From positions 132,225,241 through 132,289,240 of the forward strand of contig OY282559.1 of the NCBI GenBank assembly GCA_958295665.1: DNA of 64,000 nt. The letters are read 5' to 3'. The stretch comes from Tipula vernalis. Lineage: Eukaryota > Arthropoda > Insecta > Diptera > Tipulidae. Shown in pieces: positions 1-64,000 of this stretch (its first letter is position 1; each line of letters starts with the position of its first letter). The translations under genes and the position numbers were made by a program. The notes beneath the pieces were generated by a model. That model had not been told where the DNA came from and did not search any database. It saw only the letters and a program-made list of their open reading frames with translations.

Positions 1-247
1 TAACAACAAAATTTCATTTCGGTCAATAATTTGGGTTGTTATGTTTGATTGCATTTTTTATGCATTACAATTATTGCAAGTCGTGTGACATTTATTTAGT
101 TTTGTCGGTATGTTTTTTTTTTGTGTCCCACATTTAATTGCTATTGGACGATTTTCATATATTGATAGTTAAATTTATTACATATTTTACTGATAGACCT
201 TTTCCAAATTTATGACCTAAATTTTAATTGATTTTACATATTTTTAT

Positions 248-2313
248 ATTAAACATTTTTTTAAAAAAAAAAAAAAATTTAATTTTTTTTTGAAGCGGAG
301 TGACGTAAGTGATCTTTTTATAATTAATATTATTTCGTATAATCACAAAACACCAACAGTTTTCACTTACTTAAAAATAAAAAAACCAAAATTTTATTTT
401 TGAATTTATTTACTTTTATTTATTTAAAATTACAACTAGTTTCGATCTTGTAAAAATCATCTACAGGTAATTTTTTGCAATTAAAAAACTAAAGTAAAAA
501 CAACTCTTATATATACAAAAATGTTTGTTTAACAGGTAAAAAAAAAAAACAAAAAAAATATAAAAAGGACTTATATATAAAAATACTAAACAAAATATAA
601 AAGAAATAATAAAAAAAAAAAAAACGGAGGCGGACAAACCCACAAATTTAATTAAAAATAAGGGGTATTGCGCTTGTTATGGTTAATTTTTAAAAGTTAT
701 TTTAAATAAGGGGGAATTAATTTTTGCATCATCTGTGTTCATGAGATTTGTGGTGTTGGCGATGTGGTATGACTCGTATGCGTCTAGTTTCCATTTTTGA
801 TGTACTGTTTTTATTATTTTTGAAATAGTGGTGTCTATTTTGTGGTTATGGTGGAACATATGATATGCAACACTAGATTTATTCCAGTTGGCTTTTTCAT
901 GTTCTTTAAGCCTAGTGCTGAAATCTCTCGAAGTCTGGCCGATGTAGGTGTCCTGGCAATCAGAACATTTAATTTGGTAAATTCCAGACCGTAAATCTTG
1001 TGTTACATTATCTTTAAAGTTGTTTAAATCCTTTTTGATGGTTGTTGATGGACGGGTGACAAGTTCTATGTTGTGTTTGTGGAAGACGCGCTGAAGTTTA
1101 TTGGTGATATCCGGAAAGTATGGAACGCTGACTCTAGTAGTATTCACCGTTTCCATGGCTGGTTGTAATGTGGTGAGTGATGATTTGATGTGCTTGGCTT
1201 TGTGCTTGTTGATAATGCTATCAGCAAATTGAGTAGAATACCCATTGGCTACGGCCGCGTTCTGAATAAATTTAACCTCCTCATCAAATTCCGACTGCTC
1301 CATAGGTATATTAAATAATCTATGCGCCATAGAATGAAACGCTGCTTGCTTGTGCGTCACATGGTGAAATGAATCTACTGTTATGAATCTATTTGTATTT
1401 GTAGACTTTCTAAAAATTCCAAATTTTAATTTATTGTTATTATTTCGGATGATTTTTATATCCAGGAAGTTCAAAATGCCATTTTCCTCGGTTTCCATTG
1501 TAAACTTAATTGCTGGATCTATTGTATTAATATGGTTGAAAATAGCTGGCAAATGAGGTTGTTTCACTATTGCAAAAATGTCATCTACATATCTAAGCCA
1601 AATCCTCGGGAACAGGTTGAAGTTTTGTTTTAGATTTTCCTCCATGTTGCTCATGAATACGTTGCTTAGGTATGGCGCCAATTTGCTTCCCATGGATGTT
1701 CCGGATGTTTGCTGGTAAAATTTATCTCGAAATTGAACAAAATTCTGCTCCATGCATGTATCGACAATTTTGATGTAAGCTTGTATTAGACTTGCCTGTA
1801 CTTGATTTTTTAAAAGATGATCCTCCAAATTGTTTATTGCCGTTTTTATTGGGATACTCGGGAACAATGCTGTCACATCAAATGATACTAATATTTCATC
1901 AGGAGCTAATGTTATGTCTGTTAGTTTTTCCACTAGCTCCTTTGAATTTATTATACTGCATCCTTTTGGTGGTGGAATCATTTCCAGCTCTTTCAACAAC
2001 CATTTAGCCATGTTTTCTGTAGGTGTCGAGATATTTGATGCAATTGGTCTCATCTTGTTACCGGGCTTATGAATTTTCGGCAATGCATAAAGCTTCGATA
2101 CCTTCGGATTGGTAACGTGAAATTTGTACTCTAATTGACGATCATTCAATATAGCTGCTATTTCCTTTGTTACATTTTTGGCTTGTTTGACCATGTTGTT
2201 GAGAGGGTCCCTTGGATTGTTGTTTCTCCAAGTGTGTTCTTTGTATGGACCTTCGGCTATTGTTGATAATACTCGTTCATCGTAATCCCGTTTATCCAAA
2301 ATGACGACATTAT
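248..2313 (-). mobile_element. Penelope-like element (PLE), 5' truncated, inside an LTR
   Basis: The 13-nt segment TACATATTTTTAT occurs at 235-247 and again at 2314-2326, exactly where the interrupted LTR resumes, so it is the target-site duplication. The enclosed 2066 bp carry one long minus-strand frame with Penelope-type reverse transcriptase and a GIY-YIG endonuclease. Positions 248-682 are the AT-rich 3' untranslated part. The element begins within the RT N-terminal region, so it is a 5'-truncated copy, as is common for PLEs. It must be younger than the gypsy insertion. Confidence 0.93.
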
Positions 2314-2344
2314 TACATATTTTTATTATTACGAAATATCGCAT
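683..2344 (-). CDS. Penelope-like reverse transcriptase with GIY-YIG endonuclease, N-terminally truncated
   Basis: The frame is open for 553 codons. Visible RT motifs, in order, are YALPKIHKPGNKMRP (residues 86-100), FDVTALFPSIP (155-165), TSGTSMGSKLAP (213-224) and the catalytic RYVDDIFAI (251-259). A GIY-YIG nuclease follows, with GIY at 454-456, CSDC at 460-463 and YIG at 467-469, the Cys pair being typical of Penelope-type nucleases. The RT copies the element RNA and the nuclease opens the target. The apparent start codon at 2344 lies in the gypsy LTR, so about the first ten residues are host LTR sequence, and the native N-terminus is missing. The rest shows no stop or frameshift, which points to a recent insertion. 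The copy itself is probably not autonomous because it lacks its 5' part. Confidence 0.93.
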   Translation of the reverse strand: MRYFVIIKICNNVVILDKRDYDERVLSTIAEGPYKEHTWRNNNPRDPLNNMVKQAKNVTKEIAAILNDRQLEYKFHVTNPKVSKLYALPKIHKPGNKMRPIASNISTPTENMAKWLLKELEMIPPPKGCSIINSKELVEKLTDITLAPDEILVSFDVTALFPSIPIKTAINNLEDHLLKNQVQASLIQAYIKIVDTCMEQNFVQFRDKFYQQTSGTSMGSKLAPYLSNVFMSNMEENLKQNFNLFPRIWLRYVDDIFAIVKQPHLPAIFNHINTIDPAIKFTMETEENGILNFLDIKIIRNNNNKLKFGIFRKSTNTNRFITVDSFHHVTHKQAAFHSMAHRLFNIPMEQSEFDEEVKFIQNAAVANGYSTQFADSIINKHKAKHIKSSLTTLQPAMETVNTTRVSVPYFPDITNKLQRVFHKHNIELVTRPSTTIKKDLNNFKDNVTQDLRSGIYQIKCSDCQDTYIGQTSRDFSTRLKEHEKANWNKSSVAYHMFHHNHKIDTTISKIIKTVHQKWKLDAYESYHIANTTNLMNTDDAKINSPLFKITFKN

Positions 2345-2747
2345 TACTTTGAATTTTGAAATTATGATCTACATTATTTATTTCCTTATATTCTAATACA
2401 TAAAATTTACTACCGATCATATTTCTTTTTTCTTTTCGCTCCATTGACCTATAATGTTATGTATTGCGATATTCCACTTTACTTTATTTTTATATTACAG
2501 ACGGTTACTTAATTTCTTTATATGTCATATGTCTCGTATTTTCAAGTTCATCATTTTCAATTTGTTTTGGTAACTAACCTTAATATTGTATGTGTTATAT
2601 TTGATATTCATATTCCTGAATGTTTACTATTTATTGTCGTATAATGATGGTCAGTGCCATTATACAATTATATTAATTATTTACTATGTATGTTAGATGT
2701 TGGGAAATGGTATTATTTCCTATGGGAAATGATGCCGTTTCACAACA

Positions 2748-2761
2748 TACCTCCCTTCTTT
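2748..2761 (-). promoter_or_regulatory. Polypurine tract of gypsy-1
   Basis: On the minus strand the 14 nt directly 5' of the 3' LTR read AAAGAAGGGAGGTA, followed by the LTR start TGTTGTG. This all-purine run is in the position where plus-strand DNA synthesis of an LTR retroelement is primed. Confidence 0.8.
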
Positions 2762-3495
2762 GAGGAAATTTTTTCTTAGGGAAAAAATTGTATACTTTGT
2801 ATATGATTGGTTATTACTAAGATTATAATTGATGTTCTAATTAAAATACTATCCTATAGCTATGTTTTACATTTATTTTGACATTGAACTAAGTTATCTC
2901 TGGTTTCTCTGTTGACGATTTGTTATGATACTGATGTCTTCACGTCCCTTTTGTTGACACGTCTTGACTCATTGGTTCTGCGATGTTGTGTTGCTAGTCT
3001 TCAGGTTGGGTTGCGATGTCTGGCTAGTTTCTGCATTGACTCTGGCCTTGGTCGACTGCTTTTGGCTCCTCTTGGCTGGTGCGTTTTGTTTTCACTTTTT
3101 AACGTGTTCTATTTTTGATACATTTGTTTTCGTATTCTATAGTTCATTGTTTAGTTAACTTATTTGAGCATGTGCTGTCTGTGATGGCTCTGGTTTGCTA
3201 CTATGACTTCTTGACTGGCTTTCCCACTCTTGACTGTACTCATACTATCCTTCTGTATCTGTTTAACTGTTGATACATTTAGATTTTTGATAGTCTTTTC
3301 GAATAATTTTCCTGTGGCGTTCCCTTAGTGATGTTTGTTGTTCATCGTGATTTGGATCATCGATCTGGAATTCTTCTTCTTTTTTTTTCGTCTTCTGTGG
3401 TAACCGCTACCTTTTTTTGTTAGTTCAATGACCTATCCTACTGTTTTAATATTTTTTAAATACTTAAATATTCTAATACAATTCGTTCGGACCTT

Positions 3496-3529
<34 letters not shown>

Positions 3530-3781
3530 AATGAACTTGACAAAAATTTTTTTTTTATGTTTTGTAATTTGATTCTTATTTACTACGAGCATACTTTTTT
3601 TTTTATGTTTTGACCTTGCGTCTGATTCTATACATATTTTTAATTTTTATTTTCTTATTAGGTTTTTAGTGTTAGTTTGGATTTGGCTTTAAAATGTGGC
3701 CAAAATTTTTTTTTTTTATTTATCATCTTGTTTCCTCATGTTTGTTAGTTTTCTGTGACGTGAGGGAAAAAGAGATTTAAA
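2762..3781 (-). other. About 1 kb T-rich non-coding tail between env remnant and polypurine tract
   Basis: No open frame of interest is found on either strand. The plus strand is strongly T-rich, with long T runs near 3500-3530 and 3545-3610. It lies between the env-like frame and the polypurine tract of gypsy-1, so it is element sequence. It could be a long 3' untranslated region or the eroded remainder of an env gene. Confidence 0.5.
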
Positions 3782-4132
3782 TTACTGCATGTTTATTATT
3801 CTATCCGCTGGTATCTCTCTTTTTTCAGTTTTACTGATAATTTCGCTCGGAGTTCTAACTGTGGCTTCTGTGGGGACCTCGTGTTTAATTTTAATTTCTG
3901 TCGAGCTATTCTTCCTACATAACCAAAGAATTACACAGGCTATGACTACTCCTGTTATAATTCCTCCTATGACGAATTTGTAAACTTTAACTTCATGGTC
4001 CGTTCTGTTATTGATATGTGACCGTTCTGATTCTTCAACGTCTGTGGATAACTTATTTAACTTAATTTGTTTTATAGGGTTTCTACAGAATATTTCTGTT
4101 AGCGGAGGAGAGTAGAAAACAAAAAATATTTC
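3782..4132 (-). pseudogene. env C-terminal remnant of gypsy-1 (membrane anchor and cytoplasmic tail)
   Basis: Minus-strand translation of 4132-3785 gives about 116 residues with no ATG at the front, bounded upstream by a TAA at 4133-4135 and downstream by a TAA at 3782-3784. It contains an Asn-Arg-Thr sequon, then a hydrophobic stretch of ~20 residues beginning FVIGGIITGVV, then a polar Lys/Glu/Thr-rich tail of ~45 residues. This single-pass anchor with a tail, directly downstream of pol, is the expected C-terminus of a gypsy-type envelope protein. The surface and fusion parts are absent, since only ~160 nt separate this frame from the pol stop. The call rests on position and topology, not on recognised envelope motifs. 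Confidence 0.6.
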
Positions 4133-4290
4133 TTATTGTAGGGAATGTTCCCTGATTTTATTCTTTCTTCAAACTATTATTGTGTATATTTTGTTTTTTA
4201 TGATATCTTTAAAATTTTGATTGTGATCCAATAAATAACTACTATGAGCTAGGTTGAAATTATGGATCTACTAGTTTGAGAATAAAAAAT

Positions 4291-7200
4291 TTAATTCTTC
4301 TTCAACCGATTGTTGTGAATGTTTTTGTTTTTCCCTCTAACCTCTATTAGTGTGTTAGTAGGGGATAGTACCTTTACCACCGGATATGGTCCTAACCAGA
4401 TAGGATCTTGCTTGGTCCTCCTCATTTCATTTCTAACCCATACTAAATCTCCATTATTCACATGAAAGGATGCCGTATCTTTGTCATAACTCTCTTTTGC
4501 CTTTTCTTTCTTTTTGAGGATATTCAGGCGAGCTATGTGATGAGCTAGCCGCAACCGAGCTTTTAGCTCGCTGACATAGTCATCATAATTGTATAAAGGT
4601 TGCGGTTCCTTTTTGACGGCTGTTAGTACTAAGGCTGGTCGACCAAACACCAATTCATACGGGGTGAAATTTGTGGAGCAATGGGGTGTCGTGTTGTACA
4701 CGAACATTGCATAATGAACCATTTCATCCCAATTGTGATGGTCTATATCTGCGAAGTTTCGGAGATATTCCTTGAGAGTGTTATGGGATCTTTCAAGAGC
4801 ACCATTTGTCTGCGGATGAAAACTCGTAGTAGTTATATGTTTAATTTTGAGTAGTTTGCAGATATTCTCAAATATATTGCTCATGAAATTAGACCCCATA
4901 TCAGTTAGGATTTTTTCGGGTGCTCCAAATTTCGTGATATATTGTTCGCACAGTGCCTTTGCTACTGTGTTAGCCTTTTCATCCGGTATGGGGATAGCAC
5001 CAGAGAATTTACTTAAATCATCTTGGAACGTCAATAGATATTTGTTCTGTGCTTCGGTTGTGGGCAAGGGACCTACAATGTCCAACGCTACCCGTTGGAA
5101 AGGGAATTCTGAAGTTTCGGTTAGCACTAGAGGGACTTTTGTTCGTCTGCTCGCTTTGTTTTGTTTACATTTCTTACATTTCTTAACGTAAGTTTTTACT
5201 TCTTTTAACAAATTTGGCCAATAATAATTCATTCGAATTCTTTTATAAGTTCGAAACACTCCTGCATGACCTCCTAGTGGTAGATCATGTTTTTCGAGGA
5301 GGATTTGAGCCTTGATTTTTGGGTCTGTGATAATTTGGACGTTCTTCTGCGTCACATAACCGTTTTCAATGTTCGAAGGGCTAGTGGTTTCGTGAAGTTT
5401 TGTTGCTTTGTTGTCTGATGGGTTCTCCTCTTGTGTGGATGATAGTTGCTTTGCTTGTGCTCTCGTGATTACTTTGACTTCTTCTTGGCGTATTCTACTA
5501 AGTGCATCTGCCCCTGTGTTTGATTTACCCGAGACATGTACTACGTTATAGTCATATTCTGCGAGTTGTAATCTCCACTTGAGGATTCTTTTTGATGCAT
5601 TTTTTAGGTCGCCAATTAGAGGTTTATGGTCTGTTTTAATAGTAAACTTTCGACCAAACAGATAAGGTCTAAATATTTCGACTGCCCATTTTGTTGCGAG
5701 CATTTCTTTTTCTATTGTTGAGTAATTCCTTTCTGCAAGCTTAAGAGAACGACTAGCGTAGGCAACTGGCAAGTCGTCTCCATCGTGGATTTGGCTGAGA
5801 ATGGCTCCCACGCCAAACTCGCTAGCGTCTGTCGTTAATACGAACATACGGTCGAAATCGGGATATTGGAGGATTGGAGAGGTAGTAATTTTACTTTTTA
5901 GACAGTCGAACGCGGTTTGACTTTTTTCGGACCATTCGAATTTGTTTTTCTTTTTGGTTAATTGGTGCAGAGGTTCTGCAATTGTAGAAAAAGCTGGGAC
6001 AAACTTTCTGTAATAACTGGCGAGACCAAGGAAACTTTTGGTTTCACGCATATTCCGTGGAACTGGGAAATTTACAATGGCTTCTACTGTTTTGGGGTTA
6101 GGCTTGATGCCTTGAGGAGTAATAACATGTCCTAAATATTGAATCTCCTTACAGAGGAATTGACACTTCTCTGTCTGAATTTTTAAGTTGCTTCTTCTAA
6201 GCGCTGAAAAAATGTCCCTCAACTTACTATTGTGGTCTCTCAAATTCCTCCCATAGACAATCACATCATCTAGGTAAACGAAACATTTAAGGCCCTGTTG
6301 TCCTAACAACACACTATTGATCATTCTCTGGAATGTGCTTTGGGAATTTTTCATTCCGAAGGGCATCCTGAGAAATTCAAAGTGGCCATAGTCCGTACTA
6401 AATGCTGTTTTGTGCCTATCACAGGGATCCATCTCTATTTGATGATACCCGCTGGCCATGTCTAGGGTAGAAAAATATTGTGAGTGACCCAGTTGGTCAA
6501 AAATGTCGTTGATTAATGGGAGTGGGAATGAATCTCCTATAGTGGCTTCATTGACTCTACGAAAGTCTACTACCACTCTCCATTTTACTTTACCATTTTT
6601 GTCCGGTTTTTTTGGTACCACTAGTAAAGGACTATTAAAGGGACTGGTGCTGTGCGTGATGATATTGTCATCCAGCATCTTTTGTACCTGGGTATCTATT
6701 TCTTTCTTCAGTACTTGGGGAATTCTGTACTGTCTGGTGTTTATTGGAGGTGTATTATTATGAAGACGAACTTGGTGTTTGACACCTGGAACGCTTGTAA
6801 GTTTGTCACCTTCGACAAAGAAAATATCGGAATACTCCCTGATTAATTCAAGTAGTGTAGTGGATTCTTCTATGTTAAGATTTTTGTCCATAGTCGTAAC
6901 TACTTGATTGATAACCAAGTCTTCTCTACTTTCGGGATGTTGTCTGTCATTCATTTCAGAACATTGATCCAACTGCATGATGTCATATTGACGAAGATCA
7001 GTGAGTTTCGGGACGAAGTTTTTGATAGTTACTTCGTTAGGATTTGTATTTACAATGCTGATTTGTGCTTTCAGCCTGTCGGGTTGGATAAGACAGTTAC
7101 CAACAAAGACACCTTGCATTATCTCTTCAGAATTGCATAGGTATGGGTTATTCGTGGGGGTTTGGATTTGTATAATTACTTCCTTCCGTGGAGGAAGGTT

Positions 7201-7626
7201 TACTACAGTTGGACGATTAAGAAATTTGATTGTATTCCCCAAGATTTTTAGCTCCGAAGTGCTGTACAAAATATCTACTTTATTTCCGTTAAGGAAATCT
7301 CTTCCCAGAATTCCATCCTGATCAATTGGGAATTCGTCCTCAACTACCTGGAATTTCTGTGGAATCTTAAGATGTGGTGTGATTTCTATATGAGTAGATA
7401 CACATCCAAGAGTGGTGGTGGCTTCTTTGCCGATCCCTTTTAACAGGGTTTTACCACTTTGATCTATCGATCTGGGGTTTTTGATCATTTTTTGTTTGAT
7501 CAATGACACGGAAGCACCAGAATCTATTAAGAGGATAGATTCTTTTTTTGATGCTCCGAGCTTCAAGCTCACCATATCGTGGGTAAACTTGTGCTTTGAT
7601 ACTAGATTGATTTGGTAGGAATTCAA
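4291..7626 (-). CDS. pol: gypsy-1 Pol core: protease, reverse transcriptase, RNase H, integrase
   Basis: The open frame covers 1111 codons. In order: retropepsin with LLIDSGAS (residues 33-40); RT with MPFGMKNS (421-428) and catalytic YLDD (451-454); RNase H with TTDAS (598-602) and DHKPL (666-670); the integrase zinc module (His 780, His 787, Cys 817, Cys 820); and the catalytic triad Asp 849, Asp 909, Glu 945. All key residues are present. The frame stays open above the TTG at 7626 into the 57-bp repeats, so this is not the true start. Pol is expected as a Gag-Pol fusion made by -1 frameshifting at 8793-8799. It ends shortly before the env remnant. Confidence 0.95.
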   Translation of the reverse strand: MNSYQINLVSKHKFTHDMVSLKLGASKKESILLIDSGASVSLIKQKMIKNPRSIDQSGKTLLKGIGKEATTTLGCVSTHIEITPHLKIPQKFQVVEDEFPIDQDGILGRDFLNGNKVDILYSTSELKILGNTIKFLNRPTVVNLPPRKEVIIQIQTPTNNPYLCNSEEIMQGVFVGNCLIQPDRLKAQISIVNTNPNEVTIKNFVPKLTDLRQYDIMQLDQCSEMNDRQHPESREDLVINQVVTTMDKNLNIEESTTLLELIREYSDIFFVEGDKLTSVPGVKHQVRLHNNTPPINTRQYRIPQVLKKEIDTQVQKMLDDNIITHSTSPFNSPLLVVPKKPDKNGKVKWRVVVDFRRVNEATIGDSFPLPLINDIFDQLGHSQYFSTLDMASGYHQIEMDPCDRHKTAFSTDYGHFEFLRMPFGMKNSQSTFQRMINSVLLGQQGLKCFVYLDDVIVYGRNLRDHNSKLRDIFSALRRSNLKIQTEKCQFLCKEIQYLGHVITPQGIKPNPKTVEAIVNFPVPRNMRETKSFLGLASYYRKFVPAFSTIAEPLHQLTKKKNKFEWSEKSQTAFDCLKSKITTSPILQYPDFDRMFVLTTDASEFGVGAILSQIHDGDDLPVAYASRSLKLAERNYSTIEKEMLATKWAVEIFRPYLFGRKFTIKTDHKPLIGDLKNASKRILKWRLQLAEYDYNVVHVSGKSNTGADALSRIRQEEVKVITRAQAKQLSSTQEENPSDNKATKLHETTSPSNIENGYVTQKNVQIITDPKIKAQILLEKHDLPLGGHAGVFRTYKRIRMNYYWPNLLKEVKTYVKKCKKCKQNKASRRTKVPLVLTETSEFPFQRVALDIVGPLPTTEAQNKYLLTFQDDLSKFSGAIPIPDEKANTVAKALCEQYITKFGAPEKILTDMGSNFMSNIFENICKLLKIKHITTTSFHPQTNGALERSHNTLKEYLRNFADIDHHNWDEMVHYAMFVYNTTPHCSTNFTPYELVFGRPALVLTAVKKEPQPLYNYDDYVSELKARLRLAHHIARLNILKKKEKAKESYDKDTASFHVNNGDLVWVRNEMRRTKQDPIWLGPYPVVKVLSPTNTLIEVRGKNKNIHNNRLKKN

Positions 7627-7742
7627 CGCTTCGGGGGACGTGTGGATTTGGGCGACAGTGACAGTGGTGAATGGCTCCGATGGCGGCCAAACCTCCTCTG
7701 TTTCTTTCGGTTCGGCGGACGTTCTCTGACCGTTATTATTTT

Positions 7743-8662
7743 GGTATGAGAATGGATTTATACGAACTACCGAGGCGGGGCTCTGGCAGTTATTATTTAG
7801 GTGCGAGGCGGAACTCGTAGGAACTACTGAAGCGGAACTCTGGTAGTTATTATTTAGATACGAGACGGAACTCGTAGGAACTACTGAGGCGAAACTCTGG
7901 TAGTTGTTATTTGAGTACGAGATGGAACTCGTAGGAACTACTGAAGCGGAACTCTGGTAGTTGTTATTTGAGTACGAGATGGAACTCGTAGGAACTACTG
8001 AGGCGGAGCTCTGGTAGTTATTATTTAGGTACGAGACGGAACTCGTAGGAACTACTGAGGCGGAACTCTGGTAGTTATTATTTAGGTACGAGACGGAACT
8101 CGTAGGAACTACCGAGGCGGAACTCTAGTAGTTATTATTTAGGTACGAGACGGAACTCGTAGGAACTACTGAGGCGGAGCTCTGGTAGTTATTATTTAGG
8201 TACGAGACGGAACTCGTAGGAACTACCGAGGCGGAACTCTGGTAGTTATTATTTAGGTACGAGACGGAACTCGTAGGAACTACTGAGGCGGAACTCTGGT
8301 AGTTATTATTTAGGTACGAGACGGAACTCGTAGGAACTACCGAGGCGGAACTCTGGTAGTTATTATTTAGGTACGAGACGGAACTCGTAGGAACTACTTA
8401 GGCGGAGCTCTGGTAGTTATTATTTAGGTACGAGACGGAACTCGTAGGAACTACTGAGGCGGAACTCTGGTAGTTATTATTTAGGTACGAGACGGAACTC
8501 GTAGGAACTACTGAGGCGGAGCTCTGGTAGTTATTATTTAGGTACGAGACGGAACTCGTAGGAACTACTGAGGCGGAGCTCTGGTAGTTATTATTTAGGT
8601 ACGAGACGGAACTCGTAGGAACTACTGAGGCGGAACTCTGGTAGTTATTATAAAGATATGTG
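7743..8662 (-). repeat. 57-bp tandem repeat, about 15 copies, in frame with pol
   Basis: The plus-strand segment GAACTCGTAGGAACTAC recurs at exact 57-nt spacing from about 7809 to 8607, fifteen times, with partial units at both ends. Copies differ by single substitutions. Fifty-seven is divisible by three, so copy number can change without altering the pol frame. Confidence 0.95.
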
Positions 8663-8740
8663 TCTGAACTCGGTGTCATGGCCGAGACAGAACCTGGTTT
8701 ACTTATATTACTACTATTAATGTATATCTTTTCGGGAAGT

Positions 8741-8799
8741 GGACTCGTCTGAACTACAGCTGGTGTTGCTGATGCTCGACGAGTCCCCCTTCGTTTCCC
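8741..8799 (-). promoter_or_regulatory. -1 ribosomal frameshift signal: slippery heptamer GGGAAAC plus stem-loop
   Basis: In the gag frame the heptamer reads G GGA AAC (8799-8793), the X XXY YYZ pattern in the correct register. Slipping back one base continues in the pol frame. After a 6-nt spacer comes a perfect 9-bp stem, GGACTCGTC (8786-8778) pairing with GACGAGTCC (8749-8741), around a 28-nt loop. The gag stop lies within the loop, at 8754-8756. Heptamer, spacer and stem match the known layout of retroviral frameshift sites. Confidence 0.85.
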
Positions 8800-9941
8800 T
8801 GGTGATGAATTGAGTTTTCGTTGACGTTTTCTATATAGTTAATATTCATTCTCTGCAGACCGTTCGTTAATTGATTGATGTCCTGATCTCTCCGGTAACT
8901 CTGTGGATCCCTGTTAAGGTAAGTCGGTTGCCTTTGATTAACTGTGGGCTGTAATGATCTTACTGGAGGTTGATAAGGATTCTGTTTTATTGGACTGTTG
9001 TGTGTGTTCCTGCGTGGCTCGAGATTGTGCTGGACCCTATTTGGCTGATAATTTCGTCGTCCATTATTTTGTTGGTAATTTTGTTGATTTCTGTTTGGAT
9101 ACTGATTCTTAATTCCAAACTGTGGCTCGTAGAGTTGCGCTCCGGACTGTGACTGTTGGTACCTTAGATTTGCGGCATTTCTGGCGGCACAGTTCTCCAA
9201 GATATGCCCGAAACGTTTGCAATACCTGCATGATACGGTTGGTACTACAACTTCCCTCCGTGCATGTGTCAAGGTATTGGTTCGGCATGTCTTCGCACTG
9301 TGGCCTGCCTTGTCACAAAGCTGGCACCTTGCCAGTGTATCCCCCTGGCTGCCAGTTGCTGTTGCTCTGGACAAACCAAGCTGACGCTCTACTCTATCTG
9401 CCATTTCAACAAGTTCTTTCAAGGATTTCCCTGTGGCCATCGACAGGTTTGTTCGGATGGCTTCGTTGTGTAATCCACGAACGAAAGCCTCCTGTTCTAA
9501 TGTGGCCACAAGGGGTTTCGGGAGTGCATTTGCCTCACCATATTTGGTACGGACTCCTGCTTCATAATCTAGTGCATGACTCTGTATCTGACTACCGAAG
9601 TCTGCACAGCTCTCGAATTTCCCTTGCTTGGCATTCCTTAATCGGTCTTGTAGTGATTCTATTGTGTGGGTGGGTAAAAATTTCTTTGCTATCAAACTAT
9701 AGAAGTCTTTGAGATCTTCTATATGGATGTCTTTGAACATCGTATATGCCCTACCACGAAGTCTAAATAGAATCTCGTCCAATAAGGTTGCCAGCTGTTC
9801 TGGTTTACCTAAGAGTTGTTTCTCGACGCGTTTGCACGCGTCTAAGAAGAAATAAACCTCGCTGGGGTCGACCTCAGCTTGGCCATAGAAAAGAGGAACA
9901 CGTTTCTCTACTAATTCTTGAATCTGCGTCAAATTAGCCAT
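8754..9941 (-). CDS. gag: gypsy-1 Gag (capsid-like domain and two CCHC zinc knuckles)
   Basis: The open frame continues up to the LTR edge, but the first in-frame ATG is at 9941, giving 395 residues, and I take this as the start. The first ~190 residues form an alpha-helical capsid-like region of Ty3/gypsy type. Two CX2CX4HX4C nucleocapsid knuckles follow at residues 206-219 (CQLCDKAGHSAKTC) and 238-251 (CRYCKRFGHILENC), then an Asn/Gln/Arg-rich tail. Gag packages the element RNA in virus-like particles. The 3' end overlaps the pol frame at the frameshift signal. The frame is intact. Confidence 0.93.
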   Translation of the reverse strand: MANLTQIQELVEKRVPLFYGQAEVDPSEVYFFLDACKRVEKQLLGKPEQLATLLDEILFRLRGRAYTMFKDIHIEDLKDFYSLIAKKFLPTHTIESLQDRLRNAKQGKFESCADFGSQIQSHALDYEAGVRTKYGEANALPKPLVATLEQEAFVRGLHNEAIRTNLSMATGKSLKELVEMADRVERQLGLSRATATGSQGDTLARCQLCDKAGHSAKTCRTNTLTHARREVVVPTVSCRYCKRFGHILENCAARNAANLRYQQSQSGAQLYEPQFGIKNQYPNRNQQNYQQNNGRRNYQPNRVQHNLEPRRNTHNSPIKQNPYQPPVRSLQPTVNQRQPTYLNRDPQSYRRDQDINQLTNGLQRMNINYIENVNENSIHHQGNEGGLVEHQQHQL

Positions 9942-10030
9942 TTTTCTTTCTATAATCTCAGTGTACGTTGGAACGGGCGGAATGAAATATTTCGAATGAA
10001 TGATTTTTTTCCTACTGTCCCTGAGCGGAA

Positions 10031-10048
10031 CGCTTTGCGGCAGCGCCA
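10031..10048 (-). promoter_or_regulatory. Putative primer binding site of gypsy-1
   Basis: One nucleotide inside the 5' LTR the minus strand reads TGGCGCTGCCGCAAAGCG. TGG at this point is the expected complement of a tRNA CCA end. I cannot assign the tRNA. Confidence 0.6.
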
Positions 10049-10049
10049 A

Positions 10050-11214
10050 TGTTATATAAATAGGGGTTAATGCCTACTTATACATTCACTAAACCTAAAC
10101 TAACTAGAGCCTAAATACTGTTTATTTAAGGCAAGTTTTTAATGTTAGAGAATTTATAGATTCAACGATTCGAGCTTACCTCGGGTGGGGGCTATTACCG
10201 AATCGTGAATTTATTTATCTTTAGATGGAGAATGCCGCTAGGCACAGTGTTATTTGACTATTCGGATACCTTGAGCACCGCTAACAAAAGAAACACGTGC
10301 GTAGCACTTTTTGGTTCTTTTGAGAGTGTTCTCTCAAGGCCTGGGCGTTATTGGTTAGTTGTTGTAATACTTACTTCTTATATTCTGGATCTGGAAGATG
10401 ATAGAAACTCCGCTTCTTGGTTTAATATTTTTTATTTAATATACTTATTTCACTTTGACAATGTTGTGGTTTTGAGATTCAAGACTATATTACTTATATT
10501 AAATTTTGTAAGCCTTATATACTAATTTTGTGTGTGTCTTTTGCACTAACAACAAAATTTCATTTCGGTCAATAATTTGGGTTGTTATGTTTGATTGCAT
10601 TTTTTATGCATTACAATTATTGCAAGTCGTGTGACATTTATTTAGTTTTGTCGGTATGTTTTTTTTTTGTGTCCCACATTTAATTGCTATTGGACGATTT
10701 TCATATATTGATAGTTAAATTTATTACATATTTTACTGATAGACCTTTTCCAAATTTATGACCTAAATTTTAATTGATTTTACATATTTTTATTATTACG
10801 AAATATCGCATTACTTTGAATTTTGAAATTATGATCTACATTATTTATTTCCTTATATTCTAATACATAAAATTTACTACCGATCATATTTCTTTTTTCT
10901 TTTCGCTCCATTGACCTATAATGTTATGTATTGCGATATTCCACTTTACTTTATTTTTATATTACAGACGGTTACTTAATTTCTTTATATGTCATATGTC
11001 TCGTATTTTCAAGTTCATCATTTTCAATTTGTTTTGGTAACTAACCTTAATATTGTATGTGTTATATTTGATATTCATATTCCTGAATGTTTACTATTTA
11101 TTGTCGTATAATGATGGTCAGTGCCATTATACAATTATATTAATTATTTACTATGTATGTTAGATGTTGGGAAATGGTATTATTTCCTATGGGAAATGAT
11201 GCCGTTTCACAACA
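10050..11214 (-). repeat. 5' LTR of gypsy-1 (1165 bp, complete)
   Basis: Begins TGTTATATAAATAG and ends GTTTCACAACA on the plus strand, so it has TG...CA ends. The last 668 nt match the interrupted left LTR. A small plus-strand ORF at 10205-10525 is LTR sequence and is not called. Confidence 0.9.
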
Positions 11215-12839
11215 ATATGCACTGGTAGTCAGAACCAGCTTTTTGTCTCAAAAGTAAGCAAATCTACTCGTCAGTCACATATACCTGCTAAGGACTTGAG
11301 GAGTGAAAAACAACAGAAACAAAACATATCTATTTAACTACCACCAGAGAAGCCAGCTCAGTGTAGTTACATGTAAAACGACAATGACATGAATTTTGTT
11401 AGAGCCAATAATCATTTCAAAAGAATACAAAAATTGGGCGTTATAGGAAGCTGGAGTCAAACTGCCTAATACACACAAAAAAGACAAAGGAAATGCAACA
11501 CAAATCAATTAAATAGGAACTATTCTAAATTCAAGGCTAGTACTAGGCCTCCCAAAACTGCTGGTTACAACAAATCAAATCAACACAAATTAACTAAATT
11601 TGAGCGGGGAAATTATCCAACTATCTGATATGTTGGCAAAAACTACACACTTAAAAAAATTATGGTATGCGTTGCAATTAGTATCGCATTTGACTTCCAA
11701 TGTATCAAAAAATAATGCAGGATGCACTTAATTTATATATACATAACAAAATATTTTTAGTATCACAAAAATCCATTAAACTAGAACAATCTTCAATGTG
11801 TGTTACGACCATCATCCGTCTACACCATGTTAAAAATTTGTTGAATAAGAAAGTAGCGGCAAATTGATAAATCTCGTTTATATTAATTCACCCGTTGAAG
11901 GGTTATTTATGCTCTTTTATGTTTCCAAATTTAAAATTAATATTCCATTCGTTTTGTCAATAAACATATTTTGTGTTGACCATGTATATTGAGAAGAGAT
12001 AGATAAAAATTGTAATTCTCCCTGTTTGTTGTAACGAGTCATACGCAGCGATGCCGTTGTACTACTATCGGAGTATTTGTACTACTTTTTTAAATGGTGT
12101 ACTACTGTACTCCTCAAATGCGAAAAGTACTACTGTTTTTCGTTCTGGACTGAAAATTACGAAAAAGTACTACATTTCAATAGACCCAACTACCAAAACT
12201 CTCTTTTGTTTGTAGGGATATAATATCTCAATTTTTAGTTCTGTCTTTTATCACTTTCATTCGCACATAATCACTGCGTTCCATTCGAAACATTTTGCTA
12301 CTGCCAAGTACTTGAGAGTAGATGCTCAATGATGTAGGTAACTGCGGCAAGGAAACTTTCGAATTTTGAAATGAAACTTTCCACATCGATAGAGCCGAAT
12401 TTGTGCTAATTAGTGTTCAGAGGAAAAAATTAGTGCTGGTCCAGGAACCGAGAAAACAGCAAACATAATTTCAAGATTTCACCTGAAAGACGATAAATAA
12501 ATTCTAAAACTACTTCTAAAACCCGAGTTACAGCAAAAACCGGTCAACATCAGTAAAAATCAGTATTATTTTCAAAAAGGTAGATTAATTGAGGAAATTT
12601 TTGCTTGGCCTAGAAAAACTAAACTTTAAATTTTCATTCATAAAATAAAGAAAATCGAAATTACCCTAAATGCTACTATATTGAACAGTAACGTATTGAG
12701 TTGTTCAATAATATTTTAATGGAACAATATTAAATAAGTAGATAATAAAAAATATCGATAAAAATGTTTAGAAATTATTGAAAAGTTCCCTTTCTCTCAA
12801 ATAATCGATTCAACATATTCATAGACATATAAAAATAGG
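11215..12839. other. AT-rich intergenic stretch, no gene seen
   Basis: No coding frame of useful length. A clustered GTACTACT motif occurs several times between about 12055 and 12180, suggesting a degenerate short tandem repeat. The rest is unremarkable. Confidence 0.6.
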
Positions 12840-15800
12840 CTGAAATTCTAATCCAGATTTGGCCCAGTTCCATTGAACATGACGAACGGTTGATTGAGAG
12901 AATTTCTGACCCAAAATGTTCTACAAACCAACGAACTTAGCAGTTCTAATGATATTCTTTGATCAGGAATATTCATAACCATCCGAAAAATGTAGTGGCT
13001 GAATTTGTGCTAATCCAGATTTGTCACAATTCCATTGAACATGAAAAATGGTTAATTGAGCGAATTTCTGACAAAAAATGTTCTACAAACCAACGAACTT
13101 GGCAGTTCGAATAATATTCTATGATCGGGAATATTCATAACCATCCGAGAAATATGGTGGCTGAATTTGTGCTAATCCAGATTTGGCCCAATTCCATTGA
13201 ACATGAAAAATGGTTGATTGAACGAATTTCTGACACAAAATGTTTTACAACCCAACAAACTTAGCAGTTTTAAAGATATACTTTGATCAGAAATATTCAT
13301 AACCATCCAAAAAATATGGTGGCTGAATTTGTGATAATCCAGATTTGGCCCAATTCCATTGAACATGAAGAATGGTTGATTGAACGAATTTCTGACACAA
13401 AATGTTCTACAAACCAACTAAATTAGTAGTTCTAATAATATAATCCGATCGGGAATATTCATAACCATCCGAAAAATATGGTGGCTGAATTTGTGCTAAT
13501 CCAGATTTGGCCCAATTCCATTGAACATGAAAAATTGTTGATTGAATGAATTTCTGACACAAAATGTTCTACAGACCAACGAACTTGGCAGTTCTAATAA
13601 TATTTTCTAATCGGGAATATTCATAACCATCCGAGAAATATGGTGGCTGAATTTGTGCTAATCCAGATTTGGCCCAATTCCATTCAACATGAAGAATTGT
13701 TGATTTAACGAATTTCTGACACAAAATGTTTTACAAACCAACGAACTTGGCAGTTCTAATGATATTCTAAGATTGGAAATTATCATAAACCTCCGAAAAA
13801 TATAGTGGCTGAATTTGTGCTCTACTCCGATAGAATATATTCATAATCATCCGAAAAATATGGTGGCTGAATTTGTGTCAATCCAGATTTGGCCCAATTC
13901 CATTGAACATGAAGAATGGTTGATTGAACGAATTTCTGACACAAAATGTTCTAAAAACCAACGAACTTAGCAGTTCTAATAATATTCTTTGATCGGGAAT
14001 ATTCATAACCATCCGAAAAATATGGTGGCTGAATTTGTGCTAATCCAGATTTGGCCCAATTCCATTGTTCATGAAAAATGGTTGATTGAACGAATTTCTG
14101 ACAAAAAATGTTCTACAAACCAACGAACTTGGCAGTTCTCATAATATTCTATGATCGGGAATATTCATAACCATCCGAGAAATATGGTGGCTGAATTTGT
14201 GCTAATCCAGATTTGGCCCAATTCCATTGAACATGAAAAATGGTTGATTGAACGAATTTCTGACACAAAATGTTCTACAAACCAACGAACTTAGCAGTTT
14301 TAATGATATACGTCGATCGGAAATATTCATAGCCATTAAAAAAATATGGTGGCTGAATTTGTGCTAATCCAGATTTGGCCCAATTCCATTGAACATGAAG
14401 AATGGTTGATTGAGCGAATTTCTGACACAAAATGTTCTACAAACCAACTAACTTAGTAGTTCTAATGATATAATCCGATCCGGAATATTCATAACCATCC
14501 AAAAAATATGGTGGCTGAATTTGTGCTAATCCAGATTTGGCCCAATTCCATTGAACATGAAAAATTTTTGATTTAACGAATTTCTGACACAAAATGTTCT
14601 ACAAACCAACAAACTTGGCAGTTCTAATAATATTCTCTAATCGGGAATATTCATAACCATCCGAGAAATATGGTGGCTGAATTTGTGCTAATCCAGATTT
14701 GGCCCAATTCCATTGAACATGAAGAATGGTTGATTGAATGAATTTCTGACACAAAATGTTTTACAAACCAACGAACTTGGCAGTTCTAATGATATTCTTT
14801 GATCGGAAATTATCCTAACCATCCGAAAAATATAGTGGCTAAATTTGTGCTAATCTAGATTTGGCCCAATCCCATTGAACATGAAAAATGGTTGATTGAA
14901 CGAATTTCTGACACAAAATGTTCTACAAATCAACGAACTTAGCAGTTCTAATGATATAATTCGATCCGGAATTATCATAACAATCCGAGAAATATGGTGG
15001 CTGAATTTGTGCTAATCCAGATTTGGCCCAATTCCATTGAACATGAAGAATGGATGATTTAACGAATTTCTGACACAAAATGTTCTACAAACCAACAAAC
15101 TTGGCAGTTCTAATAATATTCTCTAATCGGGAATATTCATAACCATCCGAGAAATATGGTGGCTGAATTTGTGCTAATCCAGATTTGGCCCAATTCCATT
15201 GAACATGAAGAATGGTTGATTAAACGAATTTCTGACACAAAATGTTCTACAAACCAACGAACTTTGCAGTTCTAATGATATTCTCCGATCGAGAATATTC
15301 ATAACCATCCGAGAAATATGGTGGCTGAATTTGTGCTAATCCAGATTTGGCCCAATTCCATTGAACATGAAGAATGGTTGATTGAACGAATTTCTGACAC
15401 ACAATGTTCTACAAACCAACGAACTTAGCAGTTCTAATAAAATACTCCGATCGGAAATATTCATAACCATCCGAGAAATATGGTGGCTGAATTTTTGCTA
15501 ATCCAGATTTGGCCCAATTCCATTGAACATGAAGAATGGATGATTTAACGAATTTCTGACACAAAATGTTCTACAAACCAACAAACTTGGCAGTTTTAAT
15601 AATGTTTTCTAATCGGGAATATTCATAACCATCCGAGAAATATGGTGGCTGAATTTATGCTAATCCAGATTTGGCCCAATTCCATTGAACATAAAGAATG
15701 GTTGATTGAGCGAATTTCTGACACAAAATGTTCTACAAACCTACGAACTTGGCGGTTCTAATGATATTCTCCGATCGAGAATATTCATAACCATCCGAGA

Positions 15801-15920
15801 AATAAAGTGGCTGAATTTGTGCTAATCCAGATTTGGCCCAATTCCATTGAACATGAAGAATGGTTGATTGAACGAATTTCTGACACACAATGTTCTACAA
15901 ACCAACGAACTTAGCAGTTG
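12840..15920. repeat. 162-bp satellite array, 19 monomers with higher-order organisation
   Basis: The marker CCAGATTTGGCCCA recurs at about 12853, 13015, 13177, 13339, 13501, 13663, 13885, 14047, 14209, 14369, 14531 and onward to 15827. Spacing is 162 nt except for one 222-nt interval that holds a 60-nt partial copy. Monomers are highly similar and differ mostly in a ~20-nt variable window (..ATTCTTTGATCGGG.. and variants). The order of variants repeats with a six-monomer and then a three-monomer period. The array ends abruptly at 15920 within a monomer. ORFs here are by-products of the repeat. Confidence 0.96.
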
Positions 15921-16296
15921 GCAGATACTTCTGAATCTAATTCGATCTCGTTCGCTATTTATATACACAAACCAAACTTCTAGAAAATTCGTGACTTTTT
16001 CAGTAAGGATAATGTAGAAACATTAGAGCGTTTGGGTTACCTCGATGTTCCTTTCGTATCCGGTAAACCACGACGTTCATCCTTGTGATGAGAATGTTTT
16101 TGTTTTTCGTTGCGGTTTGTGAAGCCATACTAATTATCCTTCTTGGAATCTTTAGTTAATTGCACGTATGTTATATCTAGTTTTCCTCCAGTCGACCGAA
16201 AATCGCACTCTTCTTCGCGCAACCCGGCACCTGATGTTCATTCGATCCCCCCACAATTATTTCTGACGTCGATATCGGCTCTCTATACCATTGAAT

Positions 16297-16756
16297 TTAA
16301 GTGGTTTTATCCCTACTTAATACTCCCCGTCCTAAATCCAACTCGAAGATGACCACAATATCCACGACCAGAAAGTCGTGTGAGAAAAGAGTTTTACCAA
16401 TCCTTACATTCATGATCTTTTGCCCTTTTATCATTGCACTATCCTCATTTGTCACTCTTAATTTTAACCCGTCAGCCAGCTGCACAGCTCCCCCGTTCAA
16501 GTTGTCCCGGACAATCGTATGAGTTGCTCCAGTATCCGCCCTTGACTGTTACGCTGCTATCGCCTCGTGCTAAACTCGTTACAGGGATGTATAAAATAGG
16601 GTAACTAAACGGTAAGATTAGCTTCTGCTCCTTTAAACTGGCTTTAATCTCGTTAGATGTATCCAATCTCGTTACATACCCAACACCTGTGCTCGTTGCC
16701 TCTATACCTTTGTCGCCATCGTCCGACACGCGATCCCTTGAAATGTGACCCAACAT
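16297..16756 (-). pseudogene. Gag C-terminus and retropepsin fragment, frameshifted
   Basis: Two overlapping minus frames (16756-16472 and 16500-16297) join into one product if a single shift near 16545 is allowed. Around 16800-16740 lies a damaged zinc knuckle, FWECDMLGHISRDR, in which the first and last Cys of a CX2CX4HX4C motif are Phe and Arg. The shifted frame then gives the retropepsin motif ADTGATHTIV, followed by hydrophobic beta-strand-like sequence and a GRGVLS segment. It is an inactive remnant. Confidence 0.65.
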
Positions 16757-17411
16757 ATCACATTCCCAAAACTCAACCAGCAGCTTCCGAATTTTAGTAC
16801 CGTCCGCCCGATATACCCGTTGGTGTCTAAATTCATTTAGCGCCTAAATAATGACGGTGTGGTTGTAGCTTCTGCTGTCTCGTTCGTCAATGCACAAGCG
16901 ATGGTTTCGGAGAAGATTTCTTTAGGTGACAACATAACCACCTTGCGGGTTTCTGGATCTCAAATTCCGTCAATGGATGCGTTAGTTTTAAGCATTTCCA
17001 TGTGATCGGCCGACGTGCTTGTATGTGCTAGATGCACTAGTCCCTCAATTGCCGATGAAAATGTCTGTAGCGACCCTCCTTCCTTTTGGTGGCGGCTTTT
17101 CAATTTCATTCTTGTTCCGGAGTGGTTTGTAAAGCCTCTGTTGTTTCGCTTTTAAGGGCCACTATTAACGCCGCGACACAATGCTTATCGTTCCAATGAT
17201 TTTGATTGCCTGTTGTCTTGTCGAATGTAGTCGCTTTAACTTGATGGATTGTACGATCTGAACCACATTCGTCGTTGTTTCGCTTGTCATCACATCAATT
17301 AGCTCCTTCTCGAGACTTTGAAATTTTTCTTCAGCTTGTTCGACTCCCGTTTGTATTTTCTCTCCAACCTGTTGAACCTTTCTTTTCTAATTTTCGTTCA
17401 ACCGGCTGAAT

Positions 17412-17866
17412 CTATATTTTTAATTCCGCCTGCAATTTTTCTACTTGGTGACGTAGCAAAGTGGATAACTCGATAAATTTATCGTCCATTCTCTTTTGCC
17501 CATCTGTAATTTCCTGGGTGGGTTGTTCAATTTTCTTTATTTGTTGTTCCATCTGGTGTTTTATTTCTTGGTTTGACCAGTTTATTTTCTCCAACTGACG
17601 CTGGTTTTGTTGTTCCATCTTTTGGGTCGACTGCTCAATTTCCTCCAGTTGATGTTTCATTATTTATGGTTTGACTGGAAAGCCATTAACTTCGACCAAT
17701 CTAAACTACCAGAAGTTATTTTTGCTGTTTCAGCCAATGTTTTTGTTTCATCTCTTGTCATTGTTACTTCTACGCCAAAATCATGATGATCAGCGTTTAG
17801 CCCATAATTTCCCATGGCGTCACGTAGTCGCCCTTGTAAGGCTGGTTTACTGCCATCAGTAGCCAA
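17412..17866 (-). pseudogene. Gag N-terminal region with coiled coil, broken
   Basis: The frame 17866-17660 starts MATDGSKPALQGRLRD, an opening found in Gag proteins of some gypsy-type elements. After a stop, the frame 17660-17412 is a Gln/Glu/Lys-rich heptad-like coiled coil of ~80 residues. It sits just inside the LTR at 17967-18347, the right place for gag. The exact family is not recognised. The stop between the halves and the lack of a continuing frame to the zinc knuckle mark it as dead. Confidence 0.6.
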
Positions 17867-17966
17867 ACCAGGTTTTTCAAGTTCGTTTTTTTAATTCTGG
17901 AACTCTTAATTCCGAGAGAATAATTTTCTTTGTTTTAATGTGCACAATCCCACCGCTGTCACCAAT

Positions 17967-18347
17967 TGTTACGTTTTCGCCTTGTGAATCAAGGTTCGTA
18001 TCACTGGATTGCGAATAAAATAAAACACTTCAGTTTAACACTTTTACTTTTTATATCTCACTAATTCACCTTTTAATTCACTTTTAATTCACTTTTTGTT
18101 CCTTAAACTGTGGATAAATCACTAATTGCTAGCCGATTCGATACAAAACACTCTATAGTCTGATTTTATTCCAAATTTAAATATTTTTTTGGTAACCGAA
18201 ATTTTCACATTTTTCCTGTCAATAGTCTCCAATGCTACCACTTTAATTGCCGTAGAAATTGCCTTCCAGTTTTATTTTGAAGTTCATTCAGTTTGAAAAT
18301 GTCAAGTTTCAGTCAGCAATAAATTCTTTGGAGAAAATGACGTAACA
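17967..18347 (-). repeat. Probable 5' LTR (381 bp) of the truncated element
   Basis: Bounded by TGTTACG at 17967 and CGTAACA at 18347 (inverted 7-bp ends, TG...CA). The minus strand directly inside reads TTGGTGACAGCGG, a plausible primer site containing TGG. No partner LTR exists in the window, so the boundaries rest on termini only. Confidence 0.65.
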
Positions 18348-18948
18348 ATTCACATAATCTACATTTGGTCTGGTATAACTGCCCAAATGGGTTTCAACAA
18401 GTGAACAAAATTAAAGCAGGCAATCTCCTAGGCTGTAATAAGTACAATCTTGGAATTCGTTTTTCATTCATACCTCAGAGATATGGAATGGGCTGTTCAT
18501 TAATTTGTGCACATGTATATTGGGTGAATAAACTCCTGGTATTTATTTAAGATCGTATAAGAAGCAACCTACGCGTAAGTAATTTTTCGTTCAAATTACA
18601 TAGATTTAGAGCCTTGTTTGCAGGATAAAGTACCTAAAAATTATCTTTTTGAAATGTTTAAAGTTTGTATTGAATTAGGGCAAAATAAGGAGTAACCAAA
18701 CAAATATATTTATAGTAAGGATTTTATATATTACGTACCATATATTGGGATGTAGGATGTAGTTGTATAATTTTGTAATTCTATATATAATATAAAGAGA
18801 TATACAAAAATATTCGATCGAATAAACAGCAACAATTTTCAATTAATTTTGTGTTACACCATCACCTCCCTTTCGATGTCGTACGATTAACATGCACTTT
18901 TGCGTATGACATTGATGGATCGTTTTTAATATAAACAATTTGTTATGA

Positions 18949-19006
18949 TGTACAAAAAAGGATTATAAATTATTTTTGCGAAAAATAGAATCCTTTTTCT
19001 TGTACA
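18949..19006. repeat. 58-nt near-perfect hairpin
   Basis: TGTACAAAAAAGGATT pairs with AATCCTTTTTCTTGTACA with a small offset, and the interior (ATTTTT GCG AAAAAT) folds too, giving a stem of roughly 25 bp. It may be a mini inverted-repeat element or just AT-rich palindrome. Confidence 0.6.
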
Positions 19007-19130
19007 TGTAAATAAGGATTGTTTTCATCTTTTTTGTTTTATGAGTCCCGCACCGCAAGGACATTAAATCTCCGCATGTTTTCTTATACATACAAACAAA
19101 ACCAAAAAAAAAAATCCAATTATTTTTTTT

Positions 19131-19445
19131 TTGGTTTTACATCGTTACAAGGATCAGATTTTATGTGGGTTTCTAGATTTAATTGAATATGGGAGGACTC
19201 CAACCAAAAAGAAAATATTTACAAAATTTAAAGAACAAATTACTAGAAATATTAAGTTTATATTGTGTATACATTATGTTCTCAATGAAAACATAAATCC
19301 CCTTTTAAAATTCAATAAAACTACAAATCGATGTATCCTTATAAACGAATCAGCTGAAATCCAAACAATATGCGAACAAATATACAGTAAAGCAAATCCT
19401 TATACACAAGTAACTTCTCACACAGCTGGAAAATTTATTAGTTGA
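19131..19445 (+). CDS. Unidentified 104-codon ORF
   Basis: The frame has a TTG as first possible start and no ATG upstream in frame. The product contains LIEYGRTPTKKKIF, a Lys-rich helix, and a C-terminal ESAEIQTICEQIYSK segment. The last part vaguely resembles the entry to an H2C2 zinc-binding integrase module, but no zinc ligands follow. The composition is less biased than neighbouring shadow ORFs. It may be a fragment of a mobile-element or domesticated integrase-like gene, or chance. I do not recognise it. Confidence 0.25.
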   Translation: MVLHRYKDQILCGFLDLIEYGRTPTKKKIFTKFKEQITRNIKFILCIHYVLNENINPLLKFNKTTNRCILINESAEIQTICEQIYSKANPYTQVTSHTAGKFIS

Positions 19446-20859
19446 CAATAAAACGACAAAATGTAATAAAATATAAAGTTTTCCAAAATGTGTTTTTCCA
19501 CAATATTTTTCAATTCTTATAGTATAAACTCGTCGTATACTAACACTTTCCACACAAAATATTTTCTCAAACAAAACAAAAAAAAAAAAAAATTCGAAAA
19601 AACTGGAAGCGAACAGCACGGCTCTTTGTACGAGTATATATGTATGTATGTACATGTAAATCGAATTTTAATGATGTATTTGAAGTCTCTAATGGAATGG
19701 AATGTTATATACACATATGCGGAGGGCAACAATTCCTCCTCCATACGAATACATAATATCTATAAAGCTGTGGAGCATAAAATCGAATTTATATTTGTTG
19801 TGTGCTTCGTTATTGTTGTTGCCTTTTACAAATATTATTATTTGAACTAAAAAAAAAAAAATTCGGTATTTTTTTTTGCTTTTTACTTATTTATTGGACA
19901 TTTATTGCAAATATAATAAATGCTGTGGAATAAAAAAATTTATGAGTAACTCAGCAGAAAATCTTAATAAAAATGATATCAAGATGTTTGAGTGTTTTCT
20001 GATAATAGCTACACCAGGGGTGCTATTCTTGAAACATTACGAAAATTTTCGTAACCGAAAATTTTCGTAATGCTATTTTCGTAATAGGAATGGTGAAATC
20101 ATAATTTAGTATTCTTGAAACCATTACGAATATAACGAAGAGAGGCAAAAAGAAATAATAAAATTTCGAGAGAGAAGATGAAAATGTAAGTTTTTAAAAT
20201 GGTATTCTTGAAATCCGGATTACGAAAATTTTCGCAACGGAACGTTACTAAAATTTTCGGATGGTTTTTTTGTTTCTTATTGCATTTCGTAATGAAATCA
20301 TTTAGATTTTTGTTTTAATTATATTCATACAAAGACGTTCATAAAACTCAATAATTTCTGTTGATGGTTAAAAATAATATGTATTTACATTTCGCTAAAT
20401 ATTTATTATTTTATTACCACAAAAAAAGGATACCTATTTGCTTGTGGTATGTTTATTATTTTCTTAAAAATAAGGGTAATAGCTACAATACTAATTGACA
20501 ATTTGGGATGTATTTTTAAATGTCGCGTGTTTTAATTGGAATTGGATTGATATACCGTCACAGGCGGCTAATACTAATGGTACGTAAAGTCATACAATCA
20601 TACCATCATACCATAATAGTATCGTACGACAGTACGATCTAAAATCATATCGCCATAGAATCATAGGACAATGCCACTACATAAACAGCCGTGACATCAG
20701 TCTAAAAAGTCAAATCCCCAGGCGAATAAAGATTTTTATTTTCCTATGAAATGTAAACAAAATCATATTGGAATTATTTTGTGTTGTCTTTATTTTCAAT
20801 TTGAATGAACATTTTTATTGATAAATATAAACAATTTTAAATTAAATATATCGAATTGC

Positions 20860-21198
20860 AGCTTGTCCACAATTTTAATTAAAATTAATAAAATTTTAAT
20901 TCACAATTTTGCGTTTTAGTAAATTGATTTTTATTCTCAAACATCGTCAGGCTCCGTGCTTTTTTTTAAAATTTCATTTCGTAGATTACTAGATTAGTTT
21001 TATTACTTTACCAATGCTAATATATAAACAGCCATGATTTATAATAAAACTAATCTAGTAATCTACGAAAAGAAATTTAAAAAAAAACACGAAGCCTAAC
21101 GATTTCCCTAAATTTCTCTAAAAATCAATTTACTAAAATGCAAAATTGTTAATTAAAATTTTATTAATTTCAATTAAAATTCTGTACAAGCTGCAAGA
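20860..21198. mobile_element. 339-bp hairpin MITE inserted in the left fold-back arm
   Basis: GCAGCTTGTCCACAATTTTAATT at 20860 (20 nt matched) is mirrored by the sequence ending at 21198. The two halves pair through almost their whole length, with centre near 21025, including TAGATTACTAGATTAGTTTTATTA and its complement. The right fold-back arm lacks this segment at the corresponding place, so it is a later insertion in the left arm. Confidence 0.8.
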
Positions 21199-21302
21199 TA
21201 AACAATGTGTTTGGTCGTCAAGTGACCGGCCGGAAAATTCGGAATATTTAAGTAAAATTATCGCAAAAAATCCTTTAAAGTGGGTGTCTCATTTTCAAGT
21301 TA

Positions 21303-22418
21303 AGGGCTCGATTATAATTCTGTTTGCGGTTTTTGAAAAGATGAAGTTTATGAGTCACTTTATTTGATAGTTTGCGCACTTAGTTAGGTTTTTTAAAGAA
21401 TGTAAAAAATTTCGGGAAAAACAATTTTTTTTACCAAGTATTTAGCGTGAAAGTAGCTTTATCTGTCCACAATATTCTCCTTATAAAATTGACATCACTT
21501 CTTTGCTGTGAAATTATCCAGTTACAAAAAACTGATCTGGCACGATGGTCCACATTTATTAGATGTTGAGCACGACGGAAGTGATAAGGATTAAGGCCTT
21601 CTTGACCTCGATATGCCTAATCTAATAGACAGGCGGCTGATACTTATCGTAGGGTCAGCGCGTATTAATCGTAATAAATCCTCTTCCAACGTGTACGTTA
21701 ATATTCACGCTGGACTCGTGTTGTTGTTGGAATAATCCTTGTTCGGGAAAACGTCGATGTATTGCAATGAATGTCCTATACCCAAGTACTGGCCTGTTGG
21801 ATATCGACGCCTGTATTTTTCGACAGAAACGCGTGCATTTCCATTACAGAACAGGTTTACAAAATTCATATCGGCTACGTGAGAAGGTGGTAGATCACGC
21901 AAATGTGTCATTGTAATGATTAAGCGTTTACTTAACACAAACAGTCCTTTTAATTTTCACACAAACTTAAAATTGTTAAAACACAGAACACTGAGAGTAC
22001 ATGTGTGACAGTGTCACACGATCGGTTAGCGAACAACTGAACTATTTATTATTACTTACCAATTTGAGTTTTCGATCATTTAAAAGATTTGGTTAGATAA
22101 CATCACTATACCTAAACGGCTACAAACGCCATTTTTTCGACAAATTGGTGTTCGAATATTTTATGAGTTAGGTAGTAACAATATTTTAATAATTATAAAT
22201 AAAATAACCATGCCATGGGACATTTATTTTTTCGACTTACAGTTCATTTTTTTTAAAAAGTAGAGGTTTTTTTAAATAAAAAAATCGTTTAAGTAAAAAA
22301 ATGTGATTTTCCCATAATTTGTTACATTCTCTACAAAAACCTGGCTTAGCGTGCAAATTAACCAATAAAGTGACTCAAAAGCTTTAAAAAACCGCAAACA
22401 GAATTAAAATCGAGCCCA
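21303..22418 (-). mobile_element. Degenerate Tc1/mariner-type transposon
   Basis: The ends (A/T)GGGCTCGATT..TAATTCTGTTTGCGG at 21303 and, inverted, at 22418 are flanked by TA on each side, as expected for this superfamily. The arms pair for about 100 bp. The interior carries a broken transposase on the minus strand. Because inverted homology continues outside the TA dinucleotides, the true ends may lie further out in the larger fold-back arms. Confidence 0.65.
21440..21938 (-). pseudogene. Tc1/mariner-type transposase remnant
   Basis: Residues 1-60 read like the N-terminal helix-turn-helix of insect mariner-like transposases (MTHLRDLPPSHVADMNFV.., ..YRRRYPTG..). After a stop near 21704 the same strand continues with DPTISISRLSIRLGIS, then in another frame LNPYHFRRAQHLINVDHRAR, and then a catalytic-box-like LWTDKATFT. 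There the usual TDE is TDK, so the residue after the first catalytic Asp is changed. The second and third catalytic acids are missing because the sequence ends soon after. At least two stops and one frameshift are present. Confidence 0.7.
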
Positions 22419-22679
22419 TAACTTGGGAGATATGATGAAAAATGTGAAAAGCTATCACCAACACACAAGGGGTCACTTGCCGACGAAACAGATTGTCTTT
22501 AATTTAAAATTATTTCTATTTATCAATAAAAATTTTCATTTAAATTGAAAATAAAGGCAACACAAAATCCCATATGATTGTGTTTACGTTCCATTGGAAA
22601 ATAAAAATCTTTATTGCCTTAACACCACTACAAGTTTTTTTTTCATGGCTTTTTATGTAGTGGCATTGCATAGGATCAT

Positions 22680-22790
22680 ATCATCGTACTACCATACCAT
22701 CAAACCATCATGCCATCATACACGACATAACATTATATCATCGTTCAATCGTACCATCATACAATCAATCATATGTACCGCCGTACCATA
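22680..22790. repeat. Degenerate (ATACCATC)n short repeat
   Basis: Runs of CATACCATC-like octamers and nonamers. An inverted counterpart lies at 20585-20660 as part of the fold-back arm, and similar sequence occupies 52200-52680. Confidence 0.7.
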
Positions 22791-24056
22791 AAAACAGATT
22801 TTTGGAAAAAACAAATTCTAAATCGGATAAGCGATTCTCGAGATATCATGGGTACAGACAACCAGACGTCTAAAAAGGCGGACAGACATATATTTTTTTT
22901 TTTTTTTCTTTTTCGGACTCAAGGACTTTCAAAATGTCGGATCAAACAAATTTTTGGCCATTTTTGACAAGATTTCAATACATTGGTCTTTTTAGACCGA
23001 AGAAATTTTTCCTTTAAAAGAAAAAGTAGCATACACAATCATTTTTAATATATTTAATTTAATATGAAATAAATAAGCCATTATTGACAAAAATTCACAA
23101 CAATTTATAATTTTAAGTAAAGAAAGCGTCCGCTTCGCTTAATATTCTCAGTTATACTAAACTAAACTAACATTTTTAATCATCTCTTTCGAAATCTTCT
23201 TAGTTTTTTATTCCTCTCTTCGTAATTTTCGTAATGGCTTCAAGAATACTAATTTATGATTTCACCATTACGATTACGAAAATATTGTGCATTACGAAAA
23301 TTTTCGTAATGTTTGAAGACAGGGCATTTAAAATGATAAAACAAAATTGTTCCAAATGAACTTAATGAATGATAAAAATCACACTTTAAATTACACATTG
23401 CATTAATTAGTTTCCAATCATTACAATTTTAACAAATAAATATAAAAGTTAAATAGGCAATATAGCTTTAAATAACATATTTTTGTTGTATTGAATCAAA
23501 TATTCCATTTTTGTCCGCTATAGCCAATTGTCAATTACGAAAAAATCTCTTACCCTTACACGTATTGTTTAAAATTAGAAAGTGGTCAAGCATTTAAAAA
23601 AATGTCCCAAGATTTAGGTTTACGACATGTAAATACAAAAATTTAGAAGAAAATATGGTTTGGTTCTAGTTAGGTAGTAAACAAAACCGAATGCATATAG
23701 TTATGACATCGATCGTTATCTCGAAATAAATAATACATATTTTTAAGAACACGTGAAACCAAGAAAAAAAAGGTACGCTTTTGTGTTCACATTTTTTATA
23801 AAATATTGAGAATAGAAAATATTGAGTTTTATGAACATCCTTATCAATATAATTAACACAAAAATCCAAATGATTTCATTACGAAATGCAATGGGAAACG
23901 AAAAAACCATTACGAAAATTTTAGTAACGTTCCGTTGCGAAAATTTTCGTAATTCGATTTCAAGAATACGATTTTAGGGTTTTCGTAATACTTTGACACT
24001 AACTCGCAATACGAAAGTTTTCGTAATGGTTCAAGAATAGCACCCCAGAACTTTTG

Positions 24057-24419
24057 AATAGGAATGAATTATGATCGTTATCAACTGCAGTAGTCACATT
24101 TTAAGTCAAATAAATAAAACGTAAACAAAAAGGATTTTAAGAATCTCTCATTAGTGTTTTAGGCCTATATTCCTTTTGGGGAAAAAAAATTGGTTAGTCA
24201 AAATAAAATGAGATAAAAATATAAAATCAGTGGTTGTATGAAAGAGACACTCACGTTGTCAAAATTTGATTAAAACGATAAAGTTGTGTTTGCCATAATT
24301 ATTATGAAAATGTTTCAAATTATCATACACCAAATTTACCCATAAAATCATGAAATAAGTTATGTTTGTATGTTTGTCCGATTGGGATTTTTTTTTTTGT
24401 CAGTCTGTTTATGGTCACC
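24057..24419. other. AT-rich spacer, nothing recognised
   Basis: No reading frame or repeat copy recognised between the fold-back structure and the BEL integrase fragment. Confidence 0.6.
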
Positions 24420-24722
24420 ACCGTCCGCTCCAAATCATGGAAGTTTGTATAAAGCAGCGGTCCGATCAACTAAATATCACTTGAGAAGAGTTTTCGGTAC
24501 TACTATACTCAATTTTGAAGGGATGACCATATTACTAACACAAATAGAGGCAATTTTAAATTCATGGCCTTTATGTTCACTGTCACCGGATGATGTCAAT
24601 GTGCTAATATCGGCACATTTCATTATTGGACATCTAATTACTTTACCACCCGAACTAGATTTGATAAAAGTTAAACAACATGGTGCAACCTTTTTTGAAT
24701 TATTTACCCTCGTTCAGTTTTA
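24420..24722 (+). pseudogene. BEL/Pao integrase C-terminal fragment
   Basis: The frame reads PPSAPNHGSLYKAAVRSTKYHLRR.., then IEAILNSWPLCSLSPDD.. and HFIIGHLITLPPE, which follow the order of the BEL/Pao integrase end (compare the intact minus-strand copy at 59679-61106, with GGIWEAAVK, IEAILNSRPL, HFLIGRT). The catalytic Glu of the WEAAV motif is Lys here. Only ~100 codons remain, without LTR or upstream domains, so it is a dead scrap. The N-terminal residues of the ORF are unrelated. Confidence 0.8.
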
Positions 24723-24723
24723 A

Positions 24724-25129
24724 ACTTCGGTGATTAGTTGAAATATTGGTATTGAACATTAAACCAAAGTTACGGTCACAAAAGAGAACTTTTACTCTCT
24801 AAATATGATTTAAACAAGGTTTTGTTCGAAGAAATGAGAGAAATATCGCTTCCTCTCATATGAAATTCTCGGTTGCATGCATAATTCAAATTGCTTTTTT
24901 CCACATTTAAACAACGAATATAAGTTTCTGCATATTGAAAATGCAAACGAAAAATGTGTGTTGCCTAAAAATTGTTGGGGATTGTCATAATTGGAAGATA
25001 TGTGAAAAGAAAGAGATGTTCGTTGAATAGTTATGGTTCGCTCAAAGAGGTGCAATAATTTCATTGGTTTCAAGTAACAGCCATATTATACCATAAGATG
25101 TTTCTGATAGTCCTATACACTGAAAAGGA
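24724..25129. other. Spacer before the BEL-1 LTR, no gene
   Basis: Only short compositionally biased frames occur on both strands. I see no repeat copy. Confidence 0.5.
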
Positions 25130-25775
25130 TATACCTAAAAAGAAAGAAATTTAATTTATATATTGTAATTAGTTTAGTAATTATTTATACTTATCTTTAA
25201 TTAAGTTTATTATCAATTGCAATTTGATCACTGTACAATTTGATGCACTTTATAATTTAATTAAAATCAAATATTTTCTTATAAAAAAAAATAAACAACT
25301 TTGCTATTTAGACAGCTGCATAAAAAGCTTTTTTGCAAGTTGAATTGTGAATGCTATCATAAAGCATTTTCAAATTAAATTGTGAATTTATGAATAGCCA
25401 TCTGTCGAAAAGTATTTGTACTGTTTATATTTTTGTATGTAACTTTCGTTAAAATATTTTTTTTCTCAAATCAACCACCAAGCTTTAAACATTAAAATAA
25501 AATAAAAGTTAAAATCTTGTTAGTCAAAAATGTATATTGTAATAAAAACGTGATACTGTAAAATATTAATTACTTGTGAGTTCATTGAAATCGCCGATCA
25601 CTTATACTGTAGTATTGTTACCTTGGATTTTATTTCAAATCGATTATTGTTTGTGGTACCCGCTGCTTGACATAAAATATTGATCGTCGAACCGGACACC
25701 TACCTATAGTTGTTGTACCTTCAAATCTCTACCGGGCTTACATTGTTCGTGGTACCTGAGGCTTGGTAAAGATCA
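25130..25775 (+). repeat. 5' LTR of BEL-1 (~646 bp)
   Basis: Aligns with 34246-35391 once two insertions in the latter are removed. The exact first base is uncertain because the ends carry no clear TG...CA and no target duplication is visible. Confidence 0.8.
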
Positions 25776-25780
25776 TTGTA

Positions 25781-25800
25781 TGGTCCTTTGAGCCGGATTT
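25781..25800 (+). promoter_or_regulatory. Primer binding site of BEL-1, probably tRNA-Tyr
   Basis: TGGTCCTTTGAGCCGGATTT starts 5 nt after the LTR. As I recall the eukaryotic tRNA-Tyr 3' end (..CCGGCTCGAAGGACCA), its complement differs at one position over the first 16 nt. The primer identity is an inference from memory. Confidence 0.7.
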
Positions 25801-26036
25801 TACAACCGGCACATCATTTTTTTTGAGAAACACGGCTACATAACCTAAAAACTGGAGAAGCACATGGCTACCTAACCTGAAAAACCGTAAGTATCAAAAC
25901 TTGGTTGATTTGGTTGCTCTCTAAATTCATTTATACCTACACTATTAATAATCTCGTACCCACGCCCAATTGATCCGGGAATTCGTTAAAAGTTTCTTTG
26001 TGTTTGTGACAGTGTACAAGTGTTGTGATAATCAAA

Positions 26037-27330
26037 ATGGCGGATATTAACTCGTTGAAGAAAAGACGCGCATACATATATAAGAGGTAGCATGACGAAA
26101 CTGATCAACTTTATTAAGTCAGCAAACAATGATACAACCACCGATGACATAAAGGTGCGATTGTCGAACGTCAAACGACTCCGTACTGAATTTAGCGATA
26201 TCGAGGATAAAATAGTTGCATTGAAAACTGAAGAGGAATTAGACGTAGAATTTGAGGATACTTATTACGAGATTGTAGCTGGATTAAATCGAATATTAAG
26301 GGCGAAGAATGATACGAGTGTATCCCTCAATGACACAATCATCGATGCTTCAGTATCAGGACTGCATATGGACGTGAAATTACCAAAATTATCTATACCA
26401 TTTTTGGCGATTACACGGAATGGCAATCGTTCCACGATTTGTTCTATTCAACGATTCACGATAATACTAAGCTAACTCCATCGCAAAAACTGGAATATTT
26501 GAAAGGAACATTAATGGGAGAAGCCACAACCCTTCTAAAGCACTTCAGCATCACGGATGCAAATTATATTGAATCGCTAAAAAAATTAAGAGATTGGTAT
26601 GACAGAAAAAACACACCGTATACCAATTTATAAAGAATTTTTTGTTTCAACCATTTGTTACAACAGCAAATAGTCCAAACGTAAGGCAACTGCTCGACAC
26701 GTCCAATGAAATCTTTCGCGGTTTAAAGACCCTAGGTGACGAAGCTGAATCAAGAGATCACTGGTTGATCCAAATTTTGGTCAACAAATTAGATGGCGAA
26801 ACTAATAGCTTATGGGCTCAGGCGTCTGCAGAGTATGAACTTCCCACCGTTAAGCAATTCTTTGATTTTCTAGCCAAAAGAATCGATGCTGTTGATTCAC
26901 TTAAATAATCGAACAAACGTTCTCAATCGCAAAATGCTCATTCAAAACCCATCGTTAGAAGCCACGTCGTATCAAACTCTCAAGAATCCCAAGTGTGTTC
27001 GTTATGTCCTGAAGAAACGCATAGATTATTCGAATGTCTTAAGCTATGCCTATTGAGGAACGAAGAAGTTTAATGCAGAAACAGAATCGATGTTTCAACT
27101 GCTTAAATAATAATCACAATGTATATGCGTGCAAATCAAGATTTCGATGTAGACAATGCCACAAAAAACACCACACCTTGTTGCACGAGCAATTAACAAA
27201 GCAAGTCAAGTCAACTGTAGCTGTATCCAATATTCAATCGAGCCAAGAGAGTCCGTCAACGTCCAGTCACCATGTCATTACCACCACATCACCATTAGTA
27301 AAGGTGGCAGACGAAAACAACCAATTTTAA
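26037..27330 (+). pseudogene. BEL-1 gag, multiply frameshifted
   Basis: Gag starts at the ATG at 26037 (MADINSLKKRRAYIYKR), the usual opening of BEL/Pao Gag, then hits a stop and continues in another frame at 26092. It proceeds through frames at 26439 and 26642 with capsid-like helical sequence (LEYLKGTLMGEA.., LLDTSNEIFRGLKTLG..). A frame at 27046 carries the nucleocapsid knuckle CFNCLNNNHNVYAC and a second Cys/His cluster CRQCHKKHH. At least four frame changes are needed to read it through. It is non-functional. Confidence 0.85.
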
Positions 27331-28529
27331 TTATGTCGGGTACTGTTGGATTCACGATCACAAGGATCGTTCATCACGGAAAGATGTGCTCAGAAATTAG
27401 GGCTAAAGAGAAGCAGCGCTAAACTGGCTATATCGGGCATTAGACCAACCACCAACGGGTATACGAGAGGAGTTAGTGATAACGCCGTGGAATAAACTAA
27501 AACCGAAGTTCCAAGTATAAGCTTTCATATCCCCTAAACTAACCGCCAAACAATCGACGATTTCAGGTTTAATTAACCTAGAGGAATTCAAGCAGTATGA
27601 ATTAGCGGATCCAGAATTTTGTAAAGGGGCAGAGATCAACATCATAATTGGGGCAGATAGTTTTTTTAGATGCTGATCGATGGAAAAATTATCACCAAAA
27701 ATCAATTAATTATGCAAAACACGCTGTTAGGATGGATAATAGCCGGGAAGTCAAGTAAACCAGAGAATGAAATTCAACACATATAAAGGAGATTCTGGGA
27801 GATTGAAAGCGTAGAAGTGAGCCGACCTCGCTTGTCCTTGGAAGAAAAATTATGCGAAAAATGTTTCACAGACACAAAAACTGTAGATAAATTTGGTCGA
27901 ATTATAGTGAGCTTACCATTCAAAATCTCGCCAACTATCCTAGGCGAATCTTATCCCAAAGCGGTACAACCAATGCATTCCATCGAAAGAAAATTTACAA
28001 GAGATAAGGAGTTTGCTATACTATATAAAGATTTCATGTTGGAATATTTACGGTTGGGACATATGAGAGAAGTAAATCCCGCGTTAGTAACAAGAAATGA
28101 GTGCGCTTATTATTTACCACATCATATTGTTATCAAAAACACAAGTAGTACCACAAAATTTAGGGTTGAGGTTGGACCGACCGTACAATCTAACCTGTTT
28201 GATATATTATCTCGCTTTAGAAAATATAAAGTGGCAATTACAGCAGACATTGAGAAAATGTACCGTCAATTTCGCATTTCAGAAGAGCACACCAAGTTTC
28301 AAAGGATAATATGGCGAGACAAACCCAGCAAACCAGTCTCTACCTTTGAACTGTAAACCGTTACCTATAGCACATCAAGCGCGAGCTATCTAGCTACTCG
28401 CGCAATTATCGAAGCTGCAGATAAACACATAGAAGAATTTCCAGAAGCAGCTAGTCGTATCAAAACCGATATGTATGTCGACGATTTAATGTCAGGCGCC
28501 AACACTTTAGATGAAGGTATTAAGCTCAA
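27331..28529 (+). pseudogene. BEL-1 protease and RT, N-terminal part, ends at the non-LTR insertion
   Basis: After gag, a disrupted aspartic protease region (around 27335-27420) and linker lead to an open RT frame at 27817-28356 with YYLPHHIVIK and DIEKMYRQFRI. A stop interrupts, and a further frame encodes SASYLATRAI and the catalytic MYVDDLMSGAN at about 28470-28505. The RT is then cut by the insertion at 28530 and resumes at 31990. The VFDG part of the RT core (after TTKFRV) appears shortened: residues expected between FRV and VGPT are missing. Confidence 0.85.
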
Positions 28530-28549
28530 GGTTAGGTTAGGTTAGGTTG
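28530..28549 (-). repeat. (CCTAA)n 3' tail of the non-LTR element
   Basis: The plus strand reads GGTTAGGTTAGGTTAGGTTGG next to the target duplication, i.e. three to four CCTAA units at the element's 3' end in place of poly(A). Confidence 0.85.
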
Positions 28550-28643
28550 GAGTGGCTGCCTAGGCACACTTAGACCGGTGACGGTCCATTGTGATACCAC
28601 AGAATTAATCCAATTTACCCCTATTGCAAACATTTCGAGCTAC

Positions 28644-29457
28644 TTATGTAGTGTAAGACGTCCCACACTTTAATGTTTTCGAGATCCGAGAGGCAGTCCA
28701 TCCTGAACTTACCCAAGTGTTTGTGCCTTCTGAGTGCCAATGCTGAACACGAGCAGAGAAAGTGGACCAACGTCTCTTCCTCCTCTTCGTCCAAGCAGCT
28801 TCTGCAGAAGTCATTTGCCTCCAGACCCAGCCTTCTTGCATGTTCTCCAAAAATGGCAGTGTCCCGTGAGAATTCCTACGACCGTTCTTAATTCACGTCT
28901 TCATAGGAATATTAATGCCCTAGTGCGCCCCATGTCCAGCTTTGGCCAAACTTGTCTTGCAACTCTACAGTTGAGTGTGTTAGACCATCTTCCCCCCGCT
29001 TCCCAAGTGCTTGTCTCAGCGCTTTGATTGGCCTCCCCAGACTTGCCCTTTCCGGTTTGCAGGTGAGAGTCGTACCATGCCTAGCAAGATTATCCGCCCT
29101 GCAGTTCCCCATGACGCCCGAGTGACCTGCGACCCAGATTATCTGGATATTGAAAAGCTCACGTATCTCATTTAGAGATAAGTGGCAACTCAACGCCACC
29201 CGTGACGCCAAAGACACCGATTCTAACGACCGGATTGCCGCTTGACTGTCCACATAGATTCCGATATCATCTGAGGTTAACACATTATGCTTCAACCACG
29301 TCATGACCTCCTCAATCGCTACGACTTCAGCTTGGTATACGCTGCAGTAATCAGGGAGACGAATAGAAATGTTTACATTTAATTTGCCACAGAATACTCC
29401 AGCTCCCACATTGCTAAGAATCTTCCTAAGGCGGGAGGTTTCGGATACCTCTTCCAT
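28644..29457 (-). pseudogene. Non-LTR RNase H domain and zinc-binding C-terminus
   Basis: The frame 29457-28912 encodes an RNase H fold: VGAGVFCG at the start, SVYQAEVVAIEE with the conserved Glu, IYVDSQAAIRSL with the conserved Asp, and WVAGHSGVMGNCRADNLAR with the final His and Asp. A shifted frame (28850-28644 region) holds the Cys/His-rich C-terminus. This domain degrades RNA of the RNA/DNA hybrid in some non-LTR clades. The product start (MEEVSET..) belongs to the linker after the endonuclease; RT sequence that should sit between is missing, fused at about 29400. Confidence 0.85.
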
Positions 29458-30499
29458 TTTATCACAGAAGATTCTCCAAGACCTCCTTTGTGCCTTGCTT
29501 AATTCTTTCTTATAGATTCCGAGTTTCTCCTTATAGGAGTCCCAATCCTAAGCCTCCCTTGTATTTTTGGTTCTATTAAAGCTGTCCTACAAGCCTTACG
29601 ATAGGTTCCCAGTTCCCTGGACCACCATACTGGTTTTTGCCTACCTCTAGGCTTAACCAGTGGGCAGGCAGCACGAAAGGACTGGTTGCATGCGCTAGCA
29701 ACGTTAGCCACCATGTCCTCCAGCTCCCCAACGGTCGTCGGGGACTTTAGGGCCATCGAAGGCAACAAATCCTCTAGTAATTTTCCATATATACTCCAGT
29801 TGGTCCTTCTAGGATTCCTGAAGGCTTCCCGGGTAGCAGGGTGAATATCGAGGCTATAGGTTAAATATCGCTGATCAGAAAAGGATGGTTCCTTATCATC
29901 CCTCCAATTTTTAACCATATGAAGAATATTATTTGAGGCAAGGGTCACGTCTAGAACCTCCTGCCTGTTACTAGTAATAAATGTAGGTTCATGCCCAATA
30001 TTACACACTGAAAGGTTAGTACTCATCAAATAATCAAAAAGTGACTCACCTCTTTCATTAATGTCCGTGCTTCCCCAGATAGTGTGCTGCGCATTAGCAT
30101 CAACTCCCCGTACCACACCTACCTTTCATTGTTCCGCTTCAAGGATCAGCTCCTCCAGGTTATCCGGAGAAACCTCCTTCTCCCGGTCCATGTAGGCTGA
30201 AACTAGCCAGAATCTGCAAGTGCCTACTTCCAGGCTAACTGCAGTAGTGTAACCCTTGCTGTATTGAGACAGAAAGAAAAATTATTATTATTTTTCCCCA
30301 GAATACAATATCTGATTTTCCCAGACTTACTAGAGGATACAATTTTGTACCCCTTGGTTCTGAGGCCACAGATCCTGTTGTTATTAATCCAAGGTTCTTG
30401 GATTAGTATCACATCCTCACCCAAACTAGCCAGCCTGAGGAGTAGAGCTGCTGAAGCAGCCTTAGAATGGTGAAGGTTAATTTGAATTATCTTAACCAT
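29458..30499 (-). pseudogene. Non-LTR ORF2 endonuclease (APE type), broken
   Basis: The start MVKIIQINLHHSKAA at 30499 is the usual ORF2 opening, followed by DVILIQEPW with the metal-binding Glu. After a shift or stop near 30224, the frame 30116-29499 gives DANAQHTIWGSTDINERGE, LDVTLAS and FSDQRYLTYSL. In the last segment the usual SDH catalytic His is Gln. The endonuclease nicks target DNA for primed reverse transcription. The linker downstream (WWSRELGTYRKACRTAL) is present but the RT is not. Confidence 0.85.
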
Positions 30500-30948
30500 A
30501 ACCTTTCAACCTTTACCTACTTTATGGTATATTCCTGCTACCGCAGGAATATTAACTCTCGGTATTTTGGGATGCGCCAGATTCGCCCGTCTCGCCAACC
30601 CTCATACACTCTGTAGAGGACTTGTCAGTGCCCCCCCGTCTGGCCGGGCTGCCGACATTCTCCTCCATCGGTACACCAGCTCTTTCGCTTGTGTGCTTCT
30701 CCTCATTTTTCAAGTGAATCCTTGCCAGACCAAGGCCGCCGGATTGACTCGCCTCCTACCCTCAGCTTCTCCCCTCATGCTGCTGGTACCCCCTTCAGAC
30801 CTGGGCAAGTTGCCACTATCCTTCGGTTGGCCTCTCGTACGCGCTTTCGCCCCATACTTTTTATAAACGTTGAGATTAATTGACCCGAAACCGAAGTCAA
30901 TTACTCCCAACGTTTTGTAATGGAGGGCAAGGGACTCCTTATTTATTA

Positions 30949-31835
30949 CTATAATTGACAATTTCGAGCCCCCTTCGCCTCCTCCTGCTTAACGATCTTC
31001 CAATTTCCGGTCGGAAGAGTCGGGTTACTGGCCTGTATGATTTTCAAAGCCTCATCAGGGCTAGCCGGTTCGGATGGCAGCCAGACACGTGGCCTCGGCC
31101 TGCTGGGAATTTCCTCCCGGCTAACTGCCGCAAGCTTTGCGCCTGGCCACACCTCCCCTACTTTTGCTATAACCTTTAAATGTAGATACACAGATCTAGA
31201 GTCCGAGCATGCAGTCATCTTTACACGCCCTTGATACCATCCCGCATCTCTGCTGGATGGGGGTGGTCCCGGATTTTCTCCCAGGACCTTTAAAAAACGA
31301 GGTTAAGTGCATTATGTACTAACCTCCATTTATCCGCTGTGATGCTTCTATCTTCTAAACTTTCGCCATTTACGGCTAGAATCAACACATGCTCCTTTAG
31401 GACATCGCTGAACAGCTTTGTAACTGAGTTGGAGCTTGGCTTTGTGTCAGTCAGCAACCTGGCCCGCTTGCTGTCAACTGCTTCCACCTCGTCGTAGGAC
31501 CGCTATATTTTCGACACATGATCCCTTTTCGAGCTTCCGCAGCACACAGTGCTCCTTGCCCAAGCTACTGATGTTCTTTGCTCTTTCGTGAGCTGCCCCT
31601 CGGGGGTCGCAGCCCAGTTCTCGAAAATTCGGAACGCCGAGCGGCGATTTCTGTATCGCCTTCTCGCCGGAGGAATGTCTTTCGTCCCACTCCCCTATGC
31701 TGCGTTGGTACCGCTAACTCCCGGGACTGGTGCCCTAGAGGCCCAACCCATCTGGTTCGAGGTACCTCTCTTCGCTAATACCGGCTTTTGAGGAGAGCCG
31801 GTGCCCTTGGTTTTTTTATGTTTAGATCCTTTCAT
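30949..31835 (-). pseudogene. Non-LTR ORF1, broken
   Basis: A Lys-rich N-terminus begins with ATG at 31835 (MKGSKHKKTKGTGS). Further frames at 31487-31290 and 31218-30949 contain a VWLPSEPASPDEALKII.. and LPTGNWKIV segment of the type found in ORF1 proteins of several insect non-LTR elements. Stops and shifts separate the pieces. Region 30500-30948 is a further decayed, GC-richer part of ORF1 and the inter-ORF region. Confidence 0.65.
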
Positions 31836-31989
31836 TTTTATTCCCACGAGTATCGGAGAAATAAGGGTCCGCCTGCGCAGAGATTCGTATACGCAGGTAA
31901 GGCTAATTACAACTGGAGGTAGCCAGGTATCCAGAGGGTTCCGTTCACGACTGGGCTTTGTTAAATGGGCCTCTAGCCTAAAAGCTCAA

Positions 31990-34170
31990 AGACGAGATAA
32001 AATTTATTCTCTCTAATTCAAGTTTCCAACTTCGAAAATGGCTATCAAACAAAGGTATTCTAAACGACAGTGCTTAATATATGGTATTAAATGGAGAATG
32101 TTGGAGATAGAGGAATCAGCAAATAACTGTATCAAATTATTAGGGCTACATTGGAACCCGGTAAGAGACTGCTTTCAGTTCAAAGTAAGTTTGGACAAAT
32201 ACCCAACGACCACTAAGAAAGGCATATTATCAGGAGCCAGTCGTTTATTCGATTCATTAGGATGTCTGGCTCCCATAACGATCTGCATAAAGGTTTTATT
32301 TTCAAATACTATGGACTGAAAATTTAAACTGGGACGAGCAACTGCCATCTGATATATTAAGCAAATGGTTAAAATTGAGCAGCAATTTATTAAAAGTCGA
32401 AAATATCAAGTTGGCAAGATACCTAAACATAACCTCACAAAGTCAAATCTCGTTGCATGGGTCCTCAGACGCTTCCAAACAATGATACGCTGCTGTTGTT
32501 TACGGCAAGATAACAAATCCAAATGAAGACTCTTGTATTAAGCTACTATCAGCGAAACCCAGAGTGGCACCAGTTAAGCAATTGTCAATTCCACGATTGG
32601 AATTGTGTGGAACAGTACTCCTGAGTAAGTATTATTAAGCGTCAAGCAAGCATTGCAAGTTGAAATTACAGAAATAGTAGCATGGACCGATTCTACCACA
32701 GTATTGTATTGGTTAAAGTCATCTCCCAATAAATGGAATACAGAACCAGGGTTATACTTACTCATTTCAATAAATCACAATGGCTGCACGTAAACTCCTC
32801 AGACAACCCAGCGAATTGTGCATCCAGGGGACTGGCACCGGAACAATTACAACAGTTTAAATTATGGTGGAATGGCCCAAGTTGGCTAATAAATAAAGAA
32901 GATTGGCCAGAAAAAATAAAATCCCAATCAAATATCTTAGAAGAATTGCGTAGCCAGTCGTTGAAGGTCCAGATTTCCCCATCAAACATTATCGATGAAC
33001 TAATTACAAATATATCCAGCTTTGGTACCATGGTTCGAGTCTTGGCTTACGTACATCGACATATCAGAAATACAGAAATCTCAGATTGTCATTTTCCATC
33101 ATACTATATACAATTAAAACACTTCGAACTCGAAATAACGTTAATTAAATCCAGTAAGGAGATTCCTGCATCAAGCAGAATTAAATACTTTAAACCGTGA
33201 ATGCATCGTTAACATATCATATAAAGCATCCAATACTACTTACGGCACAATATAAATTAACAGAAACCATAGTTCTAGAACACCACTTGCGACACCTTCA
33301 CGCTGGACCAACGCTAATGATGGCCACACTACGCTAGAAATACTCGATATTTGGGGGAAGAAGCCTAATTCAAAAAGTAGTCCACAGCTGCGTAAAATGT
33401 GCCAAATACAACGGAAAAGTCTCAACCCAGTAATGGATCAATTGCCTAAACCTAGAGTCGAGCTAGTCAGACCTTTTTATAAAGTTGGGCTTGATTATGC
33501 AGGGCCATTTCAAACATATTTTGCCAGAGGCAAAGGGCAGAAATCATGACACATCGATAATGGCATTAATTTTATTGCAGCGCGCAGTCATCTCTATCAA
33601 TTTTTCACAAATTTAAAACAAAATTTTAATAAAATTTCAAAATTTTTATTGGCAGATTAAATTACCTTTAAATTCATTCCGCCAAGCGCACCGCATTTTG
33701 GCGGGCTTTGGAAGTCGGCCATCAAAAGCATCAAGCACTATCGAAGGCGGATTACAGATGGTCATATCCTGAAGCAATGTTAAACTCACGACCGCTTTGC
33801 GTGCTTTCGGATGACGAAACGAATTACCTAACGCCATCACATTTTCTAATTGGTCGATCTTTAACTCAGCTTCCAGATTATGAATTGGTAGATGTCAAAT
33901 TGTCCAGATTATCCAGATGGCAACTAATCCAACAGTTAAATCAACATATTTGGCAAAGATGGCATCTTGAATATTTAACCAGCCTACAGCACGCAAGTAA
34001 ATGGCATAAATCAACAAAATGTAAATATTGGCAATATAATGTTAATTAAAGATGGTAACTTACCCCTATGCAAGTGGCTGATGGGTAAAATAGTCGAGCT
34101 GCATCCCAGAGCAGATAATAATATCAGAATCGTTACAATTAAAACTTCAACGGATTAATTAAGCGTCCTA
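31990..34170 (+). pseudogene. BEL-1 RT C-terminus, RNase H and integrase, decayed
   Basis: After the second AAGCTCAA copy, the plus strand resumes BEL RT with IKLLGLHWNPVRDCFQFKV and SRLFDSLGCLAPI (32100-32300). It continues with RNase H-like sequence (LSIPRLELCG.., WTDSTTVLYWL near 32580-32720) and the NPADIAS-like SSDNPANCASRG (32790). Integrase pieces at 33240-33490 include CAKYNG and GLDYAGPF. There is an internal deletion near 33540-33650, and the integrase end is at 33700-34050 (LNSRPLCVLSDD, HFLIGRSLTQLP, WQLIQQLNQHIWQRW). Multiple shifts; dead. Confidence 0.85.
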
Positions 34171-34371
34171 TTAAGCTGTGTTTAATTCCAGTGAGTTGAA
34201 TCATCCGATTCAAGGCGACTGGTTTGTCGTAGACACTTAAGAGTTTATACCTAAAAAGGAAGACAATTTAATTTATATATTGTGATTAGTTTAGTAATTA
34301 TTTATACTTATCTTTAATTAGGTTTATTATCAATTGCAATTTGATCATTGTATAATTTGATGCACTTTATA

Positions 34372-34690
34372 ATTTAATTTAAGTCAAATATTTTCTTATA
34401 AAAAAAAGTAAACAAACTATGCTATTTTGACAGCTGCATAAAAAGTCTTTTTGCAAGTTAACTTGTGAATGCTATTAAAAAGCCTTTTCAAATTAAATTG
34501 TAAATTTATGAATTTCAGCCATCTGTACTTTTCGACAGATAGATATTCATAAATTCACAATTTAATGTGAAAAGGCTTTATAATAGCATTCACAATTTAA
34601 CGTGCAAAAAGGCTTTTTATGCAGCTGTCAAAATAGCCAAGTTGTTTACTTTTTTTTATAAGAAAATATTTGATTTAAATTAAATTAAAA
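34372..34690. repeat. Inverted duplication (palindrome) inside the BEL-1 3' LTR
   Basis: Roughly 34540-34690 is the reverse complement of 34372-34520 (for example CAGCTGCATAAAAAG versus CTTTTTATGCAGCTG). The centre is near 34530. The following 34691-34760 then re-runs part of the first arm in direct orientation. The 5' LTR has only one copy of this segment. Confidence 0.85.
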
Positions 34691-34911
34691 AGTCTTTTTG
34701 CAAGTTAACTTGTGAATGCTATTAAAAAGCCTTTTCAAATTCAATTGTGAATTTATGAATAGCCATATGTCGAAAAGTATTTGTACTGTTTATATTTTTG
34801 TATGGAACTTTCGTAAAAATATGTTTTCTTCTCAAATCAATTAAACATCAAAATAAAATAAAAGCTAAAATCTTGTTAGTCAAAAATGTATATTGTAATA
34901 AAAACGTGATA

Positions 34912-35173
34912 CAGTCATACCCCGCCTAACGTTGTTAATTGGTGCCGACGTTAAGCGAAACAACATTATAAGCGGCAAACAATGTATGTAGACGAATAGA
35001 CATTGTCTTTTATGTTTTTTGCCTTTTTTCTAAGTGTTTTTTTGCTTTGCTTTTTATTTTAAACGATGTTACAACGAAACACAGCGAAGATAGAGGGAGG
35101 TTTGTTCGCAGTTTACTAACGACGTTACAGCAAAATGACGATATTAGGGGACACGTTGTACGGGGTATGACTG
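34912..35173. mobile_element. 262-bp MITE with CAGTCATACCCCG termini (Tc1/mariner-pogo type)
   Basis: It starts CAGTCATACCCCG and ends CGGGGTATGACTG, perfect 13-bp inverted ends, flanked by TA at 34910-34911 and 35174-35175. The empty site GTGATACTGTAAA is present in the 5' LTR. TA target and CAGT-type ends point to pogo/Tigger-like mobilisation in trans. It contains no transposase. Confidence 0.9.
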
Positions 35174-35391
35174 TACTGTAAAATATTAATTACTTGTGAG
35201 TTCATTGAAATCGCCGTTCATCTGTAGTATTGTTACCTATTGGATTTTATTTCTAGCCGATTATTGTTTGTGGCACCCGCTGCTTGATTTAAAATATTGA
35301 CCGTCGAACAGAACACCTACCTATAATTATTGTACCTTCAATCTCTACCGGGCTTACATTGTTCGTGTTATCTGAGGCTTGGTAAAGATCA

Positions 35392-37190
35392 ATGATATCT
35401 TTAGCAATTAAAAAGTGCAATAAAAAAAAAATCACTAAATCGCACCGCTAAACTTAAACAATTACAAACTCTCAGTTAAGGCATGCCATATTCCAGGTAT
35501 CACCGTTGTATTCCAGATATCACCGCTTATTTTTCAGATTTTGTCTAATGCAATTCTTTATTAAATCGCAACTTTGTTGAAAAGTTTTGGAATCGGATGA
35601 AAAATGTAATTATAGTTTATTGTCAGAAATCAACATCATCCATCAATATCCGAAGCGCTGAAAATCCAATAATTTTCCCACATTATAATTAACTAACACA
35701 GAGGCATTTCAAAAGAAGGACTGACATTTTTCTTTGTTTAGATTCATAATCATGTTGACGCAATAACATTTGTTTTCAACAAGCCCATAATTTAACGTAT
35801 AACACAATCCATACCTATAGTTATCTTCCATATCTCATATGTATGTATATATGTATAAAATTATTTATAAATTATCTCCCCACTCCTTTTCATGTACCAC
35901 AGTATCAATGTTTTTTCAATGAAACATAAAAAAAATTTCACTAATCACATCAACACATACTTAGGTACATACACTCACATCAAAATGTTCATTCACAACG
36001 TTTTTTTACCCTCCCTCAAGGGGGTTGATTTTTATTTCCAAATATTTGTTCAACTTATATTGTTTGAATCATATTTTGAAAGGATCAATATTGGTTATTG
36101 CAACAAAACTGGTTGAATGAGTTCCACGTCTTAACCAAATCGTTGTATGTAACTAATTGTAAAACTTTCAGTTACCAAATCATGCTAACTTCTAAAAATG
36201 TCTTTAGAGAGGAAAATGTTTAGAGAGGAAAATGTTTCAGGGCCAATATATTATCGTGAATTCATACAGATGTGGGCAAATAAAATGTCGATTGTTTAAT
36301 TACGACAATTTTAATGAGGAAAATTTATCATTTAGGTACATATTGTATATAGTATCTCGGCATGTAGGAGTTTTGTATTCGTTGTTTTTTTTTAATGTAA
36401 ATTATGACCATCCTTTTCGTATATCCTGCCGACATTGTACATTTTATACCAAATATAATATTTAAACAGTGTAGAGAATATTCATCAGGACGCAAAAGAA
36501 AATTAATTACTTAACGACTGTAATTAAAAGCGCGCACAAAAAAAAAGTTCTCGTCCTTTCATTTCCGTAAATATGTATGCATATATTACCCGAGATCTAC
36601 ACAGAGATATACAGCGCTCTAAGATGAAAAATTTCGGTTGTCCTTTTAATTTTTCTTCATTTGTTTTAATGGTTTATTATTGTTTGTTTTTTTTTTGTTT
36701 TTTTTTAAATGATGATGGCGTTGATGATGATGATGAAGCTGGTCGGGAACAATTTGTACTTTGCATTGTAAATTAAGGATAACAGTTAAAAGACAAAATT
36801 AATTTTTTTTTGTATACATTTTTTGTGTTTACATAAAAACTGTTGAAAATGGGATGGGGTCCAGTTCATTATGCCGAATAATGAGAACTGGACTAGGCAG
36901 AAATTTTCCTTAAAATGTTTTAATTTATATTTTTTTGAGTTCGGTTCAGTTCATTAGCAAAAAGGTTTCGATTTGACTAACAGGAAAACTTTTAATTTTT
37001 AGAATTCACTGCACGCATGGCGCTTCAGTAAAAGAAAATTGTAGATGGAAAATCTACAACAAAAACTGTCGTAGACCACAGAGAAATGAACTACGTTCAA
37101 ATGAAGTAACGATGAACTTTAGGAAAATCTTTGAATGGTTTTTAGATGTAGCTAATGGATTGTTGCAACATTTGATCATACTCGCAACCA
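35392..37190. other. AT-rich intergenic stretch, no gene
   Basis: No coding signal beyond short biased frames. A small imperfect hairpin (TCCAGTTC..GAACTGGA) is at about 36861-36893. Confidence 0.55.
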
Positions 37191-37199
37191 AAAGTATTT

Positions 37200-37765
37200 T
37201 TGGGTTGGTTGCCTAAAAATGAGTCCCAAAGGCCCTGCACATTTCTTAGAATAGCGAAGCCCTATAGCGGTCAATGTCACAAAGCCGATCCAATTATGAT
37301 GAACTATAACATATGTATTTCACAGTTTTTTAAATTTTTAATAATTTTTGATTATTTTAAAAGTTTTATATCGCCGACCGCAGAGATATCTACAAGGTCT
37401 TGCACATATTCTCGGATATACCATATTGTCGGATAACTTAGCCATCTGCCAGTATACGTGGCCAACCTGATCCAATTGTGATAAACTCTCGTATATTTCG
37501 CCGAATTTAGAATTTTAAAAATTATGAATGGTTTTAAAAATTGTTGTATCTGCCGATCACACATTTTCAGATAGCCTGGTTTAGTAGCAGCCTCTGTGGC
37601 CAACGTGATCCAATTGTGATGAACTTTACCATATTTCGCAGAATAAAAGATATTCATAAACTCGAAAAATGTGTACCGCCGATCACAGAGATGTTCACCG
37701 GACCTTGCCTATATTTTGGGATAACTTGGCCATGTGCCAGTCTACATAGCCAACCTGTTCCAATT
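37200..37765 (+). repeat. ~160-bp degenerate tandem repeat, block A (about three units)
   Basis: Units share GGCCAACCTGATCCAATTGTGATGAAC-like (20 nt core CCAACCTGATCCAATTGTGA), a TTTCGCAGAAT segment and GCCGATCACAGAGAT. The same family appears in opposite orientation at 39065-39530. Confidence 0.75.
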
Positions 37766-37899
37766 GCTGGGAATAGAAAGTCGCCTGTAGATCACCAATT
37801 TTTACTACAGGAAGGCTTGAATAAAACTGGAGGGTGCCTGGTATCCAGAGTCCGCATACTTTAGACTGGTTAACCTATCAGCCATTCATCCATTGGCAT

Positions 37900-39030
37900 A
37901 TGCTGTTCCACTTTAGATTAGGGGTTTTTCAAGGATTTTTCCTTTAGCTTGTGTCATATGGCCACAATGTGCCAAACGGCATTAGTTAGCGGTGGTTGCC
38001 ATTAAGAGGCAGCACTTACACTTGTGAATTGTAAACTGGTTACCCCTTACACAATTGTACCTATCACGCAGCTGCCTAATTCATGATCAAAACATCTAAC
38101 GTGATGCGCACCCTACTGGAAGGTTACGGAGCCTAATCTACTCAACTTTGGTTTCCCGCTCTAATATTTGCCAAACCACCTTGAATATCATTAAAGACAA
38201 TTCAATAAACGGTATTTAGATAAATTTCTGGGATATGCCCGACTAGGATGGAATTTGGCTATTCCTTCCCCGATTTTAGTGGAATTTGACATGTGCGTTG
38301 GAAATGGGATTCTAAAATGATTTTTAGATGAAGTTTTGGAATAAGGCTAACTAGGATGGAACCTATTTATTTATGAACCGATTTCAGGGATATTTGCGAT
38401 GGAAATGGGACCTTAAAATTATTTTTAGATAAAGTCGTGGAATATGGCCTCTTTGGTTAAATCTCAGCTATTCTAAAATGATTTTCTAATTCCGGGACCC
38501 TACACTAACATTAGAAGTTTTACTGATGCTGCGCGTTCTCTCATCCATTTTTTCTTATTTTCCTTTCATTGGGATTAAATTTCCCGGCAGATGTATAATA
38601 AATAGGTATATCCTCAACAGGTGCCTAATTCTCAATAATATCAATAGGCAATAACATAAAAGCTATTGTCTGTTGCAATTTCCATAAACCATGCAGCTGT
38701 AGATTTTTATTATGAGGCAGATCGAAAATCGGTAAAGAAATATTTGGTAATTCCCATTCTAACTGGCCATATTCTAGAACTTTATCTAAAACCTAATTTA
38801 GAGTCCCATTTCGTCTCCACTACAATATTATCATTAACTAAAATAAATCCCAAGTATCCGAACCTTGTAACTCCCCACCGCTAAGCTACATTGCGTTCCG
38901 CAAGACAATTTTCAACCCACCAAATAAATTAAATCAAAAATCAAAATACGTGCAAACATCAAAAACTCTAAAATGCTACCCACTCTCTTGCTGTAGCAGA
39001 CACCGTGAGACTAAGGAGTATCAGCGATTG
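37900..39030. other. Spacer between the two inverted repeat blocks
   Basis: It holds a degenerate ~104-bp tandem repeat (about 38215-38500, with TTTTTAGAT-AAGT..GGAATATGG at ~38217, 38322 and 38425), otherwise nothing recognised. Confidence 0.5.
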
Positions 39031-39064
39031 GGCTCCTCCTTGTCGAACACCGGAGATAATTGCA

Positions 39065-39530
39065 ATGCAAAAAATAACATAAAATACTAAACTCTGTAAA
39101 ATTTAGTATAGTTCATCACAATTTGATAAAATGGGCCACGTAGACTGGCATATGGCGAAGTTATCCGAAAATATGGGCAAGACCTTATGGACAACTCTGT
39201 GATCGGAGATAAAATTTATAAAACCAACAGAATTATTAAAAATTCTAAATTCTGTGAAGTAAAGTATAGATCACCACAACTTGATCAGCTTGGCCACGCA
39301 GACTGGCATATGTCCAACTTATCCGAATATATAGGCATGACCTTGTGGATATCTCTGTGACTGGAGATACCACAATTTTTAAAAACAAGAAACTTATTAT
39401 AAATTCTTAATTCTGTAAAGTATAGTATAGTTTATTACAACTGGATCAGGTTGACCACGTAGACCGGCACACGGCCAAATTATCCGAAAATATGAACAAG
39501 ACCTTCGCCGATCTCTGTAATCGGCGGTAT
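39065..39530 (-). repeat. ~160-bp degenerate tandem repeat, block B (inverted relative to block A)
   Basis: Three units at ~160-nt spacing with the marker CACAA(C/T)TTGAT..GGCCAC at about 39111, 39271 and 39430. The reverse complement matches block A. Confidence 0.75.
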
Positions 39531-39544
39531 ACATATTTGTAATG

Positions 39545-40036
39545 CATTATGCAAATACAGCTAAATACCTTGGCATGACCCTTGATGTAAAGCTCAAGTG
39601 GAGAGAGAAGGTCAAAAAGAAAATGAAAGAACTTAACATAAACTTCAGAAAAATGTATTGGCTCATAGGTAGAGGCTCTGAGCTCACAATTTACAATAAG
39701 CTGCTGCTATACCGGCCAATTCTGAAGCAGATATGGACCTACAGTATACAACTCTGGCGTATACTAGAAAACAAACGCCAAAATGATTCAGACGTTTCAA
39801 AACAAGGTTCTTCGTAGCATCGTCAATGGTCCGTGGTACACAAGAAATGAGCACCATCACAGGGACCAACGGATGCAATACATAAAGAGGAAATAAAAAT
39901 GCATGCCGAAAAACACGACATAAGGTTCGAGGAGTTTATGGGATACCCCTATGTTCGCCAAATGATATATAACCATGTCGTTGAAAGAAGACTCCAAAGA
40001 ACGAGGCCACTTGACCTAGTGAACTTACCAAAATAA
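39545..40036 (+). pseudogene. Jockey-type ORF2 C-terminal fragment, 5' truncated
   Basis: AKYLGMTLDVKLKWRE, then KMYWLIGRGSELTIYNKLLLYR, then WTYSIQLW is the characteristic segment after the RT core of Jockey-clade elements. Two shifts (near 39776 and 39880) are needed to read on through NKVLRSIVNGPWYTRN, KEEIKMHAEKH and VVERRLQRTRPLDLV to a stop around 40036. The 3' untranslated tail ends in an A-rich run near 40140-40162. The 5' break is immediately after repeat block B. It is dead on arrival, as typical 5'-truncated copies are. Confidence 0.85.
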
Positions 40037-40189
40037 AATTAGTAAAAAAGTTTATTTAATTATGGGACAAAACACATAAAAATTTGTATTTGAAAGCTAG
40101 ATGAGCTTAATTGCTAGACGAGCGTAGTCTGAGTTGTAATAAAATAAAGAAAAAAAAAATATCTCATAACAGACCGGCAATTTAAGTAA

Positions 40190-40450
40190 AACAGACCGAT
40201 GAGCACAGGTTGTTGAGGTTGGCGTTTGAAGAGACTCATCGAGATAAAAATTTTAATAACGTTTTATTCTCAGACGAAAAATTTGTTCTGTCGGATCTGG
40301 ACCAAAATCTCCATTTATTCCGACCCAAAAACTTATGGTTTAACCAAGAATTTATGCAAATGGTTCAAAATAAGTGGTCAAATCAGATATTGGTTTAGGG
40401 GATGGATTAGTGGAAAAGGTATTGGCGAATTATATCCAAGAACTGACTGA
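40190..40450 (+). pseudogene. Tc1-like transposase fragment
   Basis: FEETHRDKNFNNVLFSDEKFVLSD matches the region around the first catalytic Asp of Tc1-like transposases (..FSDEK..). The adjacent frame then gives FRGWISGKGIGELYPRTD, the segment between the first and second catalytic residues. One frameshift near 40330-40380 separates them. Neither terminal repeats nor the remaining catalytic residues are nearby. Confidence 0.75.
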
Positions 40451-40460
40451 TTGGCAATTT

Positions 40461-41814
40461 TAAAATTTTTTAGAATTATTAAAAGTTGTTTTTTATGGTT
40501 GGTTTAGGTCGTTTGTTAGAGTAGAACTAACGAAAGTTTTGGAGAGTTTGAGTCTAGAATGAAAATGAAGTTTCCCATTCTAATTTAAAAATTAAATCTC
40601 TGTTTCGGAATATATTGAAATTTAATCTACCTTTTCCAGATTTCAAAATTGGGATAATTTCATTTCTTGATTTGGGAGTTGGTTCGTCTTCATTAAAATA
40701 TAAAAATTGGGAATTATTGCATCACCTGGAATGTCTGATCATAGTTAGACAATTTGACTAAGTAGTCTATAAGGACAAGACCATAATGACTAAAAAGATA
40801 TGCGTACAATAAAAGTTGTCAATAGTTACATCTAAAAAGGTCACTCAAACATTAAGCCACAGCATTCAAAACAAGATTCTCACTATCTATACAAATGGGT
40901 ACAAAATAAAATGGGCATTGACAGTTCAAAGGACAAAAACTTGGAGGAGCTGCTTTCAAAGCATTGAAATACTCAACTAAAATGAATACAAACTTAGCGG
41001 AGTTAGAACTAAGTTTCTAGGCATCGAAAAATGACCCTGCTCAATTCTTGGAAATGTAAATTGGGTTTCGGCGCAATATTCGGCTTAAACTTTGATAAAA
41101 TATAGAGTTCAAGTTATGCTGATCAAAAACGGTTAAATTCTACAAAAAAATCAGATTATATACAAATTGCTAGATAAAAAACACAAAGATGACAGATGTC
41201 TAGGCATTCGGTCGGGGTCCTTTTTGGGCTTAACCCTTTTATTTTTAAACGTTATTTAAAAAAATCTTAAACTACTCAAATACACCTTGCTTTACTAAAG
41301 GATGTTAGTCACAAAATTTTGTTTTCACATGAAAATAGCAGCAACAAAAACATAAAGGCATTTTGTAAGAAAACGAAGCAAGATATTGCGCAAATTTTTG
41401 ATTATGTCTAAGAGAATTAAATGAGGTAGAAGATAAAATATAAGAAAAAATATGAACATGGGAGAAAAGTCAAAAAGAATGTTTCGGCGGCCATTTTGAA
41501 GAAAAAAATGAAAGATTATACCATTTTTATGATTATTATTCATTCATCTTTAAAATGAGCCCAATTCTAATTTTTGGCTAATTAGTTTTTATTTCTGTAG
41601 CAATAAATACAATACACGTGGATGAAATTTTTCAATATTTGAGACCCTGCATCTTAAAAAACAACAACAACAAAAATAATCATGTTCCGTACGTTGTTTG
41701 TTTTGCTCAGTGCTACACATTCAAAACATAAATATCATAAAATTCAAACATGACTTCCGGCCTGTATAAAGAATTTGTGAGTTCATGTATTTTTCTCCCT
41801 ATACATATATATAC
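40461..41814. other. AT-rich intergenic stretch, no gene
   Basis: Only short compositionally biased frames; no repeat copy recognised. Confidence 0.55.
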
Positions 41815-42377
<563 letters not shown>

Positions 42378-42402
<25 letters not shown>

Positions 42403-43970
42403 CCTCCGGGGGGTGGAGAAAGGGCGTCCCCGTCCTTTAGTTTTTTGGAAGCTTCTCTTATGATATTTGATAGTTGATTTAATTGATTGGTTTCCTGTGT
42501 CTCGGAAATACTTGGCTTTGTTATTTTTATTGTCGCAGTTTGATAATTACGAAGGGTAATGTAAATTATTAAGACTATTATCGTGATTGATGAGAGTGAA
42601 ACGCCTCCCGATAGTGTCCATATCCAGTTTTTGTGGCTGAGTTGTTCCAGGTATACATTTTTGATTTGTTTCCTGTTTTGTATGTTATCTTGGTTAATCG
42701 TATCGATGTTCAGCGTTTTCACTAATTGTCGGGTTGCTTGTAGGTTGTAGAGTGCTCCCTGTGTTTCTTGCACATCGCTTGTTATGTCGTAGGATTGAAA
42801 TTCCCTGTTTTTAATTGCTATAGTGCAGTTCCAGAATGTTATTAGGAGGTTCCCGGATAGTGTTCGATTGTTGGGTCCACAGTCAGAAGATAATTTTTCG
42901 TTCTTCGCGTTGTTTATAATAAGTTTATTTTCTGAAATAAACTGTAGTTTCGTTTCCATCTCTGATATCACTTTGCAGTTGCTTCTCGTTCCCATTATAA
43001 GTGGTTTGACACAATCGTCCTGGAACTCTTGAATTTCAGAATGTCTCTGGACGTAACTTTTGTGATCTAATGTGGAGTATAGTTTTTCTTTACTCTTAAT
43101 GAGGTATTGAGGGTGGTCTTTTATGATTGTGCCATTAACTACTAGTGGTACAATCATCATTATTTCAGAGTTTTCCTTTTCTAATTTTGGTACTTGAAGT
43201 ATGTAGAGCAATGTCTCGCCATTCACGGCTATTTTTGGTGTAACGTACTTGAGTGCTTCATCCGGTATTGTGATATTGATTCCCTGGTTGACCAATAAGT
43301 CCTTTATCATTACTATTTCGTTTATTGCTAGAATTTTTCCACTTGGGAGGTTCGCTTTTGTTCTAATTATCGCGTCTTGAATATCTTCCAGGATTGTATT
43401 AATGGAATCTATGCTTACTATTGTTGCCAGCATCTCGATTTCCGTTAGAACTATTTTGTTACTGATAGTGCTATTGGCTACCGCTCTGTTCACGGTATCC
43501 GTAATAATTTGAATCCTTTTGTCAATTTGTTGATTAATTAGGATTTGTTGATTGTTTGTGTCAATCAGCTGGTTCATTGTGGTGTTAATCACACGCAGAT
43601 CTTCCGCATCCGGGTTTCCGGCAATCCATTTCCATGCAGAGCCTAAACTATCCCATCGTTTATACCTGTTATACTGTTTTGGTTTTATTTGGCGTAGGTT
43701 GCTATATATTCTCTTTAATTTTTGTTTGACTATATTGTCTAGTTCTAACTTATCATATGATACATTGATGTTTAATTTGTTAATAAGTTCTACTGTTATT
43801 TCTATCTTAGTAAGGTTAATAGGGTGAATAATTTTAATATTTCCTGTTTGGATTCTACATTGACCCGATTTTATTATTAATATAGGGTCTTCTTGTAGGT
43901 TTTTTATTTCTTGTTTTTGCATCTTATATTGATAAAATAAGGTAGTCAAAGCAAATATTTTCCATAACAT
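42378..43970 (-). CDS. env: Errantivirus Env, class I-type fusion glycoprotein, intact frame
   Basis: The frame is 530 codons, starting ATG at 43970. A hydrophobic N-terminus (residues 1-14) can serve as a signal. A basic furin-like site RYKR (102-105) is followed by LGSAWKWIAGNPDAEDL, the conserved stretch after cleavage in insect errantivirus envelopes, which are related to baculovirus F proteins. A heptad-like region and cysteines follow. A single membrane anchor spans about residues 455-473, with a ~57-residue cytoplasmic tail. The short N-terminal subunit before the site is normal for this family. The stop lies 25 nt inside the 3' LTR. No lesion is visible, unlike gag and pol of the same copy. 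Confidence 0.92.
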
Positions 43971-44174
43971 TGTTATTTTCTGAAATTTAAAATAATAAAA
44001 ATTTATATTCTATTTATTTATATTTTTTTTTGTTTCAATGATTAATTTTGTATTTGTTTTTTTTTATATTTATTTTTATTTAATTAACAATATTTTATAA
44101 TAGGTTTTTAATAATAGATTTTTACAATTACAACTTATTATTATGTGGGAAAAAAAATGTATATAATTGTTAAG

Positions 44175-45251
44175 TTACTTTTTTAATCTCTTGATTTTAT
44201 TTTTATTTCGTTTAATATTTTTATTTATATTGAATGTTTTAGAAGTTATATTTTTGATTTGAGCTTTGACTCCTCTAGGTTGTGTTTTAGATCTTGTGTT
44301 TGGCTTTAAATATACCAATTGATCTTCTACTAGGTCAGGTGGATTTTCTTTGTTAGTATTTTGTTTCTCCATTATTTTAACCGCGCCTTCTATATTTAGA
44401 GTTACATTTCTAAATATTTTATTAGTTTGTTTACTAATTTCATTAGGGTCAATGTGGTTGGTTTTATTGAAGATGATTTCATTTGGCGTGTAGCCAGTAG
44501 ATGAATGTACTGACCTATTGTATAGGGCAACTGACAATTCAATGACGGTTGGAGTACTGGAATTTGGGACTTTATCTTTGTTTGTATTGAAAATCTCAAT
44601 CACTGTTGAATGAGTTTTTTCTACTTGTCCATTTGATTCGGACGAAGAAGCATATTCCAACTTAACGTTAGGTTTATTTAGAAATTCTTTGAATTGAATC
44701 GACTGAAATGTCGTCTCATGGTCTGAGACGATAGTATTGGGTATCCCGAATTGTGTGAAGTATTTGGTTAGGGCACTGGTTGTGTCCAACAAGTTTTTTG
44801 TGTCAATTTGAATCATATGCAGATGTTTCGAAAACGCATCTATCACCGATAAGAAACTTGTTCTATTGATGCTAAATATGTCAATATGTATTCTTTCAAG
44901 GGGTTTTCTCGTGATCGGTCGGGGGGATATTTTTATGTTGTAAGGTTTTCTATCATATTTATGCATATGACATATGTTACAAGCGTTAATATGGCTTTTG
45001 ATTTTCTTTGCCTTGTTTGGGAAGAAATAAGAACGTCTAATTTGACTTTCCACTTCACTTATGCCCCTATGAGCTCGTTTATGTTCTTTCACAATGATAG
45101 TGTTTTGACGATGCTCGTTTGTCACATCTTCGATCATTGTTGTGGCAAAAACAAAATGACCGTTTCTTGAGAAGTTTTCTTTGAATACCTCTTGGATTTT
45201 CTGATAAAAGGCCTCTGGTGCTAGGATAGCCGACTGTTTACCATTGTGGAA
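44175..45251 (-). pseudogene. Errantivirus integrase part of pol, separated by one nonsense codon
   Basis: The frame 45137-44175 continues that of 45839-45252 after a TAA at 45252-45254, with open sequence between (..NGKQSAILAPEAFYQK..). The zinc module has HKRAHRG and CNICHMHK; the catalytic residues are Asp in HIDIFSI, Asp in VSDHETTF and Glu in NGQVEKTHS. A basic C-terminal tail (Lys/Arg/Asn-rich) ends the product at 44175. The integrase itself looks complete. Confidence 0.9.
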
Positions 45252-47520
45252 TTAATATTTGAGGATATCTTCTTTCTCGAACGTTTTCTTGGAAATGATA
45301 ATTCTATTGTAATTTTGAAAGATTTGTTCTGTGATTACAGTTTCTAATTTAGATATTTTAAATATGATTTGGTTCCTATAGTAATTAACTGTAATAAAAT
45401 AATGATCTGAGGTTTCTGCTGAATGGACCGTTTCTACCTCACTTGTAGTGCTTGGCGGGTTTCCATCAGTACTTTCTGATTCACGTGTAGTGATTTCTTT
45501 GCCCTCATTGACGTTGACTTCTTTTATGATTGGTATTCGACTTAGTGCGTCTGCTACGACGTTAGCCTTCCCCTCCTTATACACGACATCATAGTCGTAA
45601 TTCTCTAACTCTAGACGCCACCTCAGAATTTTCGCATTCTTTTCAGAGGTTTTAATAAATGTTAAAGGCTTATGGTCAGTGACCAATGTAAATTTGCTAC
45701 CGTACAGGTAGGGTTGATATTTTTTGACGACCCAGATGATGGCCAGTGCCTCTTTTTCATTCGTGGCGTACTTTGATTCTGTATTATTTAGAGTTCTGGA
45801 AGCAAATGCGATGGGTCTTTTGACACCATCCTGAATCATCCGTCGTTAGTATGAACGGTCTTGAAAAATCTGGGTACGCTAATATCTGATCAGTTGATAT
45901 AATTCTTTTGAGGGTTTCAAAAGATTTAACGTATTCCGGATCTGTTATGTTCATTGAAACGTCTTTTCGTAAATATTTAGTCATGTTTTTTGCTATTTTC
46001 GAGTAATCCTTTATGAATCTCCGATAATAGCCAGACAGTCCAAGGAACTGTTTTATTTCTTTTGGTGTTCTTGGTAACGGCCAATCTAATATTTTGTTTA
46101 TTTTGTCAGAATTGGGTTTTACTCCTTCTTGGGTGATGGTGTGGCCCAGAAATTCTGTTTCCTTTTTTAAAAATTCACATTTATCAATTTGAATTTTTAG
46201 ATTGAATTGGGATAATCTTTTAAATACTGTCACCAAGTTATCTATGTGATTTTCTAAATTATGCCCTATGACGATTATGTCATTTAAATACACGTGGCAA
46301 ATTTTACCTATTAGGCCATGTAGTACATTGTTCATTGTTCTTTGGAAGGTGGCTGGGCCATTTTTCAGGCCAAACGGAATCCGGGTGAATTCGAAATGTC
46401 CTTTGTCCGTTGAAAACGCGGTTTTTTCCTGGTATCTCTCGTCCATTGGAATCTGGTGGAAACCATATTTAAGGTCTATTGTCGAAAAGTAAACGGAGTT
46501 ACCCAAACTGTCGAGGATTTCCTCAATTTGAGGGATAGGGAATTTATCGTTTCGGGTTTTTTCGTTCAACTTCCGGTAGTCTATTACTACTTGTACTTTT
46601 CGAATTCCCGACGCGTCCATTTTTTTTTAGAACCACCCAAATTGGTGATGAGTATGGGCTGTTTGAATTTCGAACAATGCCGCTATCCAATAATTCTTGG
46701 ATTTGCTCTTCTACGTCTTTTTTATAGCAATGCGGGTACCGATACGTCTTTGTGTATATTGGGTTATCGTCTGTCGTGATAATCTTGTGTTTGGTTATTG
46801 TCGTTGCCGACAATTTTTCGTCTTTTTTTAATAAAATAGCCTGATGTTTAAAAATAACTTCTGTTAATATCGATTTTTCGGTTTCACTCAAATGTTCTGT
46901 TCTGATTAGTTTCGATATCGTTTTTCTATCGATCCATTCATTTTTTGCGATGGGGATAGGATTGATTGTTTCGAAGTTATTTACTTTAAGTATTAATTTT
47001 GGAACCTTTTTTGGTGGTTCAGGGTCTCCAGTTAACACATTAATTGTGGTTTTAAATTGCGTTGCTTTATACAACCCTGGCTGTACCATTATCTCTTCGT
47101 TTAGTCTTTCGAAGTTTGGTACTAGCCAATCGCCATTCTCCGTTGTATTCAACGTTATATTATGATTATAGAAGTTATTCTGAGGGTAATATCTATTGAA
47201 TTTATAAATGCACTTATTCAGAGTAATTATATTGGACTTATAGTCTAATTTTGCATTCATCTTGGCCATGGATTCTGAACCTAGTATTCCATCGAAAAAT
47301 TTATGGAATTGTAATTCATAGAATACTAGTGATGGCATGTTTTTTCCTAATAAATTTATTTTGACTTTATTATTAATTTTGTGAGTTCCTAGCAGATTTT
47401 CAACTATTGTTTTTTTTTGTCGCCTCTTTAAAAGTAGGCTTCATTAAACCGACTATTTCTGGTTTAATCACGTTTTTATTCGCGCCTGTGTCAATTAAAA
47501 GTGTTATTTCGCGCTTAAGA
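45252..47520 (-). pseudogene. Errantivirus pol: protease, RT, RNase H, frameshifted
   Basis: The protease motif LLIDTGANKNVI is near 47490-47455. One extra A in a 9-A run near 47411-47419 shifts the frame into 47338-46544. A second extra base in another A run near 46622-46630 shifts into the RT frame 46620-45784. The RT has MDERYQEKTAF and IPFGLKNGPATF, but its catalytic motif reads YLNDIIVIG in place of YLDD. In RNase H, TTDDSGWCQK shows that about ten residues after TTDAS are lost with a frame change near 45835, and then DGVKRPIAFASRTLN and DHKPL continue to 45252. Confidence 0.92.
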
Positions 47521-47526
47521 TGTTCA

Positions 47527-48686
47527 TTATAACACTTCAGATACGGGAGAAAATTTAGTCTTCCGTGTCCGAATTCTGTGTCCCCTGAAAATTTCCTGCG
47601 TCTTCTTCAGGATTATTTTCATCTGCGGTTCTTGTGGCAGATTATCTTCACTTTCTTGTGCGATCTCATGGTTATTGAATAAGTTTTTGTTGAACGTTCT
47701 TCTAGATCTTATCGACTGATCGACTTCCATAGGAATTGGTGAATTTTTCACCGAATATGTCTGTTTCCGTTGGTTTGTCGGAATATAATCGTGGTTTTTT
47801 ATAGTATTCGATCTATTTTGGTTCAATTGGTTTGGTTTTTGCTGTTGATAACTGGTTTGTGCCAGTCTTTTGGAATTTTCAGAAATTAGTTCATTTGAAC
47901 TAAACTTACACAGAAAGGCGTAAGCCTCTTCAATGTCTTTTGGCTTAGCCGCTTGGGCATAACCAAAATACGGCTTTTTCAATCCAGATACAAATGCAGC
48001 CAGTGCGTCTTCTTCTATAAACGCACATATCGCAGGCCATGCATTACTGTAAAGTTTATTTTGCCTAGATAGTGATTTAATACTCTGTACCGTTTCTTTA
48101 ATTTTTTTAAAGTAAGTATGCACAGTCATTGTATCACTTTGTTTGTTAGCCCAAAGCTGGGACTTATAATGAGAAAGCTCTTGGCGGTCACTCAATGCTT
48201 CTATTAATTTTTCCTTGATTTCTATAAATGTTTGAGGATTTCCAGCTAGACATCAAATGTCCTTTGCTTTCCCTTCAATTTTGTTCATTACGGCTTGTAT
48301 ATACAAACCAAATTGCTGGTCCGAGACCAATGGTTGGAATACTAGCAGGATATCCTCAGCTGTTTTCAGCCTGGCTGGCCCGTTGTTTCCGGTTCCCATC
48401 GAAATGTGGTATGTACTTCATTGGATCCGGGATCCTAAATAAATCTACCGCTGACATTTTTTCCAATTTCTTGTTGGATGTCATTTCAATATTATCTTGG
48501 GATTTTTCTTCTTGGGAAAATTGAGTTCAGTCTTTCCTCTTGATATACCTGTGCTTCGCCAAGCTTTTTCAGCTCTTCAACGATCACATTTAATTGTGTT
48601 GTAATTTCTTCCATTGTTATCTCGTTGAGATCGATATTCCGATTTTTATCGTACTTTTCGATTGGTCGTTTCTTTACCATAGACAA
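47527..48686 (-). pseudogene. Errantivirus gag, broken in at least three places
   Basis: It starts at ATG 48686 (MSMVKKRPIEKYDKN) and is open to 48492. The reading then moves to a frame with MSAVDLFRIPDPMKYIPHFDG, then after another shift near 48380 to LKTAEDILLVFQPLVSDQQFG.., where a TGA near 48265 precedes LAGNPQTFIEIKEK. From 48195 to 47527 it is open, with FVSGLKKPYFGYAQAAKP and an Asn/Gln/Lys-rich nucleocapsid-like tail without CCHC knuckles, as usual in this group. The copy is dead for particle formation unless complemented. Confidence 0.88.
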
Positions 48687-49217
48687 GGAAGATGTAATTG
48701 CGGAAAGAGCGAAACAATTTTGTAACTATATCTGTCTCTATCTTGTAGTGGACAGAATAGCCGGCAGGTTCACGTCTATCTTGTAGTGCGTGGGTTTGCC
48801 AAAAAAAAAATTTGATAAATTAACTAAGTATCCACCTCTATGTTATAGCAGATAGATGTAAGACAGGTTCACGTCTATCTTGTAGTGCGTGTTTTTGTCT
48901 TCAGAATTTTAAATTCCTCTTAATTAATTTATTTAGTATAGAAATTAGTAAAATTTCTTACCTGATTTGCTGTCGTGGTTTGGTTCCAAGTGATGCTGGT
49001 TGTTTATGGTGTGCCGGAATTGCGAGTCCTCTAGACGATTTTAATTTAAAAAAAAAATCTTCAGCCTGAGATGTCACAAAAATAGAAATACACTTTTCAC
49101 AATTTCTTTTTTTTTTTTTCACAACAATATTTTTGTTGAAATCTGTGACGGGTTCACTTTAAGGTAATTTTTATTCATTACCTTTAGCACTATTTTTCAC
49201 TACAAACACTTTCACTT
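48687..49217 (-). promoter_or_regulatory. Errantivirus 5' leader with four copies of a CTATCTTGTAG-type repeat
   Basis: Between the primer site and gag lie direct repeats. A 28-nt copy pair is at 48765-48792 and 48864-48891 (core CACGTCTATCTTGTAGTGCG). Weaker copies are near 48734-48754 (CTCTATCTTGTAGTGGACA) and 48832-48853. Position in the leader recalls the protein-binding repeat array of the gypsy insulator, but the motif is different and the function is unknown. Confidence 0.7.
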
Positions 49218-49234
49218 GACCTTTAGGCTGCGCC

Positions 49235-49235
<1 letters not shown>
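49218..49235 (-). promoter_or_regulatory. Primer binding site of the errantivirus
   Basis: The minus strand reads ATTGGCGCAGCCTAAAGG across the LTR edge. TGGCGCAG is shared with primer sites assigned to tRNA-Ser in 17.6/297-like elements, as I recall; the later bases differ. Confidence 0.65.
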
Positions 49236-51075
<1,840 letters not shown>

Positions 51076-51077
51076 TA

Positions 51078-51779
51078 TATATTCCATAATTCACCTCTTG
51101 GCATTTGTCTGGATTAATATTTGGTTTGGACTTCCTAAACAAAATATTTTTCCCTATATAATAGGCTACGATGCGTAAACCGCTGTTGACTCTAGAAACC
51201 CTAAACTTTAGCTTATCGACCTGCATTGCTCAATATAAAATTTGATAAATGGTCAACACAAAAAAAAGGTGTAGTACATTTTCGTCTGATATGACAAAGT
51301 TCCGATAAACCCAAAAAGCAAAACGGCTTTTGCCATATATAGCGAACAGTGTCGGTATTAATTTCTAGAGCAAGCCGAATGGTAATGTACAAAGGTTAGG
51401 TGGCTCGTTAAAGTTCCTTCTAGCATCAGAATTAAAAATATGTGAAATTCACTGAATTGTTCCAAATTCGTTCTAATGTTTTAGGAACGTATTTAATGAG
51501 TATTTCGACATCGAAAAACAATTCGTTTATGCACATGGGCGACGTATAAGTAGGTCAAGCACCCGTTGTCAGATCATATGGTAACGTTAACCACGTAAAT
51601 TTCGCTAGTAGTTAATAATAAAAGGTTTGGATATTGGAAGGAAGAATATAACTTAAAAATTGAGATTTATTATCTCAAACAGTGACCACTTGACCGCCAA
51701 TTAGAATTTTATCTAACAAATATAGATAAAGGTCTGAAACCTTATGAGATGATCAGAACTTCGGTCTTAGTTCATATCC
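51078..51779. other. AT-rich spacer, no gene
   Basis: Nothing coding or repetitive recognised. Confidence 0.5.
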
Positions 51780-52150
51780 CAGAATCAATCCCGAAATGAA
51801 CCTCTAAGTCAATCTTCAATTTACCACTCAACCTCAATCTAAACCGCAACAAAGTCCTAAACGCAATCACTTACTTGACCGCCAACACAACTCTCAACTT
51901 AATCAGCAAATCAACCCGACATCAACTTTTAAATTAATCCTTAATCTAATCCCAATTCAAGATAACAAAATCCTTACTCAACTTCAAGTCAAACTAGCTC
52001 GAACTAAATCTGAACCGTCTGCTCAACTCCACACATATTGGCCAACCCAATCCCAAAATTAACTCGATTCGAAAGCTACTCAATCTAACCTCCCACTAAA
52101 TCCTAAGCTCGATCTCAAATTATTCCCTAACCGAACTCCTCAGTCAAATC
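51780..52150. repeat. Degenerate (CAA[C/T]TC)n-like low-complexity tract
   Basis: Words such as AACTCAA, AATCCCAA and CTCAATC recur irregularly. A second stretch of the same kind is at about 52910-53010. Confidence 0.6.
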
Positions 52151-52199
52151 CAACTCAATTTGAACTGAAACCCTATTCACAATCATACTGTGACAGCAA

Positions 52200-52680
52200 T
52201 GTACAATAATATCTGAATACAATCTTTAACAATCATTTCATCATATTATTATTCTATTGTAAAATCATACTATACACTATACCACACCATCATATAACAT
52301 ACAATCGTACCATAATAACGCCGAACCATCACACTATGATGTATATCTTACCATAAATCCACCATACCTTCATACCGTGATACCACTATATCTTCGTAAC
52401 GTCGAATCATCGTACGATCATACCATCAAACCATCATACTATCAGGCAGTGATACCACCATACCATCCAATCGACGTACCATTTTACACTGATACCATCA
52501 CAATATCATACTAACACACCATCATGCCATTATACAATCGTACCATCATCCCATCGTACCATCATACGATCATACTATTATACCATCATACCATTATACC
52601 ATCACCATCACACAATCATACCACCGAACCTTCATACCATTATACCATCATAACATCATATCATCATATCGACATCAAAA
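52200..52680. repeat. Degenerate (ATACCATC)n tract, ~480 bp
   Basis: CATACCATCATACCATC-like words fill the interval with many substitutions. The same motif occurs in the fold-back arms at 20585-20660 and 22680-22790. Confidence 0.8.
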
Positions 52681-52689
52681 TTTTCGAAG

Positions 52690-53710
52690 TTTTAGAGATT
52701 TCTCCGTAGTAACTTTGGACCTGATTATCATACACCAAGATGGAAATGGAGATTTCAGAAATTAACAGTGACGTTTCTTAAGTATTAAAAAATATTTGTT
52801 GTAAAGTTTGGTTCAAATCAAACAATGATGTTTTTAAACATCATAGACGTCTGTTGTACATATACATACAAACTGCTCACTAAACCCTAAATCAAAAATT
52901 GGTCAACTGTTCACTGTATCCTAATCCAATCCTAACTCAACTCCAACTCAATTTCAACTCAACTTTAACTTCAAATCAACTCCAAACACAATCCCAATTC
53001 AATAATCAAACCAGCATATGTACATACTCGTATATAAAAAATTCGTAAATATTTATATAAACAATGATTCGGGTCAATTCGTATGGCTGGTACTCAATCC
53101 TCTTGACGTACAGTTTCCAAAAGCTTTTCAAATCTCCGCTTGACCATTGAAACAGAATGGCGAAAAAAAGCAAAATCGGACAATTCGTTTCCGGGACAGC
53201 ATGCGTACAGACATCCAGACGTCCAGACAGATGGGCGGACATTTTTATTTTTTTGAGTTTTTCACACTCAGAGAAATGTCGTTTTGGATTAACTAAATTT
53301 TTCGTTATTTTTGACTCGGCTTAATTTATTCCATGCGCTTTCGTTTATTTTAACTTCGACAATTAATGCGATAAAAAATGCGATGGTAACACTAAATAGT
53401 ACTATCGTGACACTTTTTACGAAAGTTTTTAATATTTTTTTGTTAACTTAGCCCAAAATTCTATCTTCAAACAATATAAGATGTCATGATACTACATATA
53501 TCATGATAGTTACTTAAAGCTTATACAATTTTGCTCTCAGCCCCGAAAAATATTGCTATCGTGTCGTATTTGTGAATTCTAACAAAAGAAAAATAAATTT
53601 TTTACTACCCTGTTTTGTAAAATCGAATATAAACGGTATGAGATATACGATAATTGCACGGTTCAATGTATTTGTTGTAAAATTTCAGAATTTTTTTTAT
53701 GTCAGAAGTT
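52690..53710. other. AT-rich intergenic stretch, no gene
   Basis: No coding evidence. It includes a short CAACTC-type tract (52910-53010). A 78-codon minus ORF (53006-53242) has no recognisable features. Confidence 0.5.
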
Positions 53711-53953
53711 GACGTCAAAAAATATTTGTTGGCCAGCTCAGATGATTATGGAATTATATAAAGGATGGTTTAACGCATTTGTTGTTAACCTTTTAAAATT
53801 TTTGTTTGTCGGTGGGCTGAGTTGGGTCTGAGTAAGCTAACAAATATTTTCTGTTTTCAAGGGACTATATCACAGCCCACCGACATACAAAAATTCTAAA
53901 ATGTTTACTGCAAATGCATTAAACTATGCTATGTCTAATTCCATAATCATCTG
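53711..53953. mobile_element. Palindromic MITE, left portion (continues at 58957-59008)
   Basis: GTTGGCCAGCTCAGATGATTATGGA at 53729 onward (first 20 nt compared) is mirrored by TCCATAATCATCTGAGCTGGCCAA, which is completed only after the R1-like insertion (58957-58980). TCGGTGGGCTG / CAGCCCACCGA and neighbouring arms pair around a centre near 53850. The MITE was therefore intact before the 5-kb insertion. Confidence 0.8.
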
Positions 53954-54248
53954 CCCGTGTGGGGTTGGCTAGCTCCCCCATCGGGTGCCTCCCCTGGTGG
54001 CGGATAGGGGACCGCCTGCCAGATATGGCAGGTACCGGGAAAATCAAATACCCGGGGTGGACCAAAAGCTAGCACACCCAAGCTAAGGTGGCACTACATA
54101 CGCCGATAGCTGCTGGGCTAAGGGGATGCTTAGTCGCTAGTATGTGAACCCCGGTTTTGGCGACAATCAGTTTAAATCATAGCCTTCCTATGATAATGCA
54201 GAGCTCTGTCATAGGTGACCGTTTTTCGTGCTACTCGTGGGAACAGAA

Positions 54249-55721
54249 ATGAATAAAGATTTAACAAAAAAACCAACAGGAAAACAAATAGATGACGAAC
54301 AGCTCACGGCTGTTACGATGAGAGCAGATATTGTGGTACGCAATGACTTGGGGGTGAGTCACTCGAACCCAGATGAAGCCACAAGGGATGCTAGTATGGA
54401 GGAGATTGTTGAGGTTAAGGTGGCTCAGGCGCATCATAGCAGGGGCGGTAACCTCAAACCGAAAAAGAGGCATAATGAAGAGGATAGACTCCAGGAAACC
54501 TCAGAAATGAGGGAGTACATCTTAGAGATAAGGGAACAGGAGGATATCACCTTAAGCAAGGAGTGGGACCTCTTGAAACCAATTGGAAACGCGGTCAGGA
54601 GGCAGCCAAACACCAATAAGATTGTTAAGAACGGCTTGAAAGAACTGGAGGAGATACTGGAAGTGGTAGCCACATACCGAGACAAATGGAAGAAGGCAGA
54701 AGCGGTGCTCTGCGAATCAGAGCGAGGGTTGCAGAGCACTGTAGAAACCAACTCCCTAAGAGGCAGGAAACGAGGAAGAGAAGCATCTGCCGAAGAATCT
54801 GAACGAGAGGTTAGAACCAAAATGGAGTTACCGTTAGGAAAGAACGAGGGATGGCAATTGGTCGTCAATAAACAACAAAGGCAGGTCAATAAGCGCTCTG
54901 ACAAGAAAACCAATACAGCATCGCCACAAGGGGATACTATTGTTGGCACAAGGCCCGGTGTGGAAGGCAAAGGTAGGAGGAAGAGACAGAGAAAAAGGAA
55001 GCGGCCGAGCAAGCGAACGAAAAATAACGCGGTGGTTGTCAAACCGGCCGAGAAAAAAACGTACGCCGAGGTCCTTGGTGCTATTCGACAACACGTGTGT
55101 CCGGATAACCCGGAACATGAAATCAGGTCAATAAGGAAGACCACGGATGGAGGAGTGCTCCTTGAACTGGGCCGCGGTGTAAATCCCGGAAAGCTTAGGG
55201 ATACTATCCAAGCGGCGGTAGGAGAGATCGGGGTGGTTCGCGGCCTGATACCTCGGTCGAAAGTCGAAGTTACTGATTTGGACAGCTTTACCACCGAAGA
55301 AGAAGTGACAGCGGCAATCAAGCGCGATTCTGGTGATATGGCAGGCCACGTCAAAGTAACGCTATTCAAAGCAGATAAGCGGGAACAGAAAAAAGCGGTC
55401 ATCGAACTAGATGATCTAGCTGCCAAAAAACTGCTTGACCAAGGGCGTATCAAGATTGGCTGGGTCTTCGGGCGCATTAGAGTGAGGACCGAGGTACAAA
55501 AATGCTTCAAGTGCCAAGGATATGGGCATATCAGGAGTAACTGCGCAGGTCCCGACCGCAGCAATAGCTGTTGGAAGTGTGGCGAAAGTGGGCATAAGGC
55601 TGCGGCGTGCGAGCTGCAAGCGAAATGTCATATATGCGTTGGGAAACCCGGTGGCAACAACCACGTACAGGGATCGGGCAGCTGCGAGACTTTCCAGGGG
55701 CTTTTGCGCGAAGGAAAATAA
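54249..55721 (+). CDS. R1-like ORF1, nucleic-acid-binding Gag-like protein
   Basis: First in-frame ATG at 54249 gives 490 residues (the frame is open from 54228 with a GTG). The N-terminal ~220 residues are charged and Glu/Arg-rich with likely coiled-coil stretches. A very basic segment (GKGRRKRQRKRKRPSKR) lies around residues 240-260. An alpha/beta domain follows (AEVLGAIRQHV.., GGVLLELGRG..). The end has three knuckles: CFKCQGYGHIRSNC, CWKCGESGHKAAAC and CHICVGKPGGNNHVQGSGSC. Such proteins bind element RNA in the ribonucleoprotein particle. The frame is intact. A long antisense ORF over it is a shadow. Confidence 0.92.
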   Translation: MNKDLTKKPTGKQIDDEQLTAVTMRADIVVRNDLGVSHSNPDEATRDASMEEIVEVKVAQAHHSRGGNLKPKKRHNEEDRLQETSEMREYILEIREQEDITLSKEWDLLKPIGNAVRRQPNTNKIVKNGLKELEEILEVVATYRDKWKKAEAVLCESERGLQSTVETNSLRGRKRGREASAEESEREVRTKMELPLGKNEGWQLVVNKQQRQVNKRSDKKTNTASPQGDTIVGTRPGVEGKGRRKRQRKRKRPSKRTKNNAVVVKPAEKKTYAEVLGAIRQHVCPDNPEHEIRSIRKTTDGGVLLELGRGVNPGKLRDTIQAAVGEIGVVRGLIPRSKVEVTDLDSFTTEEEVTAAIKRDSGDMAGHVKVTLFKADKREQKKAVIELDDLAAKKLLDQGRIKIGWVFGRIRVRTEVQKCFKCQGYGHIRSNCAGPDRSNSCWKCGESGHKAAACELQAKCHICVGKPGGNNHVQGSGSCETFQGLLREGK

Positions 55722-55727
55722 ACGTAG

Positions 55728-58700
55728 ATGAAGGTTCTTCAAGGAAACTTGAATGGATGCAGAGCTGCGCAGGATCACTTGGCGCAGCTTGTCTGTGAAG
55801 CAGAAGTCCAGATAGCAGTTATTTGCGAGCAGTACCAGAACGATAATCGTCCAAACTGGTTCTCAGATCCCTCGGGGTCTGCGGCAATATGGGTGGTCGA
55901 CACCCATGGAGTACGCATTGATGCCCATGGTTCTGGAATTGGCTACATCTGGCTGAGAAGCCGTAACACTACGCTTTATAGTGTGTATCTGTCACCGAAC
56001 GATACAATTTTGGAGTTTCAATCCAAATTGAATGGACTGGAGGATTCGGCTCGTGATGTAACAGGGGCACTAGTGCTAGTTGGTGACTTCAATGCACGCG
56101 CACTAGAATGTGGTATGCCACACCAAAATACCAGGGGGAGACATATACTGGAGATGGTCTCAAGACTGGATTTATGCGTCCTAAACCAGGGATCTACGCC
56201 AACATACCGAAGGCCAGGTTTCGGCAGCTCCATACCGGACATAACATTGGTATCAGCACGGCTGGTTCCATTGGCAAAATACTGGAGAGTTATGGAGGAT
56301 TATACCGCAAGTGATCACAACTACATCAGCTTCCAATTGCACGATGATGAGCGAAAAACACAGCGAGCGAAGTATCGTAGTTTACTGAGCTGGAACACCA
56401 CCAAGTTGGACAGCGAAAAGCTCCTTACATCTGTCGAGATGAGCCTTACTAATAACCAATCGGTTTTACAGGAGATTACGAACAGAGCCGAGATTGGGGC
56501 GGCTGTTGAAAGCATTACACGGTTAGTTCAACAAGCTTGCGACTCTTCAATGCCCCGAAGAAGACAGTGGAGTGGAAGGAAACAAGCTTATTGGTGGACA
56601 AATGAGATCGCAGAGCTGAGAATGAAAGCTCTGCAGCTTAAGCGAAGGGCACAACGCGCACATGGCGTAGTAGAAGCAATTGCTAAGTCATCTCAGCACA
56701 AAGCCGCAAAAAAAGAGCTCGGCATGGCCATTCGTGCGAGTAAAGCGCAATGCTGGAGAACCATATGCAACGAGGTGGATAGTGATCCATGGGGCAGAGG
56801 ATACAAACTTGCCACTCGAAAGCTGGGGCTGTTCAGTACGCACGTCGCGCTGGATGCAGAAACGATGACAAATATTGTTGATGCTCTCTTTCCACCACAC
56901 TTGCCGAGGGTAGAAGACGATGCTGAAAGCCAAGTTGGAGAAATTCACGCATTCACAGAGGAGGAATTGGCATATGCAGTGACCAGCCTAAAAAATAAGA
57001 AGGCACCGGGACAGGACGGCATACCAGTGGAGGCGTTGAAGGTGGCTGTAAGTAGATACCCGCACCTCTTACCAAAACTGTATAATGCATGCTTAATAGC
57101 AGGAGTGTTTCCTTCACGGTGGAAGACGGCCCGTCTAGTATTAATAAACAAAGGGAAAGGTGGCAATCCCGACTCCCCGTCATCATACAGACCTCTCTGT
57201 ATGTTGGAAACAATGGGGAAGCTGCTGGAAAGACTATTAAAGCCTAGGCTGGAAGATGCCATATCTATTGCTGGTGATTTGTCTCCAAGACAATATGGCT
57301 TTCGGAAAGGGCGGTCAACTGTAGATGCAATAAAGAAGGTAATTAGCGCAGTTGAAAGAGCTGAAACTGCTTGCCACGCGGCGGGGCCTTTGTGTTTCTA
57401 GTGACTGTGGATGTGCGAAACGCCTTCAAATCGGCCAGATGGGAAGATATGATTGATGCTTTGCAACGATCTTTCGCTGTCCCGAACTATCTTCTACAAA
57501 TAGTTCGAGACTACTTGAGGAATAGAAGACTTGTATACGAGACGAAAGACGGCAAAAAGATGAAGGAACTCACTGCTGGAGTAGCCCAGGGGTCAATTCT
57601 TGGTCCCGATCTGTGGAATGCTATGTATGATGGCCTGTTGCGACTTGAGATGCCGGACGAAGTATTCCTGGTTGGATATGCAGATGATGTTGCTGTTATA
57701 ATAACATCCAGAAGCACAGCTTTAGCTCAATACAGGCTGAATCAGGTGATGAGAAGAGTCAACGTTTGGATGGATGAGCACGGTCTACAGTTGGCAATCT
57801 CAAAGATTGAGATCGTAATGCTTACAAAACGGAGGATTCCAACAGTCATCCCTATGCAGATTGGAAGAGAAGAGGTGATTACAAAAGGTGCGACGAAATA
57901 TCTGGGGGTTGTTTTAGACAGTCGACTAACCTACTGGGAGCATATTCGCAGGGTTTGTGACCGGGCATCAGTTGTAACAGTGTCACTCGGAAGACTGATG
58001 GCGAATGTGGGCGGCCCTCGCTCTAGCAAGCGAAGACTCCTGATGTCAACGGTGCAGTCGGTCCTGCTGTATGGAGCTGAGATCTGGGCTGGTGCAATGG
58101 AAGTAAGGAAGTACCGCACGAGAATGTTGTCAATACAGAGACGCGGGGCACTAAGAATCACATGCGCTTATCGCACGGTGTCCGGAGCTGCGGCCTTGGT
58201 TGTCGCTGGAGTCATCCCGATAGACCTGATGGCGCTCGAGCGTCGAGAGATATACCGGTTGAGTGCCGAATTTGGAAGGAGTGATTCTGCGATGAGAGCC
58301 CGCAGTGTCACGCTCGTAGCATGGCAGCAACGATGGGACGAGGAGAGTAGCGGTCAATGGACGGCCAGGTTGGTAAAGGTGGCCACGACTTAGTACCTGG
58401 ATCAATCGGAGGCACGGGGAAGTTAACTTCTTTGTTTGCCAGTTCCTGACGGGGCATGGTTACTTTGGAGCCTACTTGTAACGAATGGGAAAGCTGAGGA
58501 CCCCTTATTGCCGGTACTGCCCAGAAGAAAGTGATGACGCTTGTCATACTTTCTTTGGGTGCGCTCAATTCAATGAAGAAAGAAACCGACTCACCTTAGT
58601 GGTGGAAGTGGTTACACCTGACACCATCGAGGAGGTGATGCTACGGTCGGAGGAGGCGTGGGATGCAATAGCACTCTACGTCGAATCTACGCTACGGAGA

Positions 58701-58733
58701 AAGAGGGAAGAGGGGTGCTTAGTGGATTCCTAG
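55728..58733 (+). pseudogene. R1-like ORF2: APE endonuclease and reverse transcriptase, lightly damaged
   Basis: Starts ATG 55728 with MKVLQGNLNGCRAAQD. The endonuclease shows the metal-binding Glu (ICEQY), LVGDFNAR, and the catalytic ASDHNYI. RT begins with KNKKAPGQDGIP and continues to the fingers (SSYRPLCMLETMGK, QYGFRKGRSTVDA). A shift at about 57370-57390 moves into the frame 57371-58393 with VTVDVRNAFKSA, AQGSILGPDLWN and the catalytic GYADDVAVI. A second shift near 58393 and a TAA at ~58483 precede the C-terminal zinc motif YCRYCPEESDDACHTFFGC. Catalytic residues are all present; three lesions stop expression as one protein. Confidence 0.92.
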
Positions 58734-58956
58734 GCGAGAAGTAATCGAGGGGCCCCAACAGGGCTGCCAGCACGGGACAGACTGAAGTAATACGAAAGTG
58801 GTTCCGGTCCGGTTTTCCCGTGGGCTGTAGGTGATTTTTTAGTGAGTAGGTGACAGGAGCAGCTGTCAAATCTCACACTGTCGGGCGGCGTCCATCGCCG
58901 ATCGACGAAAGTCTTTTGAAGATTTTTTGCACCTACAGAAGAAAAAAAAAAAAAAA

Positions 58957-59008
58957 TCCATAATCATCTGAGCTGGCCAATAAATATGTTCTGATTTCAA
59001 GGGACTAC
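58957..59008. mobile_element. Palindromic MITE, right portion
   Basis: Continues the MITE arm after the target duplication (..CTGAGCTGGCCAATAAATATG). Homology to 53846-53870 (CAAGGGACTA) stops at 59008, where the BEL-2 LTR is inferred to begin. Confidence 0.65.
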
Positions 59009-59652
59009 TGTTTCTCTAGTTTGTATGACTAGATTTAAAATTTTCTTCGGACTTATATTGTACTATCTGGATAGAAATTACAGGCTGCGGTCAGTACAAT
59101 ATAAACCAAATATTTCTGTTAAATTTCGATTTTTATTTATTTTCTGGTTCTTGATGGCTTGAATGCTCGATTATAATAGAGCGAGGACAAGTATTTTTAT
59201 TTTTACAATTTGTTCGTTAATAAAATTTCCTAAGCAAAAGAATTACAATTTTTACAATGGTAAGAATAAATTGAATCTATTAGTTAATGGACTTCGTGGT
59301 AATACAATTTTATACTATCTATTTTAATAATTAAGCAATAATGAATGAGCTCGTTCGTATTGAATTGCGTAAGTATAAGTGTTTGCCGTTATTGTTTTGA
59401 TTCATCGGCTGTCAATAATATTATCTAAATGAACATTAAATAATTCAACTTATTTATACAAACGTAATACAATTGTTAATATAAGTTATTTCTTTTGGGT
59501 ACATTTACGGCAATTAAGAGATACATTTATATAATTTGGATAAGCATTCAAGATAAATATTCTAAATCTACTATAAACATTAATTATCAATTATTAACTA
59601 AATTCAATACATTTTAATATTTTGTTGTTTTAGGCTTGGCATCTCCATCACA
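59009..59652 (-). repeat. Inferred 3' LTR of BEL-2 (~644 bp)
   Basis: On the minus strand it begins TGTGATGGAGATG directly after the purine run AAGGGCGGC, and I place its end at GAGAAACA (59009), where MITE homology breaks off. No second LTR is in view, so both ends are inferred. Confidence 0.5.
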
Positions 59653-59678
59653 GCCGCCCTTGAATCACCAGATTCAAT

Positions 59679-61106
59679 CTATGATGTGTGAATAGGCAGC
59701 TTACAGATTTTATCAATTGGACGACGAATAATTTTTTGTGAAATGGCCATTCTAACGCTTATAACACGTACTTTATCGTCACTTCCTGGATGTGTATCGA
59801 CTATTCTACCAAGAAGCCAACGAGATGGTGGTAGATTTTGTTCGGAAACCAACACAATATAACCAACCTTTAAATTTTCAGCTTCATCTTTCCATTTTTT
59901 TCTTGGCTGTAGTGTGGTCAAATAGTCGCGATGCCATCTCTGCCAGAAGTGTTGTTGCATTTGTTTGACCAACTGCCACCTAGCATTTGGAAATATTTTA
60001 CCCTCAAGTAGATTTTCTTCGGCTGGATCTGTGTATGTGCGCCCAATTAGAAAATGAGCCGGAGTGATACAGTCAATGTCTTCAGTTTGACTTGCGGCTA
60101 GTGGTCTGGAATTTAAAATAGCTTCAATTTTAGTTATTAAGGTGGTGAATTCTTCCAGTGTCAAAATGGTTTCACCAACAACTCGCTTCAGATGTATTTT
60201 TGCCAATTTAACTGCAGCTTCCCAAATACCGCCCATATGAGGAGATCCTGGAGGGATGAACTTCCAGTGTTTTTTATTATTTAGAAGGAAGGTTGCAATC
60301 TCGCTTTCTTTTTTCTTAAGAAATTGATACAATTCCTTAAGGTAGTTATTTGCATCTACAAAATTGCTACCATTGTCGCTGTGTATCGTATGACATAAAC
60401 CTCTACGTGATGTAAATCGGCTTACGGCTGTTACAAAGCTCTTTGTGGTTAAATCGCCTACCGTTTCCAGATGAACCGCTTTGGTACTTAGACAAACGAA
60501 CACACATACATACGCCTTGATTGGTACTTGTCCCCTTCGTCTGATTAATTGTATTTTGAAGGGTCCGCAATAGTCAACTCCGACGTTATGGAATGGGTGA
60601 GTATAATTGATTCGCTCTTCTGGAAGTGTGCCCATTATCTGCGTTTGAGCCGTCGGATTTTGTCTGATACACTGGATACATTGATTGACTATCATCTTGG
60701 TTATATTTTTCGCCTTGATTAACCAGTACATACGTCTAACGATGCTTGTTAAGCTTATTCCGGCGTGCTGGTAAAGAATGTGTGTATCTCGTACTATGCA
60801 TTTGGCAAGATGAGAATGCCCAGGTAAAATAATTGGATGTTTGACGTGAAACGGTGCCGTTGACTTCTGGATTCTTCCTCCAACACGTAAGATGCCATTT
60901 TTATCTAAAAATGGACTTAAGCTTCGGAGTTTGCTATGTTTTGGAAGTGGAGATTGCTCGTTGATTGCCCTTTTTTCTTCACTAAACTCGTTTTCTTGTA
61001 CGGCCTTGATAAGTTCTTGTTCCACGGTTGCAATTTCATTTCTGGTGGTGTTTCCTTGAACTCTTTGGTTTTTCATTTTTAGATTTCGAATGTATCTCTT
61101 TACCAT
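59679..61106 (-). CDS. pol: BEL-2 integrase region of Pol (475 codons open)
   Basis: Contains a zinc module (HAGISLTSIVRRMYW, CIQCIRQN), the catalytic Asp in GVDYCGPF, Asp in HSDNGSNF and Glu in GGIWEAAVK, then IEAILNSRPL, HFLIGRTYTDP and the WQLVKQMQQHFWQRW C-terminal domain ending at 59679. Integrates element cDNA. No lesion is seen inside. The upstream frame is interrupted by a TAA near 61128 and a TGA at 61295-61297, so it is only the end of a Pol polyprotein. Confidence 0.93.
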   Translation of the reverse strand: MVKRYIRNLKMKNQRVQGNTTRNEIATVEQELIKAVQENEFSEEKRAINEQSPLPKHSKLRSLSPFLDKNGILRVGGRIQKSTAPFHVKHPIILPGHSHLAKCIVRDTHILYQHAGISLTSIVRRMYWLIKAKNITKMIVNQCIQCIRQNPTAQTQIMGTLPEERINYTHPFHNVGVDYCGPFKIQLIRRRGQVPIKAYVCVFVCLSTKAVHLETVGDLTTKSFVTAVSRFTSRRGLCHTIHSDNGSNFVDANNYLKELYQFLKKKESEIATFLLNNKKHWKFIPPGSPHMGGIWEAAVKLAKIHLKRVVGETILTLEEFTTLITKIEAILNSRPLAASQTEDIDCITPAHFLIGRTYTDPAEENLLEGKIFPNARWQLVKQMQQHFWQRWHRDYLTTLQPRKKWKDEAENLKVGYIVLVSEQNLPPSRWLLGRIVDTHPGSDDKVRVISVRMAISQKIIRRPIDKICKLPIHTS

Positions 61107-62212
61107 CGCGAGTATACCTTTGTCATCTTAAAGAAACTTGAATAATTTTCAATGAACTGTTCAATGAATGACTTCTCAGTTATGGACAACGCAGACTTGA
61201 TAGTTGGTCTAGATTCTTCGGTTGTCAGCTGTTCACCGACTTTGTACTGCACTGGCCATTTCTCTTCAATTTCAGTTATCCATGTTGGACCATTTCACCA
61301 CAATTGATTGTCTCTTAATATTTGTAATGTTGTCCCTCTGGTTGCAATGTCTGCTGGATTCTCCGTTGTTGGAACATGGCGCCACAAACTTCTTGGGTAG
61401 ATATCGAGTATTTCGCTTGTTCGGTTACCAACGAATATTGCCCATTTTCGAGGTTGTGCAGACAGCCAATCCAAGACAATTTTTGAGTCGGTCCATAGAA
61501 CTCGTTTATCGATTTCTACACGCAGTGAATTCTCAACCAACTTCATCAGCTGTGTCAGCATCACTGCACCCATCAACTCCAATCGCGGTAGACTCTTTTG
61601 TTTTAAAGGAGCAACACGACTCTTTGCGGCTATGATGACGGAGTTTACTTTATTTTCTCCTGTTTGGCTAATGGCATACAAGACCGCTGCACAAGCTTGC
61701 TCACTGGCATCGCTGAACCCATGGATTTCAATTGAACCTCTTGTACCCAAACATCTCGGAATACGTAGACAACTTAATTGAGACATATTATCACGGATTA
61801 ACATCCATTGCTGTAGTATGTCTGCCGGAACCTCATCGTCCCAGGATAAAATTTGTAACCTGAGTTGCTGAAATAAAATTTTTATTTTTATCGTTATCGG
61901 TGAAATGAAACCTAGCGGATCAAAATTTTTGTTAGCTTCTGATAGCAGGACTCTTTTGGTGACTCTTTCGTGGCTTTTACAGGAATCATTGAAAGTAAAT
62001 ATGTCTTCGGCAGGATTCCACAGTGAACCTAACACCTTGGTTTCCGTAACTTTATCTGATAGCGGTTTTTCTTCTAAAACTTGAATATGCGATTGGACAC
62101 CAAGGTTGTTTGTCAGCATCTTCCGAAGATTAAAGCCATATTTCTTTAACGCTTCTCGAACATCAGTCATCAGTTGGACGGCTTCTTCGACGGAATCTGC
62201 GCCAGTAATCAT
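61107..62212 (-). pseudogene. BEL-2 RT C-terminus and RNase H
   Basis: The frame starts just after the damaged RT catalytic site with MITGADSVEEAVQL, then VLGSLWNPAEDIFTF, LLSEANKNFDPLGFISPI (RT end), GFSDASEQACAAVLY, LPRLELMGAVMLTQL, LWTDSKIVLDWL (RNase H-like acidic residues) and ENPADIATRG. It ends at a TGA (61295-61297) that replaces the expected Trp before NGPTWI. The 61107-61294 stretch continues recognisably to the integrase frame with another stop. Confidence 0.9.
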
Positions 62213-63501
62213 TCATAAATATCATTCAGAATTGCCTTTGCTGCTTTTGGTGAATCGTTTTCTTTTCTTAACCCAACTTCTTGTATGCTCCTGGTTGCTA
62301 AGTACGCTGCAGCGCCTGTTCCATAGGTAACAGTTCTCAGCATATAACGACTGGCGGGTTGATCTTGGCCCCACCTCCATAAAATATTTTGGTATTCACA
62401 ATCATCTTTATTGACCCACACCTGACGATACATTTTTTCAACATCACCTGTAAATACTAGTCGATGTTGTCTGAAACGGATAAGGATTTCTACTAATGGC
62501 GGTTGAATTGTTGGTCCTACCATCAATAAGTCGTTGAGTGACAAGCCTGTGGTTGATTTTGAAGAGCCATCGAATACGACCCGGAGCTTTGTACTGATGC
62601 TTGCCTCTTTTAGTACGCCGTGATGTGGGAGATAATACGCGTTTCTCAGAGCTGGACCATTTATTTTTTTCATATGCCCAAGTGACTCATATTCCGTCAT
62701 GAAATTTATATACAACTCTCGGAAATCTGGCTTTCGAATAAATTTCTGCTCCATGCTCTTCAAACGGTTCATTGCGACATAGTATGATGAACCTAACATT
62801 TTTGGTGGTTGGCGAAAGGGTAACTTCACAATAAATTTGTTGTCTTCGCCTGTTGTGGTAGTTGCTTTGTAGAGGTTTTCACAAGCGTCTTCTTCGGGAG
62901 TATGCCGGAGCGCCTTTGGTAGTTCTTCAATCTCCCAAAATTTACGTAGGCTTCTATCGATGTCGATTAAAATGTTGAAATTGCTTGTGGTTTTATCAGA
63001 AGAATGACTCCTTCCTGCTACTATCCATCCGAATATGGTATTTATGGCGATTACACCACTTACTGATTGTAGTTTTCCCTCCTCTATAGCTTTGAAGAAA
63101 ATGTCCGCACCAAGTAGGACATCGATTGCTCCAGACTCATTAAAACGGGAATCTGCTAATGTGAGCCCATCTAATATTGCCAGATCATGTTTGGTAAGGT
63201 TGTATGTGTTCTGGTTTGATGACACCTTTGGAACAATAAAAGCTCCAGTTTTTAATATCATACCTGTCTGTCCTATTGGAGTAAGTGTTAATTCCACCTT
63301 GCCCTTGGATTTTCCAATGCCAGTTTCTCCAAGACCTGTAACTAAAACTCTGCCATAATGCCTATTCAAATTCCATTTCTGAATACAACTTTCAGAAACA
63401 AAACTGGCTTGCGACGCAGAGTCTAACAGTGCTCGAAAACATTGATATTTTCCTTCGTTATTCCTTATATTAATTAATGCAGTTGGTAGAATTATTTGCA
63501 T
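62209..63501 (-). pseudogene. BEL-2 protease and RT N-terminal part, RT dyad deleted
   Basis: Aspartic protease signature RALLDSASQASFVSE near residue 25, then the BEL linker (LDGLTLADSRF, IDVLLGADIFF, GWIVAGR). RT motifs are FIVKLPFR, AYYLPHHGVLKE, LRVVFDGSSKS, FTGDVEKMYRQ, YQNILWR and TYGTGAAAYLATR. The frame ends ..ILNDIYE followed by TGA, whereas the family reads Y-(V)-D-D-(M/L) followed by ITGAD. A ~7-nt loss at about 62213 removes the catalytic dyad and shifts the frame. Confidence 0.92.
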
Positions 63502-63564
63502 TTGGCTAACTGATGTTTTAGCACAAGAGGTTTTTGTCGCACATGCCTCTGATGATGAAGGTGC

Positions 63565-64000
63565 TTAAATTTTATCATCTTTGTTTAATTCTTGGGATTC
63601 ATGAAGCATTGAATGATGTCGTCTGTAACACTTTTGACACCTGGATCTCGACTTGCAGTCATACACTCTGTGGTTTGCATTCAGGCAGTTGAAGCATCTC
63701 CCATGTTTCTTGATTATTCTGACTCGCTCTTCAGATTGCATGCATTTAAATTTTTTGCATTCATATAGCCAGTGATTACCTTCTTTGCAAATGGAACACT
63801 CATAATTTGCAGTTGTTAAAGTTGCATATGAATGTGTAGCTGTAGCCAAATGATTGTTCGTTGTGGTTGGTCGCCTTGCACTTCCCTTCAATGCTTCTAA
63901 GGTATCAGTGCGTTTGTTTAGAAATGCGATTAATTCTTTGAAAGTTGGAAATTCACTTTAATTGTCCGACATCTCCTTTGCCCAAAGTCCCTTTGTTTCG
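63565..64000 (-). pseudogene. BEL-2 gag C-terminus with zinc knuckles, continues beyond the window
   Basis: On the minus strand the gag frame enters at the window edge (TKGLWAKEMSDN) and hits a TAA at 63958-63960 where a Gln codon is likely. It then continues FPTFKELIAFLNKR, CSICKEGNHWLYEC, CFNCLNANHRVYDC and CQKCYRRHHSMLH to a TAA at 63565-63567. That last stop is in the same frame as the protease ORF, so gag and pol are separated by one in-frame stop. Confidence 0.88.

Follow-up and report, generated by a model that had tools for sequence, protein, structure and literature searches.

A coding tandem array upstream of the protease in a Ty3/gypsy retrotransposon family of Tipula vernalis

The retroviral transframe region p6* of HIV-1 occupies the same place as the repeat described here, after the -1 shift site and before the protease, and to our knowledge it contains no repeats. 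Among LTR retroelements, the plant Ogre/Tat and Retand elements carry family-specific tandem arrays of variable length, which also occur in pol-less non-autonomous copies (PMC7004042, PMC11963269). Ty1 Gag is reported to have a prion-like domain that is required for retrotransposition and is interchangeable (PMC10372613). Retroviruses are well documented to switch template at direct repeats; such repeats of 50-75 bp vary in copy number, and one of 110 bp underwent deletion at 41% in a single cycle (PMC3187697). LTR retroelements are thus already known to carry repeat arrays and low-complexity domains; for the position between Gag and protease, a literature search of incomplete coverage returned no coding tandem repeat.

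Anatomy of the element and its array

The locus lies in a window of 64,000 nucleotides (the whole stretch of DNA analysed). On the minus strand, a Ty3/gypsy element begins at 11214 and runs off the window at position 1, its 3' end being beyond the edge. Its 5' LTR (10050..11214, minus strand, ∼1165 bp) has TG...CA ends and is followed just downstream, from 10048 on the same strand, by a predicted primer site, TGGCGCTGCC, both being read from the sequence. The Gag ORF (8754..10049, minus strand; open frame 10073-8754, first ATG at ∼9941, stop at 8754-8756) encodes, as read from the translation, a pair of CX2CX4HX4C zinc knuckles and a tail rich in N/Q; it had no match in Pfam, and its homology search returned a single weak match. 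The Pol frame starts with a linker of 65 residues (8644..8838, minus strand), the last 19 of which (8644-8700) are a degenerate unit, runs through the array between Gag and protease (7732..8643, minus strand), and continues into protease, RT, RNase H, and integrase (4291..7731, minus strand; Pfam RVP, RVT_1, RT_RNaseH, Integrase_H2C2, and rve). The order PR-RT-RNase H-IN is that of Ty3/gypsy (Metaviridae), as are the LTRs with a predicted tRNA primer site and the zinc knuckles of Gag. Downstream of Pol, an open frame of 116 codons (3782..4132, minus strand) with a hydrophobic, membrane-like segment had no Pfam match and is a possible env remnant. The 3' LTR (1..2747, minus strand) is truncated at the window edge and interrupted by an insertion at 248-2312; its pieces 1-247 and 2313-2747 show zero substitutions against the 5' LTR, with one gap per alignment (∼686 bp compared), which is indicative of a recent insertion of the element. 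The element inserted at 248-2312 contains a reverse transcriptase and GIY-YIG ORF (683-2344, minus strand) and is Penelope-like by its domain make-up; it is flanked by a 14-bp duplication of LTR sequence (234-247 and 2313-2326, each corresponding to 10780-10793).

Elsewhere in the window, a 162-bp satellite at 12848-15919 comprises about 19 copies and one irregular step, and its unit differs from the array unit. Long TA dinucleotide tracts are found at 41800-42055 and 49576-50252. Several separate frames at 42378-48252, including a 543-codon frame at 42378-44009 in the translations, belong to what we take to be a second gypsy-like element, that frame being presumably envelope-like. The frames at 54219-58393 and at 59679-63957 resemble, in our judgment, a non-LTR retrotransposon and a BEL/Pao-like element, respectively. 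The tRNA and Rfam scans of the window found none.

TRF applied to the window gave a period of 57 at 7732-8651, with 16.1 copies, 94% matches, and no indels; in the register of Pol this amounts to 16 units of 57 bp (19 residues each) at 7732-8643, or ∼304 residues. The original prediction, made from this sequence, had counted 15 copies of 57 bp and about 285 residues, so the repeat is real and the count is revised upwards. The unit, YQSSASVVPTSSVSYLNNN, and its coordinates bear out the Ser/Asn/Tyr-rich unit that had been placed between Gag and protease. The homogenisation that had been noted is also evident, as the 11 core units (8017-8643) vary only at two synonymous sites and at two in-frame stops (TAA at 8398-8400 and TAG at 8125-8127), while the units on the protease side diverge more than the core, as expected of arrays with turnover. 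Because of these two stops, the protease and the downstream enzymes of this copy cannot be made by ordinary decoding; the proposed repeat domain at the Pol N-terminus is thus retained, but not an open frame for it in this copy. The two stops, found in an element whose LTRs are free of substitutions, imply that this copy arose from, or as, a defective genome. An overlapping gene in another frame is ruled out by the 15-32 stops in each of the five other frames across the array. The array had no match in a plasmid DNA look-up, and its exact pattern had none in viral contigs.

Distribution, frame entry, and turnover across the family

A search of the 1.27-Gb assembly of the same genome with the array DNA gave 42 matches, 30 of which were taken as loci (L001-L030); the presence of the array at these loci is circular, as the array was the bait. 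They contain 7-19 units. The array is stop-free at 25 of the 30, with stops in L001, L002, L013, L021, and L028; L028 is a degenerate copy. A protease motif lies in the frame open after the array at 23/30 of these loci, and a stop-free, register-keeping array is joined to the protease motif at 20/30, so an unrelated satellite insertion is ruled out, the array being in register with linker and protease.

For a test with an independent bait, the protease-RT protein was searched, yielding at least 124 matches (121 of 7630 candidates were scored, and these numbers are lower bounds), and the best 30 of the 124 were read as loci. All 30 have a 57-bp periodic array upstream of the protease, and at 29 the frame open into the protease extends into the units, L041 having a stop right before the protease. 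Twenty-two were already among L001-L030 and eight were new, making 38 distinct copies read. A copy-specific expansion is hence ruled out, and relatives devoid of the repeat with a direct gag-protease junction, which would have spoken against the original prediction, were not encountered among the protease-RT-baited loci. The identity of protease-RT to the query separates subfamilies A (95-100%), B (76-77%), and C (mostly 75-76%); the C unit, SNQASHVSTIPPSSVSSGK, is a different one but is also of 19 residues (arrays read in five loci, L056-L060). The length of the Pol ORF falls into one class modulo 19 in 12 of 13 B copies (range 1250-1500) and 33 of 43 C copies (range 1300-1650; 13 of 56 C rows lay outside this range and were excluded). 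From these ORF lengths, arrays of only ∼2 units may exist at the low end, below the 7-19 units of the copies read. The more distant protease-RT matches are 45-50% identical, and the one that was read, L065 (50%), has a low-complexity pre-protease frame of 348 residues with just a short repeat of 15 residues.

The Gag and Pol frames overlap, Pol and the array being in -1 relative to Gag. A GGGAAAC heptamer (8793..8799, minus strand) lies in the phase joining Gag to Pol by -1, and is followed by a predicted frameshift-stimulating stem (8736..8792, minus strand; core GGACTCGTC/GACGAGTCC, -30.2 kcal/mol). Of the 30 array-baited loci, 26 have the heptamer in this phase (L013, L021, L025, and L028 do not), and at 25 of those 26 the Gag stop is 43 nt past it. 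The same signal is seen in subfamily B, at L056 and L059 of subfamily C, and in the distant L065, with a related predicted stem in B and the two C loci and a weaker one in L065. Two other heptamers, which passed the filter at L006 and L040, were regarded as chance. A slippery heptamer, a predicted downstream structure, and overlapping frames are features of a transframe domain, and -1 frameshift expression is predicted: ribosomes would shift at GGGAAAC and translate the linker, the Ser-rich 19-residue units, and then the protease.

The number of units changes faster than the sequence. Among 12 B copies compared, it differs in 58 of 66 pairs; without the mosaic L012, it differs in 49 of 55 pairs whose flanks show a mean of 5.3 substitutions per 2,800 bases. 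L003 and L023, with 14 and 8 units, are six units apart and have a single substitution in 2,800 flanking bases; L010 and L011 have identical flanks and equal unit numbers. In six A copies, the units number 7, 9, 11, 11, 11, and 16, and any two of these copies show 10-27 differences in their flanks. Active turnover, as had been suggested for the array, is therefore supported by near-identical flanks around arrays of different length. Unequal exchange, the route originally suggested, is possible, but template switching would fit dispersed near-identical copies better.

Mosaic copies are also present. L007 is A-like in early gag, B-like at the end of gag and in the linker, and A-like again after the array (99.6%), and L012 passes from A-like to B-like near the gag start. 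The array is not the sole recombination site, since the first switch of L007 is inside gag and that of L012 near the gag start. Linker types A and D are each found with protease-bearing and with protease-less 3' parts. As near-identical copies differ in unit number and mosaics occur, we infer that template switching by reverse transcriptase between direct repeats, on one RNA or between two co-packaged RNAs, is the main changer of unit number here, and that the same switching would, around the array, reshuffle Gag and Pol modules between co-resident subfamilies. Slippage or gene conversion of the inserted DNA may have altered unit number as well.

A further branch, subfamily E, is Pol-less. Fifteen Gag matches end at residue 385-389, in frames of 477-1500 aa, and in the two Pol-less matches read (L069/L066 and L067) Gag continues in frame into units of 30 residues followed by units of 11 residues (TIPPSTVSSVQ type), the latter numbering 29.8 copies in L066 and 77.8 in L067. 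The next E Gag is 6.57 kb on, and between the two lie an LTR 77% identical to that of the window over 224 bp and a primer site. L066, L068, and L069, which run end to end from Gag to the next Gag, had no PR, RT, or IN match at E 1e-5 in this one such unit. The dN/dS of 0.31 between A and E Gag is consistent with an E Gag that was kept functional for part of the A/E history. At L013, L019, and L021, gag and the array are present, with no protease in the stretch read.

Constraint on the peptide and on the nucleic acid

Distinct inner units have a pN/pS of 0.48 in A/B/D (63 distinct units from 30 loci) and 0.46 in C (nine distinct units), and E units one of 0.84 (63 distinct units of a motif-selected set, biased towards conservation of that amino-acid motif), against a protease-RT dN/dS of 0.09-0.13 for A versus B or C (B versus C being saturated), which indicates that the constraint on the peptide is weak. 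Within A, the few protease-RT changes against L034 and L040 give a dN/dS of 0.54 and 0.81, values that do not support recent purifying selection there. In typed representative units, Ser is 27-37% throughout the subfamilies; Asn drops from 16% in A to 5% in the commonest C unit and 0% in the E unit of 11 residues, Tyr drops from 10% in A to 0% in both of these, and 17 of 58 C units have Tyr in place of His.

These numbers bear on two alternatives. The first is a neutral, selfish VNTR prone to slippage, with the frame kept since 57 and 33 are multiples of 3; the pN/pS of E units, the very fast turnover of length, and degenerate copies such as L028 agree with it, but relatives also have a low-complexity region before the protease and pN/pS is 0.46-0.48 in the A/B/D and C units, and we hold it to be very unlikely. 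The second, which we consider quite unlikely, is a self-associating, prion-like low-complexity domain that aids the partition of Gag-Pol into particles or retrosomes. Conceivably in its favour, the A and B units are rich in Ser, Asn, Tyr, and Gln with no charged residues, the Gag tail is N/Q-rich too, the Pol-less E has a repeat domain attached in frame to Gag, and Ty1 offers the precedent cited above. However, the commonest C unit and the 11-residue E unit have not retained the Tyr and Asn, the domain of A-C is confined to the frameshift product, and unit number varies widely. The self-associating Tyr/Asn/Gln domain of the original prediction is thereby weakened: the subfamilies have its Ser richness in common, but not its richness in Tyr and Asn. 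Because Ser is kept while Asn and Tyr fall to 0% in E, a disordered spacer is favoured over a specific self-associating sequence, disorder being judged from composition.

A GAG-N6-CTC dyad recurs in every subfamily (whole loci scanned), typically twice per 57-bp unit, at spacings of mostly 24 and 33 nt in A-D (24+33=57) and 33 nt in E. This raises the alternative that the array is chiefly RNA, that is, strings of hairpins for packaging, dimerisation, or template switch, with coding as a side constraint. In E, variability at matched codon position is lowest in the stem (0.037), compared with 0.199 for the loop and 0.156 for the rest (p 0.0008 by stratified permutation, or 0.0011 when distinct units are used), and folding is better for C and E units than for their random synonymous recodings (p 0.007 each; 0.075 in A and 0.060 in B), although the p values for dyads and folding overstate independence, as the units share ancestry. 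With the unit's own synonymous codons permuted, 0 of 600 permutations reach the value of A, and p is 0.038 for B, 0.002 for C, and 0.168 for E. The retention and enlargement of the array in the Pol-less E and its retention at the three array-bearing loci read without a protease also fit a function in RNA. Against this, the stems are only 3-6 bp; the stem trend in A/B/D is weak (p 0.089 for one dyad and 0.105 for the other), as is the codon permutation for E; the units are homogenised and related by descent with non-independent positions, and the C-G to T-A changes may go back to a single old event; and arrays of as few as ∼2 units may exist. A chiefly RNA role therefore seems unlikely to us. 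The synonymous divergence between A and B is 0.287 in the array units versus ∼0.59 in protease-RT, which either array exchange or constraint on the RNA would explain. A dual-purpose array is a speculative reading, to which we give a slightly better but still low chance: RNA hairpins within the Gag-Pol frame would promote template switching between co-packaged genomes (perhaps also packaging or dimerisation), shuffling Gag and Pol modules and feeding a Pol-less Gag-repeat parasite, and translation would yield a disposable spacer.

The explanation that we favour, with moderate confidence, is that the array is a coding VNTR in the Gag-Pol transframe of a Ty3/gypsy family, namely a frameshift-expressed, length-tolerant, disordered spacer that is expanded and shuffled mainly by template switching of reverse transcriptase. 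The array protein would most likely be an intrinsically disordered tether between nucleocapsid and protease, tolerant of length and present in the Gag-Pol product only, and it would probably be cut away when the protease matures. Selection would mostly keep the frame open and the composition Ser-rich, without fixing sequence or length.

Relatives and comparison with known systems

A Pol homology search without the array gave 989 proteins, of which the best 120 were listed, and 127 Pol proteins were checked for repeats; a protease motif was found in 94, with more than 60 residues before the motif in 46 of the 94. Five passed the self-similarity cut-off, P0001 and P0041 only at period 6, and P0071 and P0076 (both from Plutella xylostella) and P0080 with a repeat of 26 residues. 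The latter three resemble our family in having a Ser/Thr/Asn/Gln-rich repeat directly before the protease, so the original statement that no such expansion is known in gypsy Pol was too strong; they differ from it in the 26-residue unit of unrelated sequence and in a Pol that is 40-41% identical to the query, from which we judge that their repeat is probably of independent origin. P0010 and P0011 (52% and 49% identical) have 384 and 189 residues before the protease and no tandem repeats by the self-similarity test; together with L065, these relatives have low complexity before the protease without long arrays.

Many copies with near-identical flanks and varied unit number amount to a natural set of Gag-Pol spacers of graded length within one genome. 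With such a set, it becomes testable how much slack is tolerated at the nucleocapsid-protease junction and how frequent template switching of reverse transcriptase at direct repeats is within a living retrotransposon family, and subfamily E adds a Pol-less relative bearing the repeat on Gag itself.

Compared with HIV-1 p6*, the region described here consists of repeats, and a regulatory role on the protease is not claimed for it. Subfamily E is like the TR-GAG non-autonomous elements, which have LTRs and gag and no pol, in that the one Gag-to-Gag unit examined has an LTR, a primer site, and gag with no pol; it is unlike them in that its Gag runs in frame into arrays of an 11-residue unit, with ∼30 and 78 copies in the two Gag matches read. 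The Ty1 prion-like domain is likewise a low-complexity, disordered region of a structural protein of an LTR retrotransposon (PMC10372613); it is N-terminal in Gag, whereas the array here is at the N-terminus of Pol, is made of tandem repeats, and does not keep its Tyr/Asn content. The Ogre/Tat and Retand arrays lie between pol and the 3' LTR (PMC7004042, PMC11963269), whereas the array of this family lies between gag and protease, is coding, and is read in the -1 frame.
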